A DNA stretch of 64,000 bases from Amia ocellicauda (Eukaryota > Chordata > Actinopteri > Amiiformes > Amiidae). Shown piece by piece: positions 1 to 64,000 of this stretch; within the stretch, counting starts at the first letter, position 1, and every line of letters starts with the position of its first letter. A program made the translations under genes and the position numbers. The notes beneath the pieces were generated by a model that saw nothing but the letters and a program-made list of their open reading frames with translations, was not told the origin of the DNA and did not search any database. The DNA is taken from positions 94,909 to 158,908 of the forward strand of contig NW_027102714.1 in the NCBI RefSeq assembly GCF_036373705.1. The letters run 5' to 3'.

Positions 1-82
1 TGATGTATTTGATTGACAGTGTAACTTGGACTGTTGGAGTAACTTGGACACCCATTGGAATGGAAAAACAAACTCGAGAAAA

Positions 83-84
<2 letters not shown>

Positions 85-162
<78 letters not shown>
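85..162 (+). repeat. (GT)39 microsatellite
   Basis: Thirty-nine uninterrupted GT dinucleotides. The equivalent tracts in units 2 and 3 have only 14 repeats each. The Cys-Val reading frames over it are artefacts of the repeat. Confidence 0.97.
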
Positions 163-163
<1 letters not shown>

Positions 164-620
164 ACCTGCTGGTAGTGATGCATTTACATAACCTACAGAC
201 TATTTGGGCTGATTGTTCCTGGTGTATTAATGAAACTTTTCAAAGCGGTGGCTTACGTAGATGACATCACAGTCATTGTTAAGAATGGCAAGGATGTACC
301 TTACCTTAAATGACTGTCAGAAATGAATTGAGTTTCTTCAGTGGTTAATGGCTTTTACTGGGGGAACTAGGTAGAAAGCAAGCCACTGTCTCTAGCCACA
401 TTTTGGACAAATGGACAAAACTAGATGGATTTAAAAATAGACGGATAGACAGTCGGATGGCGTCTGTCTACAATATTTTAAATGATAATAGTATATGTAG
501 TATATGCATGTGTATTATAAACTAATCTTTACAGAATAGGGGTAATACCATAATAAAATGCTGATGAGAGGAGAAGAGATCTTATTCACTGGCCAAATAC
601 ATGATTTCGACAATTGTCGT

Positions 621-845
621 ACATCTTGACGGCACTTAGCTTTACTTTTCACAATGTATGACTGCACTTACTGTACTTAACTGTATACATTGGAAGTTGT
701 AAAATGTATTATCTTGAATTGCTTTGTTTAATGTAAATTTGAATTTGTAATGTTTGATGCCTTGTACTTAACTGTATTCTTGCACTTATGTTGCAAGTCG
801 CCCTGCATAAGGGCGTCTGCCAAGAAATAAAAATAATAATAATGT
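621..845 (+). mobile_element. LINE 3'-end fragment (L2-like tail), unit 1
   Basis: Ends in a short hairpin (CGCCCTGCATAAGGGCG), then GTCTGCCAAGAAATAAA and an (AAT)n tail. This matches the layout of fish L2/CR1-type LINE and SINE 3' ends: hairpin, GTCTGC and a short simple-repeat tail. The A/T-rich stretch before it reads like a LINE 3' UTR. The family assignment is from memory. Confidence 0.5.
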
Positions 846-956
846 TTAATAATAGTATATGTAGTATATGCATGTGTATTATAAACTAATCTTTACAGAA
901 AAGGGGTAATACCATAATAAAATGCTGATGAGAAATTAAGAAAACCGTAAAAGAAA

Positions 957-1004
957 GGCATTTTAAACCAGGACCTCTCGCACTCTAAGAGAGAATCATA
1001 TCTC
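957..1004 (-). pseudogene. tRNA-Pro relic (anticodon-arm side), unit 1
   Basis: The reverse strand reads through a tRNA-Pro D-arm end, anticodon arm and T-arm start (TATGATTCTC, then CTTAGAGTGCGAGAGG). The acceptor stem is missing and the T arm is corrupted. The anticodon position reads AGA where tRNA-Pro has AGG. It cannot fold as a full tRNA. Confidence 0.6.
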
Positions 1005-1976
1005 GAACAAACTTACATTAGTGACATCTTTACACTAGTGCCACGTAGAAAGCGGTGCGCTCCAACAGCCGGAAACTTTCTCAGTCTCAAGTTCAAGCAC
1101 CTTGTGTGTGACTGCCATCTAATGTTGCTGACTAATAGCACTATTGGACTAGAGGAGCTGGGGCTGGCAGAAATTCAGCCAGGCTTTTCTACAGGCGCAA
1201 ACTCAGGTGATGCTGTGTAGGCTACTCCGTGTACGTCAATGAAAGTCTAGTGACTTCAATATACACACCCCGATGCACCCAAAGAGTGATTGTCAAAGTA
1301 TGAGTGACTCGCTCCACTAGCAGCACCGACCTGCATCTCTCTGTGACACCCGGCGCCTCCGTCTGGATAAGCTGCTGGTAATGCCGAGCACGGCAGCAGA
1401 TCTTGTACAGTGGAACCCTAATAATATTCCTAATAATATGGCAACATCCTGGGGGGTCGGTGTGCCGCGCCACAGTGCAGCGACCTTGGCGCATCACTAA
1501 AAGGCACCTTAGCGAGGCCTCGGAATCGCTCAAACATGAACCGAGAAATGAACATTGAATCCCATCTACTATTATTACCTAGTAGTGTTGATGTTATCTA
1601 AAGTATTTCTATACGTTTTTATTAGTGTATGAATTGTGTCGACCAGGGATCAGAAAGTGAGACAGTATAGGGTAGGCGGTAATCGAAAGCACAAGAAATA
1701 CATAAAAGGGAGCTATACAGCAGGTGAATAAAACACGGATTGTGACAGTCGACTGTTAATAGCCTATAACAAGGCAGATTAAAATATAACAAACGATACG
1801 GATTCTTAAAATCAAATATAATTTCAACGTGCAGGAGACCAGACTGACTTTTATGCATCCCCTCGGGTGTAGATGCATGTTACTTAGACTAACAACGTTT
1901 GCATTCTAGGATATTAATAACACTCTCCAGAGCAGGAATTATTGAGTGATATTACAGGGAATGTTGAGTAAAAGAC

Positions 1977-2048
1977 TGACCCCGACGTGATTTGAACACA
2001 CAACCTTCTGATCTGGAGTCAGACGCGCTACCGTTGCGCCACGAGGTC
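1977..2048 (-). tRNA. tRNA-Trp (anticodon CCA), unit 1
   Basis: The 72-nt reverse strand begins GACCTCG and ends CGGGGTCA, which pair as a seven-base acceptor stem plus discriminator A. The A box is GTGGCGCAACGG, the anticodon loop is CTCCAGA (CCA), and the T loop is TTCAAAT. It agrees closely with the vertebrate nuclear tRNA-Trp sequence. No intron is present. The T stem contains two wobble pairs, so it is probably but not certainly functional. Confidence 0.93.
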
Positions 2049-2440
2049 CTTAAACTTCAGTTAACACAGGACGTCAAGGAAAAATATTGGGAACTATGGT
2101 GATGTTTTGCTAGTGACCATTAGGTTAATGAATGGGCAACTGAAGCATTGACGTGATGAAGAAGTTAAACAGAATGCTAAAGAGATAGTGACAGTGAGCA
2201 TGACACAGAACACATGGCATGACGTGAATACCAAGTTAAACTTAAAGCAGAAATTACAGAAAGAAAGAAAACAAAGAAAACCGGACACTGCACATATGTT
2301 TGGTCTTTCCTATATCTTTAATATGATATCTCAGTAGTTTAAATTTGATACAGAAATTATTCTGGAATCCCATGAAATGGAAAATACAGTGAATATAAAA
2401 CTATATTTGCTGTATTTATAACAAATATATTCCGCTTATA

Positions 2441-3662
2441 CACTCACCTAAAGGATTATTAGGAACACCATACTAATACTGTGTTTTACCCCCTTTCACC
2501 TTCAGAACTGCCTTAATTCTACGTGGCATTGATTCAACAAGGTGCTGAAAGCATTCTTTAGAAATGTTGGCCCATATTGATAGGATAGCATCTTGCAGTT
2601 GATCGAGATTTGCGGGATGCACATCCAGGGCACGAAGCTCCCGTTCCACCACATCCCAAAGATGCTCTATTGGGTTGAGATCTGGTGACTGTGGGGGCCA
2701 GTTTAGTACAGTGAACTCATTGTCATGTTCAAGAAACAAAATTTGAAATGATTCGACCTTTGTGACATGGTGCATTATCCTGCTGGAAGTAGCCATCAGA
2801 GGATGGGTACATGGTGGTCATAAAGGGATGGACATGCTCAGAAACAATGCTCAGGTAGGCCGTGGCATTTAAACGATGCCCAATTGGCACTAAGGGGCCT
2901 AAAGTGTGCCAAGAAGACATCCCCCACACCATTACACCACCACCACCAGCCTGCACAGTGGTAACAAGGCATGATGGATCCATGTTCTCATTCTGTTTAC
3001 GCCAAATTCTGACTCTACCATCTGAATGTCTCAACAGAAATCGAGACTCATCAGACCAGGCAACATTTTTCCAGTCTTCAACTGTCCAATTTTGGTGAGC
3101 TTGTGCAAATTGTAGCCTCTTTTTCCTATGTGTAGTGGACATGAGTGGTACCCGGTGGGGTCTTCTGCTGTTGTAGCCCATCCGCCTCAAGGTTGTACGT
3201 GTTGTGGCTTCACAAATGCCTTGCTGCATACCTCGGTTGTAACGAGTGTTTATTTCAGTCAAAGTTGCTCTTCTATCAGCTTGAATCAGTCGGCCCATTC
3301 TCCTCTGACCTCTAGCATCAACAAGGCATTTTCGCCCACAGGACTGCTGCATACTGGATGTTTTTCCCTTTTCACACCATTTTTTGTAAACCCTAGAAAT
3401 GGTTGTGCGTGAAAATCCCAGTAACTGAGCAGATTGTGAAATACTCAGACCGGCCCGTCTGGCACCAACAACCATGCCACGCTCAAAATTGCTTAAATCA
3501 CCTTTCTTTCCCATTCAGACATCCAGTTTGGAGTTCAGGAGATTGTCTTGACCAGGACCACACCCCTAAATGCATTGAAGCAACTGCCATGTGATTGGTT
3601 GGTTAGATAATTGCATTAATGAGAAATTGAACAGGTGTATCTAATAATCCTTTAGGTGAGTG
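2441..3662 (-). mobile_element. Tc1/mariner transposon, broken copy, unit 1
   Basis: Bounded by inverted repeats (CACTCACCTAAAGGATTATTAGG at the left, its complement at the right) and flanked by TA at 2439-2440 and 3663-3664, the usual Tc1/mariner target duplication. At 1,222 bp it is one base longer than the copies in units 2 and 3. The extra base lies near 2738 and breaks the transposase frame. Confidence 0.92.
2473..3514 (-). pseudogene. Tc1/mariner transposase, frameshifted
   Basis: The first 258 or so residues match the intact transposases at 11558-12598 and 20560-21600, including the N-terminal helix-turn-helix and the first two catalytic Asp residues. One inserted base near 2738 shifts the frame just after the second Asp block, and the remaining C-terminal part, with the catalytic Glu, continues in another frame as a separate 107-codon stretch. 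The enzyme is therefore dead in this copy, while the terminal repeats are intact and could in principle be acted on by transposase from elsewhere. The lesion is absent from the other two array copies and so arose after the array formed, or is a sequencing error in an A-rich run. Confidence 0.9.
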
Positions 3663-4679
3663 TATTTGCCTTTACTAATATTGTATTTTATTTTACAATA
3701 GGTTTAATATAATAAGGTCCAAATAATAAATGTACATATTTGCACATGCTTGCTTTTGGTGAACAGGTAGAATTGGCCATTGTCTGAAAAAACATGCACT
3801 CACCTAGTTATTCACAGTTTAAACAGCGCCAGTGAATATTGGGTTTTAATGTTACAAGAGTGACGATGAAGTTATTGCGTTTAGTTGCTTTAAATAACTA
3901 CAGTGGTTTGTGGATAACAGGAATATGTGCACATACAGAAAAGTTAAAAGTAACGCTGGGTAAGTACATAATCAAATCAAGTTTCACGAAAGATGATATG
4001 CTTCAGATACAACTTAATAGTAAAAATGCATTATGGTAAAGAGTTAATAGCTTTGTTGATAACCTCAACGTATGCTAATCAGTCTCTGTTTCGTGTTTAT
4101 TATCATAATAATTGTAATTATTATTATTAGTAGTAGTATTCTACAATAAAACTTGCACAAGTTCGAATTGTGCCGATATGTTTTCTGCACAAGGAAAAGT
4201 ATATATATTATTAAGTTACACAAGCATTGTAAAGAAACCAACAACATATAGGCACCTGGGTGTGTTCTTCCTACTTGGATAAGTAGGTTAGCCGGCTAAG
4301 TTTCAGGATAACTTGGCATTAACTCGGGATTTTCCATTCTCCGTAGCGAGTTTAAAGTTCAGCCAGCTATGTTTCCAGAGCAGCATTTCCAGCATCTCAA
4401 ACCTGCTCCCTGTCAGGTTAACTTGAAGTTAGATGGCTAACAATCTGACTGTATTTCATCTGCCCAGTTAAATGACAGCTGACTGTGTCCCCCAACAATG
4501 ACGGCGCCGTTCCTAACAGATCCAGTAGTGATCCAGACCCAGTAGCTTTTCTGCGAGGAATAATTCATAGAGATTATAGATTTAAATTATACAGATTAAT
4601 TATTTGAGCGTTACAGGTTCGGTCGGAAAGGAATGATTTACGTAGCCGATTAATTAGGACCGCACATCAGTCATTCCGC

Positions 4680-7080
4680 CCTGGGCCGGCCCTGACCAAT
4701 TTGATGCCCTAGGCAAGATTTTAGCTGGTGCCCCTGGCATCGCAGCCAATTCCACCACCGATCATTGTGTTCATACACTCACACAGAAACTGCATAGCTT
4801 CATGTCTTAGATTTTCTTTATTTTTGAAACAATAAAAAACCACACAAAATAAAAACAGTATGCAAGAAACAAGTGACAAATCGAATTATGAATACAATAT
4901 AAATTAGTATTGCACGAAAAAACTATATTACAGACACCATAGTGCAAGATGCATAATGTAGCAGTGTTCTACAGCCTTACCGCCTTGCCTTTCTTGCAGC
5001 AAACAAGTGACATAAAACGAATTATAAATAAGTGGATGTTTCCTGCAGCACACTTGAAAGAAAAAGTACATTTCTCAAAATTATGTTATAGGTAATGGAG
5101 GTTGATGAAAGAGTTAAATAGCTGATCGATCAAAAGGTGTGATCGTTGTGGGGCATCGGTAAGAATGCACAATTCTCATTCATTCCAAACAGTGTCCCTT
5201 TATTGCATCACTAGCAATGGGCGTTAGCCTATTTTGGTATTTGTTTTGTGTGTTTTTTATTGCTTCTTGTTTTGTTTTATTTATTCACTTTCCACTGTCA
5301 GCTCTCTGCATTCCTTTCCCATCTCTCACTTCTTGATCCTCTGCAATCCGCCTTCCAAACACCGCTCACACCACTGAGACTGCTCTCCTGGCAGTCACTG
5401 ACTCCCTCAACTGTGCTCGGGCAGCCTCCCTCTCCTCAATCCTCATCCTCCTTGGTCTCTCCGCAACATTTGACACCGTCGATCACTCCATCCTACTCTC
5501 CTGCCTCGCTGACCTTGGAATCTCTGGGACTGCTCTCACTTGTTTCTCCTCCTACCTCAACGACCTATCATGTGGCGAGCTTCCTCATCCACCCCTCAAC
5601 CTCTCCTCACAGGAATAACCCCCGGGTTTAGCTATCCTCCCGATGGGTCACACTTCGGTAGCTACCTTTTTTACTTTCATGGGGCCCTGAAATCCTCGCT
5701 GCGCCCCTGGTCATGAAAGCTGTAATGTCTGGTATCAAAATACATTACTGGCTTTCGGCTTACACACGTCATTTCAACCCACTTGCTCAAGCAGACCGAG
5801 TAAACGTTTACTCGAGGTATACGGTCACACAGAAGGAGCATCCCAAAAACACCAGTAAATGGCGTAGAAATTTTGAAAACATGCACAATTTTCCACGATC
5901 TAAGCCCACAGTTTACGTGCAAAATCTAACGTCTGAGATGATGGTATCCATGTAACATTCCCGAAATGGACGCATTTTAAAAGTGCAAGGTAACGGTCTG
6001 GTCCATTTATTGTGGGTTTCAAGGTAAAGTACATTGCTGATGGACGTTTCATGGTTAATGCGGATCAGTGGTTTCCTTTATCATTATGCTCTCTAAATTG
6101 TTGTGGGTCTGTTGTACACTGTTCAGTACTGTACATCGTGTTTTAATCCTAACTTGATAAAACACTTCGATTCATGGCTTTGTAGCCCCACCAGTGACGT
6201 AAAAAACCACTCGGTAAGATCATTAAAACAAAGTATTAAACAAGGCGCAATGCACAAGACAGTCCTTTGCCCTGTGCAGTGCTGCGGGTAAACAACTCGT
6301 CTCTAGTGCAATAAACTAAGACCATGTAAACCCGAGAGGGAGAGGGGCATTTAATCTGTGACTCGAGCATATTGTCTCCAGTGAGGTCAATACACGCGTC
6401 AGGGATATGTATGCTAAATGTAATGTAAATATGATGGATATAATGTATATTGTGGTGGAGTTTATAAAGATAATGTCAGGGGAACTTTAGTGATGTTCTG
6501 TGTTTTCTAAATTCCAAGCAGTGGGACTTTAAGTCATAACTTTGTGAGGAATTTACATGTCTTTATAAATTATATATCATTATAAAGTAATAATCCAGCT
6601 CACTTTGCTAGCTAGCCTACTGCCAGTTGCCATCCAAATGATGATAATGATCAGCTAGTAGTTAAGTACTGCAGTAGTTTGCCAGTTGTCAGCTAATGAT
6701 TTTTGATAGAATTGTATTATTTAAATTCAGTTTTTTGTGCACTATAGTATTTTCAGTATTGAGTATTTTTGGTGTGGATGTTATTTTACCTAAACAGTTT
6801 ATTAGTTATTGCTCTGATTTCAATATGCATAGTGCACTATTTACATTTGTATTGATTATTACATCAATTTCTTCAACAAGTACAGTGTATGTTAAAGTGC
6901 AATACATGTTCTGTGATGTGCATTATTTAAATGTTTGTGTTTATTTTAGTTTTAACTAAACATTCTCTATACGCCATAAACATGGGCACCACTAAAATGT
7001 TTTTCATCGAGAGGGGGGATGGTTCTGGGGCTACTATCAAATCTCGCATATGGCCCCCAAATGGCTAGGGCCGGCTCTGG
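4680..7080. mobile_element. DNA-transposon-like segment with nested LINE fragment, unit 1
   Basis: The left end (CCTGGGCCGGCCCTGACC, continuing for about 55 bases) and the reverse complement of the right end (CCAGAGCCGGCCCTAGCC onward) are clearly related, as in a foldback or non-autonomous DNA transposon. I could not find a clean target duplication and do not assign a superfamily. No transposase frame is visible inside. A LINE RT fragment lies within it. This form is deleted by about 2.2 kb relative to units 3 and 4. Confidence 0.6.
5291..5612 (+). pseudogene. LINE reverse-transcriptase fragment, unit 1
   Basis: Conceptual translation, with frame changes, gives a CR1/L2/Rex-like reverse-transcriptase core: an LQSAFQ-like start, HTTETALL, a LILLGLSATFDTVDH stretch, and GISGTALTCFSSYL. 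The motif around TFDTVDH corresponds to the F/YxDxxDH-type catalytic block of LINE RTs. The 5' and 3' parts are missing and the frame is broken, so it is a dead fragment. The unit 1 copy differs slightly near 5570. Confidence 0.75.
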
Positions 7081-7910
7081 ACATCACACATTACATAGGA
7101 TGGGACTGACGTTGGATGCGACTTTTCGTGACTTAAATCAAGTAACAAGTTACTAGTACACACATAGCCTCTAAGTGTACTGAGTAATGATACTCTCTCT
7201 TTCGTTCATTCGTTCCTTAGTATAATTACCTTTAGTAGTAGTAGTACTGGCCACTACTCGGAAGGTAGCGATGCGCACCAGCTTTCTCATAGTTTTGTGT
7301 TTTAGATAATGGTTCAATACGGACTCAATCCCCTTTCATGGACATGGCAGGGAACTTGCAGTTAGAACTAAGGAGTCTAATAAGACTTGGTGGTACGCAG
7401 AACTGAAGTGCCAAGTGACAGGCTATCACTTTCATTGCACACCGCATTGTCTTCTCGCAGGGAGCGAATTGGGGAAATGTTGGATTTACGGCATCATGTA
7501 GAAAGACTGAATGGTTTAGTTACAGAAAAAGATAAAAAAAAGATAGTGACCTTTCTTACTAGCTGAACTAACCTGCATAAAATTAAGAAGATACAGACAT
7601 TTTCATGCAATTATTTCAAGTTACAGTCTGCTGCTCAGACACAGTTTGGCGCACAGATGCAACTATCATCAACTCAATTATAAACATATATCTAGAGAGA
7701 CAGAGAGACAGACATGGACTACATATCGTGCACATTGTATGAAATCATGCTGGTATATGTAGGCTTGTAGATGATTGTTAAGAGGCCTATTTGGAAACAT
7801 ACGAAATGAGATATTACCATAATGAAGTCATGATACATGAAGGAAATGTTTTTCATGTTGGCAAAAGTACCCTGTCAAAATGAAAATGAATGAGAGAAGA
7901 CTAAAACAAA

Positions 7911-7962
7911 GGGCTCGTCCGGGATTTGAACCCTTTGAATCATACCCCTAGACCAACGAGCC
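7911..7962 (-). pseudogene. tRNA-Pro lacking the anticodon arm, unit 1
   Basis: The reverse strand begins GGCTCGTTGGTCTAGGGG and ends GGTTCAAATCCCGGACGAGCCC with paired acceptor ends, as in vertebrate tRNA-Pro. It is only 52 nt, about 20 nt short. The missing part is the anticodon arm and variable region, so it cannot decode, although the A and B box promoters remain. Confidence 0.85.
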
Positions 7963-8684
7963 ACATAGCACAGGTTTCTGTGAAAACTAGTTAACATCGG
8001 TGCCACGTAGAGAGTTGTGCGCTCCTCTATTTGAACACTTTCTCCTTCAAACATTGCATGAGTGTCTGACTGCCGCCATCTAGCGGTGCTGACTGACCGA
8101 TGGCTCGGGTATCTTGGATGTTGTTAAATGACATAACTGTCCGCCAAAGACACTGATGAACAAGGGTCATAGTTTTCCCTTGTAATAATAACAACAATAG
8201 TAATTGGAGTGAATGGAAGTGGCATTTCTATTTCACTTTACTTTAGCCGTCATCGTCGCCAACATTGTTGTTGGTGAGCATGGAGAGGAGTGTATTAGCT
8301 TTTAAAGTATATTCAAGCAATGAACACGTCAAATAAATGTAATACCGAATACTTTTGCACGCAAGTGCACATGTATGTTACAGCGCTACTGGGAGCACGG
8401 CCCACGTCAAGCTAGAGGGCGCAGTAAAGGTCTGCGAGTCAAGTGTGATGTGGGTATCCTGCAGCAGGCAGAGGAACCTTTGTTTTTCTACAGACGAAGC
8501 TGGTGCTGTGGGATACTAGTGTAAGGCCATTTATTCGTCATCTGTTCATGCGCAACGGTTCACCAGAAGTGTGTTAGTGAAAACAGCGGTAAGTGCAGGC
8601 TTAGTAGGGTCGCAATAGCTTGAATGGTGTCGAACTCCCCCGAAGCATCACAAGTGTGATGGCGGAAGCCTAGAAAGAAAACGT

Positions 8685-8756
8685 TGCGTTGGCCGGGAAT
8701 CGAACCCGGGTCAACTGCTTGGAAGGCAGCTATGCTCACCACTATACCACCAACGC
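8685..8756 (-). tRNA. tRNA-Gly (anticodon UCC), unit 1
   Basis: The 72-nt reverse strand begins GCGTTGG and ends CCAACGCA, forming a perfect acceptor stem with discriminator A. The A box is TGGTATAGTGG, the anticodon loop is CTTCCAA (TCC) and the B box is GGTTCGATTCC. It matches the vertebrate nuclear tRNA-Gly(UCC) consensus throughout. Confidence 0.96.
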
Positions 8757-9295
8757 CCAGAAAGTCTCTCATTCCATGACTTTTGATGCATTTCAGATCA
8801 TTCATCTGACTAGATACATGCGAATAATCACAGCCTACAGTGTAAAGCTTCTGATTACAGACAGGGCGTGTTGAGTGTGCTAAGTAACTTGCTAAATTCA
8901 CTAACAAACAGTCGCTGCTCTTACTACAAAACAGGTGCAAGATATATCATTCTTAGCTAAACAAACCACGTAAACAATCAATGTAACTCTTAACTAAACT
9001 AGGAAACGCGAGAGAAAAAGGCGATACTTAGCTGCGGCGACTTGAGCGACTTCTCAGCTGGCTTGCCCGAGTGTCCAGATGCATATGTGGAAATACTTCT
9101 ATACAATCCATGAACATAGATTCTCGATAGATGAATACTGTTTATTTAAAGGTCAGTTTTTATTTAGCGCATAGTTTATTGAATTTACCCACCAAGGTGG
9201 AACACGGACAATGATGTATTTGATTGACAGTGTAACTTGGACTGTTGGAGTAACTTGGACACCCATTGGAATGGAAAAACAAACTCGAGAGAAAA

Positions 9296-9323
9296 GTGTG
9301 TGTGTGTGTGTGTGTGTGTGTGT
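9296..9323 (+). repeat. (GT)14 microsatellite, unit 2
   Basis: Fourteen GT repeats at the position equivalent to the 39-repeat tract of unit 1. Confidence 0.95.
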
Positions 9324-9781
9324 CACCTGCTGGTAGTGATGCATTTACATAACCTACAGACTATTTGGGCTGATTGTTCCTGGTGTATTAATGAAACTTT
9401 TCAAAGCGGTGGCTTACGTAGATGACATCACAGTCATTGTTAAGAATGGCAAGGATGTACCTTACCTTAAATGACTGTCAGAAATGAATTGAGTTTCTTC
9501 AGTGGTTAATGGCTTTTACTGGGGGAACTAGGTAGAAAGCAAGCCACTGTCTCTAGCCACATTTTGGACAAATGGACAAAACTAGATGGATTTAAAAATA
9601 GACGGATAGACAGTCGGATGGCGTCTGTCTACAATATTTTAAATGATAATAGTATATGTAGTATATGCATGTGTATTATCAACTAATCTTTACAGAAAAG
9701 GGGTAATACCATAATAAAATGCTGATGAGAGGAGAAGAGATCTTATTCACTGGACAAATACATGATTTCGACAATTGTCGT

Positions 9782-10004
9782 ACATCTTGACGGCACTTAG
9801 CTTTACTTTTCACAATGTATGACTGCACTTACTGTACTTAACTGTATACATTGGAAGTTGTAAAATGTATTATCTTGAATTGCTTTGTTTAATGTAAATT
9901 TGAATTTGTAATGTTTGATGCCTTGTACTTAACTGTATTCTTGCACTTATGTTGCAAGTCGCCCTGCATAAGGGCGTCTGCCAAGAAATAAAAATAATAA
10001 TAAT
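9782..10004 (+). mobile_element. LINE 3'-end fragment, unit 2
   Basis: Tandem-array copy of the fragment at 621-845, with the same terminal hairpin and (AAT)n tail. Confidence 0.5.
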
Positions 10005-10045
10005 GTGTTTTATACAATGAGAAATTAAGAAAACCGTAAAAGAAA

Positions 10046-10093
10046 GGCATTTTAAACCAGGACCTCTCGCACTCTAAGAGAGAATCATATCTC
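10046..10093 (-). pseudogene. tRNA-Pro relic (anticodon-arm side), unit 2
   Basis: Array copy of the relic at 957-1004, with the same lost acceptor stem. Confidence 0.58.
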
Positions 10094-11065
10094 GAACAAA
10101 CTTACATTAGTGACATCTTTACACTAGTGCCACGTAGAAAGCGGTGCGCTCCAACAGCTGGAAACTTTCTCAGTCTCAAGTTCAAGCACCTTGTGTGTGA
10201 CTGCCATCTAATGTTGCTGACTAATAGCACTATTGGACTAGAGGAGCTGGGGCTGGCAGAAATTCAGCCAGGCTTTTCTACAGGCGCAAACTCAGCTGAT
10301 GCTGTGTAGGCTACTCCGTGTACGTCAATGAAAGTCTAGTGACTTCAATATACACACCCCGATGCACCCAAAGAGTGATTGTCAAAGTATGAGTGACTCG
10401 CTCCACTAGCAGCACCGACCTGCATCTCTCTGTGACACCCGGCGCCTCCGTCTGGATAAGCTGCTGGTAATGCCGAGCACGGCAGCAGATCTTGTACAGT
10501 GGAACCCTAATAATATTCCTAATAATATGGCAACATCCTGGGGGGTCGGTGTGCCGCGCCACAGTGCAGCGACCTTAGCGCATCACTAAAAGGCACCTTA
10601 GCGAGGCCTCGGAATCGCTCAAACATGAACCGAGAAATGAACATTGAATCCCATCTACTATTATTACCTAGTAGTGTTGATGTTATCTAAAGTATTTCTA
10701 TACGTTTTTATTAGTGTATGAATTGTGTCGACCAGGGATCAGAAAGTGAGACAGTATTGGGTAGGCGGTAATCGAAAGCACAAGAAATACATAAAAGGGA
10801 GCTATACAGCAGGTGAATAAAACACGGATTGTGACAGTCTACTGTTAATAGCCTATAACAAGGCAGATTAAAATATAACAAACGATACGGATTCTTAAAA
10901 TCAAATATAATTTCAACGTGCAGGAGACCAGACTGACTTTTATGCATCCTCTCGGGTGTAGATGCATGTTACTTAGACTAACAACGTTTGCATTCTAGGA
11001 TATTAATAACACTCTCCACAGCAGGAATTATTGAGTGATATTACAGGGAATGTAGAGTAAAAGAC

Positions 11066-11137
11066 TGACCCCGACGTGATTTGAACACACAACCTTCTGA
11101 TCTGGAGTCAGACGCGCTACCGTTGCGCCACGAGGTC
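11066..11137 (-). tRNA. tRNA-Trp (anticodon CCA), unit 2
   Basis: Array copy identical in sequence to the unit 1 gene: full acceptor stem, CCA anticodon and intact A and B box regions. Confidence 0.93.
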
Positions 11138-11525
11138 CTTAAACTTCAGTTAACACAGGACGTCAAGGAAAAATATTGGGAACTATGGTGATGTTTTGCT
11201 AGTGACCATTTAGGTTAATGAATGGGCAACTGAAGCATTGACGTGATGAAGAAGTTAAACAGAATGCTAAAGAGATAGTGACAGTGAGCATGACACAGAA
11301 CACATGGCATGACGTGAATACCAAGTTAAACTTAAAGCAGAAATTACAGAAAGAAAGAAAAAAAAACGGATACTGCACATGTGTTTGGTCTTTCCTATAT
11401 CTTTAATATGATATCTCAGTAGTTTAAATTTGATACAGAAATTATTCTGGAATCCCATGAAATGGAAAATACAGTGAATATAAAACTATATTTGCTGTAT
11501 TTATAACAAATATATTCCGCTTATA

Positions 11526-12746
11526 CACTCACCTAAAGGATTATTAGGAACACCATACTAATACTGTGTTTTACCCCCTTTCGCCTTCAGAACTGCCTTA
11601 ATTCTACGTGGCATTGATTCAACAAGGTGCTGAAAGCATTCTTTAGAAATGTTGGCCCATATTGATAGGATAGCATCTTGCAGTTGATCGAGATTTGTGG
11701 GATGCACATCCAGGGCACGAAGCTCCCGTTCCACCACATCCCAAAGATGCTCAATTGGGTCGAGATCTGGTGACTGTGGGGGCCAGTTTAGTACAGTGAA
11801 CTCATTGTCATGTTCAAGAAACCAATTTGAAATGATTCGACCTTTGTGACATGGTGCATTATCCTGCTGGAAGTAGCCATCAGAGGATGGGTACATGGTG
11901 GTCATAAAGGGATGGACATGCTCAGAAACAATGCTCAGGTAGGCCGTGGCATTTAAACGATGCCCAATTGGCACTAAGGGGCCTAAAGTGTGCCAAGAAA
12001 ACATCCCCCACACCATTACACCACCACCACCAGCCTGCACAGTGGTAACAAGGCATGATGGATCCATGTTCTCATTCTGTTTACGCCAAATTCTGACTCT
12101 ACCATCTGAATGTCTCAACAGAAATCGAGACTCATCAGACCAGGCAACATTTTTCCAGTCTTCAACTGTCCAATTTTGGTGAGCTTGTGCAAATTGTAGC
12201 CTCTTTTTCCTATCTGTAGTGGAGATGAGTGGTACCCGGTGGGGTCTTCTGCTGTTGTAGCCCATCCGCCTCAAGGTTGTACGTGTTGTGGCTTCACAAA
12301 TGCCTTGCTGCATACCTCGGTTGTAACGAGTGGTTATTTCAGTCAAAGTTGCTCTTCTATCAGCTTGAATCAGTCGGCCCATTCTCCTCTGACCTCTAGC
12401 ATCAACAAGGCATTTTCGCCCACAGGACTGCCGCATACTGGATGTTTTTCCCTTTTCACACCATTTTTTGTAAACCCTAGAAATGGTTGTGCGTGAAAAT
12501 CCCAGTAACTGAGCAGATTGTGAAATACTCAGACCGGCCCGTCTGGCACCAACAACCATGCCACGCTCAAAATTGCTTAAATCACCTTTCTTTCCCATTC
12601 AGACATCCAGTTTGGAGTTCAGGAGATTGTCTTGACCAGGACCACACCCCTAAATGCATTGAAGCAACTGCCATGTGATTGGTTGGTTAGATAATTGCAT
12701 TAATGAGAAATTGAACAGGTGTATCTAATAATCCTTTAGGTGAGTG
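11526..12746 (-). mobile_element. Tc1/mariner transposon, intact copy, unit 2
   Basis: A 1,221-bp element with matching terminal inverted repeats, flanked by TA (11524-11525 and 12747-12748), with one full transposase frame. It sits at the same array position as in units 1 and 3, so the three are descendants of one insertion. Confidence 0.94.
11558..12598 (-). CDS. Tc1/mariner transposase (DD36E)
   Basis: A 346-residue transposase that would bind the terminal inverted repeats and catalyse cut-and-paste transposition into TA sites. The N-terminal region (about residues 8-110) has paired helix-turn-helix character typical of Tc1 transposases. The catalytic residues are D155 (in WSDESRF), D246 (in QQDNAPCH) and E283 (in DPIEHLW). 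The second Asp and the Glu are separated by 36 residues, not the 34 of classical Tc1. This fits the DD36E group described in animals as Incomer (IC); that name is from family knowledge. The frame is uninterrupted and starts at the first ATG. It could encode active enzyme. Confidence 0.94.
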   Translation of the reverse strand: MGKKGDLSNFERGMVVGARRAGLSISQSAQLLGFSRTTISRVYKKWCEKGKTSSMRQSCGRKCLVDARGQRRMGRLIQADRRATLTEITTRYNRGMQQGICEATTRTTLRRMGYNSRRPHRVPLISTTDRKKRLQFAQAHQNWTVEDWKNVAWSDESRFLLRHSDGRVRIWRKQNENMDPSCLVTTVQAGGGGVMVWGMFSWHTLGPLVPIGHRLNATAYLSIVSEHVHPFMTTMYPSSDGYFQQDNAPCHKGRIISNWFLEHDNEFTVLNWPPQSPDLDPIEHLWDVVERELRALDVHPTNLDQLQDAILSIWANISKECFQHLVESMPRRIKAVLKAKGGKTQY

Positions 12747-13680
12747 TATTTGCTTTTGGTGAACAGGTAGAATTGGCCATTATCTGAAAAAAACATGCAC
12801 TCACCTAGTTATTCACAGTTTAAACAGCGCCAGTGAATATTGGGTTTTAATGTTACAGGAGTGACGATGAAGTTATTGCGTTTAGTTGCTTTAAATAACT
12901 ACAGTGGTTTGTGGATAACAGGAATATGTGCACATACAGAAAAGTGAAAAGTAACGCTGGGTAAGTACACAATCAAATCAAGTTTCACGAAAGATGATAT
13001 GCTTCAGATACAACTTAATAGTAAAAATGCATTATGGTAAAGAGTTAATAGCTTTGTTGATAACCTCAACGTATGCTAATCAGTCTCTGTTTCGTGTTTA
13101 TTATCATAATAATTGTAATTATTATTAGTAGTAGTAGTATTCTACAATAAAACTTGCATAAGTTCGAATTGTGCCGATATGTTTTCTGCACAAGGAAAAG
13201 TATATATATTATTAAGTTACACAAGCATTGTAAAGAAACCAACAACATATAGGCACCTGGGTGTGTTCTTCCTACTTGGATAAGTAGGTTAGCCGGCTAA
13301 GTTTCAGGATAACTTGGCATTAACTCGGGATTTTCCATTCTCCGTAGCGAGTTTAAAGTTCAGCCAGCTATGTTTCCAGAGCAGCATGTCCAGCATCTCA
13401 AACCTGCTCCCTGTCAGGTTAACTTGAAGTTAGATGGCTAACAATCTGACTGTATTTCATCTGCCCAGTTAAATGACAGCTGACTGTGTCCCCCAACAAT
13501 GACGGCGGCGTTCCTAACAGATCCAGTAGTGATCCAGACCCAGTAGCTTTTCTGCGAGGAATAATTCATAGAGATTATAGATTTAAATTATACAGATTAA
13601 TTATTTGAGCGTTACAGGTTCGGTCGGAAAGGAATGATTTACGTAGCCGATTAATTAGGACCGCACATCAGTCATTCCGC

Positions 13681-16086
13681 CCTGGGCCGGCCCTGACCAA
13701 TTTGATGCCCTAGGCAAGATTTTAGCTGGTGCCCCTGGCATCGCAGCCAATTCCACCACCGATCATTGTGTTCATACACTCACACAGAAACTGCATAGCT
13801 TCATGTCTTAGATTTTCTTTATTTTTGAAACAATAAAAAACCACACAAAATAAAAACAGTATGCAAGAAACAAGTGACAAAACGAATTATGAATACAATA
13901 TAAATTAGTATTGCACGAAAAAACTATATTACCGACACCATAGTGCAAGATGCATAATGTAGCAGTGTTCTACAGCCTTACCGCCTTGCCTTTCTTGCAG
14001 CAAACAAGTGACATAAAACGAATTATAAATAAGTGGATGTTTCCTGCAGCACACTTGAAAGAAAAAGTACATTTCTCAAAATTATGTTATAGGTAATGGA
14101 GGTTGATGAAAGAGTTAAATAGCTGATCGATCAAAAGGTGTGATCGTTGTGGGGCATCGGTAAGAATGCACAATTCTCATTCATTCCAAACAGTGTCCCT
14201 TTATTGCATCACTAGCAATGGGCGTTAGCCTATTTTGGTATTTGTTTTGTGTGTTTTTTATTGCTTCTTGTTTTGTTTTATTTATTCACTTTCCACTGTC
14301 AGCTCTCTGCATTCCTTTCCCATCTCTCACTTCTTGATCCTCTGCAATCCGCCTTCCAAACACCGCTCACACCACTGAGACTGCTCTCCTGGCAGTCACT
14401 GACTCCCTCAACTGTGCTCGGGCAGCCTCCCTCTCCTCAATCCTCATCCTCCTTGGTCTCTCCGCAACATTTGACACCGTCGATCACTCCATCCTCCTCT
14501 CCTGCCTCGCTGACCTTGGAATCTCTGGGACTGCTCTCACTTGTTTCTCCTCCTACCTCAACGACCGGACCTATCAAGTGGCGAGGTTCCTCATCCACCC
14601 CTCAACCTCTCCTCACAGGCATAACCCCCGGGTTTAGCTATCCTCCCGATGGTTCACACTTCGGTAGCTACCTTTTTTACTTTCATGGGGCCCTGAAATC
14701 CTCGCTGCGCCCCTGGTCATGAAAGCTGTAATGTCTGGTATCAAAATACATTACTGGCTTTCGGCTTACACACGTCATTTCAACCCACTTGCTCAAGCAG
14801 ACCGAGTAAACGTTTACTCGAGGTATACGGTCACACAGAAGGAGCATCCCAAAAACACCAGTAAATGGCGTAGAAATTTTGAAAACATGCACAATTTTCC
14901 ACGATCTAAGCCCACAGTTTACGTGCAAAATCTAACGTCTGAGATGATGGTATCCATGTAACATTCCCGAAATGGACGCATTTTAAAAGTGCAAGGTAAC
15001 GGTCTGGTCCATTTATTGTGGGTTTCAAGGTAAAGTACATTGCTGATGGACGTTTCATGGTTAATGCGGATCAGTGGTTTCCTTTATCATTATGCTCTCT
15101 AAATTGTTGTGGGTCTGTTGTACACTGTTCAGTACTGTACATCGTGTTTTAATCCTAACTTGATAAAACACTTCGATTCATGGCTTTGTAGCCCCACCAG
15201 TGACGTAAAAAACCACTCGGTAAGATCATTAAAACAAAGTATTAAACAAGGCGCAATGCACAAGACAGTCCTTTGCCCTGTGCAGTGCTGCGGGTAAACA
15301 ACTCGTCTCTAGTGCAATAAACTAAGACCATGTAAACCCGAGAGGGAGAGGGGCATTTAATCTGTGACTCGAGCATATTGTCTCCAGTGAGGTCAATACA
15401 CGCGTCAGGGATATGTATGCTAAATGTAATGTAAATATGATGGATATAATGTATATTGTGGTGGAGTTTATAAAGATAATGTCAGGGGAACTTTAGTGAT
15501 GTTCTGTGTTTTCTAAATTCCAAGCAGTGGGACTTTAAGTCATAACTTTGTGAGGAATTTACATGTCTTTATAAATTATATATCATTATAAAGTAATAAT
15601 CCAGCTCACTTTGCTAGCTAGCCTACTGCCAGTTGCCATCCAAATGATGATAATGATCAGCTAGTAGTTAAGTACTGCAGTAGTTTGCCAGTTGTCAGCT
15701 AATGATTTTTCATAGTATTGTATTATTTAAATTCAGTTTTTTGTGCACTATAGTATTTTCAGTATTGAGTATTTTTGGTGTGGATGTTATTTTACCTAAA
15801 CAGTTTATTAGTTATTGCTCTGATTTCAATATGCATAGTGCACTATTTACATTTGTATTGATTATTACATCAATTTCTTCAACAAGTACAGTGTATGTTA
15901 AAGTGCAATACATGTTCTGTGATGTGCATTATTTAAATGTTTGTGTTTATTTTAGTTTTAACTAAACATTCTCTATACGCCATAAACATGGGCACCACTA
16001 AAATGTTTTTCATCGAGAGGGGGGATGGTTCTGGGGCTACTATCAAATCTCGCATATGGCCCCCAAATGGCTAGGGCCGGCTCTGG
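13681..16086. mobile_element. DNA-transposon-like segment with nested LINE fragment, unit 2
   Basis: Array copy of the segment at 4680-7080, same ends and same internal deletion. Confidence 0.58.
14292..14619 (+). pseudogene. LINE reverse-transcriptase fragment, unit 2
   Basis: Array copy of the RT fragment at 5291-5612, with the same block order (HTTETALL, TFDTVDH, FSSYLNDRT) and a frame change after the first block. Confidence 0.75.
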
Positions 16087-16916
16087 ACATCACACATTAC
16101 ATAGGATGGGACTGACGTTGGATGCGACTTTTCGTGACTTAAATCAAGTAACAAGTTACTAGTACACACATAGCCTCTAAGTGTACTGAGTAATGATACT
16201 CTCTCTTTCGTTCATTCGTTCCTTAGTATAATTACCTTTAGTAGTAGTAGTACTGGCCACTACTCGGAAGGTAGCGATGCGCACCAGCTTTCTCATAGTT
16301 TTGTGTTTTAGATAATGGTTCAATACGGACTCAATCCCCTTTCATGGACATGGCAGGGAACTTGCAGTTAGAACTAAGGAGTCTAATAAGACTTGGTGGT
16401 ACGCAGAACTGAAGTGCCAAGTGACAGGCTATCACTTTCATTGCACACCGCATTGTCTTCTCGCAGGGAGCGAATTGGGGAAATGTTGGATTTACGGCAT
16501 CATGTAGAAAGACTGAATGGTTTAGTTACAGAAAAAGATAAAAAAAAGATAGTGACCTTTCTTACTAGCTGAACTAACCTGCATAAAATTAAGAAGATAC
16601 AGACATTTTCATGCAATTATTTCAAGTTACAGTCTGCTGCTCAGACACAGTTTGGCGCACAGATGCAACTATCATCAACTCAATTATAAACATATATCTA
16701 GAGAGACAGAGAGACAGACATGGACTACATATCGTGCACATTGTATGAAATCATGCTGGTATATGTAGGCTTGTAGATGATTGTTAAGAGGCCTATTTGG
16801 AAACATACGAAATGAGATATTACCATAATGAAGTCATGATACATGAAGGAAATGTTTTTCATGTTGGCAAAAGTACCCTGTCAAAATGAAAATGAATGAG
16901 AGAAGACTAAAACAAA

Positions 16917-16968
16917 GGGCTCGTCCGGGATTTGAACCCTTTGAATCATACCCCTAGACCAACGAGCC
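16917..16968 (-). pseudogene. tRNA-Pro lacking the anticodon arm, unit 2
   Basis: Array copy of the 52-nt relic at 7911-7962. Confidence 0.85.
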
Positions 16969-17686
16969 ACATAGCACAGGTTTCTGTGAAAACTAGTTAA
17001 CATCGGTGCCACGTAGAGAGTTGTGCGCTCCTCTATTTGAACACTTTCTCCTTCAAACATTGCATGAGTGTCTGACTGCCGCCATCTAGCGGTGCTGACT
17101 GACCGATGGCTCGGGTATCTTGGATGTTGTTAAATGACATAACTGTCCGCCCAAGACACTGATGAACAAGGGTCATAGTTTTCCCTTGTAATAATAACAA
17201 CAATAGTAATTGGAGTGAATGGAAGTGGCATTTCTATTTCACTTTACTTTAGCCGTCATCGTCGCCAACATTGTTGTTGGTGAGCATGGAGAGGAGTGTA
17301 TTAGCTTTTAAAGTATATTCAAGCAATGAACACGTCAAATAAATGTAATACCGAATACTTTTGCACGCAAGTGCACATGTATGTTACAGCGCTACTGGGA
17401 GCACGGCCCACGTCAAGCAAGAGGGCGCAGTAAAGGTCTGCGAGTCAAGTGTGATGTGGGTATCCTGCAGCAGGGAGAGGAACCTTTGTTTTTCTACAGA
17501 CGAAGCTGGTGCTGTGGGATACTAGTGTAAGGCCATTTATTCGTCAACGGTTCGCAACGGTTCACCAGAAGTGTGTTAGTGAAAACAGCGGTAAGTGCAG
17601 GCTTAGTAGGGTCGCAATAGCTTGAATGGTGTCGAACTCCCCCGAAGCATCACAAGTGTGATGGCGGAAGCCTAGAAAGAAAACGT

Positions 17687-17758
17687 TGCGTTGGCCGGGA
17701 ATCGAACCCGGGTCAACTGCTTGGAAGGCAGCTATGCTCACCACTATACCACCAACGC
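17687..17758 (-). tRNA. tRNA-Gly (anticodon UCC), unit 2
   Basis: Array copy identical to the unit 1 gene, with intact A and B boxes. Confidence 0.96.
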
Positions 17759-18297
17759 CCAGAAAGTCTCTCATTCCATGACTTTTGATGCATTTCAGAT
17801 CATTCATCTGACTAGATACATGCGAATAATCACAGCCTACAGTGTAAAGCTTCTGATTACAGACAGGGCGTGTTGAGTGTGCTAAGTAACTTGCTAAATT
17901 CACTAACAAACAGTCGCTGCTCTTACTACAAAACAGGTGCAAGATATATCATTCTTAGCTAAACAAACCACGTAAACAATCAATGTAACTCTTAACTAAA
18001 CTAGGAAACGCGAGAGAAAAAGGCGATACTTAGCTGCGGCGACTTGAGCGACTTCTCAGCTGGCTTGCCCGAGTGTCCAGATGCATATGTGGAAATACTT
18101 CTATACAATCCATGAACATAGATTCTCGATAGATGAATACTGTTTATTTAAAGGTCAGTTTTTATTTAGCGCATAGTTTATTGAATTTACCCACCAAGGT
18201 GGAACACGGACAATGATGTATTTGATTGACAGTGTAACTTGGACTGTTGGAGTAACTTGGACACCCATTGGAATGGAAAAACAAACTCGAGAGAAAA

Positions 18298-18325
18298 GTG
18301 TGTGTGTGTGTGTGTGTGTGTGTGT
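18298..18325 (+). repeat. (GT)14 microsatellite, unit 3
   Basis: Fourteen GT repeats, the same length as in unit 2. Confidence 0.95.
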
Positions 18326-18783
18326 CACCTGCTGGTAGTGATGCATTTACATAACCTACAGACTATTTGGGCTGATTGTTCCTGGTGTATTAATGAAACT
18401 TTTCAAAGCGGTGGCTTACGTAGATGACATCACAGTCATTGTTAAGAATGGCAAGGATGTACCTTACCTTAAATGACTGTCAGAAATGAATTGAGTTTCT
18501 TCAGTGGTTAATGGCTTTTACTGGGGGAACTAGGTAGAAAGCAAGCCACTGTCTCTAGCCACATTTTGGACAAATGGACAAAACTAGATGGATTTAAAAA
18601 TAGACGGATAGACAGTCGGATGGCGTCTGTCTACAATATTTTAAATGATAATAGTATATGTAGTATATGCATGTGCATTATAAACTAATCTTTACATAAA
18701 AGGGGTAATACCATAATAAAATGCTGATGAGAGGAGAAGAGATCTTATTCACTGGCCAAATACATGATTTCGACAATTGTCGT

Positions 18784-19006
18784 ACATCTTGACGGCACTT
18801 AGCTTTACTTTTCACAATGTATGACTGCACTTACTGTACTTAACTGTATACATTGGAAGTTGTAAAATGTATTATCTTGAATTGCTTTGTTTAATGTAAA
18901 TTTGAATTTGTAATGTTTGATGCCTTGTACTTAACTGTATTCTTGCACTTATGTTGCAAGTCGCCCTGCATAAGGGCGTCTGCCAAGAAATAAAAATAAT
19001 AATAAT
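18784..19006 (+). mobile_element. LINE 3'-end fragment, unit 3
   Basis: Tandem-array copy of the fragment at 621-845, with the same terminal hairpin and (AAT)n tail. Confidence 0.5.
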
Positions 19007-19047
19007 GTGTTTTATACAATGAGAAATTAAGAAAACCGTAAAAGAAA

Positions 19048-19095
19048 GGCATTTTAAACCAGGACCTCTCGCACTCTAAGAGAGAATCATATCTC
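19048..19095 (-). pseudogene. tRNA-Pro relic (anticodon-arm side), unit 3
   Basis: Array copy of the relic at 957-1004, with the same lost acceptor stem. Confidence 0.58.
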
Positions 19096-20067
19096 GAACA
19101 AACTTACATTAGTGACATCTTTACACTAGTGCCACGTAGAAAGCGGTGCGCTCCAACAGCTGGAAACTTTCTCAGTCTCAAGTTCAAGCACCTTGTGTGT
19201 GACTGCCATCTAATGTTGCTGACTAATAGCACTATTGGACTAGAGGAGCTGGGGCTGGCAGAAATTCAGCCAGGCTTTTCTACAGGCGCAAACTCAGCTG
19301 ATGCTGTGTAGGCTACTCCGTGTACGTCAATGAAAGTCTAGTGACTTCAATATACACACCCCGATGCACCCAAAGAGTGATTGTCAAAGTATGAGTGACT
19401 CGCTCCACTAGCAGCACCGACCTGCATCTCTCTGTGACACCCGGCGCCTCCGTCTGGATAAGCTGCTGGTAATGCCGAGCACGGCAGCAGATCTTGTACA
19501 GTGGAACCCTAATAATATTCCTAATAATATGGCAACATCCTGGGGGGTCGGTGTGCCGCGCCACAGTGCAGCGACCTTAGCGCATCACTAAAAGGCACCT
19601 TAGCGAGGCCTCGGAATCGCTCAAACATGAACCGAGAAATGAACATTGAATCCCATCTACTATTATTACCTAGTAGTGTTGATGTTATCTAAAGTATTTC
19701 TATACGTTTTTATTAGTGTATGAATAGTGTCGACCAGGGATCAGAAAGTGAGACAGTATTGGGTAGGCGGTAATCGAAAGCACAAGAAATACATAAAAGG
19801 GAGCTATACAGCAGGTGAATAAAACACGGATTGTGACAGTCTACTGTTAATAGCCTATAACAAGGCAGATTAAAATATAACAAACGATACGGATTCTTAA
19901 AATCAAATATAATTTCAACGTGCAGGAGACCAGACTGACTTTTATGCATCCTCTCGGGTGTAGATGCATGTTACTTAGACTAACAACGTTTGCATTCTAG
20001 GATATTAATAACACTCTCCACAGCAGGAATTATTGAGTGATATTACAGGGAATGTAGAGTAAAAGAC

Positions 20068-20139
20068 TGACCCCGACGTGATTTGAACACACAACCTTCT
20101 GATCTGGAGTCAGACGCGCTACCGTTGCGCCACGAGGTC
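20068..20139 (-). tRNA. tRNA-Trp (anticodon CCA), unit 3
   Basis: Array copy identical in sequence to the unit 1 gene. Units 4 and 5 have no counterpart because their left part is missing. Confidence 0.93.
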
Positions 20140-20527
20140 CTTAAACTTCAGTTAACACAGGACGTCAAGGAAAAATATTGGGAACTATGGTGATGTTTTG
20201 CTAGTGACCATTTAGGTTAATGAATGGGCAACTGAAGCATTGACGTGATGAAGAAGTTAAACAGAATGCTAAAGAGATAGTGACAGTGAGCATGACACAG
20301 AACACATGGCATGACGTGAATACCAAGTTAAACTTAAAGCAGAAATTACAGAAAGAAAGAAAAAAAAACGGATACTGCACATGTGTTTGGTCTTTCCTAT
20401 ATCTTTAATATGATATCTCAGTAGTTTAAATTTGATACAGAAATTATTCTGGAATCCCATGAAATGGAAAATACAGTGAATATAAAACTATATTTGCTGT
20501 ATTTATAACAAATATATTCCGCTTATA

Positions 20528-21748
20528 CACTCACCTAAAGGATTATTAGGAACACCATACTAATACTGTGTTTTACCCCCTTTCGCCTTCAGAACTGCCT
20601 TAATTCTACGTGGCATTGATTCAACAAGGTGCTGAAAGCATTCTTTAGAAATGTTGGCCCATATTGATAGGATAGCATCTTGCAGTTGATCGAGATTTGT
20701 GGGATGCACATCCAGGGCACGAAGCTCCCGTTCCACCACATCCCAAAGATGCTCAATTGGGTCGAGATCTGGTGACTGTGGGGGCCAGTTTAGTACAGTG
20801 AACTCATTGTCATGTTCAAGAAACCAATTTGAAATGATTCGACCTTTGTGACATGGTGCATTATCCTGCTGGAAGTAGCCATCAGAGGATGGGTACATGG
20901 TGGTCATAAAGGGATGGACATGCTCAGAAACAATGCTCAGGTAGGCCGTGGCATTTAAACGATGCCCAATTGGCACTAAGGGGCCTAAAGTGTGCCAAGA
21001 AAACATCCCCCACACCATTACACCACCACCACCAGCCTGCACAGTGGTAACAAGGCATGATGGATCCATGTTCTCATTCTGTTTACGCCAAATTCTGACT
21101 CTACCATCTGAATGTCTCAACAGAAATCGAGACTCATCAGACCAGGCAACATTTTTCCAGTCTTCAACTGTCCAATTTTGGTGAGCTTGTGCAAATTGTA
21201 GCCTCTTTTTCCTATCTGTAGTGGAGATGAGTGGTACCCGGTGGGGTCTTCTGCTGTTGTAGCCCATCCGCCTCAAGGTTGTACGTGTTGTGGCTTCACA
21301 AATGCCTTGCTGCATACCTCGGTTGTAACGAGTGTTTATTTCAGTCAAAGTTGCTCTTCTATCAGCTTGAATCAGTCGGCCCATTCTCCTCTGACCTCTA
21401 GCATCAACAAGGCATTTTCGCCCACAGGACTGCTGCATACTGGATGTTTTTCCCTTTTCACACCATTTTTTGTAAACCCTAGAAATGGTTGTGCGTGAAA
21501 ATCCCAGTAACTGAGCAGATTGTGAAATACTCAGACCGGCCCGTCTGGCACCAACAACCATGCCACGCTCAAAATTGCTTAAATCACCTTTCTTTCCCAT
21601 TCAGACATCCAGTTTGGAGTTCAGGAGATTGTCTTGACCAGGACCACACCCCTAAATGCATTGAAGCAACTGCCATGTGATTGGTTGGTTAGATAATTGC
21701 ATTAATGAGAAATTGAACAGGTGTATCTAATAATCCTTTAGGTGAGTG
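20528..21748 (-). mobile_element. Tc1/mariner transposon, intact copy, unit 3
   Basis: A 1,221-bp array copy with the same terminal repeats and flanking TA dinucleotides, and an open transposase frame. Confidence 0.94.
20560..21600 (-). CDS. Tc1/mariner transposase (DD36E)
   Basis: A 346-residue protein equivalent to the unit 2 transposase. Only two residues differ: R56 is Q and T89 is N. The helix-turn-helix region and the D155/D246/E283 triad with the 36-residue spacing are intact. Because both full-length frames lie within array copies of one insertion, their integrity may reflect recent homogenisation and not recent transposition. Confidence 0.94.
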   Translation of the reverse strand: MGKKGDLSNFERGMVVGARRAGLSISQSAQLLGFSRTTISRVYKKWCEKGKTSSMQQSCGRKCLVDARGQRRMGRLIQADRRATLTEINTRYNRGMQQGICEATTRTTLRRMGYNSRRPHRVPLISTTDRKKRLQFAQAHQNWTVEDWKNVAWSDESRFLLRHSDGRVRIWRKQNENMDPSCLVTTVQAGGGGVMVWGMFSWHTLGPLVPIGHRLNATAYLSIVSEHVHPFMTTMYPSSDGYFQQDNAPCHKGRIISNWFLEHDNEFTVLNWPPQSPDLDPIEHLWDVVERELRALDVHPTNLDQLQDAILSIWANISKECFQHLVESMPRRIKAVLKAKGGKTQY

Positions 21749-23375
21749 TATTTGCCTTTACTAATATTGTATTTTATTTTACAATAGGTTTAATATAATA
21801 AGGTCCAAATAATAAATGTACATATTTGCACATGCTTGCTTTTGGTGAACAGGTAGAATTGGCCATTGTCTGAAAAAACATGCACTCACCTAGTTATTCA
21901 CAGTTTAAACAGCGCCAGTGAATATTGGGTTTTAATGTTACAAGAGTGACGATGAAGTTATTGCGTTTAGTTGCTTTAAATAACTACAGTGGTTTGTGGA
22001 TAACAGGAATATGTGCACATACAGAAAAGTTAAAAGTAACGCTGGGTAAGTACATAATCAAATCAAGTTTCACGAAAGATGATATGCTTCAGATACAACT
22101 TAATAGTAAAAATGCATTATGGTAAAGAGTTAATAGCTTTGTTGATAACCTCAACGTATGCTAATCAGTCTCTGTTTCGTGTTTATTATCATAATAATTG
22201 TAATTATTATTAGTAGTAGTAGTATTCTACAATAAAACTTGCATAAGTTCGAATTGTGCCGATATGTTTTCTGTACAAGGAGAAGTATATATATTATTAA
22301 GTTACACAAGCATTGTAAAGAAACCAACAACATATTGGCACCTGGGTGTGTTCTTCCTACTTGGATAAGTAGGTTAGCCGGCTAAGTTTCAGGATAACTT
22401 GGCATTAACTCGGGATTTTCCATTCTCCGTAGCGAGTTTAAAGTTCAGCCAGCTATGTTTCCAGAGCAGCATGTCCAGCATCTCAAACCTGCTCCCTGTC
22501 AGGTTAACTTGAAGTTAGATGGCTAACAATCTGACTGTATTTCATCTGCCCAGTTAAATGACAGCTGACTGTGTCCCCCAACAATGACGGCGCCGTTCCT
22601 AACAGATCCAGTAGTGATCCAGACCCAGTAGCTTTTCTGCGAGGAATAATTCATAGAGATTATAGATTTAAATTATACAGATTATTTATTTGAGCGTTAC
22701 AGGTTCGGTCGGAAAGGAATGATTTACGTAGCCGATTAATTAGGACCGCACATCAGTCATTCCGCCCTGGGCCGGCCCTGACCAATTTGATGCCCTAGGC
22801 AAGATTTTAGCTGGTCCCCTTGCATCGCAGCCAATTCCACCACCGATCATTGTGTTCATACACTTACACAGAAACTGCATAGCTTCATGTCTTAGATTTT
22901 CTTTATTTTTGAAACAAGAAAAAAACACACAAAATAAAAACAGTATGCAAGAAACAAGTGAAAAAACGAATTATGAATACAATATAAATAAGTATTGCAC
23001 GAAAAAACTATATTACCGACACCATAGTGCAAGATGCATAATGTAGCAGTGTTCTACAGCCTTACCGCCTTGCCTTTCTTGCAGCAAACAAGTGACATAA
23101 AACGAATTATAAATAAGTGGATGTTTCCTGCAGCACACTTGAAAGAAAAGGTATATTTCTCAGAATTATGTTATAGGTAATGGAGGTTGATGAAAGAGTT
23201 AAATAGCTGATCGATCAAAAGGTGTGATCGTTGTGGGGCATCGGTAAGAATGCACAATTCTCATTCATTCCAAACAGTGTCCCTTTACTGCATCACTAGC
23301 AATGGGCGTTAGCCTATTTTGGTATTTGTTTTGTGTGTTTTTTATTGCTTTTTGTTTTGTTTTATTAATTCACTT

Positions 23376-24926
23376 TAAACCTCTTATATTATCACATTAT
23401 TCCCATTAAAATCACGTTTGTTTACTTTGAATGTCCCGCTTCACTTCACGGAAATGCACGAGTTTTATTTACGATTGATTGATTTAAATATACACATGGC
23501 TAATCACGCATTCATGAGAGTACCCGCTTATTCGCCAGGTTCTACGAAATTCAATAATTGACCATGAGGAGCACCTGTTAGGCTGGAGATAAAATGCTCC
23601 CGGGGTGGAGCTGGGGGGGACGGGATTGCAGAGCAACGGGAACGAAACGTGGAGCCAAAGGCGAACGAAGGACTTGATGGACAAGTAACGGAAAGGGCTA
23701 AGAGACCCAGAGGAGAGCTGAGGCGACCTCTGCAACGCTAGCGAGAGTATCCAGAGAAGGGATAGCGTACTGGCTTTTTGAACTACAGTAGTGTTTCAAA
23801 GGATAACAACGAGCAACCTGTTTTTTTTTTTTTTCAACTCGGCCATTGTTTTCTTGGACTGTACATGGACATTGTAATTTCTTTGTATTGCCAAACCCGG
23901 ACCAGAGCAGAAGCTGAATTTTTGTCGGAGCCCCTCATTACTTTTTACTAGGACACGTGGACTATTGCCTGCCCCATTCCAGCTCCTGGTGCTGCCGGAG
24001 GAGACCAACAGAACCCTCCACGAATGCATTTTTTAGTTTGAACTTTTTTGTCTTTTTAACATAAAGAGGAAGTCTGATGGATTTTATATTAGAGATTTGT
24101 AATCCAGTTAATTGTATACCTGTCTTGTGTGGTCTGTGGTGTGCTCCTGGCTTGAGATTCCCCAATTTAAATAACCTAAATCGAAGGGAGAATTGAGAGG
24201 TAGTAAATGCAAAATGGGCATATTTGGGCAATCGACAACCTCCCAATGGGTCCTAGCGGCTGTAGACAACCGCTAGGTGGTGTAGTCGTGCTTCCATAAG
24301 TTTTACCCCCCAGTGGTACTGTATAACTTCCACTCTGTGACACATCCTAGATTTTAATAGCGACAAGATGTGAAGTCATAGTGAAGAGCTTGGGAAGGTG
24401 CGGTCACGCCTGCTTCATCAATGACGGGAGCTTTGGGGAGACGGGAGGCAGTCACATTACCTTCCTGAGAGCAGTAACTGCCGAACCAACACACATTACT
24501 TGTGTGTGCCAAATACTTCTGTTTTATTAGTACCTAATTTTTCAGCACCAGTATTTAACTTTTCAGATTGTTGGAAAAAAACTGTACAGGTATTCCCTGC
24601 TAACACACAACATTGCCAATAACATTGTAGCAATATAATTTATATTGCTACAGCATTGAGGCAATGTGCTAGCAGGGTTGTTGTACTTTGGAATCGGTTC
24701 ATGCTTCACGATTGGTTAATTGCCTATTTTTTTTTTTGCCTTCATAAACAATTCGTGTATCGACTTTGCTCCCTTTTTCTTGGGATTGTGCGTCTTGTAG
24801 GCAGTCCATAGGTTGTCCCTATATTAATTTATTCATGAAATTCCAACCGAAATAGCGACAGTTCTACAGCTATTTCAAACCAGAAGTTTGAATCGCTCCT
24901 GATTTCAGGAAAAGGTGTAAATAAAG
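23376..24926. other. Unclassified non-coding segment retained in unit 3
   Basis: Present in units 3 and 4 and deleted from units 1 and 2. I see no believable coding frame. It contains a T-rich tract near 23820 and an 83-nt near-perfect hairpin at 24595-24677. Confidence 0.6.
24595..24677. repeat. 83-nt imperfect palindrome, unit 3
   Basis: Outer arms CCCTGCTAACACACAAC.. and ..GTGCTAGCAGGG pair, and inner arms (TAGCAATATAA / TTATATTGCTA) pair again. It could be a small foldback element or a transcribable hairpin. Confidence 0.7.
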
Positions 24927-25939
24927 AACTGTCTCGTTCTGTCCGTCCCTCCCCTCCTCAGCCTTGGACCTCTTCTGTTCTCTGCTCAACCAGTCTGCGC
25001 ACCACTGAGCACAAGTGGAAGAGATCCAAACTCCCAGCTACCCTCGCACTCTACCACTCTCTACTGCCCACATTCCCCTCCTCGCTCACCTCAGTCTTAC
25101 TTCCAGTCATTCTTTGAATCCACTGTCCACAACCCCCGCAAGCTTTACTCCACCTTCTCTCTCTTCTCCCCCCTCCTCCCTCATCTCATCTCACCTCATC
25201 ATTTTGCCTCATTCTTCTACAAGATCACAGACATCCACAAGCTCTTCAACAGTCTCCTCTCCACTCCCACCCTGCCCAAGTCTCCCACCGATCAAGCTTC
25301 CATTTCTTCATTCTCTCCTCTCTCAGACTCTGAACTTTCCTCTCTCCTCCTAGGTCACAAACCCATAATATGTCCCCTGGACCCTCTCTCTACTCGCCTC
25401 CTGCAAGCGTCTGCTCCATTTCAACTCCCCTTCTTCTCCTCCCTCCTCAACTCCTCACTCCTCTCTGGCTGTTTCCCCTCTTGCATTTAAACAAGCTGCG
25501 GTCATCCCACTCCTCAAGAAACCTACCCTTGACCCCACCTCTCCTCAGAGGCACCTGTCTCTGCCCTGTCGCCCTACTCCCCTTCCTCTCAAAGACCCTC
25601 GAGCGTGCGGTCCACTGTCAGCTCTCTGCATTCCTTTCCCATCTCTCACTTCTTGATCCTCTGCAATCCGCCTTCCAAACACCGCTCACACCACTGAGAC
25701 TGCTGTCCTGGCAGTCACTGACTCCCTCAACTGTGCTCGGGCAGCCTCCCTCTCCTCAATCCTCATCCTCCTTGGTCTCTCCGCAACATTTGACACCGTC
25801 GATCACTCCATCCTCCTCTCCTGCCTCGCTGACCTTGGAATCTCTGGGACTGCTCTCACTTGTTTCTCCTCCTACCTCAACGACCGGACCTATCAAGTGG
25901 CGAGCTTCCTCATCCACCCCTCAACCTCTCCTCACAGGC
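24927..25939 (+). pseudogene. LINE reverse-transcriptase fragment, longer, unit 3
   Basis: Extends the unit 1 and 2 fragment leftward by about 680 bases, covering the region upstream of the RT core: a W-K-R-S segment, STVHNPRKLYSTF-like text, and LLKKP- and LPFLSKTLERAV-like blocks known from CR1/L2 LINEs. Several frame changes and stops are present. The Pro/Ser-rich open frames over this region are read in the wrong phase and are not genes. Confidence 0.72.
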
Positions 25940-28235
25940 ATAACCCCCGGGTTTAGCTATCCTCCCGATGGGTCACACTTCGGTAACTACCTTTTTTACT
26001 TTCATGGGGCCCTGAAATCCTCGCTGCGCCCCTGGTCATGAAAGCTGTAATGTCTGGTATCAAAATACATTACTGGCTTTCGGCTTACACACGTCATTTC
26101 AACCCACTTGCTCAAGCAGACCGAGTAAACGTTTACTCGAGGTATACGGTCACACAGAAGGAGCATCCCAAGAACACCAGTAAATGGCGTAGAAATTTTG
26201 AAAACACGCACAATTTTCCACGATCTAAGCCCACAGTTTACGTGCAAATTCTAATGTCTGAGATGATGGTATCCATGTAACATTCCGGAAATGGACGCAT
26301 TTTAAAAGTGCAAGGTAACGGTCTGGTCCATTTATTGTGGGTTTCAAGGTAAAGTACATTGCTGATGGACGTTTCATGGTTAATGCAGATCAGTGGTTTC
26401 CTTTATCATTATGCTCTCTAAATTGTTGTGGGTCTGTTGTACACTGTTCAGTTTTGTACATCGTGTTTTAATCCTAACTTGATAAAACACTTCGATTCAT
26501 GGCTTTGTAGCCCCACCAGTGACGTAAAAAACCACTCTGTAAGATCATTAAAACAAAGTATTAAACAAGGCGCAATGCACAAGACAGTCCTTTGCCCTGT
26601 GCAGGGCTGCGGGTAAACAACTCGTCTCTAGTGCAATAAACTAAGACCATGTAAACCCGAGAGGGAGAGGGGCATTTAATCTGTGACTCGAGCATATTGT
26701 CTCCAGTGAGGTCAATACACGCGTCAGGGATATGTATGCTAAATGTAATGTAAATATGATGGATATAATGTATATTGTGGTGGAGTTTATAAAGATAATG
26801 TCAGGGGAACTTTAGTGATGTTCTGTGTTTTCTAAATTCCAAGCAGTGGGACTTTAAGTCATAACTTTGTGAGGAATTTACATGTCTTTATAAATTATAT
26901 ATCATTATAAAGTAATAATCCAGCTCACTTTGCTAGCTAGCCTACTGCCAGTTGCCATCCAAATGATGATAATGATCAGCTAGTAGTTAAGTACTGCAGT
27001 AGTTTGCCAGTTGTCAGCTAATGATTTTTGATAGTATTGTATTATTTAAATTCAGTTTTTTGTGCACTACAGTATTTTCAATATTGAGTATTTTTGGTGT
27101 GGATGTTATTTTACCTAAACAGTTTATTAGTTATTGCTCTGATTTCAATATGCATAGTGCACTATTTACATTTGTATTGATTATTACATCAATTTCTTCA
27201 ACAAGTACAGTGTATGTTAAAGTGCAATACATGTTCTGTGATGTGCATTATTTAAATGTTTGTGTTTATTTTAGTTTTAACTAAACATTCTCTATACGCC
27301 ATAAACATGGGCACCACTAAAATGTTTTTCATCGAGAGGGGGGATGGTTCTGGGGCTACTATCAAATCTCGCATATGGCCCCCAAATGGCTAGGGCCGGC
27401 TCTGGACATCACACATTACATAGGATGGGACTGACGTTGGATGCGACTTTTCGTGACTTAAATCAAGTAACAAGTTACTAGTACACACATAGCCTCTAAG
27501 TGTACTGAGTAATGATACTCTCTCTTTCGTTCATTCGTTCCTTAGTATAATTACCTTTAGTAGTAGTAGTACTGGCCACTACTCGGAAGGTAGCGATGCG
27601 CACCAGCTTTCTCATAGTTTTGTGTTTTAGATAATGGTTCAATACGGACTCAATCCCCTTTCATGGACATGGCAGGGAACTTGCAGTTAGAACTAAGGAG
27701 TCTAATAAGACTTGGTGGTACGCAGAACTGAAGTGCCAAGTGACAGGCTATCACTTTCATTGCACACCGCATTGTCTTCTCGCAGGGAGCGAATTGGGGA
27801 AATGTTGGATTTACGGCATCATGTAGAAAGACTGAATGGTTTAGTTACAGAAAAAGATAAAAAAAAGATAGTGACCTTTCTTACTAGCTGAACTAACCTG
27901 CATAAAATTAAGAAGATACAGACATTTTCATGCAATTATTTCAAGTTACAGTCTGCTGCTCAGACACAGTTTGGCGCACAGATGCAACTATCATCAACTC
28001 AATTATAAACATATATCTAGAGAGACAGAGAGACAGACATGGACTACATATCGTGCACATTGTATGAAATCATGCTGGTATATGTAGGCTTGTAGATGAT
28101 TGTTAAGAGGCCTATTTGGAAACATACGAAATGAGATATTACCATAATGAAGTCATGATACATGAAGGAAATGTTTTTCATGTTGGCAAAAGTACCCTGT
28201 CAAAATGAAAATGAATGAGAGAAGACTAAAACAAA

Positions 28236-28287
28236 GGGCTCGTCCGGGATTTGAACCCTTTGAATCATACCCCTAGACCAACGAGCC
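28236..28287 (-). pseudogene. tRNA-Pro lacking the anticodon arm, unit 3
   Basis: Array copy of the 52-nt relic at 7911-7962. Confidence 0.85.
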
Positions 28288-29009
28288 ACATAGCACAGGT
28301 TTCTGTGAAAACTAGTTAACATCGGTGCCACGTAGAGAGTTGTGCGCTCCTCTATTTGAACACTTTCTCCTTCAAACATTGCATGAGTGTCTGACTGCCG
28401 CCATCTAGCGGTGCTGACTGACCGATGGCTCGGGTATCTTGGATGTTGTTAAATGACATAACTGTCCGCCCAAGACACTGATGACCAAGGGTCATAGTTT
28501 TCCCTTGTAATAATAACAACAATAGTAATTGGAGTGAATGGAAGTGGCATTTCTATTTCTCCTTACTTTAGCCGTCATCGTCGCCAACATTGTTGTTGGT
28601 GAGCATGGAGAGGAGTGTATTAGCTTTTAAAGTATATTCAAGCAATGAACACGTCAAATAAATGTAATACCGAATACTTTTGCACGCAAGTGCACATGTA
28701 TGTTACAGCGCTTCTGGGAGCACGGCCCACGTCAAGCAAGAGGGCGCAGTAAAGGTCTGCGAGTCAAGTGTGATGTGGGTATCCTGCAGCAGGCAGAGGA
28801 ACCTTTGTTTTTCTACAGACGAAGCTGGTGCTGTGGGATACTAGTGTAAGGCCATTTATTCGTCATCTGTTCATGCGCAACGGTTCACCAGAAGTGTGTT
28901 AGTGAAAACAGCGGTAAGTGCAGGCTTAGTAGGGTCGCAATAGCTTGAATGGTGTCGAACTCCCCCGAAGCATCACAAGTGTGATGGCGGAAGCCTAGAA
29001 AGAAAACGT

Positions 29010-29081
29010 TGCGTTGGCCGGGAATCGAACCCGGGTCAACTGCTTGGAAGGCAGCTATGCTCACCACTATACCACCAACGC
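29010..29081 (-). tRNA. tRNA-Gly (anticodon UCC), unit 3
   Basis: Array copy identical to the unit 1 gene within the tRNA; the flank differs by one base just after it. Confidence 0.96.
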
Positions 29082-29652
29082 CCGGAAAGTCTCTCATTCC
29101 ATGACTTTTGATGCATTTCAGATCATTCATCTGACTAGATACATGCGAATAATCACAGCCTACAGTGTAAAGCTTCTGATTGAGTGTGCTAAGTAACTTG
29201 CTAAATTCACTAACAAACAGTCGCTGCTCTTACTACAAAACAGGTGCAAGATATATCATTCTTAGCTAAACAAACCACGTAAACAATCAATGTAACTCTT
29301 AACTAAACTAGGAAACGCGAGAGAAAAAGGCGATACTTAGCTGCGGCGACTTGAGCGACTTCTCAGCTGGCTTGCCCGAGTGTCCAGATGCATATGTGGA
29401 AATACTTCTATACAAACCATGAACATAGATTCTCGATAGATGAATACTGTTTATTTAAAGGTCAGTTTTTATTTAGCGCATAGTTTATTGAATTTACCCC
29501 CCGAGGTGGAACACGGACAAACAAAAATCAAACCTGCTCAGTGTCAGGTTAACTTGAAGTTAGATGGCTAAATAAATTATACAGATTATTTATTTGAGCG
29601 TTACAGGTTCGGTCGGAAAGGAATGATTTACGTAGCCGATTAATTAGGACCG

Positions 29653-29658
29653 CACATC
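29653..29658 (+). repeat. Target-site duplication CACATC, left of Polinton 1
   Basis: Matches the 6-mer at 46225-46230. The unoccupied site in units 1-3 reads GACCGCACATCAGTCATTCC with a single CACATC, which fixes both element ends to the base. Confidence 0.97.
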
Positions 29659-29839
29659 AGTAGATAGTAGGGTTTTTTGGGCGCGGCCTATTTTGTTATG
29701 ACGTATGCCCTAAGCTTATTAATATTCCTACGTCATAATTGGGGGGCGTGATTTTAGAGTTATTTCCTTAATTATTCCTACGTCATATCCGTCAGAAAGT
29801 GTACACCCCTAAAACCCTGAACAACAAGGCCACCCATAA
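29659..29839 (+). repeat. Left terminal inverted repeat, Polinton 1
   Basis: 181 bases that match the reverse complement of 46044-46224 with about two mismatches (near 29790 and 29832). Contains three TGACGTA or TACGTCA motifs. In protein-primed replicons the terminus is the replication start, with the terminal protein bound to the 5' end; that role here is inferred. Confidence 0.95.
29699..29785. promoter_or_regulatory. Triple ATF/CREB-like motif cluster in left terminus
   Basis: TGACGTA at 29699-29705 and its complement TACGTCA at 29729-29735 and 29779-29785. TGACGT is the core bound by ATF/CREB factors. The position just upstream of the first TATA box suggests control of the leftmost gene. 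Binding is inferred. Confidence 0.5.
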
Positions 29840-29885
29840 AGACCCCCCCCCCCCTCTGAAGGCAACGCCCCGAAACTCTCCTCTC

Positions 29886-29893
29886 TATTTAAG
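29886..29893 (+). promoter_or_regulatory. TATA-like box of the first Polinton gene, copy 1
   Basis: TATTTAAG, 67 bases before the ATG at 29960, a reasonable distance for a short 5' leader. Confidence 0.55.
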
Positions 29894-29959
29894 ACCCCGC
29901 GCTGCTTTTAGGCAATACCTCTTTAATTCTCAGCATCTGAAACATCCCGCTTCTTCAAC

Positions 29960-30556
29960 ATGTCCAGCGACATCAACATGAAACCCCGCAAGAAACAATC
30001 CCGGGCAAGGGTTCCTGTACTCACCAATTTGAAGATTGAACGCTCCTGGGTGTTGTTCTGGGGGGGTCGACGGGGTTACCGCTTTAAAAGGGATCCCAGC
30101 TATGTTGGAGTGGAGCTTTTTGCTTTGGGAGAGAAGGAGGGTACGTTGGAACCTTTTGAGACGGTGATTGAATACTCTTTTGAGGACTGGTTGAAGGTGA
30201 TGGCATGGAGAGACCTGGGGCTTGTGGATAAGACTCTAGAAGGCTTGCAAGAGGGTCCAAGAGAAGGCGAAACGGAGTCTCCGACTCAGAGTTTTGAAAG
30301 GTGTGAATGGGAAAGCTTGCAGAACTACGGTACAGTGGTGAAGAGTCTATCTCTAACTACTGATCGTAAGGTTTTGTTTAGCAGTACCCTGATTACAAAC
30401 CCTATTGAAGGGGTTGTGGAGGATCCAGAAAAACAGGTTACTGAAATTATGTTTGACGCCGTGGACTGGCCGTTCTTGAAAGAGGTCATAAACTGTATAA
30501 ATGATGGTTTTGACATCTTGACCAAATGTTCACAACTGGATTCTGTTAGAAGTTGA
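29960..30556 (+). pseudogene. Polinton leftmost gene, truncated by a stop in copy 1
   Basis: I do not recognise this protein. It starts at an ATG in the context AACATGTCC, and the N-terminus is basic (KPRKKQSRAR), suggesting nuclear targeting. The body has aromatic-rich stretches (RSWVLFWGGRRGYRF; YSFEDWLKVMAWRDLG) and an acidic middle. The copy 2 gene runs to 236 residues. Here two substitutions turn AGG AGA into AGT TGA, ending it at residue 198 and removing a strongly acidic tail. Its position next to the terminus, behind a TATA-like box and ATF/CREB-like motifs, suggests an early gene. Whether the shortened product is functional is unknown. Confidence 0.75.
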
Positions 30557-30685
30557 ATATGCTGGATTATGGATTATATATCCCCCTTGAATGACGACGA
30601 CGATGATAAAACAGACGACCTGTGGGGGGTTGGAGGGGGGTCTGACGGCTCAGGGTCTACTCTCTTCTAAGAGGGCGGTGTGTCG

Positions 30686-30711
30686 TGACGTAGTGAAGAG
30701 ATAGGATAAAA
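30686..30711 (+). promoter_or_regulatory. ATF/CREB-like motif plus TATA-like box before the second gene, copy 1
   Basis: TGACGTA at 30686-30692 is followed by GATAAAA at 30705-30711, with the ATG of the second gene at 30749. The same heptamer occurs three times in the terminal repeat, which suggests common control. Confidence 0.5.
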
Positions 30712-30748
30712 GGCGCAACAATTCATTCATGGTTTAAAATTAAAGAGA

Positions 30749-31597
30749 ATGTCTTACCCGAAAGCTGCGGACGTCGACAGGCTCTACAGGCCTCTTCAAA
30801 CCCGGGATCACCCCTGGTTCTATTCCCCAGATTTTGTATACACTCCGGAACCCTCTGACTGCGGTTACCCTCCAAGACCTCAGACCCCGGTCCCTCAGGA
30901 CGAAACAACATGCGGAGCGATGGATGTCCAAATGAGTCTCGGGGATCCCCAGCCTCTGGAGCTCATGGAGGGCCTCGATTTTGCCGAACTGTCTACCGTC
31001 TGTGCGTCTCAGGAGGGGGTCAGTCCAATGGATGTAGAAACACCCCACAAACCACCAGGCGACCCAATGAGCATCGGACTGTCTCGGGGGCGTGATGAAG
31101 ACGCAGGATTTATGCCCGGGGTAGGTGTCCAAGTAAGCAGAGTGGTTAAAAGCACCCTGGTGTATATTCTGAGTGCTCTCATCGACCGAGCTCTGAAAGA
31201 AGTCTGTCGGGGGTGTGAAGTGAATCACCCCAGTCAGTTGAGACACAGTTGTTTGTTTGAACCAGACCGTTACTATTTCCTGTTCTATTTCAACGTGTTT
31301 TACAGAAGACTGAACAAACCGTGGCTGAAACCGGCACTAATCAAGGCTCTGTCTTACTCCCACATACATGTCACTGCTGGACAAGTCCAGAAAATCATAG
31401 ATGAGATTTTGCTGGAGCTGAAAAAGGAGCCGTTTATAATAGAGAAACTTGGGCAGCTGCTCAATGACCTGGATGAGCCAAGTAGAAAAACCGCTGGCAA
31501 GCTAAAAGCTTATTTCTTCCGTAAAGAAGTTAAAGCTGGGGGCAGCGACGAAGAATTCGACATCTACGCCACTGATTCAGACTCTGACCTGAACTAA
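30749..31597 (+). CDS. Polinton second gene, Cys/His-motif hypothetical protein, copy 1
   Basis: A 282-residue protein not assigned to a named family. The N-terminal 125 residues are Pro-rich and look disordered, with a twice-used MDV element (residues 58 and 94). A predicted helical region follows (about 130-250) and contains a compact C153-x2-C156-x3-H160-PSQ-x2-H166-x-C168 cluster that could bind zinc. The C-terminus is acidic (DSDSDLN). The start ATG is in a good context (GAGAATGTC) behind its own TATA-like and TGACGTA elements. It ends 12 bases before the next ATG. Early or accessory function is inferred only from position. Confidence 0.8.
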   Translation: MSYPKAADVDRLYRPLQTRDHPWFYSPDFVYTPEPSDCGYPPRPQTPVPQDETTCGAMDVQMSLGDPQPLELMEGLDFAELSTVCASQEGVSPMDVETPHKPPGDPMSIGLSRGRDEDAGFMPGVGVQVSRVVKSTLVYILSALIDRALKEVCRGCEVNHPSQLRHSCLFEPDRYYFLFYFNVFYRRLNKPWLKPALIKALSYSHIHVTAGQVQKIIDEILLELKKEPFIIEKLGQLLNDLDEPSRKTAGKLKAYFFRKEVKAGGSDEEFDIYATDSDSDLN

Positions 31598-31609
31598 GGG
31601 ACTTTGAAC

Positions 31610-32116
31610 ATGGGGAATGTTCTGGACTGCTGCTGCAACTGGTTCTGTCATCAACACTCTGCAGCTAACCTGAGAGCGCTATTACACCATGTGCTTGACA
31701 GAAAAGTAGCCAACGCGAGCCTTTTCTCTACAGATTTAACCATCGATGAGGATCAACTTTCAAACCTGGAAAAGTTAATGGTTGCTGTAACAAAGACCGG
31801 GGGGTATGAACACTGGGATGAAGCGCTCAAGGGGGCCAAGAATGATATTAGGCCATTTCATCAACATCTGTATGACCTTTTACTGAGCATGTTTAATACC
31901 CCTCTGTTTACTTTTAAAATAGGTCATATTGTTGTTTTATTTACATATGTAACTGAGGTGTGTGCCTACAAGATAAAGAAACAGGTATTTGTTGATATAG
32001 ATCAAGTAACCAATCATCTGATTTCTTTTTGTCTGGACCGTAGAAAAAATTGTTGTGTATGTTATACTTTTCTCAAATGTCTAAAAAGGGGTATCTGCTC
32101 TCCTGAAGTTGAATAA
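31610..32116 (+). CDS. Possible Bcl-2-like, N-myristoylated protein, copy 1
   Basis: A 168-residue protein. The ATG at 31610 gives an MGNVLDCCC start: glycine at position 2 fits N-myristoylation and the adjacent Cys residues fit palmitoylation, so membrane attachment is likely. Residues about 84-118 (Y..LL.SMF, then FKIGHIVVLFTYV) resemble the helix 4/BH1/helix 5 region of Bcl-2 family proteins, whose hallmark is NWGRIVALF. A weaker BH2-like stretch may follow near 133-157. There is no C-terminal membrane anchor, which the lipid anchor could replace. If correct it would block host-cell apoptosis. The assignment rests on motif resemblance only. The stop codon overlaps an AATAAA signal. Confidence 0.55.
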   Translation: MGNVLDCCCNWFCHQHSAANLRALLHHVLDRKVANASLFSTDLTIDEDQLSNLEKLMVAVTKTGGYEHWDEALKGAKNDIRPFHQHLYDLLLSMFNTPLFTFKIGHIVVLFTYVTEVCAYKIKKQVFVDIDQVTNHLISFCLDRRKNCCVCYTFLKCLKRGICSPEVE

Positions 32117-32117
32117 A
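32112..32117 (+). terminator. Poly(A) signal overlapping a stop codon, copy 1
   Basis: AATAAA formed across the TAA stop of the third gene; the next TATA box begins nine bases later. Confidence 0.6.
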
Positions 32118-32125
32118 AAACCTTG

Positions 32126-32133
32126 TATAAAAA
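32126..32133 (+). promoter_or_regulatory. TATA box of the integrase/virion gene cluster, copy 1
   Basis: TATAAAAA, 47 bases before the integrase ATG at 32173. The downstream genes are so tightly packed that this may drive several of them. Confidence 0.6.
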
Positions 32134-32172
32134 CTTTGCGCATAGTGTGGGTCTGTGTGTTTATTTGGCAGA

Positions 32173-33264
32173 ATGACTCGGCAAGCTCCCCAAATGCATG
32201 AACTATACTACAACCCAGCCACGATTGGGGGTTTGGCGGGTAAGAAGGGTTTTCAAAGGGGACTCGCTGAGGCCGGTGTGAAGGTTAATGATGTGGTTGT
32301 TTCAGAATGGTTACGGGAACAAGACGCCTATACCTTACATAAACCTCTCAGGATTAACTTTAAAAGAAACCGTGTATATGCAACTGACATAGACTCACAA
32401 TGGCAAATGGATCTAGTCGATATGTCAAATTTATCAAAACATAACAATGGTCACAAATTTATATTGATGTGTATCGATGTGTTATCAAAATATGCCTGGG
32501 CTCGCATTCTACATAATAAAACAGGTCGGGCGGTGACAAGGGCCTTTGAGGATATATTGTCCCAGGGACGATGTCCTAAAAAACTGCAGACTGATAAAGG
32601 AAAAGAGTTTCTCAACAGAGAATTTCAGAATCTACTGAAGAGACACAAAATACATCATTTCACCACCGGTAATGAGCTTAAGGCATCGGTGGTGGAGAGG
32701 TTTAACCGCACCATAAAGACCAAAATGTGGAGATATTTTACAGCGGTCAACACGTTCAAGTATTTTGATAAAGTTCAGGATTTTATCGATGCTTACAACC
32801 AAGGGTATCACGCCAGTATTAAAATGAAGCCTATAGATGTTGATCAAAGTAATTCTTTTAAGGTCTATAAAAAATTATACGGCCCATTTATTAAGAAGGG
32901 GAAAACTACTTATAAGTTCAACATCGGCGATGTGGTTCGCGTTTCAAAGCTAAGGAGTACTTTTGCCAAAGATTATGAACAAACATTTTCTGACGAATAT
33001 TTTACAGTTACCGAACAGGTGGCTAGAGACCCCCCCGTGTACCGGTTAAAAGACTATGACGGGGAGGATATAGAAGGAACGTTTTACGAAGCCGAGTTAC
33101 AAAAAATTATTGTGGGTAAAGACATTGTATACAGAGTTGAAAAGATATTAGCTGAGAAAACCCAGAACCGGAAAAAATATGTGTTGGTGAAATGGCTTGG
33201 ATGGCCTGAAAAGTTCAATAGTTGGGTCCCTGAACAACAGGTTTGTGATATTCAAGCCTTATAA
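32173..33264 (+). CDS. INT: Polinton integrase with C-terminal chromodomain, copy 1
   Basis: A 363-residue retroviral-type (rve) integrase that would join the element's ends to host DNA with a 6-bp staggered cut, agreeing with the CACATC duplication. The Polinton-type N-terminal segment (EWLREQDAYTLHKP, about residues 45-58) precedes the catalytic core with D80 (WQMDLVDM), D141 (LQTDKGKEF) and E175 (SVVERFNR). D141 and E175 are 33 residues apart. Residues about 317-360 form a chromodomain (YRVEKIL, YVLVKWLGW, NSWVPE), which in related elements may steer insertion to marked chromatin. The ATG at 32173 is chosen because the open frame upstream has no earlier ATG. Confidence 0.96.
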   Translation: MTRQAPQMHELYYNPATIGGLAGKKGFQRGLAEAGVKVNDVVVSEWLREQDAYTLHKPLRINFKRNRVYATDIDSQWQMDLVDMSNLSKHNNGHKFILMCIDVLSKYAWARILHNKTGRAVTRAFEDILSQGRCPKKLQTDKGKEFLNREFQNLLKRHKIHHFTTGNELKASVVERFNRTIKTKMWRYFTAVNTFKYFDKVQDFIDAYNQGYHASIKMKPIDVDQSNSFKVYKKLYGPFIKKGKTTYKFNIGDVVRVSKLRSTFAKDYEQTFSDEYFTVTEQVARDPPVYRLKDYDGEDIEGTFYEAELQKIIVGKDIVYRVEKILAEKTQNRKKYVLVKWLGWPEKFNSWVPEQQVCDIQAL

Positions 33265-33268
33265 CAAC

Positions 33269-34066
33269 ATGCCCGCCGGTGTGAGGGGGTCATTACATTC
33301 GATACTCAAGATGGAATCAGGAGGCTTCTACGTGACTCTACCCAGTAACGCCTCTCTCGATATATACCCTAAAAATGAAATATCCAGTTACACGGTACAA
33401 TTTGGAAAATCTATAGATCTAAGGGGGTCGTGGGAAGTGGGGTTGGCGGAAATACAGTATCCTTACACTTGGGCTGTTTTACAAGATAAGGATGCCACCT
33501 TCGCCATTTTTGACGATGTTAAAAAGAGTCAATGGACATTCACGATGCAAGGAGGTTATTATGACAATGTGGATACAATATTAGATGAGATGCATAAACA
33601 GTTCTCAGAAGGCACCCCCAACATCAAGCTATATTACAACCCTATTAAAAACAGAGTGTACAAGGTGTCAAAACCTGGTATTAGCATTCAAACCAAAGGA
33701 CAACTGGGGCGTATATTAGGGTTCTATTCTGACACAGAGAGCAGGTTCTCAGAAGTGGTGGCCCCCTTCCCGGCTGACATCAGGGGCGGCTTTTACACTC
33801 TTTATGTGTATACGGATATCATAACACACCAGAGGGTCGGGGATAGCTATGTCCCCCTTTTGAGAAATGTACTTATTAAAGGTAAAAGCAATGACATGGT
33901 CACAATTACTTATGACAAGCCACACTACGTACCAGTCTCAAAGACCCACTTTGACAACATCACGATCGAAGTAAAATCGGATCAGAATATCAACGTACCC
34001 TTCCGCTTCGGTAAAGTTATTGTCAAACTACATTTTCGACCCCTGAAACAGTGTGTACATTATTAA
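33269..34066 (+). CDS. Penton-type minor capsid protein, copy 1
   Basis: A 265-residue protein matching the Polinton minor capsid (single jelly-roll penton) family, which would form the vertices of the icosahedral shell. The start of the fold (FYVTLPSNASLDIYPKN), the SYTVQFGKSIDLRGSWEVGLAEIQYP block and the strand-rich C-terminus (GKVIVKLHFRP) are characteristic. Two starts are possible: the ATG at 33269, four bases after the integrase stop, and the ATG at 33311 (MESGGF), which has a better context (AAGATGG) and fits family N-termini. The frame also opens inside the integrase gene, but that ATG is unlikely to be used. Confidence 0.88.
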   Translation: MPAGVRGSLHSILKMESGGFYVTLPSNASLDIYPKNEISSYTVQFGKSIDLRGSWEVGLAEIQYPYTWAVLQDKDATFAIFDDVKKSQWTFTMQGGYYDNVDTILDEMHKQFSEGTPNIKLYYNPIKNRVYKVSKPGISIQTKGQLGRILGFYSDTESRFSEVVAPFPADIRGGFYTLYVYTDIITHQRVGDSYVPLLRNVLIKGKSNDMVTITYDKPHYVPVSKTHFDNITIEVKSDQNINVPFRFGKVIVKLHFRPLKQCVHY

Positions 34067-34067
34067 A

Positions 34068-34556
34068 ATGGCTACCTCGAGGGGTTATGTAGATCCTAGC
34101 GCCTATGTGGATTATTACAAGATGCAAGCCGGGAACGGCTTGCCCGGTTTTGTAGGAGCCCCCACAATGTATGGAGCCGGTCTAGGAGGACTCTTTCGTG
34201 GTCTCTTTAGAATGGCCGTACCCCTGCTTAAGAGAGGCTTTGCTATAGCCAGACCCCACTTGAAATCAGCGGCTAAAAATATTGTTAGTGACGTGTTCAC
34301 CAATGTTATGAACCGGGCAGCTAGCCATGAGCAGCAGGAGGGTTCGGGTCTCATGGTAATGGCGAGGAGGGGGGGTAAAAGAAGAAACAGTATGTGTCCA
34401 CCAGGGCGACGAAGATCCGTGGCTAACAAAAAACGAAGAAGCTCTCATTCTCCAACATATCGTGGAAACACTCGGAGAAGGAAGCAGCACAAGAAAAAAC
34501 CTGCAAAAAGAAAATCTCAAAGAAAGACAAATAGAGCCTCAGGATACATCTTTTAA
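34068..34556 (+). CDS. Small basic virion protein (adenovirus pVI-like position), copy 1
   Basis: A 162-residue protein in two parts. Residues 1-95 contain YVDYYKMQAGNGLPGFVG and a Gly-rich amphipathic helix region (GLGGLFRGLFRMAVPLLKRGFAIARPHLKSA), features of the conserved Polinton protein compared with adenovirus minor proteins that disrupt membranes. Residues 110-160 are extremely basic (repeated RRR, KKR, KKKPAKRKS), as in DNA-condensing core proteins. So it may combine membrane-active and DNA-binding roles. The ATG at 34068 follows the penton stop TAA by one base. Function is inferred from composition and location among capsid genes. Confidence 0.75.
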   Translation: MATSRGYVDPSAYVDYYKMQAGNGLPGFVGAPTMYGAGLGGLFRGLFRMAVPLLKRGFAIARPHLKSAAKNIVSDVFTNVMNRAASHEQQEGSGLMVMARRGGKRRNSMCPPGRRRSVANKKRRSSHSPTYRGNTRRRKQHKKKPAKRKSQRKTNRASGYIF

Positions 34557-34558
34557 AA

Positions 34559-35866
34559 ATGTCTTTTGTCCACAGTCTATCGGAAGAATGCGTCAAATCA
34601 GAACTGGATCTGTTTACAGTTCCATACACTCAAACGAGTATAGATAAGAGCATATATGTAGAGATACCCCCTCTTTCCGCAATTTCAGATACGGCCCCTC
34701 TGGAGTTTTTTATAGCTGGCAATGGCGAGGATTATATTGATTTGAATAACACATTTATTTTAATGAACTGTAAAGTGACTGATGAGGATGGCGATGCAAT
34801 CGAGAAGACGGCCAACGCTGGGGTCATCAATTACCCGGTGGCCACCATGTTTTCACAGGTGGATGTGACCCTGGGAGATCGGCTCATTAGTCAAAGCAGC
34901 AATACTTACCCCTATAGGGCCATGATGGAGTGTATCCTTAATTATAGTGAGGAGACCCTAAGCAAACAGTTCAGCCCCGGCCTTTTCTTCAAAGACACCC
35001 CGGAAGCTATGGACGACCAGGATCCAGAGGGACTCAATAAGGGTTTGCAAAAAAGAACGGCCTTTTCAACAGAAGGGAGGACCTTTGAGCTAATGGGACA
35101 TATTCATGCACACATATTTTTCCAAGAAAAACTCATGCTCAACGGGGTAGACATTAAAATTAAAATGATCCGTAGTAAAAGTGCTTTTTGTCTGATGACC
35201 CCTGATACTGAAAAATATAAACTGACCATATTATCGGCCTCGCTGTTTGTGAAAAAAGTATCCGTCTCCCCGGCGGTTAAACTAGGACATGCGCAGGCTT
35301 TAATGACGGCAAACGCCAAGTACCCGATCGAAAGAGTCTATATGAAAGTCCACAGTATCCCCGCAGGGACACGGGTGATGAACCAGGAAAATCTGTTTCT
35401 AGGCCAGCTCCCAAAACAGGTTATTATAGGTCTCGTGGATAATGATGCATTTACCGGGGTTTACAACAAGAACCCCTTTAACTTTAAACATTATAACGCG
35501 GAATTTATAGCACTGTACGTCGATGGTGTGCAGGTTCCATCCAGACCTTTTCAACCTGACTTTGAAAACGGCAACGCGGTTCGTGAATATTACAGTCTAG
35601 TACTGGCTACGGGTCGCCATCTCAAGGATCAACCTCTGCTGATCGATCGCCGGGAATACTGCAGCGGTTACACCCTGTACGGTTTCAACCTGACCCCTGA
35701 CGAAGAGTGTGGACAACATTTTTCACTGATGAAGACGGGCAATATGCGTTTGGAGATGCGTTTCAAGCAGCCTCTACCACGCACTGTAAATATGGTCGTG
35801 TATGCTGTGTTTGACAACATTATTGAGGTGAATCAGAGGAGAAACGTTCCGTATGATTATTATTAA
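34559..35866 (+). CDS. MCP: Major capsid protein, double jelly-roll, copy 1
   Basis: A 435-residue hexon-type protein, the main building block of the icosahedral shell. The N-terminal signature VHSLSEECVKSELDLFTVP, then PLEFFIAGNGEDYIDLNNT and the C-terminal RLEMRFKQPLPRTVNMVVYAVFDN, are highly characteristic of Polinton/adintovirus major capsid proteins, which carry two jelly-roll folds. The length is in the usual range. The start codon lies two bases after the upstream stop, in an A-rich context (TTTTAAAAATG). Copy 1 has His near residue 184 where copy 2 has Asp, and Pro at 431 where copy 2 has Leu. Confidence 0.96.
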   Translation: MSFVHSLSEECVKSELDLFTVPYTQTSIDKSIYVEIPPLSAISDTAPLEFFIAGNGEDYIDLNNTFILMNCKVTDEDGDAIEKTANAGVINYPVATMFSQVDVTLGDRLISQSSNTYPYRAMMECILNYSEETLSKQFSPGLFFKDTPEAMDDQDPEGLNKGLQKRTAFSTEGRTFELMGHIHAHIFFQEKLMLNGVDIKIKMIRSKSAFCLMTPDTEKYKLTILSASLFVKKVSVSPAVKLGHAQALMTANAKYPIERVYMKVHSIPAGTRVMNQENLFLGQLPKQVIIGLVDNDAFTGVYNKNPFNFKHYNAEFIALYVDGVQVPSRPFQPDFENGNAVREYYSLVLATGRHLKDQPLLIDRREYCSGYTLYGFNLTPDEECGQHFSLMKTGNMRLEMRFKQPLPRTVNMVVYAVFDNIIEVNQRRNVPYDYY

Positions 35867-35867
35867 A

Positions 35868-36425
35868 ATGAACACCAGAGAGCTCAACCACATCATGAAT
35901 GCCCTGGACGGCTCACGGAAAGTGTTTCAAGGAGTCTACGCCTGCGACCAGCTGCCTAAATTTAAGATCAAGAATTTACCTGCAATGTACATAATCAACA
36001 CACACCCTAAAAATATGCCTGGAGAACATTGGCTGGCTATTTATCTAAGGGAGGACCGCCGTGGGGAATTTTTTGATTCCTATGGAAACCCCCCGGATTT
36101 CAGACCTTTCCCTCGGAAGATCAATAACTTTCTGCTCAACAACTGTCAAGAAACCATTTACAGCGGTCGTCAAGTACAAAGTCTTCAGACCTTCACTTGT
36201 GGTCAACACTGTGTGTTTTTCTTATATCATAGATCTAAAGGAAGGTCATACCCCGATATTATGTCCTTGTACAGTGAGGATTTAGGCCAAAATGATAAAA
36301 AAGTGGCAGAGTTTGTCAGGACACTGTGGACCCCCCCTTATAACACAATTACTTACGACCCTAGCCAGCCATGTATACAGATGGGGTGTTCTTGTGAGGA
36401 TTTTAAAAGATGTCATGCGTGTTAA
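35868..36425 (+). CDS. PRO: Adenovirus-type cysteine maturation protease, copy 1
   Basis: A 185-residue protease of the adenain (C5/Ulp1-like) fold that would cleave capsid precursors during virion maturation. The catalytic set is visible: H54 (GEHWLAI), D70 (FFDSYG), the oxyanion Gln Q104 (RQVQS) and nucleophile C115 (CGQHCVFF). A Cys-rich tail (CSCEDFKRCHAC) ends the protein. The frame also opens 15 bases earlier, inside the end of the capsid gene, but the ATG at 35868 sits one base after the capsid stop, the same arrangement as its neighbours. It is the last rightward gene before the convergence point. Confidence 0.94.
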   Translation: MNTRELNHIMNALDGSRKVFQGVYACDQLPKFKIKNLPAMYIINTHPKNMPGEHWLAIYLREDRRGEFFDSYGNPPDFRPFPRKINNFLLNNCQETIYSGRQVQSLQTFTCGQHCVFFLYHRSKGRSYPDIMSLYSEDLGQNDKKVAEFVRTLWTPPYNTITYDPSQPCIQMGCSCEDFKRCHAC

Positions 36426-36603
36426 AGTGAAAAAATAATGAAAACAGCCTTTGAATCATTAGTTTTGTTTTTATTCAGCACAAATCTTATACAAAGCAGG
36501 GTTATGTTATAAATAAATGTACAACATTTGAAAATAAAAAATAAAAATAAAAAAATGGTTTGTCGGTTCCTTATTTACAGGGGAGACAAATAAAAACATG
36601 AGA
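36426..36603. terminator. Convergent 3' region with poly(A) signals, copy 1
   Basis: The two transcribed arms meet here. Plus-strand AATAAA-type hexamers occur near 36510-36555. TTTATT, the minus-strand signal, occurs near 36469. The A-rich run differs in composition from copy 2 without a length change. Confidence 0.6.
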
Positions 36604-37347
36604 CTAATAAGCTTCCCAACGATGGATAGATCCTGAGGAGGGTTGCTCAACACGGTCAGAGTAATGAGATATCGGCGTCAGATCAGTCACCACCTCTTTA
36701 CACAGACGGATTTTTTGTCGCGTTTCCTGGTTAGGGACTGTTGATTGGGGTATGTTCAGACAGGCCATCGCCTGTAGGAAAGCATTCCAGCCTACAGGTC
36801 GGCGACTATCGGGTACCTTATTAGTGCTAGTGACACTCTTCAACAAATCAAACATGTGTGAACCTTTGAGCAGTTGTCCTTTAAAAACAAATTCACCCTG
36901 TTCATTCCAAGTCGTTACCCGCGGTTTCTGAACCATTTTGTGCAGAATATATTCTGCATGTCTTTTGCTTCTGGCCGGCATGTTTCTCAAAACATCCGTT
37001 ACAACATCTCCCTCTGAACTCTCAACAGGTTCGGGCACCGCAACATCTTTATCAACCGTACCCCCCGCATCAGTCCCAGAACCATTTTCTTGAGAGGCCA
37101 TGGTTAAAGTTAAAATGTTTTGATCTTTTTCACCCTGTCTAACCAGACGGAGGTAGAGCTGTAACGTGTTGCTATACATCTGGGCTTTGGAATACTGATT
37201 TAAATCGGCCCTGGCCAGTATAGCTTTCATTTCAGAGTCCAGGTTGTTTTCGGCCGTTTGTCTAATGGGCTCTGGCCCGACAACATTTTTTCTCAGTTTC
37301 TCAAGCTGCTCCTGAGGGATCAAAAACATTTTCTGAGCATATTCCAT
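36604..37347 (-). CDS. Conserved Polinton hypothetical protein (247 aa), copy 1
   Basis: A 247-residue protein. Helical N-terminal part (about 1-85) with LIPQEQLEKL and repeated small-residue helices, an acidic low-complexity linker (about 86-118), and a C-terminal domain with WNEQGEFVFKGQLLKGSHMFDLL and a later GWNAFLQAMACLNIP block. That W-GE-G-G-DLL pattern recurs in hypothetical proteins of other Polintons as I remember them, but has no assigned function to my knowledge. The ATG lies two bases after the stop of the upstream 111-residue gene, so the two are probably translated from one message. It is the last gene of the leftward arm. Confidence 0.8.
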   Translation of the reverse strand: MEYAQKMFLIPQEQLEKLRKNVVGPEPIRQTAENNLDSEMKAILARADLNQYSKAQMYSNTLQLYLRLVRQGEKDQNILTLTMASQENGSGTDAGGTVDKDVAVPEPVESSEGDVVTDVLRNMPARSKRHAEYILHKMVQKPRVTTWNEQGEFVFKGQLLKGSHMFDLLKSVTSTNKVPDSRRPVGWNAFLQAMACLNIPQSTVPNQETRQKIRLCKEVVTDLTPISHYSDRVEQPSSGSIHRWEAY

Positions 37348-37349
37348 TA

Positions 37350-37685
37350 TTAACCCACTCTGGAAGCTAGAAGACTGGTTAGGAAAGGCACGGCTATGCT
37401 CAACAGCGGTCCTATAAAACCTCCGGTTTGATTAATCTTCTTTCTTTTTCTTTTAATAGAATACTTCTTATTAGCGATGATCTTGATAACCGCTTTTTGT
37501 TTTTTGAGTTTAGAATGTTGAGAAGGGGTTAGGGGTATATTACCGCGTAAGATGTTAAAAGCTATTTTACACAGGGTCTCGATCAAATCCGAGGGGGCCC
37601 CTGCCAGCACAGCTTTCCTATGGCACGGGCTCCCCTCAAATAACATTTGCAAAAGCGGCAGATTTCTTTTAATCCGAACAGACAT
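37350..37685 (-). CDS. Short basic conserved Polinton protein (111 aa), copy 1
   Basis: A 111-residue protein. It begins MSVRIKRNLPLLQML, has a middle helix region (LIETLCKIAFNILRGNIPLTP), a strongly basic stretch at about residues 56-86 (KKYSIKRKRKK), and ends in a Gly-containing hydrophobic tail (GGFIGPLLSIAVPFLTSLL). This layout of SxRxKRxLPLLQ, GNIPLTP and GGFxxPLL recurs in Polinton-derived hypothetical genes across animals. The basic part plus membrane-like tail suggests a virion-associated protein, but its role is not established. Placed between the ATPase (six-base gap) and the 247-residue gene. Confidence 0.8.
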   Translation of the reverse strand: MSVRIKRNLPLLQMLFEGSPCHRKAVLAGAPSDLIETLCKIAFNILRGNIPLTPSQHSKLKKQKAVIKIIANKKYSIKRKRKKINQTGGFIGPLLSIAVPFLTSLLASRVG

Positions 37686-37691
37686 TCTTAT

Positions 37692-38363
37692 TTATTTCCT
37701 TTTCTTTAGCACATACACTGCCGGCCAATCGGGCGGGCACAAACCTGTTCTGAGGCGAAAGTCTTCTGGGGTTTGTGCTTTTAAGTCCACAATCAAGTAC
37801 CCGTAGGGTTTTTTGGTGGCATCCTCAAATGCCTCCAAAAAGAATTTGGTCTGGTTAGGGTACATTTGACGAGCCAAGACGGTGACCTGTAGTTTATCTC
37901 TGGGGTTTTTAAAAATAATTATATAATTGGCATTTAAATTAATAGTGCGGCTTTTTTTACCTTGAAAAAATAGATTTTGAACTAAATAAATAATACTTAA
38001 ATTCCTATGATGAGTGTACTTTGTGAAAGCTTTTTCCACTTCACTGTTGTCACCGGCCTGCTCCATCAGGTCATCAAGGATCACTAGATTAGTTTGTCCG
38101 GGCGGGAACAGGTCATCGTCACACAACGAGGCGGGGAGACCTTGCACAAATTTCAGATTTTTTTTTTTTTATGCCAAATCATCGTAGAGAGGTTGCCAGC
38201 AAGAGTAACACCACACTATGTTGTCAAGAGCTTGGGACACGGTTGCGTCCACATCTTCTATGATGTTCTTTATAAGATAGCTCTTACCCGAATTGGAGGG
38301 ACCGGCTATAATACAGGAGAAAGGGTGTTGAAGTCTGTTATCAAAACCACCGCTAATATCCAT
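37692..38363 (-). pseudogene. ATPase: Packaging ATPase (FtsK/A32 type), stop codon in copy 1
   Basis: Counterpart of the intact 223-residue ATPase in copy 2. The Walker A loop (GPSNSGKS, residues 21-28) is present, but codon 65 is TAA where copy 2 has TCA, ending the protein at residue 64, before the Walker B motif. The rest remains open in frame. The lesion lies in a T-run (13 consecutive T on the plus strand near 38158) that in copy 2 is interrupted by A and G. A second cluster of differences near 38020 changes two residues without shifting the frame. Either copy 1 is inactivated or these are consensus errors at homopolymers. The ATG overlaps the polymerase stop. Confidence 0.88.
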
Positions 38364-40791
38364 AAGGCAGAGTGGTATAATCAGTCTTCAACACTCTTTT
38401 ATTGTACACCACCCTGAACCGTTTGTTTAGTGATCTATTTTCCAATGTGTACCCCTTTTTATTGCGATAGATCTGATTTCCGGCTGTAATAATCTCGCGA
38501 GGAGGCGCGTCTTTCTCGGTTACAAAACTTTGTACCAGGGTCGTCAGAGACTTGATGTTAATGAGCTTGTTGTTACAATGGTTCAGAGTGAAACCCTTAA
38601 CTTTCATACAGGTCTTACCCGCAGCCGTTCTGTATGCGTAAGTCTTAGGACCCCCTGAAACAAACTCAACTATGTGGTCCTGAGGATCTAGCTCACTCGT
38701 TAACTCCCCAAGGTAGTCCCCGAGGGGAGGGACCCAATCCCCTGGCCTGGTGACAAAGATTACAGAGTCAGTATCATGATAGAGCGTGCGTTCCTGCAGC
38801 TGATCCATTAAGTTGTACAGTTCAAGCCGGGCGTAAGCCGTGGTAAAAACCGCTATGAAAACATTAACGTTTCCCTGTTTGGTGGGGAAATCTTTAGGGG
38901 CCCTCCACTGGACCTGTGCCACGTGGTCATTTAAGAATTGAAAGTGTGATACTGCATGTTGTTTGGAAAACATAAATTCTATAAACTGTTCAGGGGTTTT
39001 AATCAAGGTTGTGTTTAGACGGTTATTTCTTTCCCCAAACTTACCCCACAGACTGTTTAAAATCAGTTTGGACATTTGTCTCTTGGCGGGGTTTACAGTT
39101 ATGTTCCCCGGCTCTAGACGGATCCCTTCCTTTTCAAAATATTGCTGAACGTACCGCTCTTTGGCAGCGGAGTCAACACACCATGAGGGATAGCCCGATG
39201 CCTCCTGTTTCCCTTTCAGATGGGTCATAATGTACTCAGCAAAAAGAGTATCAGATTTTTCAGAAAAATGCCAAACCTCATACACCTTACCGACTCTGTA
39301 ACCTTTCTCCACCGCCTTGTCAAGCTCAATGCTACACCAGACACCCGTCAGCGCTCTCTCGTCATCACTGTGCAGACAAGAGGTATTTTGATTTTCAGTT
39401 TCCACACACGTTCTACACAGAGGGAACATCAATTTTCCCGAACACCTGTAAGGCAACACGGGTAAGAACAGCTCGCGAGGAGGGTACATGCTGACTTTGA
39501 TCAAACCAAAGTACTGTCCGATTTCGAGAAAGTCACGATAAACAATGGTTGGATGCCCCACCGGGTACATTTTGGTCTTGTTGACATAAGGGTACAGACT
39601 GGTGAAATCATAGTAATCTACTCTCTCACCCTCCTTTACCTCATAATGTAAACAGAGGGCGTTGGTACGACCCCCAAATAACGCACCCCTGGGCTCTAGA
39701 CGTTCAGGAAAGTCCAAGGTTTCCATAAACCGTTGTACCCCCACATCCTGTTGCTTCAGGGTCGTCCACGCGTGTTCCCAAATCACCAGTACATTCAAAC
39801 CATAGGTGTTTTTTAAAGTTTCAATTCGTTCCTGGAAATCATAGTACATATCACCGCAGAGTTTTTGTGTTACGGGGTTAAAGGTGTTTGGGTCGAAGCA
39901 CTGAGGACAGCCCTGGTAAATACAACCAGCAAACTCATAAGCGGTACGCCGCCCGGACACGTCGCTAAAACCGTCTAAGTAGTAAGGACCCATTTTGACT
40001 TCCCCTTGATTTAAAGCATGTCTGATGAAGATGTTATCCCGGGCACTCAGATATTCCAGCCACTGTATGGAGACAGTCGAAAAGTTCTTTTGTCTAGCAC
40101 GATAGTTGTCAGAAGTGGTGACCGCTATAGTGTTTTTCTGCAAGAAATTGGATCGATACATTTTCATGCAGAGAGACGCTATGGTCACACTTTGCAAAGG
40201 GTCGAGACCCGACGTGTTGATAACCTCGGCGCGGAAACGCAAACAGGCTTCTTTAAGGATCACCACATCATTTTTACAATAAGCGGCCATCTCTTCTCGG
40301 AAATCAAAAACACCTCCCTTAACCGTATTGTACCATTTAAAGAATTCCTCCCTCTCATGAGACATCATAGTATCAACCCCATAATAAGAGGCGGGCGGGT
40401 AGGACCCTCGATAATTTTGAGTGTCCTTAGTATTAAAAAAATGGCAGAACCAACCTTTCTTCTGAGCCTCAAAACCCAGAGCTTTAGGCAAAGCGCTCAA
40501 TTTCATGGGGAGGAAATTTAACGAGTCTATGTAACGTTGGTTGAAAGCCTCGTCGGTGAAACACATGATCTTGCTACCCTGAGCTATTATTTTTGGGGTC
40601 ACCCCATTTTCCACCAGATACTTCATCAATATGTAAGAATCATAACCCTTAGCATTGTGGGCAATAAATGTGTAATTGAGGTATTTTGGTTTAGCTAGCT
40701 GACCACTCACAATCCAACATGTCAATACAGTGTATATAATTAGCAACATGGACCCCGTTTTCTTGCCGGCATTCAAAATAAAAAACGACAT
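38353..40791 (-). CDS. PolB: Protein-primed family B DNA polymerase, catalytic part, copy 1
   Basis: An 812-codon frame holding the exonuclease remainder and whole polymerase core of a protein-primed family B polymerase, which would replicate the linear element from its termini. Visible blocks: exo II HNAKGYD (about residue 47), motif A DFTSLYP (about 395), motif B around KLILNSLWGKFG (about 580), motif C YHDTDSV (about 672) and the KVKG block after it. The first residues of the frame are probably not native: the N-terminal part of the protein lies in another frame at 40691-42553, which overlaps it by about 100 bases. So the gene is split, by an indel or a small deletion. Its stop overlaps the ATPase start. 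Confidence 0.92.
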   Translation of the reverse strand: MSFFILNAGKKTGSMLLIIYTVLTCWIVSGQLAKPKYLNYTFIAHNAKGYDSYILMKYLVENGVTPKIIAQGSKIMCFTDEAFNQRYIDSLNFLPMKLSALPKALGFEAQKKGWFCHFFNTKDTQNYRGSYPPASYYGVDTMMSHEREEFFKWYNTVKGGVFDFREEMAAYCKNDVVILKEACLRFRAEVINTSGLDPLQSVTIASLCMKMYRSNFLQKNTIAVTTSDNYRARQKNFSTVSIQWLEYLSARDNIFIRHALNQGEVKMGPYYLDGFSDVSGRRTAYEFAGCIYQGCPQCFDPNTFNPVTQKLCGDMYYDFQERIETLKNTYGLNVLVIWEHAWTTLKQQDVGVQRFMETLDFPERLEPRGALFGGRTNALCLHYEVKEGERVDYYDFTSLYPYVNKTKMYPVGHPTIVYRDFLEIGQYFGLIKVSMYPPRELFLPVLPYRCSGKLMFPLCRTCVETENQNTSCLHSDDERALTGVWCSIELDKAVEKGYRVGKVYEVWHFSEKSDTLFAEYIMTHLKGKQEASGYPSWCVDSAAKERYVQQYFEKEGIRLEPGNITVNPAKRQMSKLILNSLWGKFGERNNRLNTTLIKTPEQFIEFMFSKQHAVSHFQFLNDHVAQVQWRAPKDFPTKQGNVNVFIAVFTTAYARLELYNLMDQLQERTLYHDTDSVIFVTRPGDWVPPLGDYLGELTSELDPQDHIVEFVSGGPKTYAYRTAAGKTCMKVKGFTLNHCNNKLINIKSLTTLVQSFVTEKDAPPREIITAGNQIYRNKKGYTLENRSLNKRFRVVYNKRVLKTDYTTLPYGY

Positions 40792-42553
40792 ACCGGTTGT
40801 GCGGCGGCTCCTTTTTAACCGGCTGAATAAAGCACTGGTGTTCAGACCCCGGGGTTAAATCCGCATTACAGATCCTACATCTCGGTTCCAGACATTTGTG
40901 TGGTTTAACCTCATGAAAACGGTACTGGAGGCAACACTGCGGGCAATATTTAGTTTGATCACAATAACTCCGTTTTTTAACCCCCTCAGCAGCGGCCCTC
41001 TGCACCTTATGTTCGGAAAAACAGAACGCGGAGAGACAAATCCTTAAGCAATCTTTACATCGAATGGTAGGGGCCAAACCCTTACGACATTGCGGATTGA
41101 AACAGACGTTACAGTAACCGTCACAGCGGTGCTTAAGCTTATCATTGAAGGCCTTATAACACCAATGACAAACATACGAACAACCCAAAAAAGCCGTCAA
41201 ACTCTTTATTCCAAAGTAATGACTATCACTTAGGAAGAGAAACAGTGTCTGTGTATGGGTTTCAGGATGTGTCTGAAATTTCACAAATACTTCCTTTACC
41301 TCACAACGGTACCACACAACAATTTTTAAAGACAACAACTCCTCAAACATGGCAATGTCTGAAAAGGCAACCATCTGTTGAGAGTTTAAGCCGGCCCTCT
41401 GATGAAGCATTAAAGCCTCTTGCATAGCTTGGGGTTCAGGCATGTCGGGGGTGAGTAGTTTTATTAAACTGTAAGCAAAACAGAGCTTATTGTCACCATT
41501 GGAACTCACCACTAATTGCCTGAGCTTGTTCCTAATTATGTCGTTCTTCAAGCATTTCGACAGTCTTCTAAGCGCCCCACCCTCAGGGTTACGAAACACA
41601 TTCATTACCAGAGACAGACTTTCATCAGCTAAGATGGATGCGTTACTTTGCAATAACGCTTCGATTTTAGCCAGAAATTCATCAACATCTAAATTATCTC
41701 CACTCAGCATTACAGATAGGTTGCTAAACAAATCATCCCCTCTGAGTTCTAACTGTACAACATCTCGAGGTCTGACCCTTTCAGCAACCTGTTCAAGCAT
41801 GTTTTGCAAGGCCTCGTGTATGTTGACAAATATTTCTGCATAATTGTCACAATTTAAAAGTTCTGCAAAATTAAAACGCTGAATCATTTCAAAATTGTTA
41901 TAGGCCGGTCTATCTATAATCACGGGATCACTGGTACTCTTGGACACATCATCATTTTGAACAAAGCCTTCAACCCCTACATTCTCACAGAGCATGTCAT
42001 CCACAGCCTTATCAGTCTCAGAACCCTCCACATTCCGAACACCCCCACCGCTGACATCTACAAAACCCCCTTTTTGAGGAGGCTCATTTAAAGCCTGTAA
42101 AAGTCCTTCAAAGATATCCACCCGGTTAATGTCAAGACCCTCCTCTATAGTGACGGCTGCTTCTGCCGCCGTACTGTGTTCTAATGGTCTCAAATCATTT
42201 ATAATAGGGGCAGAATTTGGTCGGGGTAGCGTCTCCAAAGCCTCCACCATTTCAAACAAATCGGGGTGAACTAGGGGTTGAACCTCTATAAGCGCTACCG
42301 TTGGGAGGTGGTTATTTAGATCATTGACCATCTGTAACAGGTCGGGGTTCACCGGTAAATCTGGTAATTCACATTCTATCGGTGGTGATTGGGGGTTATT
42401 TAAATCATTTATCATTTGTAATAGTTCCTGGTTCATTGGGACATCAGAGGAGTTCACAACAGGGCCGGGGGTGTTCTCTCGGGAAGGTCTTTTTGGGGCC
42501 CTAACTTGTTCATAATCCTTTAGTTTGTGAGTTCTTTTACCAAGTCCGGACAT
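40691..42553 (-). CDS. PolB: Protein-primed DNA polymerase, N-terminal part, split from the core in copy 1
   Basis: A 620-codon frame forming the N-terminal extension of the Polinton polymerase. Residues 1-25 are basic (nuclear-targeting type). Three imperfect copies of an acidic-helical motif (xPxLLQMxNDLN, about residues 41-52, 69-81 and 96-108) follow. A papain/OTU-like segment (GDNKLCFA near 355; DSHYFGI near 444) precedes a dense Cys/His zinc-binding region (about 455-580) typical of Polinton polymerases. The exonuclease begins with FYFEC near 594, where the usual exo I motif has DFE; the catalytic Asp is absent. The frame stops soon after, at 40691, because of the break. Confidence 0.85.
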   Translation of the reverse strand: MSGLGKRTHKLKDYEQVRAPKRPSRENTPGPVVNSSDVPMNQELLQMINDLNNPQSPPIECELPDLPVNPDLLQMVNDLNNHLPTVALIEVQPLVHPDLFEMVEALETLPRPNSAPIINDLRPLEHSTAAEAAVTIEEGLDINRVDIFEGLLQALNEPPQKGGFVDVSGGGVRNVEGSETDKAVDDMLCENVGVEGFVQNDDVSKSTSDPVIIDRPAYNNFEMIQRFNFAELLNCDNYAEIFVNIHEALQNMLEQVAERVRPRDVVQLELRGDDLFSNLSVMLSGDNLDVDEFLAKIEALLQSNASILADESLSLVMNVFRNPEGGALRRLSKCLKNDIIRNKLRQLVVSSNGDNKLCFAYSLIKLLTPDMPEPQAMQEALMLHQRAGLNSQQMVAFSDIAMFEELLSLKIVVWYRCEVKEVFVKFQTHPETHTQTLFLFLSDSHYFGIKSLTAFLGCSYVCHWCYKAFNDKLKHRCDGYCNVCFNPQCRKGLAPTIRCKDCLRICLSAFCFSEHKVQRAAAEGVKKRSYCDQTKYCPQCCLQYRFHEVKPHKCLEPRCRICNADLTPGSEHQCFIQPVKKEPPHNRYVVFYFECRQENGVHVANYIHCIDMLDCEWSAS

Positions 42554-42558
42554 TTTTT

Positions 42559-42571
42559 TTTATTTTTTATT
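42559..42571 (-). terminator. Minus-strand poly(A) signals for the six-exon gene
   Basis: Two AATAAA hexamers on the minus strand (42566-42571 and 42559-42564), about 50 bases after the stop at 42618 and just before the polymerase ATG at 42553. Confidence 0.55.
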
Positions 42572-42617
42572 TTTCCAACAACCCACAATAGTAAGGCGTT
42601 TTGTATCTATTAAAACA

Positions 42618-44648
42618 TTAAATACGGTACAATTCGTTAGTAAGGGTATTAATAAGGGTGTTTTGACTCTCTATCACAAGGTTTTGCCCCACTAACACAA
42701 GTCTTTGATTTAGTAACAAGGTATGTAGCAACTCATGCCGACCTTCAGGAAGTAGCTCCGGGGGATGGTGTCCTGGCTCAGCTGCAAAGGATGGTCGCTC
42801 CGGTAAATCTCGGTCGAAGGAGGCAGGGAGCGAGCGTATACTCACGGACGGAGACCAAGAAGGCCTTTGCGGTGACACCCTGGCCAATCGCGGTGTACTG
42901 TTCAGCGTTTCTGTAGCCAAGAAACGGGGCTGGGGGGACGATGTTGAAACCAGTCCGTCGTTGGGTGGTGTGTCAACCCTGACTGACGGCGACCCCTGAG
43001 GTTGTTGGTTGCCTGTATTTGTTCCGCCCGACAATGCGGCGGGCTGAATCTGGATTGTTGAATTACCCCCAGAAGGCTGTGGCCTGAGTAGATGTTGGGG
43101 GGTCTCCAAGACCACCGTGGGGGATCCTCTCGGTGATCTCTCCGGGGAAGATGTTTGATCCCACTTAGACGGGGTAATTGTCCTCAATAGCTCATCCACA
43201 GAATGACTATCCCAAGAGTCTTGGGAAGAATAAAAATATACATTACATTTACATCTTTAAACGGCGACAGAAATCAAACTTAAAACAACATGTCCAGGAC
43301 CTTCAAAACCTTTAGCTTTTTTAGACCTTTGAAAATAGGCTTAGACATTCACTACAACGCCTTATTATTTACAGACAATATATTTATTAGGACTTGATAA
43401 TAAATGTAAAACAGAGAAGCCTCTGTAAATAAACTGTTTCTTAAATGTAATATTGTTAATAAAACACTTTTTATACACACACACACCACATTTCATTTTT
43501 AAACGAACCTTCCAAGTGTAAACGCTTCCTGATCCCGGGACTTCCTGTTTCACAAACGTTTTCACGATCTGTTTAAATATTAAATACAATGAACACCTTC
43601 AAGCCTTTTCCTACAGCCACTTTAAAACAGAAGTATAATTGCGGGAGATAAGCCAAACAACTTACTAAAACCTTTCGGACAGCTTTACTTCCTAACCAGA
43701 CGGTCGGGCAATCGGTCATTTCTAAACACATGCCCCAGAAACAAGCCTAGACCTGTCCGGACTTCTAAAGATCTTTCCCAGAACCCCCAAGACCTACAGG
43801 AAATGGACACCCCTCGCTTAAATATTAGCCCTCAACGGGCAAACAAAACCCTTTTAAAAACATTAAAGTTTGAAAGATCTTACTTACCTCCAAAGAATAA
43901 TCGTTTCTTATGTTTTTCAGCTGATTTAGCTTTTTGCACTTCTGTGAAGGTAAGAGACATGTTTAACCTTTAACCACCCCTCTTTATAAAAAGCTTTAAC
44001 CTCTTACAAGCGGCAGATATATACTCACCGCTATCAGATACAGGGGCTGACGGCCTTTCAGATTCTTGAAAGGTTACGGTTCTCGAAGGTAAAACGAAAC
44101 AATCCCTCGATGTGGAAGGCCTTTCGTTGTCTCGAACCACGTTTCTTAATACTGTTAGAAAGGATATTTTTTTAAATTAACAAAACGGGCCTCAAACATC
44201 TTACCGAAACGTTATACAAACAAACAGGGGTTTAGTTCTTACCCGGTCGGCAGACAGCCTGTCTAGGGACAACCACTTCTCTTGGTTGATCCTCGGAGAC
44301 ATTAATCACAGGCCTTTCGATAGTTTCTGTGTAATTAAAGAGACCGCCATTAATATATATTAAAACGTTTTCATAACTCTAATGAGCCGCTTCAAAACAC
44401 AACCACACACCCATACATAAGAACCCTTGAGCGCAAACACAAAAATCTTACCGTCGTTGTTCCAGATGATCTCCTCAGCGTTGGGAATTAACTCCTGTTG
44501 ACTGGCTGAAAAATAATTTTACAGAACTTAAAACAGATGTTATAACCTTATTTACAATACATGCCCACGCTCTGAGTCAATGAAAATAATCTGAAGACTT
44601 ACCTAAAAACTCGTTTAAATCGAAGTCGTTGATGTTGTTTCCGGACAT
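42618..44648 (-). CDS. Six-exon spliced gene of the Polinton right arm (320 aa), unknown function
   Basis: Reading leftward I find exons 44648-44603, 44505-44452, 44326-44243, 44151-44029, 43941-43888 and 43219-42618. Every junction has GT and AG: donors are GTAAGT, GTAAGA, GTAAGA, GTGAGT and GTAAGT, and acceptors end TTTTTCAG, TTACACAG, TCTAACAG, CTTCACAG and TTCCCAAG. All five introns fall in phase 1, internal exons are 54, 84, 123 and 54 bases, and the 963-base total is one open frame from ATG to TAA. The product is hydrophilic and probably disordered; an ERP motif recurs four times, exon 5 is basic (KHKKR) and the last exon is Ser/Pro/Gly-rich. I recognise no family. The largest exon alone has no ATG start, which explains why unspliced reading misses the gene. 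Confidence 0.72.
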
Positions 44649-44713
44649 TGTTGATCTTTAGGCTTAAATCGAAAGGTCAGTATGAGTCTGTCGAGCTGAA
44701 GACCAGACCTTCA

Positions 44714-44721
44714 TACTTATA
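44714..44721 (-). promoter_or_regulatory. TATA-like box of the six-exon gene
   Basis: TATAAGTA on the minus strand, about 66 bases before the ATG at 44648. Confidence 0.45.
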
Positions 44722-46043
44722 CTGATGGCCGGATGCCGGATCTGCTTGTAAGGCATTGTTCTGGGCTGGCCTTTGTGCCGTCCTGTTATCAATTAACATA
44801 TCAAAACCAACCAATAAAATGACCCTGCATCAATTTCAAATAGAAACCAAGATGGCGACGATCTCTCTCCTCTCTACTCTAAACTTTTATTAGAACCTTT
44901 TGGTCTCTCAAAAAAACATTTTTAAGCATCAAGACCTATAGTCAATAAACACTAAGAATATTTCAGGCCTTTATACGCGCTAAAAAACAACCTGAGCCAA
45001 GAAAATAACTATAAAGATCTAAAATAAGTAGCGCTTTTACAGTGATTTTTTTTTTTTTTTTTTTTTTTTAATAGCGATGCTTTGTTTGGTATTAAACAAG
45101 TCACAAACTACTCAGAACAGCATTTATCCCCACAAAAGAGATATTTGGGTTTATTTTACAAAGCTTATAAATTATATAGTTTAAAAGTATTCTGAATGTT
45201 TTGAGACCACACGCCATGCCTACGTTTGTCTGAGCCCACCCCCGTCCCCCGTGGTGTGAGTGATTTAGCCTTGAGTGTTGTGATCTATTTAGCATTGAGT
45301 GATCAGTTGTTTTTATTTTTTAAATGATTCCTTATCATCAGGGATTGAGCCTGCTAAAATACCTTAAAAACATATCCTTATCTTAAGTCTAACTCTTATG
45401 AGCTTTAAGACCCTAGAATGTATTTAAGTAAAACGAATGAACACATTATGTGTGAGATAAAATATAACCACAGCTTTTATTTTTTTTATTTTTTATTTAT
45501 TTTTTTATATACAAATACAATTAACCTATACCCACAAACACCCACACACACACACACCCTCTTTTTTTTAATTTTATTTTTAATTAAATTTGAGGGGAGA
45601 GACAGAGCCATATACATTGGGGTTAACATAAGTACCCTATGCAAAACAGGCATTGTTAGGACCTGTGACCATTACAGACAACAGAACTTGTTGATCTTAT
45701 AAAATGATTGGGCGAGAGAGAGAGATATAGAGACAGACAGAGACAGAGCCAGTGTGAATATGATAAACGCACTATTCAAAATGGCATTGTTAAGACCTGG
45801 GACCATTACAGACAACAGAACTTGTTGATCTTATAAAATGCTTGGGCGAGAGAGACAGAGAGAGAGAGACAGACAGTGACAGAGACAGAGACAGTGTGAA
45901 TATGATAAACGCACTATTCAAAATGGCATTGTTAAGACCTGGGCCCCTTACATGTATATTTAAAAAAGACCCCCAACCGCTACAGGAAGAGCCGACCCAT
46001 TCACACTCTACAGTTGACCAACAAGAACAACAAGAACAACCGG
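44722..46043. other. Non-coding right flank of Polinton 1
   Basis: No believable gene. It contains an AAGATGGCGACG motif near 44850 resembling a YY1 site, a run of about 24 T near 45060, an A/T-rich low-complexity stretch (45475-45590), and a tandem duplication with GA-rich runs described separately. Confidence 0.6.
45651..45945. repeat. Tandem repeats of about 134-142 bp near the right terminus
   Basis: The string CATTGTTA.GACCTG starts at 45651, 45785 and 45927. The first two units continue identically through ACCATTACAGACAACAGAAC, TTGTTGATCTTATAAAATG and a GAGAGA/GACAGA run. The third unit is cut short after GACCTGGGCCCC. Confidence 0.85.
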
Positions 46044-46224
46044 TTATGGGGGGCCTTGTTGTTCAGGGTTTTAGGGGTGTACACTTTCTGGCGGATATGA
46101 CGTAGGAATAATTAAGGAAATAACTCTAAAATCACGCCCCCCAATTATGACGTAGGAATATTAATAAGCTTAGGGCATACGTCATAACAAAATAGGCCGC
46201 GCCCAAAAAACCCTACTATCTACT
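46044..46224 (-). repeat. Right terminal inverted repeat, Polinton 1
   Basis: Reverse-complement partner of 29659-29839. The same three TGACGTA motifs lie at the mirrored positions 46098, 46148 and 46178. Confidence 0.95.
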
Positions 46225-46230
46225 CACATC
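46225..46230 (+). repeat. Target-site duplication CACATC, right of Polinton 1
   Basis: Second copy of the 6-bp target site, directly followed by AGTCATTCC as in the empty sites. Six bases is the usual Polinton duplication length. Confidence 0.97.
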
Positions 46231-48060
46231 AGTCATTCCGCCCTGGGCCGGCCCTGACCAATTTGATGCCCTAGGCAAGATTTTAGCTGGTCCCCTTGCA
46301 TCGCAGCCAATTCCACCACCGATCATTGTGTTCATACACTTACACAGAAACTGCATAGCTTCATGTCTTAGATTTTCTTTATGTTTGAAACAAGAAAAAA
46401 ACACACAAAATAAAAACAGTATGCAAGAAACAAGTGACAAAACGAATTATGAATACAATATAAATAAGTATTGCACGAAAAAACTATATTACCGACACCA
46501 TAGTGCAAGATGCATAATGTAGCAGTGTTCTACAGCCTTACCGCCTTGCCTTTCTTGCAGCAAACAAGTGACATAAAACGAATTATAAATAAGTGGATGT
46601 TTCCTGCAGCACACTTGAAAGAAAAGGTATATTTCTCAGAATTATGTTATAGGTAATGGAGGTTGATGAAAGAGTTAAATAGCTGATCGATCAAAAGGTG
46701 TGATCGTTGTGGGGCATCGGTAAGAATGCACAATTCTCATTCATTCCAAACAGTGTCCCTTTACTGCATCACTAGCAATGGTATTTTGGTATTTGTTTTG
46801 TGTGTTTTTTATTGCTTTTTGTTTTGTTTTATTAATTCACTTTAAACCTCTTATATTATCACATTATTCCCATTAAAATCACGTTTGTTTACTTTGAATG
46901 TCCCGCTTCACTTCACGGAAATGCACGAGTTTTATTTACGATTGATTGATTTAAATATACACATGGCTAATCACGCATTCATGAGAGTACCCGCTTATTC
47001 GCCAGGTTCTACGAAATTCAATAATTGACCATGAGGAGCACCTGTTAGGCTGGAGATAAAATGCTCCCGGGGTGGAGCTGGGGGGGACGGGATTGCAGAG
47101 CAACGGGAACGAAACGTGGAGCCAAAGGCGAACGAAGGACTTGATGGACAAGTAACGGAAAGGGCTAAGAGACCCAGAGGAGAGCTGAGGCGACCTCTGC
47201 AACGCTAGCGAGAGTATCCAGAGAAGGGATAGCGTACAGGCTTTTTGAACTACAGTAGTGTTTCAAAGGATAACAACAAACAACCTGTTTTTTTTTTTTT
47301 TTTTACTCGGCCATTGTTTTCTTGGACTGTACATGGACATTGTAATTTCTTTGTATTGCCAAACCCGGACCAGAGCAGAAGCTGAATTTTTGTCGGAGCC
47401 CCTCATTACTTTGTACTAGGACACGTGGACTATTGCCTGCCCCATTCCAGCTCCTGGTGCTGCCGGAGGAGACCAACAGAACCCTCCACGAATGCATTTT
47501 TTAGTTTGAACTTTTGTCTTTTTAACATAAAGAGGAAGTCTGATGGATTTTATATTAGAGATTTGTAATCCAGTTAATTGTATACCTGTCTTGTGTGGTC
47601 TGTGGTGTGCTCCTGGCTTGAGATTCCCCAATTTAAATAACCTAAATCGAAGGGAGAATTGAGAGGTAGTAAATGCAAAATGGGCATATTTGGGCAATCG
47701 ACAACCTCCCAATGGGTCCTAGCGGCTGTAGACAACCGCTAGGTGGTGTAGTCGTGCTTCCATAAGTTTTACCCCCCAGTGGTACTGTATAACTTCCACT
47801 CTGTGACACATCCTAGATTTTAATAGCGACAAGATGTGAAGTCATAGTGAAGAGCTTGGGAAGGTGCGGTCACGCCTGCTTCATCAATGACGGGAGCTTT
47901 GGGGAGACGGGAGGCAGTCACATTACCTTCCTGAGAGCAGTAACTGCCGAACCAACACACATTACTTGTGTGTGCCAAATACTTCTGTTTTATTAGTACC
48001 TAATTTTTCAGCACCAGTATTTAACTTTGCAGATTGTTGGAAAAAAACTGTACAGGTATT

Positions 48061-48143
48061 CCCTGCTAACACACAACATTGCCAATAACATTGTAGCAAT
48101 ATCATTTATATTGCTACAGCATTGAGGCAATGTGCTAGCAGGG
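48061..48143. repeat. 83-nt imperfect palindrome, unit 4
   Basis: Array copy of the hairpin at 24595-24677, with one inner-arm substitution. Confidence 0.7.
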
Positions 48144-48392
48144 TTGTTGTACTTTGGAATCGGTTCATGCTTCACGATTGGTTAATTGCCTATTTTTTTT
48201 TTGCCTTCATAAACAATTCGTGGATCGACTTTGCTCCCTTTTTCTTGGGATTGTGCGTCTTGTAGGCAGTCCATAGGTTGTCCCTATATTAATTTATTCA
48301 TGAAATTCCAACTGAAATAGCGACAGTTCTACAGCTATTTCAAACCGGAAGTTTGAATCGCTCCTGATTCAGGAAAAAGTTCTTCATTTACA

Positions 48393-49409
48393 CCGTCTCG
48401 TTCTGTCCGTCCCTCCCCTCCTCAGCCTTGGATCTCTTCTGTTCTCCGCTCGACCTGATCCAGTCTGCGCACCACTGAGCACAAGTGGAAGAGATCCAAA
48501 CTCCCAACGACCCTCGCACTCTACCACTCTCTACTGCCCACATTCCCCTCCTCGCTCACCTCAGTCTTACTTCCAGTCATTCTTTGAATCCACTGTCCAC
48601 AACCCCTGCAAGCTTTACTCCACCTTCTCTCTCATCTCCCCCCTCCTCCCTCATCTCATCTCACCTCATCATTTTGCCTCATTCTTCTACAAGATCACAG
48701 AAATCCACAAGCTCTTCAACAGTCTCCTCTCCACTCCCACCCTGCCCAAGTCTCCCACCGATCAAGCTTCCATTTCTTCATTCTCTCCTCTCTCAGACTC
48801 TGAACTTTCCTCTCTCCTCCTAGGTCACAAACCCATAATATGTCCCCTGGACCCTCTCTCTACTCGCCTCCTGCAAGCGTCTGCTCCATTTCAACTCCCC
48901 TTCTTCACCTCCCTCCTCAACTCCTCACTCCTCTCTGGCTGTTTCCCCTCTTGCATTTAAACAAGCTGCGGTCATCCCACTCCTCAAGAAACCTACCCTT
49001 GACCCCACCTCTCCTCAGAGGCACCTGTCTCTGCCCTGTCGCCCTACTCCCCTTCCTCTCAAAGACCCTCGAGCGTGCGGTCCACTGTCAGCTCTCTGCA
49101 TTCCTTTCCCATCTCTCACTTCTTGATCCTCTGCAATCCGCCTTCCAAACACCGCTCACACCACTGAGACTGCTGTCCTGGCAGTCACTGACTCCCTCAA
49201 CTGTGCTCGGGCAGCCTCCCTCTCCTCAATCCTCATCCTCCTTGGTCTCTCTGCAACATTTGACACCGTCGATCACTCCATCCTCCTCTCCTGCCTCGCT
49301 GACCTTGGAATCTCTGGGACTGCTCTCACTTGCTTCTCCTCCTACCTCAACGACCGGACCTATCAAGTGGCGAGCTTCCTCATCCACCCCTCAACCTCTC
49401 CTCACAGGC
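48393..49409 (+). pseudogene. LINE reverse-transcriptase fragment, longer, unit 4
   Basis: Array copy of 24927-25939 with the same blocks and the same broken phase. Confidence 0.72.
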
Positions 49410-51716
49410 ATAACCCCCGGGTTTAGCTATCCTCCCGATGGGTCACACTTCGGTAACTACCTTTTTTACTTTCATGGGGCCCTGAAATCCTCGCTGCGCC
49501 CCTGGTCATGAAAGCTGTAATGTCTGGTATCAAAATACATTACTGGCTTTCGGCTTACACACGTCATTTCAACCCACTTGCTCAAGCAGACCGAGTATAC
49601 GTTTACTCGAGGTATACGGTCACACAGAAGGAGCATCCCAAGAACACCAGTAAATGGCGTAGAAATTTTGAAAACATGCACAATTTTCCACGATCTAAGC
49701 CCACAGTTTACATGCAAAATCTAATGTCTGAGATGATGGTATCCATGTAACATTCCCGAAATGGACGCATTTTAAAAGTGCAAGGTAACGGTCTGGTCCA
49801 TTTATTGTGGGTTTCAAGGTAAAGTACATTGCTGATGGACGTTTCATGGATAATGCGGATCAGTGGTTTCCTTTATCATTATGCTCTCTAAATTGTTGTG
49901 GGTCTGTTGTACACTGTTCAGTACTGTACATCGTGTTTTAATCCTAACTTGATAAAACACTTCGATTCATGGCTTTGTAGCCCCACCAGTGACGTAAAAA
50001 ACCACTCGGTAAGATCATTAAAACAAAGTATTAAACAAGGCGCAATGCACAAGACAGTCCTTTGCCCTGTGCAGTGCTGCGGGTAAACAACTCGTCTCTA
50101 GTGCAATAAACTAAGACCATGTAAACCCGAGAGGGAGAGGGGCATTTAATCTGTGACTCGAGCATATTGTCTCCAGTGAGGTCAATACATGCGTCAGGGA
50201 TATGTATGCTAAATGTAATGTAAATATGATGGATATAATGTATATTGTGGTGGAGTTTATAAAGATAATGTCAGGGGAACTTTAGTGATGTTCTGTGTTT
50301 TCTAAATTCCAAGCAGTGGGACTTTAAGTCATAACTTTGTGAGGAATTTACATGTCTTTATAAATTATATATCATTATAAAGTAATAATCCAGCTCACTT
50401 TGCTAGCTAGCCTACTGCCAGTTGCCATCCAAATGATGATAATGATCAGCTAGTAGTTAAGTACTGCAGTAGTTTGCCAGTTGTCAGCTAATGATTTTTC
50501 ATAGTATTGTATTATTTAAATTCAGTTTCTTGTGCACTATAGTATTTTCAGTATTGAGTATTTTTGGTGTGGATGTTATTTTACCTAAACAGTTTATTAG
50601 TTATTGCTCTGATTTCAATATGCATAGTGCACTATTTACATTTGTATTGATTATTACATCAATTTCTTCAACAAGTACAGTGAATGTTAAAGTGCAATAC
50701 ATGTTCTGTGATGTGCATTATTTAATTGTTTGTGTTTATTTTAGTTTTAACTAAACATTCTCTATACGCCATAAACATGGGCACCACTAAAATGTTTTTC
50801 ATCGAGAGGGGGGATGGTTCTGGGGCTACTATCAAATCTCGCATATGGCCCCCAAATGGCTAGGGCCGGCTCTGGACATCACACATTACATAGGATGGGA
50901 CTGACGTTGGATGGGACTTTTCGTGACTTAAATCAAGTAACAAGTTACTAGTACACACATAGCCTCTAAGTGTACTGAGTAATGATACTCTCTCTTTCGT
51001 TCATTCGTTCCTTAGTATAATTACCTTTAGTAGTAGTAGTACTGGCCACTACTCGGAAGGCAGCGATGCGCACCAATAGATCACGAAAGCTTTCTCATAG
51101 TTTTGTGTTTTAGATAATGGTTCAATACGGACTCAATCCCCTTTCATGGACATGGCAGGGAACTTGCAGTTAGAACTAAGGAGTCTAATAAGACTTGGTG
51201 GTACGCAGAACTGAAGTGCCAAGTGACAGGCTATTACTTTCATTGCACATCGCATTGTCTTCTCGCAGGGAGCGAATTGGGGAAATGTTGGATTCACGGC
51301 ATCATGTAGAAAGACTGAATGGTTTAGTTACAGAAAAAGATAAAAAAGATAGTGACCTTTCTTACTAGCTGAACTAACCTGCATAAAATTAAGAAGATAC
51401 AGACATTTTCATGCAATTATTTCAAGTTACAGTCTGCTGCTCAGACACAGTTTGGCGCACAGATGCAACTATCATCAACTCAATTATAAACATATATCTA
51501 GACAGACAGAGAGACAGACATGGACTACATATCGTGCACATTGTATGAAATCATGCTGGTATATGTAGGCTTGTAGATGATTGTTAAGAGGCCTATTTGG
51601 AAACATACGAAATGAGATATTACCATAATGAAGTCATGATACATGAAGGAAATGTTTTTCATGTTGGCAAAAGTACCCTGTCAAAATGAAAATGAATGAG
51701 AGAAGACTAAAACAAA

Positions 51717-51768
51717 GGGCTCGTCCGGGATTTGAACCCTTTGAATCATACCCCTAGACCAACGAGCC
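51717..51768 (-). pseudogene. tRNA-Pro lacking the anticodon arm, unit 4
   Basis: Array copy of the 52-nt relic at 7911-7962. Confidence 0.85.
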
Positions 51769-52450
51769 ACATAGCACAGGTTTCTGTGAAAACTAGTTAA
51801 CATCGGTGCCACGTAGAGAGTTGTGCGCTCCTCTATTTGAACACTTTCTCCTTCAAACATTGCATGAGTGTCTGACTGCCGCCATGACTGATGGCTCGGG
51901 TATCTTGGATGTTGTTAAATGACATAACTGTCCGCCCAAGACACTGATGACCAAGGGTCATAGTTTTCCCTTGTAATAATAACAACAATAGTAATTGGAG
52001 TGAATGGAAGTGGCATTTCTATTTCTCCTTACTTTAGCCGTCATCGTCGCCAACATTGTTGTTGGTGAGCATGGAGAGGAGTGTATTAGCTTTTAAAGTA
52101 TATTCAAGCAATGAACACGTCAAATAAATGTAATACCGAATACTTTTGCACGCAAGTGCACATGTATGTTACAGCGCTTCTGGGAGCACGGCCCACGTCA
52201 AGCAAGAGGGCGCAGTAAAGGTCTGCGAGTCAAGTGTGATGTGGGTATCCTGCAGCAGGCAGAGGAACCTTTGTTTTTCTACAGACGAAGCTGGTGCTGT
52301 GGGATACTAGTGTAAGGCCATTTATTCGTCATCTGTTCATGCGCAACGGTTCACCAGAAGTGTGTTAGTGAAAACAGCAATAAGTGCAGGCTTAGTAGGG
52401 TCGCAATAGCTTGAATGATGGCTATTGGCGGAAGCCTAGAAAGAAAACGT

Positions 52451-52522
52451 TGCGTTGGCCGGGAATCGAACCCGGGTCAACTGCTTGGAAGGCAGCTATG
52501 CTCACCACTATACCACCAACGC
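52451..52522 (-). tRNA. tRNA-Gly (anticodon UCC), unit 4
   Basis: Array copy identical to the unit 1 gene. Its 5'-side plus-strand flank (around 52415) has lost about 30 bases relative to the other units. Confidence 0.96.
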
Positions 52523-53109
52523 CCAGAAAGTCTCTCATTCCATGACTTTTGATGCATTTCAGATCATTCATCTGACTAGATACATGCGAATAATCACAGC
52601 CTACAGTGTAAAGCTTCTGATTACAGACAGGGCGTGTTGAGTGTGCTAAGTAACTTGCTAAATTCACTAACAAACAGTCGCTGCTCTTACTACAAAACAG
52701 GTGCAAGATATATCATTCTTAGCTAAACAAACCACGTAAACAATCAATGTGACTCTTAACTAAACTAGGAAACGCGAGAGAAAAAGGCGATACTTAGCTG
52801 CGGCGACTTGAGCGACTTCTCAGCTGGCTTGCCCGAGTGTCCAGATGCATATGTGGAAATACTTCTATACAAACCATGAACATAGATTCTCGATAGATGA
52901 ATACTGTTTATTTAAAGGTCAGTTTTTATTTAGCGCATAGTTTATTGAATTTACCCCCCGAGGTGGAACACGGACAAACAAAAATCAAACCTGCTCAGTG
53001 TCAGGTTAACTTGAAGTTAGATGGCTAAATAAATTATACAGATTATTTATTTGAGCGTTACAGGTTCGGTCGGAAAGGCATGATTTACGTAGCCGATTAA
53101 TTAGGACCG

Positions 53110-53115
53110 CACATC
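53110..53115 (+). repeat. Target-site duplication CACATC, left of Polinton 2
   Basis: Same 6-mer at the same array position. The right partner lies beyond the window. Confidence 0.93.
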
Positions 53116-53296
53116 AGTAGATAGTAGGGTTTTTTGGGCGCGGCCTATTTTGTTATGACGTATGCCCTAAGCTTATTAATATTCCTACGTCATAATTGGG
53201 GGGCGTGATTTTAGAGTTATTTCCTTAATTATTCCTACGTCATATCCGTCAGAAAGTGTACACCCCTAAAACCCTGAACAACAAGGCCACCCATAA
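53116..53296 (+). repeat. Left terminal inverted repeat, Polinton 2
   Basis: Identical by eye to the left repeat of copy 1. Its partner lies outside the window. Confidence 0.92.
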
Positions 53297-53342
53297 AGAC
53301 CCCCCCCCCCCTCTGAAGGCAACGCCCCGAAACTCTCCTCTC

Positions 53343-53350
53343 TATTTAAG
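53343..53350 (+). promoter_or_regulatory. TATA-like box of the first Polinton gene, copy 2
   Basis: TATTTAAG, same spacing to the ATG as in copy 1. Confidence 0.55.
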
Positions 53351-53416
53351 ACCCCGCGCTGCTTTTAGGCAATACCTCTTTAATTCTCAGCATCTGAAAC
53401 ATCCCGCTTCTTCAAC

Positions 53417-54127
53417 ATGTCCAGCGACATCAACATGAAACCCCGCAAGAAACAATCCCGGGCAAGGGTTCCTGTACTCACCAATTTGAAGATTGAACGC
53501 TCCTGGGTGTTGTTCTGGGGGGGTCGACGGGGTTACCGCTTTAAAAGGGATCCCAGCTATGTTGGAGTGGAGCTTTTTGCTTTGGGAGAGAAGGAGGGTA
53601 CGTTGGAACCTTTTGAGACGGTGATTGAATACTCTTTTGAGGACTGGTTGAAGGTGATGGCATGGAGAGACCTGGGGCTTGTGGATAAGACTCTAGAAGG
53701 CTTGCAAGAGGGTCCAAGAGAAGGCGAAACGGAGTCTCCGACTCAGAGTTTTGAAAGGTGTGAATGGGAAAGCTTGCAGAACTACGGTACAGTGGTGAAG
53801 AGTCTATCTCTAACTACTGATCGTAAGGTTTTGTTTAGCAGTACCCTGATTACAAACCCTATTGAAGGGGTTGTGGAGGATCCAGAAAAACAGGTTACTG
53901 AAATTATGTTTGACGCCGTGGACTGGCCGTTCTTGAAAGAGGTCATAAACTGTATAAATGATGGTTTTGACATCTTGACCAAATGTTCACAACTGGATTC
54001 TGTTAGAAGGAGAATATGCTGGATTATGGATTATATATCCCCCTTGAATGACGACGACGATGATAAAACAGACGACCTGTGGGGGGTTGGAGGGGGGTCT
54101 GACGGCTCAGGGTCTACTCTCTTCTAA
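53417..54127 (+). CDS. Polinton leftmost gene, hypothetical, full length in copy 2
   Basis: A 236-residue hypothetical protein, equivalent to the truncated frame at 29960. It has a basic N-terminal patch (residues about 8-17), a central folded-looking part rich in Trp and Tyr, and a C-terminal tail with a run of Asp followed by Gly/Ser. Basic head plus acidic tail is compatible with a nuclear regulatory protein, but no family motif is visible. A TATA-like box lies at 53343-53350 and the gene is followed after about 80 bases by the next rightward gene. Confidence 0.8.
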   Translation: MSSDINMKPRKKQSRARVPVLTNLKIERSWVLFWGGRRGYRFKRDPSYVGVELFALGEKEGTLEPFETVIEYSFEDWLKVMAWRDLGLVDKTLEGLQEGPREGETESPTQSFERCEWESLQNYGTVVKSLSLTTDRKVLFSSTLITNPIEGVVEDPEKQVTEIMFDAVDWPFLKEVINCINDGFDILTKCSQLDSVRRRICWIMDYISPLNDDDDDKTDDLWGVGGGSDGSGSTLF

Positions 54128-54142
54128 GAGTGCGGTGTGTCG

Positions 54143-54168
54143 TGACGTAGTGAAGAGATAGGATAAAA
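54143..54168 (+). promoter_or_regulatory. ATF/CREB-like motif plus TATA-like box before the second gene, copy 2
   Basis: Same TGACGTA and GATAAAA pair as in copy 1, ahead of the ATG at 54206. Confidence 0.5.
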
Positions 54169-54205
54169 GGCGCAACAATTCATTCATGGTTTAAAATTAA
54201 AGAGA

Positions 54206-55054
54206 ATGTCTTACCCGAAAGCTGCGGACGTCGACAGGCTCTACAGGCCTCTTCAAACCCGGGATCACCCCTGGTTCTATTCCCCAGATTTTGTATACAC
54301 TCCGGAACCCTCTGACTGCGGTTACCCTCCAAGACCTCAGACCCCGGTCCCTCAGGACGAAACAACATGCGGAGCGATGGATGTCCAAATGAGTCTCGGG
54401 GATCCCCAGCCTCTGGAGCTCATGGAGGGCCTCGATTTTGCCGAACTGTCTACCGTCTGTGCGTCTCAGGAGGGGGTCAGTCCAATGGATGTAGAAACAC
54501 CCCACAAACCACCAGGCGACCCAATGAGCATCGGACTGTCTCGGGGGCGTGATGAAGACGCAGGATTTATGCCCGGGGTAGGTGTCCAAGTAAGCAGAGT
54601 GGTTAAAAGCACCCTGGTGTATATTCTGAGTGCTCTCATCGACCGAGCTCTGAAAGAAGTCTGTCGGGGGTGTGAAGTGAATCACCCCAGTCAGTTGAGA
54701 CACAGTTGTTTGTTTGAACCAGACCGTTACTATTTCCTGTTCTATTTCAACGTGTTTTACAGAAGACTGAACAAACCGTGGCTGAAACCGGCACTAATCA
54801 AGGCTCTGTCTTACTCCCACATACATGTCACTGCTGGACAAGTCCAGAAAATCATAGATGAGATTTTGCTGGAGCTGAAAAAGGAGCCGTTTATAATAGA
54901 GAAACTTGGGCAGCTGCTCAATGACCTGGATGAGCCAAGTAGAAAAACCGCTGGCAAGCTAAAAGCTTATTTCTTCCGTAAAGAAGTTAAAGCTGGGGGC
55001 AGCGACGAAGAATTCGACATCTACGCCACTGATTCAGACTCTGACCTGAACTAA
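54206..55054 (+). CDS. Polinton second gene, Cys/His-motif hypothetical protein, copy 2
   Basis: A 282-residue protein identical, as read, to its counterpart at 30749-31597, including the C153/C156/H160/H166/C168 cluster and the acidic end. Complete identity between the copies, against lesions in neighbouring genes of copy 1, suggests a young duplication. No function can be assigned. Confidence 0.8.
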   Translation: MSYPKAADVDRLYRPLQTRDHPWFYSPDFVYTPEPSDCGYPPRPQTPVPQDETTCGAMDVQMSLGDPQPLELMEGLDFAELSTVCASQEGVSPMDVETPHKPPGDPMSIGLSRGRDEDAGFMPGVGVQVSRVVKSTLVYILSALIDRALKEVCRGCEVNHPSQLRHSCLFEPDRYYFLFYFNVFYRRLNKPWLKPALIKALSYSHIHVTAGQVQKIIDEILLELKKEPFIIEKLGQLLNDLDEPSRKTAGKLKAYFFRKEVKAGGSDEEFDIYATDSDSDLN

Positions 55055-55066
55055 GGGACTTTGAAC

Positions 55067-55573
55067 ATGGGGAATGTTCTGGACTGCTGCTGCAACTGGT
55101 TCTGTCATCAACACTCTGCAGCTAACCTGAGAGCGCTATTACACCATGTGCTTGACAGAAAAGTAGCCAACGCGAGCCTTTTCTCTACAGATTTAACCAT
55201 CGATGAGGATCAACTTTCAAACCTGGAAAAGTTCATGGCTGCTGTAACAAAGACCGGGGGGTACGAACACTGGGATGAAGCGCTCAAGGGGGCCAAGAAT
55301 GATATTAGGCCATTTCATCAACATCTGTATGACCTTTTACTGAGCATGTTTAATACCCCTCTGTTTACTTTTAAAATAGGTCATATTGTTGTTTTATTTA
55401 CATATGTAACTGAGGTGTGTGCCTACAAGATAAAGAAACAGGTATTTGTTGATATAGATCAAGTAACCAATCATCTGATTTCTTTTTGTCTGGACCGTAG
55501 AAAAAATTGTTGTGTATGTTATACTTTTCTCAAATGTCTAAAAAGGGGTATCTGCTCTCCTGAAGTTGAATAA
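55067..55573 (+). CDS. Possible Bcl-2-like, N-myristoylated protein, copy 2
   Basis: A 168-residue counterpart of the gene at 31610, differing at residues 56 (L to F) and 58 (V to A). The MGN start, Cys cluster and BH1-like FKIGHIVVLF segment are unchanged. It is followed directly by an AATAAA at the stop and then by the TATA box of the integrase gene. Confidence 0.55.
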   Translation: MGNVLDCCCNWFCHQHSAANLRALLHHVLDRKVANASLFSTDLTIDEDQLSNLEKFMAAVTKTGGYEHWDEALKGAKNDIRPFHQHLYDLLLSMFNTPLFTFKIGHIVVLFTYVTEVCAYKIKKQVFVDIDQVTNHLISFCLDRRKNCCVCYTFLKCLKRGICSPEVE

Positions 55574-55574
55574 A
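55569..55574 (+). terminator. Poly(A) signal overlapping a stop codon, copy 2
   Basis: Same AATAAA arrangement as in copy 1. Confidence 0.6.
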
Positions 55575-55582
55575 AAACCTTG

Positions 55583-55590
55583 TATAAAAA
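55583..55590 (+). promoter_or_regulatory. TATA box of the integrase/virion gene cluster, copy 2
   Basis: TATAAAAA at the position equivalent to 32126 in copy 1. Confidence 0.6.
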
Positions 55591-55629
55591 CTTTGCGCAT
55601 AGTGTGGGTCTGTGTGTTTATTTGGCAGA

Positions 55630-56721
55630 ATGACTCGGCAAGCTCCCCAAATGCATGAACTATACTACAACCCAGCCAAGATTGGGGGTTTGGCGGGTAA
55701 GAAGGGTTTTCAAAGGGGACTCGCTGAGGCCGGTGTGAAGGTTAATGATGTGGTTGTTTCAGAATGGTTACGGGAACAAGACGCCTATACCTTACATAAA
55801 CCTCTCAGGATTAACTTTAAAAGAAACCGTGTATATGCAACTGACATAGACTCACAATGGCAAATGGATCTAGTCGATATGTCAAATTTATCAAAACATA
55901 ACAATGGTCACAAATTTATGTTGATGTGTATCGATGTGTTATCAAAATATGCCTGGGCTCGCATTCTACATAATAAAACAGGTCGGGCGGTGACAAGGGC
56001 CTTTGAGGATATATTGTCCCAGGGACGATGTCCTAAAAAACTGCAGACTGATAAAGGAAAAGAGTTTCTCAACAGAGAATTTCAGAATCTACTGAAGAGA
56101 CACAAAATACATCATTTCACCACCGGTAATGAGCTTAAGGCATCGGTGGTGGAGAGGTTTAACCGCACCATAAAGACCAAAATGTGGAGATATTTTACAG
56201 CGGTCAACACGTTCAAGTATTTTGATAAAGTTCAGGATTTTATCGATGCTTACAACCAAGGGTATCACGCCAGTATTAAAATGAAGCCTATAGATGTTGA
56301 TCAAAGTAATTCTTTTAAGGTCTATAAAAAATTATACGGCCCATTTATTAAGAAGGGGAAAACTACTTATAAGTTCAACATCGGCGATGTGGTTCGCGTT
56401 TCAAAGCTAAGGAGTACTTTTGCCAAAGATTATGAACAAACATTTTCTGACGAATATTTTACAGTTACCGAACAGGTGGCTAGAGACCCGCCCGTGTACC
56501 GGTTAAAAGACTATGACGGGGAGGATATAGAAGGAACGTTTTACGAAGCCGAGTTACAAAAAATTATTGTGGGTAAAGACATTGTATACAGAGTTGAAAA
56601 GATATTAGCTGAGAAAACCCAGAACCGGAAAAAATATGTGTTGGTGAAATGGCTTGGATGGCCTGAAAAGTTCAATAGTTGGGTCCCTGAACAACAGGTT
56701 TGTGATATTCAAGCCTTATAA
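55630..56721 (+). CDS. INT: Polinton integrase with C-terminal chromodomain, copy 2
   Basis: A 363-residue counterpart of the integrase at 32173. It differs at residue 17 (T to K) and residue 97 (I to M), both outside the catalytic triad D80/D141/E175 and outside the chromodomain. The frame is complete, so this copy could supply active integrase. Confidence 0.96.
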   Translation: MTRQAPQMHELYYNPAKIGGLAGKKGFQRGLAEAGVKVNDVVVSEWLREQDAYTLHKPLRINFKRNRVYATDIDSQWQMDLVDMSNLSKHNNGHKFMLMCIDVLSKYAWARILHNKTGRAVTRAFEDILSQGRCPKKLQTDKGKEFLNREFQNLLKRHKIHHFTTGNELKASVVERFNRTIKTKMWRYFTAVNTFKYFDKVQDFIDAYNQGYHASIKMKPIDVDQSNSFKVYKKLYGPFIKKGKTTYKFNIGDVVRVSKLRSTFAKDYEQTFSDEYFTVTEQVARDPPVYRLKDYDGEDIEGTFYEAELQKIIVGKDIVYRVEKILAEKTQNRKKYVLVKWLGWPEKFNSWVPEQQVCDIQAL

Positions 56722-56725
56722 CAAC

Positions 56726-57523
56726 ATGCCCGCCGGTGTGAGGGGGTCATTACATTCGATACTCAAGATGGAATCAGGAGGCTTCTACGTGACTCTACCC
56801 AGTAACGCCTCTCTCGATATATACCCTAAAAATGAAATATCCAGTTACACGGTACAATTTGGAAAATCTATAGATCTAAGGGGGTCGTGGGAAGTGGGGT
56901 TGGCGGAAATACAGTATCCTTACACTTGGGCTGTTTTACAAGATAAGGATGCCACCTTCGCCATTTTTGACGATGTTAAAAAGAGTCAATGGACATTCAC
57001 GATGCAAGGAGGTTATTATGACAATGTGGATACAATATTAGATGAGATGCATAAACAGTTCTCAGAAGGCACCCCCAACATCAAGCTATATTACAACCCT
57101 ATTAAAAACAGAGTGTACAAGGTGTCAAAACCTGGTATTAGCATTCAAACCAAAGGACAACTGGGGCGTATATTAGGGTTCTATTCTGACACAGAGAGCA
57201 GGTTCTCAGAAGTGGTGGCCCCCTTCCCGGCTGACATCAGGGGCGGCTTTTACACTCTTTATGTGTATACGGATATCATAACACACCAGAGGGTCGGGGA
57301 TAGCTATGTCCCCCTTTTGAGAAATGTACTTATTAAAGGTAAAAGCAATGACATGGTCACAATTACTTATGACAAGCCACACTACGTACCAGTCTCAAAG
57401 ACCCACTTTGACAACATCACGATCGAAGTAAAATCGGATCAGAATATCAACGTACCCTTCCGCTTCGGTAAAGTTATTGTCAAACTACATTTTCGACCCC
57501 TGAAACAGTGTGTACATTATTAA
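56726..57523 (+). CDS. Penton-type minor capsid protein, copy 2
   Basis: A 265-residue (or 251 from the ATG at 56768) protein identical as read to the copy 1 protein, with the same FYVTLPSNAS start of the fold. It lies four bases after the integrase stop and ends one base before the next ATG. Confidence 0.88.
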   Translation: MPAGVRGSLHSILKMESGGFYVTLPSNASLDIYPKNEISSYTVQFGKSIDLRGSWEVGLAEIQYPYTWAVLQDKDATFAIFDDVKKSQWTFTMQGGYYDNVDTILDEMHKQFSEGTPNIKLYYNPIKNRVYKVSKPGISIQTKGQLGRILGFYSDTESRFSEVVAPFPADIRGGFYTLYVYTDIITHQRVGDSYVPLLRNVLIKGKSNDMVTITYDKPHYVPVSKTHFDNITIEVKSDQNINVPFRFGKVIVKLHFRPLKQCVHY

Positions 57524-57524
57524 A

Positions 57525-58013
57525 ATGGCTACCTCGAGGGGTTATGTAGATCCTAGCGCCTATGTGGATTATTACAAGATGCAAGCCGGGAACGGCTTGC
57601 CCGGTTTTGTAGGAGCCCCCACAATGTATGGAGCCGGTCTAGGAGGACTCTTTCGTGGTCTCTTTAGAATGGCCGTACCCCTGCTTAAGAGAGGCTTTGC
57701 TATAGCCAGACCCCACTTGAAATCAGCGGCTAAAAATATTGTTAGTGACGTGTTCACCAATGTTATGAACCGGGCAGCTAGCCATGAGCAGCAGGAGGGT
57801 TCGGGTCTCATGGTAATGGCGAGGAGGGGGGGTAAAAGAAGAAACAGTATGTGTCCACCAGGGCGACGAAGATCCGTGGCTAACAAAAAACGAAGAAGCT
57901 CTCATTCTCCAACATATCGTGGAAACACTCGGAGAAGGAAGCAGCACAAGAAAAAACCTGCAAAAAGAAAATCTCAAAGAAAGACAAATAGAGCCTCAGG
58001 ATACATCTTTTAA
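57525..58013 (+). CDS. Small basic virion protein (adenovirus pVI-like position), copy 2
   Basis: A 162-residue counterpart of the protein at 34068, identical as read: amphipathic Gly-rich N-terminal half and Arg/Lys-rich C-terminal half. The start follows the penton stop by a single base, and the stop is two bases before the major capsid ATG. Confidence 0.75.
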   Translation: MATSRGYVDPSAYVDYYKMQAGNGLPGFVGAPTMYGAGLGGLFRGLFRMAVPLLKRGFAIARPHLKSAAKNIVSDVFTNVMNRAASHEQQEGSGLMVMARRGGKRRNSMCPPGRRRSVANKKRRSSHSPTYRGNTRRRKQHKKKPAKRKSQRKTNRASGYIF

Positions 58014-58015
58014 AA

Positions 58016-59323
58016 ATGTCTTTTGTCCACAGTCTATCGGAAGAATGCGTCAAATCAGAACTGGATCTGTTTACAGTTCCATACACTCAAACGAGTATAG
58101 ATAAGAGCATATATGTAGAGATACCCCCTCTTTCCGCAATTTCAGATACGGCCCCTCTGGAGTTTTTTATAGCTGGCAATGGCGAGGATTATATTGATTT
58201 GAATAACACATTTATTTTAATGAACTGTAAAGTGACTGATGAGGATGGCGATGCAATCGAGAAGACGGCCAACGCTGGGGTCATCAATTACCCGGTGGCC
58301 ACCATGTTTTCACAGGTGGATGTGACCCTGGGAGATCGGCTCATTAGTCAAAGCAGCAATACTTACCCCTATAGGGCCATGATGGAGTGTATCCTTAATT
58401 ATAGTGAGGAGACCCTAAGCAAACAGTTCAGCCCCGGCCTTTTCTTCAAAGACACCCCGGAAGCTATGGACGACCAGGATCCAGAGGGACTCAATAAGGG
58501 TTTGCAAAAAAGAACGGCCTTTTCAACAGAAGGGAGGACCTTTGAGCTAATGGGACATATTCATGCAGACATATTTTTCCAAGAAAAACTCATGCTCAAC
58601 GGGGTAGACATTAAAATTAAAATGATCCGTAGTAAAAGTGCTTTTTGTCTGATGACCCCTGATACTGAAAAATATAAACTGACCATATTATCGGCCTCGC
58701 TGTTTGTGAAAAAAGTATCCGTCTCCCCGGCGGTTAAACTAGGACATGCGCAGGCTTTAATGACGGCAAACGCCAAGTACCCGATCGAAAGAGTCTATAT
58801 GAAAGTCCACAGTATCCCCGCAGGGACACGGGTGATGAACCAGGAAAATCTGTTTCTAGGCCAGCTCCCAAAACAGGTTATTATAGGTCTCGTGGATAAT
58901 GATGCATTTACCGGGGTTTACAACAAGAACCCCTTTAACTTTAAACATTATAACGCGGAATTTATAGCACTGTACGTCGATGGTGTGCAGGTTCCATCCA
59001 GACCTTTTCAACCTGACTTTGAAAACGGCAACGCGGTTCGTGAATATTACAGTCTAGTACTGGCTACGGGTCGCCATCTCAAGGATCAACCTCTGCTGAT
59101 CGATCGCCGGGAATACTGCAGCGGTTACACCCTGTACGGTTTCAACCTGACCCCTGACGAAGAGTGTGGACAACATTTTTCACTGATGAAGACGGGCAAT
59201 ATGCGTTTGGAGATGCGTTTCAAGCAGCCTCTACCACGCACTGTAAATATGGTCGTGTATGCTGTGTTTGACAACATTATTGAGGTGAATCAGAGGAGAA
59301 ACGTTCTGTATGATTATTATTAA
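58016..59323 (+). CDS. MCP: Major capsid protein, double jelly-roll, copy 2
   Basis: A 435-residue counterpart of the copy 1 capsid protein with two substitutions noted (Asp near 184, Leu at 431). The frame is complete, with the same signature blocks. It sits between the basic virion protein and the protease with near-zero spacing, as in copy 1. Confidence 0.96.
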   Translation: MSFVHSLSEECVKSELDLFTVPYTQTSIDKSIYVEIPPLSAISDTAPLEFFIAGNGEDYIDLNNTFILMNCKVTDEDGDAIEKTANAGVINYPVATMFSQVDVTLGDRLISQSSNTYPYRAMMECILNYSEETLSKQFSPGLFFKDTPEAMDDQDPEGLNKGLQKRTAFSTEGRTFELMGHIHADIFFQEKLMLNGVDIKIKMIRSKSAFCLMTPDTEKYKLTILSASLFVKKVSVSPAVKLGHAQALMTANAKYPIERVYMKVHSIPAGTRVMNQENLFLGQLPKQVIIGLVDNDAFTGVYNKNPFNFKHYNAEFIALYVDGVQVPSRPFQPDFENGNAVREYYSLVLATGRHLKDQPLLIDRREYCSGYTLYGFNLTPDEECGQHFSLMKTGNMRLEMRFKQPLPRTVNMVVYAVFDNIIEVNQRRNVLYDYY

Positions 59324-59324
59324 A

Positions 59325-59882
59325 ATGAACACCAGAGAGCTCAACCACATCATGAATGCCCTGGACGGCTCACGGAAAGTGTTTCAAGGAGTCTACGCCT
59401 GCGACCAGCAGCCTAAATTTAAGATCAAGAATTTACCTGCAATGTACATAATCAACACACACCCTAAAAATATGCCCGGAGAACATTGGCTGGCTATTTA
59501 TCTAAGGGAGGACCGCCGTGGGGAATTTTTTGATTCCTATGGAAACCCCCCGGATTTCAGACCTTTCCCTCGGAAGATCAATAACTTTCTGCTCAACAAC
59601 TGTCAAGAAACCATTTACAGCGGTCGTCAAGTACAAAGTCTTCAGACCTTCACTTGTGGTCAACACTGTGTGTTTTTCTTATATCATAGATCTAAAGGAA
59701 GGTCATACCCCGATATTATGTCCTTGTACAGTGAGGATTTAGGCCAAAATGATAAAAAAGTGGCAGAGTTTGTCAGGACACTGTGGACCCCCCCTTATAA
59801 CACAATTACTTACGACCCTAGCCAGCCATGTATACAGATGGGGTGTTCTTGTGAGGATTTTAAAAGATGTCATGCGTGTTAA
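59325..59882 (+). CDS. PRO: Adenovirus-type cysteine maturation protease, copy 2
   Basis: A 185-residue counterpart of the protease at 35868. The only difference I noted is residue 29 (L to Q), outside the active site; H54, D70, Q104 and C115 are kept. Confidence 0.94.
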   Translation: MNTRELNHIMNALDGSRKVFQGVYACDQQPKFKIKNLPAMYIINTHPKNMPGEHWLAIYLREDRRGEFFDSYGNPPDFRPFPRKINNFLLNNCQETIYSGRQVQSLQTFTCGQHCVFFLYHRSKGRSYPDIMSLYSEDLGQNDKKVAEFVRTLWTPPYNTITYDPSQPCIQMGCSCEDFKRCHAC

Positions 59883-60060
59883 AGTGAAAAAATAATGAAA
59901 ACAGCCTTTGAATCATTAGTTTTGTTTTTATTCAGCACAAATCTTATACAAAGCAGGGTTATGTTATAAATAAATGTACAACATTTGAAAATAAAAAAAA
60001 AAAAAAAAAAAATGGTTTGTCGGTTCCTTATTTACAGGGGAGACAAATAAAAACATGAGA
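59883..60060. terminator. Convergent 3' region with poly(A) signals, copy 2
   Basis: Same region as 36426-36603. Here the run near 59995 is almost pure A. Confidence 0.58.
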
Positions 60061-60804
60061 TTAATAAGCTTCCCAACGATGGATAGATCCTGAGGAGGGT
60101 TGCTCAACACGGTCAGAGTAATGAGATATCGGCGTCAGATCAGTCACCACCTCTTTACACAGACGGATTTTTTGTCGCGTTTCCTGGTTAGGGACTGTTG
60201 ATTGGGGTATGTTCAGACAGGCCATCGCCTGTAGGAAAGCATTCCAGCCTACAGGTCGGCGACTATCGGGTACCTTATTAGTGCTAGTGACACTCTTCAA
60301 CAAATCAAACATGTGTGAACCTTTGAGCAGTTGTCCTTTAAAAACAAATTCACCCTGTTCATTCCAAGTCGTTACCCGCGGTTTCTGAACCATTTTGTGC
60401 AGAATATATTCTGCATGTCTTTTGCTTCTGGCCGGCATGTTTCTCAAAACATCCGTTACAACATCTCCCTCTGAACTCTCAACAGGTTCGGGCACCGCAA
60501 CATCTTTATCAACCGTACCCCCCGCATCAGTCCCAGAACCATTTTCTTGAGAGGCCATGGTTAAAGTTAAAATGTTTTGATCTTTTTCACCCTGTCTAAC
60601 CAGACGGAGGTAGAGCTGTAACGTGTTGCTATACATCTGGGCTTTGGAATACTGATTTAAATCGGCCCTGGCCAGTATAGCTTTCATTTCAGAGTCCAGG
60701 TTGTTTTCGGCCGTTTGTCTAATGGGCTCTGGCCCGACAACATTTTTTCTCAGTTTCTCAAGCTGCTCCTGAGGGATCAAAAACATTTTCTGAGCATATT
60801 CCAT
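60061..60804 (-). CDS. Conserved Polinton hypothetical protein (247 aa), copy 2
   Basis: A 247-residue protein identical as read to its counterpart at 36604-37347. Same two-base gap to the upstream gene and same C-terminal W-GE-G-DLL domain. Confidence 0.8.
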   Translation of the reverse strand: MEYAQKMFLIPQEQLEKLRKNVVGPEPIRQTAENNLDSEMKAILARADLNQYSKAQMYSNTLQLYLRLVRQGEKDQNILTLTMASQENGSGTDAGGTVDKDVAVPEPVESSEGDVVTDVLRNMPARSKRHAEYILHKMVQKPRVTTWNEQGEFVFKGQLLKGSHMFDLLKSVTSTNKVPDSRRPVGWNAFLQAMACLNIPQSTVPNQETRQKIRLCKEVVTDLTPISHYSDRVEQPSSGSIHRWEAY

Positions 60805-60806
60805 TA

Positions 60807-61142
60807 TTAACCCACTCTGGAAGCTAGAAGACTGGTTAGGAAAGGCACGGCTATGCTCAACAGCGGTCCTATAAAACCTCCGGTTTGATTAATCTTCTTT
60901 CTTTTTCTTTTAATAGAATACTTCTTATTAGCGATGATCTTGATAACCGCTTTTTGTTTTTTGAGTTTAGAATGTTGAGAAGGGGTTAGGGGTATATTAC
61001 CGCGTAAGATGTTAAAAGCTATTTCACACAGGGTCTCGATCAAATCCGAGGGGGCCCCTGCCAGCACAGCTTTCCTATGGCACGGGCTCCCCTCAAATAA
61101 CATTTGCAAAAGCGGCAGATTTCTTTTAATCCGAACAGACAT
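60807..61142 (-). CDS. Short basic conserved Polinton protein (111 aa), copy 2
   Basis: A 111-residue counterpart of the gene at 37350, with K40 changed to E. The same basic stretch and hydrophobic GGF tail are present. Confidence 0.8.
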   Translation of the reverse strand: MSVRIKRNLPLLQMLFEGSPCHRKAVLAGAPSDLIETLCEIAFNILRGNIPLTPSQHSKLKKQKAVIKIIANKKYSIKRKRKKINQTGGFIGPLLSIAVPFLTSLLASRVG

Positions 61143-61148
61143 TCTTAT

Positions 61149-61820
61149 TTATTTCCTTTTCTTTAGCACATACACTGCCGGCCAATCGGGCGGGCACAAA
61201 CCTGTTCTGAGGCGAAAGTCTTCTGGGGTTTGTGCTTTTAAGTCCACAATCAAGTACCCGTAGGGTTTTTTGGTGGCATCCTCAAATGCCTCCAAAAAGA
61301 ATTTGGTCTGGTTAGGGTACATTTGACGAGCCAAGACGGTGACCTGTAGTTTATCTCTGGGGTTTTTAAAAAGAATTATATAATTGGCATTTAAATTAAT
61401 AGTGCGGCTTTTTTTACCTTGAAAAAATAGATTTTGAACTAAATAAATAATACTTAAATTCCTATGATGAGTGTACTTTTGTAAAGCTTTTTCCACTTCA
61501 CTGTTGTCACCGGCCTGCTCCATCAGGTCATCAAGGATCACTAGATTAGTTTGTCCGGGCGGGAACAGGTCATCGTCACACAACGAGGCGGGGAGACCTT
61601 GCACAAATTTCAGATTATTTTTTTTTGATGCCAAATCATCGTAGAGAGGTTGCCAGCAAGAGTAACACCACACTATGTTGTCAAGAGCTTGGGACACGGT
61701 TGCGTCCACATCTTCTATGATGTTCTTTATAAGATAGCTCTTACCCGAATTGGAGGGACCGGCTATAATACAGGAGAAAGGGTGTTGAAGTCTGTTATCA
61801 AAACCACCGCTAATATCCAT
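61149..61820 (-). CDS. ATPase: Packaging ATPase (FtsK/A32 type), copy 2
   Basis: A 223-residue P-loop ATPase of the A32/FtsK-HerA group that would pump element DNA into the capsid. Walker A is GPSNSGKS at residues 21-28 and Walker B is LVILDDL at 93-99 with D97/D98. A YLVQNLFFQGK stretch after Walker B corresponds to the conserved sensor region of this family. The length is typical for Polintons. The ATG overlaps the end of the polymerase gene by 11 bases and the stop is six bases before the next ATG, placing it in a compact leftward gene cluster. Confidence 0.95.
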   Translation of the reverse strand: MDISGGFDNRLQHPFSCIIAGPSNSGKSYLIKNIIEDVDATVSQALDNIVWCYSCWQPLYDDLASKKNNLKFVQGLPASLCDDDLFPPGQTNLVILDDLMEQAGDNSEVEKALQKYTHHRNLSIIYLVQNLFFQGKKSRTINLNANYIILFKNPRDKLQVTVLARQMYPNQTKFFLEAFEDATKKPYGYLIVDLKAQTPEDFRLRTGLCPPDWPAVYVLKKRK

Positions 61821-64000
61821 AAGGCAGAGTGGTATAATCAGTCTTCAACACTCTTTTATTGTACACCACCCTGAACCGTTTGTTTAGTGATCTATTTTCC
61901 AATGTGTACCCCTTTTTATTGCGATAGATCTGATTTCCGGCTGTAATAATCTCGCGAGGAGGCGCGTCTTTCTCGGTTACAAAACTTTGTACCAGGGTCG
62001 TCAGAGACTTGATGTTAATGAGCTTGTTGTTACAATGGTTCAGAGTGAAACCCTTAACTTTCATACAGGTCTTACCCGCAGCCGTTCTGTATGCGTAAGT
62101 CTTAGGACCCCCTGAAACAAACTCAACTATGTGGTCCTGAGGATCTAGCTCACTCGTTAACTCCCCAAGGTAGTCCCCGAGGGGAGGGACCCAATCCCCT
62201 GGCCTGGTGACAAAGATTACAGAGTCAGTATCATGATAGAGCGTGCGTTCCTGCAGCTGATCCATTAAGTTGTACAGTTCAAGCCGGGCGTAAGCCGTGG
62301 TAAAAACCGCTATGAAAACATTAACGTTTCCCTGTTTGGTGGGGAAATCTTTAGGGGCCCTCCACTGGACCTGTGCCACGTGGTCATTTAAGAATTGAAA
62401 GTGTGATACTGCATGTTGTTTGGAAAACATAAATTCTATAAACTGTTCAGGGGTTTTAATCAAGGTTGTGTTTAGACGGTTATTTCTTTCCCCAAACTTA
62501 CCCCACAGACTGTTTAAAATCAGTTTGGACATTTGTCTCTTGGCGGGGTTTACAGTTATGTTCCCCGGCTCTAGACGGATCCCTTCCTTTTCAAAATATT
62601 GCTGAACGTACCGCTCTTTGGCAGCGGAGTCAACACACCATGAGGGATAGCCCGATGCCTCCTGTTTCCCTTTCAGATGGGTCATAATGTACTCAGCAAA
62701 AAGAGTATCAGATTTTTCAGAAAAATGCCAAACCTCATACACCTTACCGACTCTGTAACCTTTCTCCACCGCCTTGTCAAGCTCAATGCTACACCAGACA
62801 CCCGTCAGCGCTCTCTCGTCATCACTGTGCAGACAAGAGGTATTTTGATTTTCAGTTTCCACACACGTTCTACACAGAGGGAACATCAATTTTCCCGAAC
62901 ACCTGTAAGGCAACACGGGTAAGAACAGCTCGCGAGGAGGGTACATGCTGACTTTGATCAAACCAAAGTACTGTCCGATTTCGAGAAAGTCACGATAAAC
63001 AATGGTTGGATGCCCCACCGGGTACATTTTGGTCTTGTTGACATAAGGGTACAGACTGGTGAAATCATAGTAATCTACTCTCTCACCCTCCTTTACCTCA
63101 TAATGTAAACAGAGGGCGTTGGTACGACCCCCAAATAACGCATCCCTGGGCTCTAGACGTTCAGGAAAGTCCAAGGTTTCCATAAACCGTTGTACCCCCA
63201 CATCCTGTTGCTTCAGGGTCGTCCACGCGTGTTCCCAAATCACCAGTACATTCAAACCATAGGTGTTTTTTAAAGTTTCAATTCGTTCCTGGAAATCATA
63301 GTACATATCACCGCAGAGTTTTTGTGTTACGGGGTTAAAGGTGTTTGGGTCGAAGCACTGAGGACAGCCCTGGTAAATACAACCAGCAAACTCATAAGCG
63401 GTACGCCGCCCGGACACGTCGCTAAAACCGTCTAAGTAGTAAGGACCCATTTTGACTTCCCCTTGATTTAAAGCATGTCTGATGAAGATGTTATCCCGGG
63501 CACTCCGATATTCCAGCCACTGTATGGAGACAGTCGAAAAGTTCTTTTGTCTAGCACGATAGTTGTCAGAAGTGGTGACCGCTATAGTGTTTTTCTGCAA
63601 GAAATTGGATCGATACATTTTCATGCAGAGAGACGCTATGGTCACACTTTGCAAAGGGTCGAGACCCGACGTGTTGATAACCTCGGCGCGGAAACGCAAA
63701 CAGGCTTCTTTAAGGATCACCACATCATTTTTACAATAAGCGGCCATCTCTTCTCGGAAATCAAAAACACCTCCCTTAACCGTATTGTACCATTTAAAGA
63801 ATTCCTCCCTCTCATGAGACATCATAGTATCAACCCCATAATAAGAGGCGGGCGGGTAGGACCCTCGATAATTTTGAGTGTCCTTAGTATTAAAAAAATG
63901 GCAGAACCAACCTTTCTTCTGAGCCTCAAAACCCAGAGCTTTAGGCAAAGCGCTCAATTTCATGGGGAGGAAATTTAACGAGTCTATGTAACGTTGGTTG
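61810..64000 (-). CDS. PolB: Protein-primed family B DNA polymerase, copy 2, cut by the window end
   Basis: The open frame covers about 730 codons and runs off the window, so the start and N-terminal half are not visible. Motif A (DFTSLYP), motif B (NSLWGKFG) and motif C (YHDTDSV) are intact. The 717 residues from the first ATG are only an internal segment, because the frame continues upstream without a stop. Single-residue differences from copy 1 are seen (for instance L to R in the EYLSARD region). Whether copy 2 also has the frame break seen at 40740 in copy 1 cannot be told. The stop overlaps the ATPase start as in copy 1. Confidence 0.93.
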   Translation of the reverse strand, partial: NQRYIDSLNFLPMKLSALPKALGFEAQKKGWFCHFFNTKDTQNYRGSYPPASYYGVDTMMSHEREEFFKWYNTVKGGVFDFREEMAAYCKNDVVILKEACLRFRAEVINTSGLDPLQSVTIASLCMKMYRSNFLQKNTIAVTTSDNYRARQKNFSTVSIQWLEYRSARDNIFIRHALNQGEVKMGPYYLDGFSDVSGRRTAYEFAGCIYQGCPQCFDPNTFNPVTQKLCGDMYYDFQERIETLKNTYGLNVLVIWEHAWTTLKQQDVGVQRFMETLDFPERLEPRDALFGGRTNALCLHYEVKEGERVDYYDFTSLYPYVNKTKMYPVGHPTIVYRDFLEIGQYFGLIKVSMYPPRELFLPVLPYRCSGKLMFPLCRTCVETENQNTSCLHSDDERALTGVWCSIELDKAVEKGYRVGKVYEVWHFSEKSDTLFAEYIMTHLKGKQEASGYPSWCVDSAAKERYVQQYFEKEGIRLEPGNITVNPAKRQMSKLILNSLWGKFGERNNRLNTTLIKTPEQFIEFMFSKQHAVSHFQFLNDHVAQVQWRAPKDFPTKQGNVNVFIAVFTTAYARLELYNLMDQLQERTLYHDTDSVIFVTRPGDWVPPLGDYLGELTSELDPQDHIVEFVSGGPKTYAYRTAAGKTCMKVKGFTLNHCNNKLINIKSLTTLVQSFVTEKDAPPREIITAGNQIYRNKKGYTLENRSLNKRFRVVYNKRVLKTDYTTLPYGY

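Follow-up and report, generated by a model that had tools for sequence, protein, structure and literature searches.

We propose that the DNA examined here holds a spliced accessory gene of a bowfin Polinton family that was recently active, an overall explanation that we consider probable. The spliced gene structure itself can be held with slightly greater confidence, and a multi-exon structure with uniform phase inside the Polinton is supported as real. In the window, by which we mean the whole stretch of 64,000 nucleotides from Amia ocellicauda that was analysed, the split gene occupies positions 44648-42618 on the minus strand, between the type B DNA polymerase (PolB) and the right inverted repeat, and it lies on the same strand as PolB. 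It is composed of seven exons and six introns, and its 1023 coding nt correspond to 340 codons plus stop. The introns are 97, 125, 91, 87, 319 and 289 nt long, all of them in phase 1, and the exons are as follows:

44603 to 44648, minus strand: exon 1, 46 nt, with the ATG start
44452 to 44505, minus strand: exon 2, 54 nt
44243 to 44326, minus strand: exon 3, 84 nt
44029 to 44151, minus strand: exon 4, 123 nt, also in the NCBI models P0001 and P0002
43888 to 43941, minus strand: exon 5, 54 nt, also in P0001 and P0002
43509 to 43568, minus strand: exon 6, 60 nt, its peptide also in P0001 and P0002
42618 to 43219, minus strand: exon 7, 602 nt, with the TAA end

An earlier sequence-only reading had described six exons joined by five GT-AG introns into a 320-codon frame in phase 1, and these parts are present as described, except that one exon had been missed. 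The 668-nt fifth intron of that reading does not stand as a single intron, as it contains the 60-nt exon at 43568-43509, the peptide of which is found in the two NCBI models. The phase 1 of all introns and the divisibility of the internal exons by three had been counted as separate points; both hold, yet they express a single fact and count only once. The symmetry of each internal exon means that the frame would survive the skipping of any of them. Exon 6 has a proper acceptor (AAACAG) and a weak donor (GTTCGT). At this donor (43508-43513), the sequence GTTCG, which is far from the consensus, is shared by the window and the majority of the divergent and young copies inspected, and such a weak donor across copies suggests that exon 6 may be an alternative exon.

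When the exon-7 frame was searched against a database of 5.8 billion proteins, two matches were obtained at E up to 0.01, both of them Amia ocellicauda models, LOC136721633 (P0001) with 94% and LOC136717369 (P0002) with 84% identity over this frame. Both models hold exons 4-7 joined in the order 4-5-6-7, and the peptide of exon 6, which is DRENVCETGSPGIRKRLHLE in P0001, is placed between the exons numbered 5 and 6 in the earlier reading. The two models thus belong to the same gene family as the split gene of the window; they are named as uncharacterized, with no mention of a Polinton in the names. Neither P0001 nor P0002 contains exons 1-3. The start of P0001 lies inside intron 3, an in-frame reading of which in the window matches the beginning of this model. 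No match to the N-terminus of P0002 was seen in the 2285 bases examined at its probable locus, L095, and the model appears to take its first exon from elsewhere and to join it to exon 4. At L095, the acceptor of exon 2 is lost and exon 3 carries a stop, and this damage would explain the different start of the P0002 model. With a profile built from the exon-7 frame, P0001 and P0002, no further protein was recovered from this database of about 5.8 billion at E up to 1, and a Pfam search with the pieces of the split gene gave no match above the cut-off. In viral contigs, scanned with a few short patterns at a time, no relatives of exon 7, of the 5' part of PolB, of the capsid candidate or of a 12-protein capsid alignment were confirmed. 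Across the protein database and the viral contigs searched, relatives of the split gene were found only in Amia.

The element that carries the gene is, by the sequence features tested, an ordinary vertebrate Polinton, and its parts in the window are as follows:

29659 to 46224, no strand: Polinton copy 1, 16,566 bp, with inverted repeats and a target duplication, containing the split gene
29659 to 29839, plus strand: left terminal inverted repeat, 181 nt
32155 to 33264, plus strand: integrase with chromodomain, Pfam PF00665 (rve) and PF00385
34559 to 35866, plus strand: major capsid protein candidate, a role suggested by gene order, with 1125 related proteins
35853 to 36425, plus strand: adenovirus-type endoprotease, Pfam PF00770, 24.1 bits vs a cut-off of 21.3
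38353 to 40791, minus strand: PolB, 3' part, Pfam PF03175
40691 to 42553, minus strand: PolB, 5' part, a 620-aa frame, next downstream of the split gene
46044 to 46224, minus strand: right terminal inverted repeat, 181 nt

The inverted repeats of copy 1 are 99% complementary over their 181 nt and end in the motif AGTAGA. A 6-bp target duplication, CACATC, flanks both ends of the copy, and a single CACATC is found at three empty sites of the same array; the insertion site occurs five times in the window, empty in three cases and filled in two (approximate positions 4666-4671, 13667-13672, 22752-22757, 29653-29658 and 53110-53115). The polymerase match is to type B (PF03175), with protein priming putative. 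In the copy of the window, PolB is broken over two overlapping frames (38353-42553), and in other copies it forms a single much longer frame; the frame around the match reaches up to 1417 aa there, and the 620-aa frame at 40691-42553 is thus probably part of PolB. The search for a packaging ATPase gave Pox_A32 with a score of 14.5 bits, which falls short of the 22.8 cut-off. Pfam yielded no match to a major or minor capsid protein. Relatives of the capsid candidate number 1125 at E up to 0.001; those with names are mostly 'F54H12.2-like' proteins of vertebrates, and among the best 120 of the 1125 they come from fish, reptiles and amphibians. The right inverted repeat is preceded by a tandem repeat of 142 bp (45637-45952), in which runs of AGAGAC occur. 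Two frames are of unequal length in the first and second Polinton copy, namely 29960-30556 vs 53417-54127 (198 vs 236 aa) and 37692-38147 vs 61149-61820 (151 vs 223 aa).

The window lies at a contig end of a 988-Mb genome assembly and contains 9-kb units in tandem array, which carry tRNA-Trp, tRNA-Gly and a Tc1-like transposase; a search of it with Rfam at gathering thresholds gave seven tRNAs and nothing else. The Polinton is present in two of the array units, the second copy running past the window edge, and the filled unit (about 23.46 kb) is itself multiplied. Matches to exon 7 are densely clustered in several long stretches of the genome (C25:1.33-2.22 Mb, C6:49.5-50.6 Mb, C42, C55, C372 and others). 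The exon-7 frame has at least 150 matches in the genome, with an internal stop in one among the matches listed. No intronless (retro)copy was found among the at least 133 and at least 131 matches scored, none of which spans several exons unbroken.

Stronger evidence came from the alignment of 67 copies. Of 71 PolB-linked copies listed, 44 lie in four big array contigs and 27 elsewhere; the alignment took in 12 of the former and 26 of the latter, together with 14 more from outside the arrays and 15 further copies, of which 7 form an older subfamily at 85-90% DNA identity. Some copies classed as dispersed are near neighbours on a single contig and could have arisen by local duplication. The sequence-only reading had proposed that splice sites and phase be compared in related copies. 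Each GT or AG is retained in 58-67 of the 67 copies. When the 52 non-array copies are considered, no exon indel is common to two or more of them, as compared with 25 such indels in the introns, 23 of which are not multiples of three. All other indels, which are confined to single copies, number 21 in exons and 53 in introns (Fisher p 0.0013). Distinct indels were counted here over about 1 kb each of exon and intron, with large deletions scored where they begin. The last 24 nt of exon 7 were excluded from these counts and from the subfamily substitution counts, and the apparent shortening of exon 7 by 15-24 nt (L095-L101) and by 3 nt (L102-L105) is at least partly an edge of the fetched sequence. 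In the first 38 copies, every intron contains an in-frame stop, and the length modulo 3 varies in five of the six introns. This pattern is most simply explained if elements that continue to multiply do not retain exon indels, and if exons and introns alike are hit after insertion.

All exon frames and all splice sites are intact in 40 of the 67 copies, and at least one has been lost in the other 27. By class, fully intact copies make up 26 of 40 dispersed copies of the window type, 11 of 15 array copies, 3 of 5 intermediate copies and 0 of 7 copies of the older subfamily. Damage in related elements had been named beforehand as counting against the gene; it is seen throughout the older subfamily, but not in the 40 intact copies or in four further young copies. 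The latter, which were picked for one common score and for their location on four chromosomes, have all seven exons and twelve splice sites intact in the fetched region, which ends before the stop codon. Two of these young copies, L103 and L105, lie on two chromosomes and differ at one base in 2146, which indicates that the family moved recently with the gene whole.

Coding selection was less visible in the substitutions, which gave no clear signal in three designs. The observed changes (58 nonsynonymous, 22 synonymous and 2 stop) are to be compared with 56.1, 20.8 and 5.0 expected, and pN/pS is near 1 among close copies. Between subfamilies, pN/pS was 0.66 in the coding frame vs 0.96 and 0.67 in the shifted frames. 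Fixed differences per site amounted to 0.042 for nonsynonymous, 0.072 for synonymous and 0.059 for intron positions, which is in the right direction but not significant, and the comparison of fixed N:S with singletons gave p 0.23. Mean divergence between subfamilies ranged over 0.039-0.106 in exons and 0.070-0.117 in introns, and with such overlapping ranges the exons as a class are not clearly slower than the introns. A control with PolB in 26 of the same copies plus the window was weak as well (0.58 vs 0.68 and 1.28 in shifted frames), and drift after insertion thus seems to swamp the substitution test.

Putative signals for the expression of the split gene flank it on both sides:

44811 to 44815, minus strand: ATTGG (inverted CCAAT), beginning 167 nt before the ATG
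44714 to 44721, minus strand: TATAAGTA, putative TATA box, beginning 73 nt before the ATG
42559 to 42571, minus strand: two AATAAA, putative poly(A) signals, between the stop and the PolB start

Both TATAAGTA and the upstream ATTGG are retained in 62 of the 67 aligned copies. About 200 nt upstream of the split gene, a CAAGATGGCG motif, presumably YY1-like, is also found at 44848-44857. We infer a scheme in which RNA polymerase II would transcribe the split gene in the nucleus from its own TATA/CCAAT promoter, the spliceosome would join the seven exons at phase-1 junctions into a 340-codon message, and this message would be cleaved at its own AATAAA signals just before PolB. Nuclear transcription and splicing would follow if the split gene is expressed.

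That the multi-exon frame is a chance arrangement in the non-coding DNA of the element is, in our judgement, very improbable. A script for finding the longest spliced frame, with donors set to GTRAG and acceptors rich in pyrimidines, gave 320 codons with phase-1 introns only and 333 in any phase for the unshuffled sequence, and none of 2000 dinucleotide shuffles reached 320 codons (maximum 279 in any phase and 219 in phase 1 only). Because this result leans on the long last exon, the last exon was fixed and the upstream sequence shuffled in a second control; 320 codons were then reached in any phase by 33 of 3000 part-shuffled sequences, which counts in favour of chance, but by none of 3000 with phase-1 introns only. 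The intrinsic evidence against chance is good, not overwhelming, and the comparative evidence, in which exons hold frame and introns change length, is stronger than the shuffle controls; the indel pattern, the retention of splice sites and the use of exons 4-7 by the NCBI models all argue against chance. The same 33 sequences, the start of P0001 in intron 3, the other N-terminus of P0002 and the substitution tests without a clear coding signal would also fit a gene whose coding region is restricted to its 3' part (exons 4-7, or exon 7 alone), with exons 1-3 as a chance extension or a non-coding leader and a transcript start elsewhere. We regard this reduced gene as unlikely, since exons 1-3 have no indel common to at least two non-array copies, retain their splice dinucleotides in 61-64 of 67 copies and have the same phase 1 as the rest, the TATA and CCAAT motifs precede exon 1 in 62 of 67 copies, and the damage to exons 2 and 3 at L095 would account for the start of P0002.

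The gene could also be a relic, once functional and now no longer expressed or needed, as would be consistent with the pN/pS near 1 among close copies and with the loss of at least one exon frame or splice site in 27 of 67 copies. This seems improbable when the shared indels of non-array copies (0 in exons vs 25 in introns) are considered, and young copies on four chromosomes with the seven exons and twelve sites indicate that recently moving lineages carried the gene whole; moreover, the substitution test on which the relic leans was weak for PolB, too (again 0.58 vs 0.68 and 1.28). A different kind of alternative concerns only the origin of the gene and is compatible with a spliced accessory gene: a host gene may have been taken up as DNA, introns included, and the uniform phase would then come from the donor gene and not from any need of the element. 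An element that copies itself as DNA would be expected to keep the introns of a chromosomal gene, and as the core genes are described as intronless in the accessible part of PMC8097293, a foreign origin is a natural guess. Against it, no homologue outside Amia was found among about 5.8 billion proteins, both Amia matches being of the same family, and no Pfam family was found for the pieces of the gene, though fast change in a disordered protein could conceal a homologue. Host capture is offered as a tentative possibility, and we retain the spliced accessory gene of a recently active Polinton family as the preferred reading.

The growth of this gene by exon duplication, which the sequence-only reading had suggested, found no support. 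Among 21 exon pairs compared by local alignment with 500 shuffles each, the best uncorrected p values were 0.022 (DNA, exons 3-4) and 0.058 (protein, exons 6-7), and no pair stands after allowing for 21 tests. The ERP motif reported as shared between exons is indeed enriched, its four copies being matched by 0 of 5000 shuffles. Exon 4 alone accounts for two of them, however, a distribution more in keeping with the repetition of a short motif than with the duplication of exons. The predicted product also contains 12 S/T-P sites (46 of 5000 shuffles have as many) and three S/T-P-x-K/R sites (146 of 5000), as well as the basic patches KRLFFG and RKRLHLE, which we take to resemble cyclin-docking RxL motifs. 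AlphaFold2 on P0001 gave a mean pLDDT of 38.2, a hint that the product may be largely disordered, with one long C-terminal helix (P0001 residues 256-294). From these motifs and the low-confidence structure model, the product could conceivably be a phosphoprotein with a regulatory role in the nucleus, acting in the manner of early proteins of small DNA viruses, a proposal that we make with reserve.

Small nuclear DNA viruses diversify their early proteins by alternative splicing. The split gene might offer the Polinton a comparable regulatory device, in which the five small symmetric cassette exons 2-6 would be skipped or included in whatever combination, always in frame, to give a set of isoforms from one locus, and we put this forward as a speculative idea. 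Several of the cassette exons carry short motifs of their own, namely ERP motifs (exons 3 and 4) and the basic RxL-like patches (exons 5 and 6), and one, exon 6, has the weak donor. If this is true, a virus-like transposon depends on, and exploits, the spliceosome of its host.

Such a gene differs from what has been described for related elements. According to the accessible text of PMC8097293, no introns were observed in intact vertebrate Mavericks and their conserved ORFs are intronless, which agrees with the earlier remark that Polinton genes are mostly intronless. The statement concerns the conserved core ORFs above all, and it bears on the gene and not on the membership of the element. 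In the parts available, PMC10120064 attributes the good performance of a prokaryotic gene finder to the lack of introns in such endogenous viruses, and PMC8547959 reports that none were found in virophage-like elements. To the extent covered by the excerpt of PMC8097293, the bowfin element shares with vertebrate Mavericks/Polintons the inverted repeats, the 6-bp duplication, integrase, PolB, protease, the size range (12.7-24.6 kb reported) and an accessory region, in which diverse ORFs are described; in contrast to those intronless elements, its accessory gene has six introns, and its end motif is AGTAGA where (AGT)2 is the commonest. Polinton-like viruses of protists also have introns in their genes, which are self-splicing group I introns in the portion seen of PMC12220804, whereas the bowfin introns are six GT-AG introns in one gene of a vertebrate element. 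If RNA confirms the splicing, its tissue and stage would provide a handle on when the elements are active, which is useful because Maverick particles have not been observed, as far as the available text of PMC8097293 goes. In the literature searched, whose coverage leaves out most subscription papers, we found no Polinton described as having a multi-exon spliceosomal gene. What appears to be new is thus a Polinton with an intron-rich accessory gene, the latter located in Amia alone by the searches described above. The premise of intron-free genes in annotation is therefore a blind spot, and searches that rely on it can miss whole genes of such elements.

In adenoviruses, the early and other transcription units are spliced. 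No sequence homology to an E1A-like early protein was detected by Pfam on the pieces of the gene or by the protein search, which gave only Amia, and LxCxE was not seen by eye in the exon peptides, junction residues not included. The likeness of the bowfin element to adenoviruses, which lies in PolB, the adenovirus-type protease, the GT-AG split gene and a predicted disordered, proline-rich accessory product, is a comparison of how they work only, and by this analogy the split gene may work like the adenovirus early genes without being related to them. A spliced gene of this kind would link the life cycle of the Polinton with the nucleus and the splicing apparatus found there, as is the case in adenoviruses.
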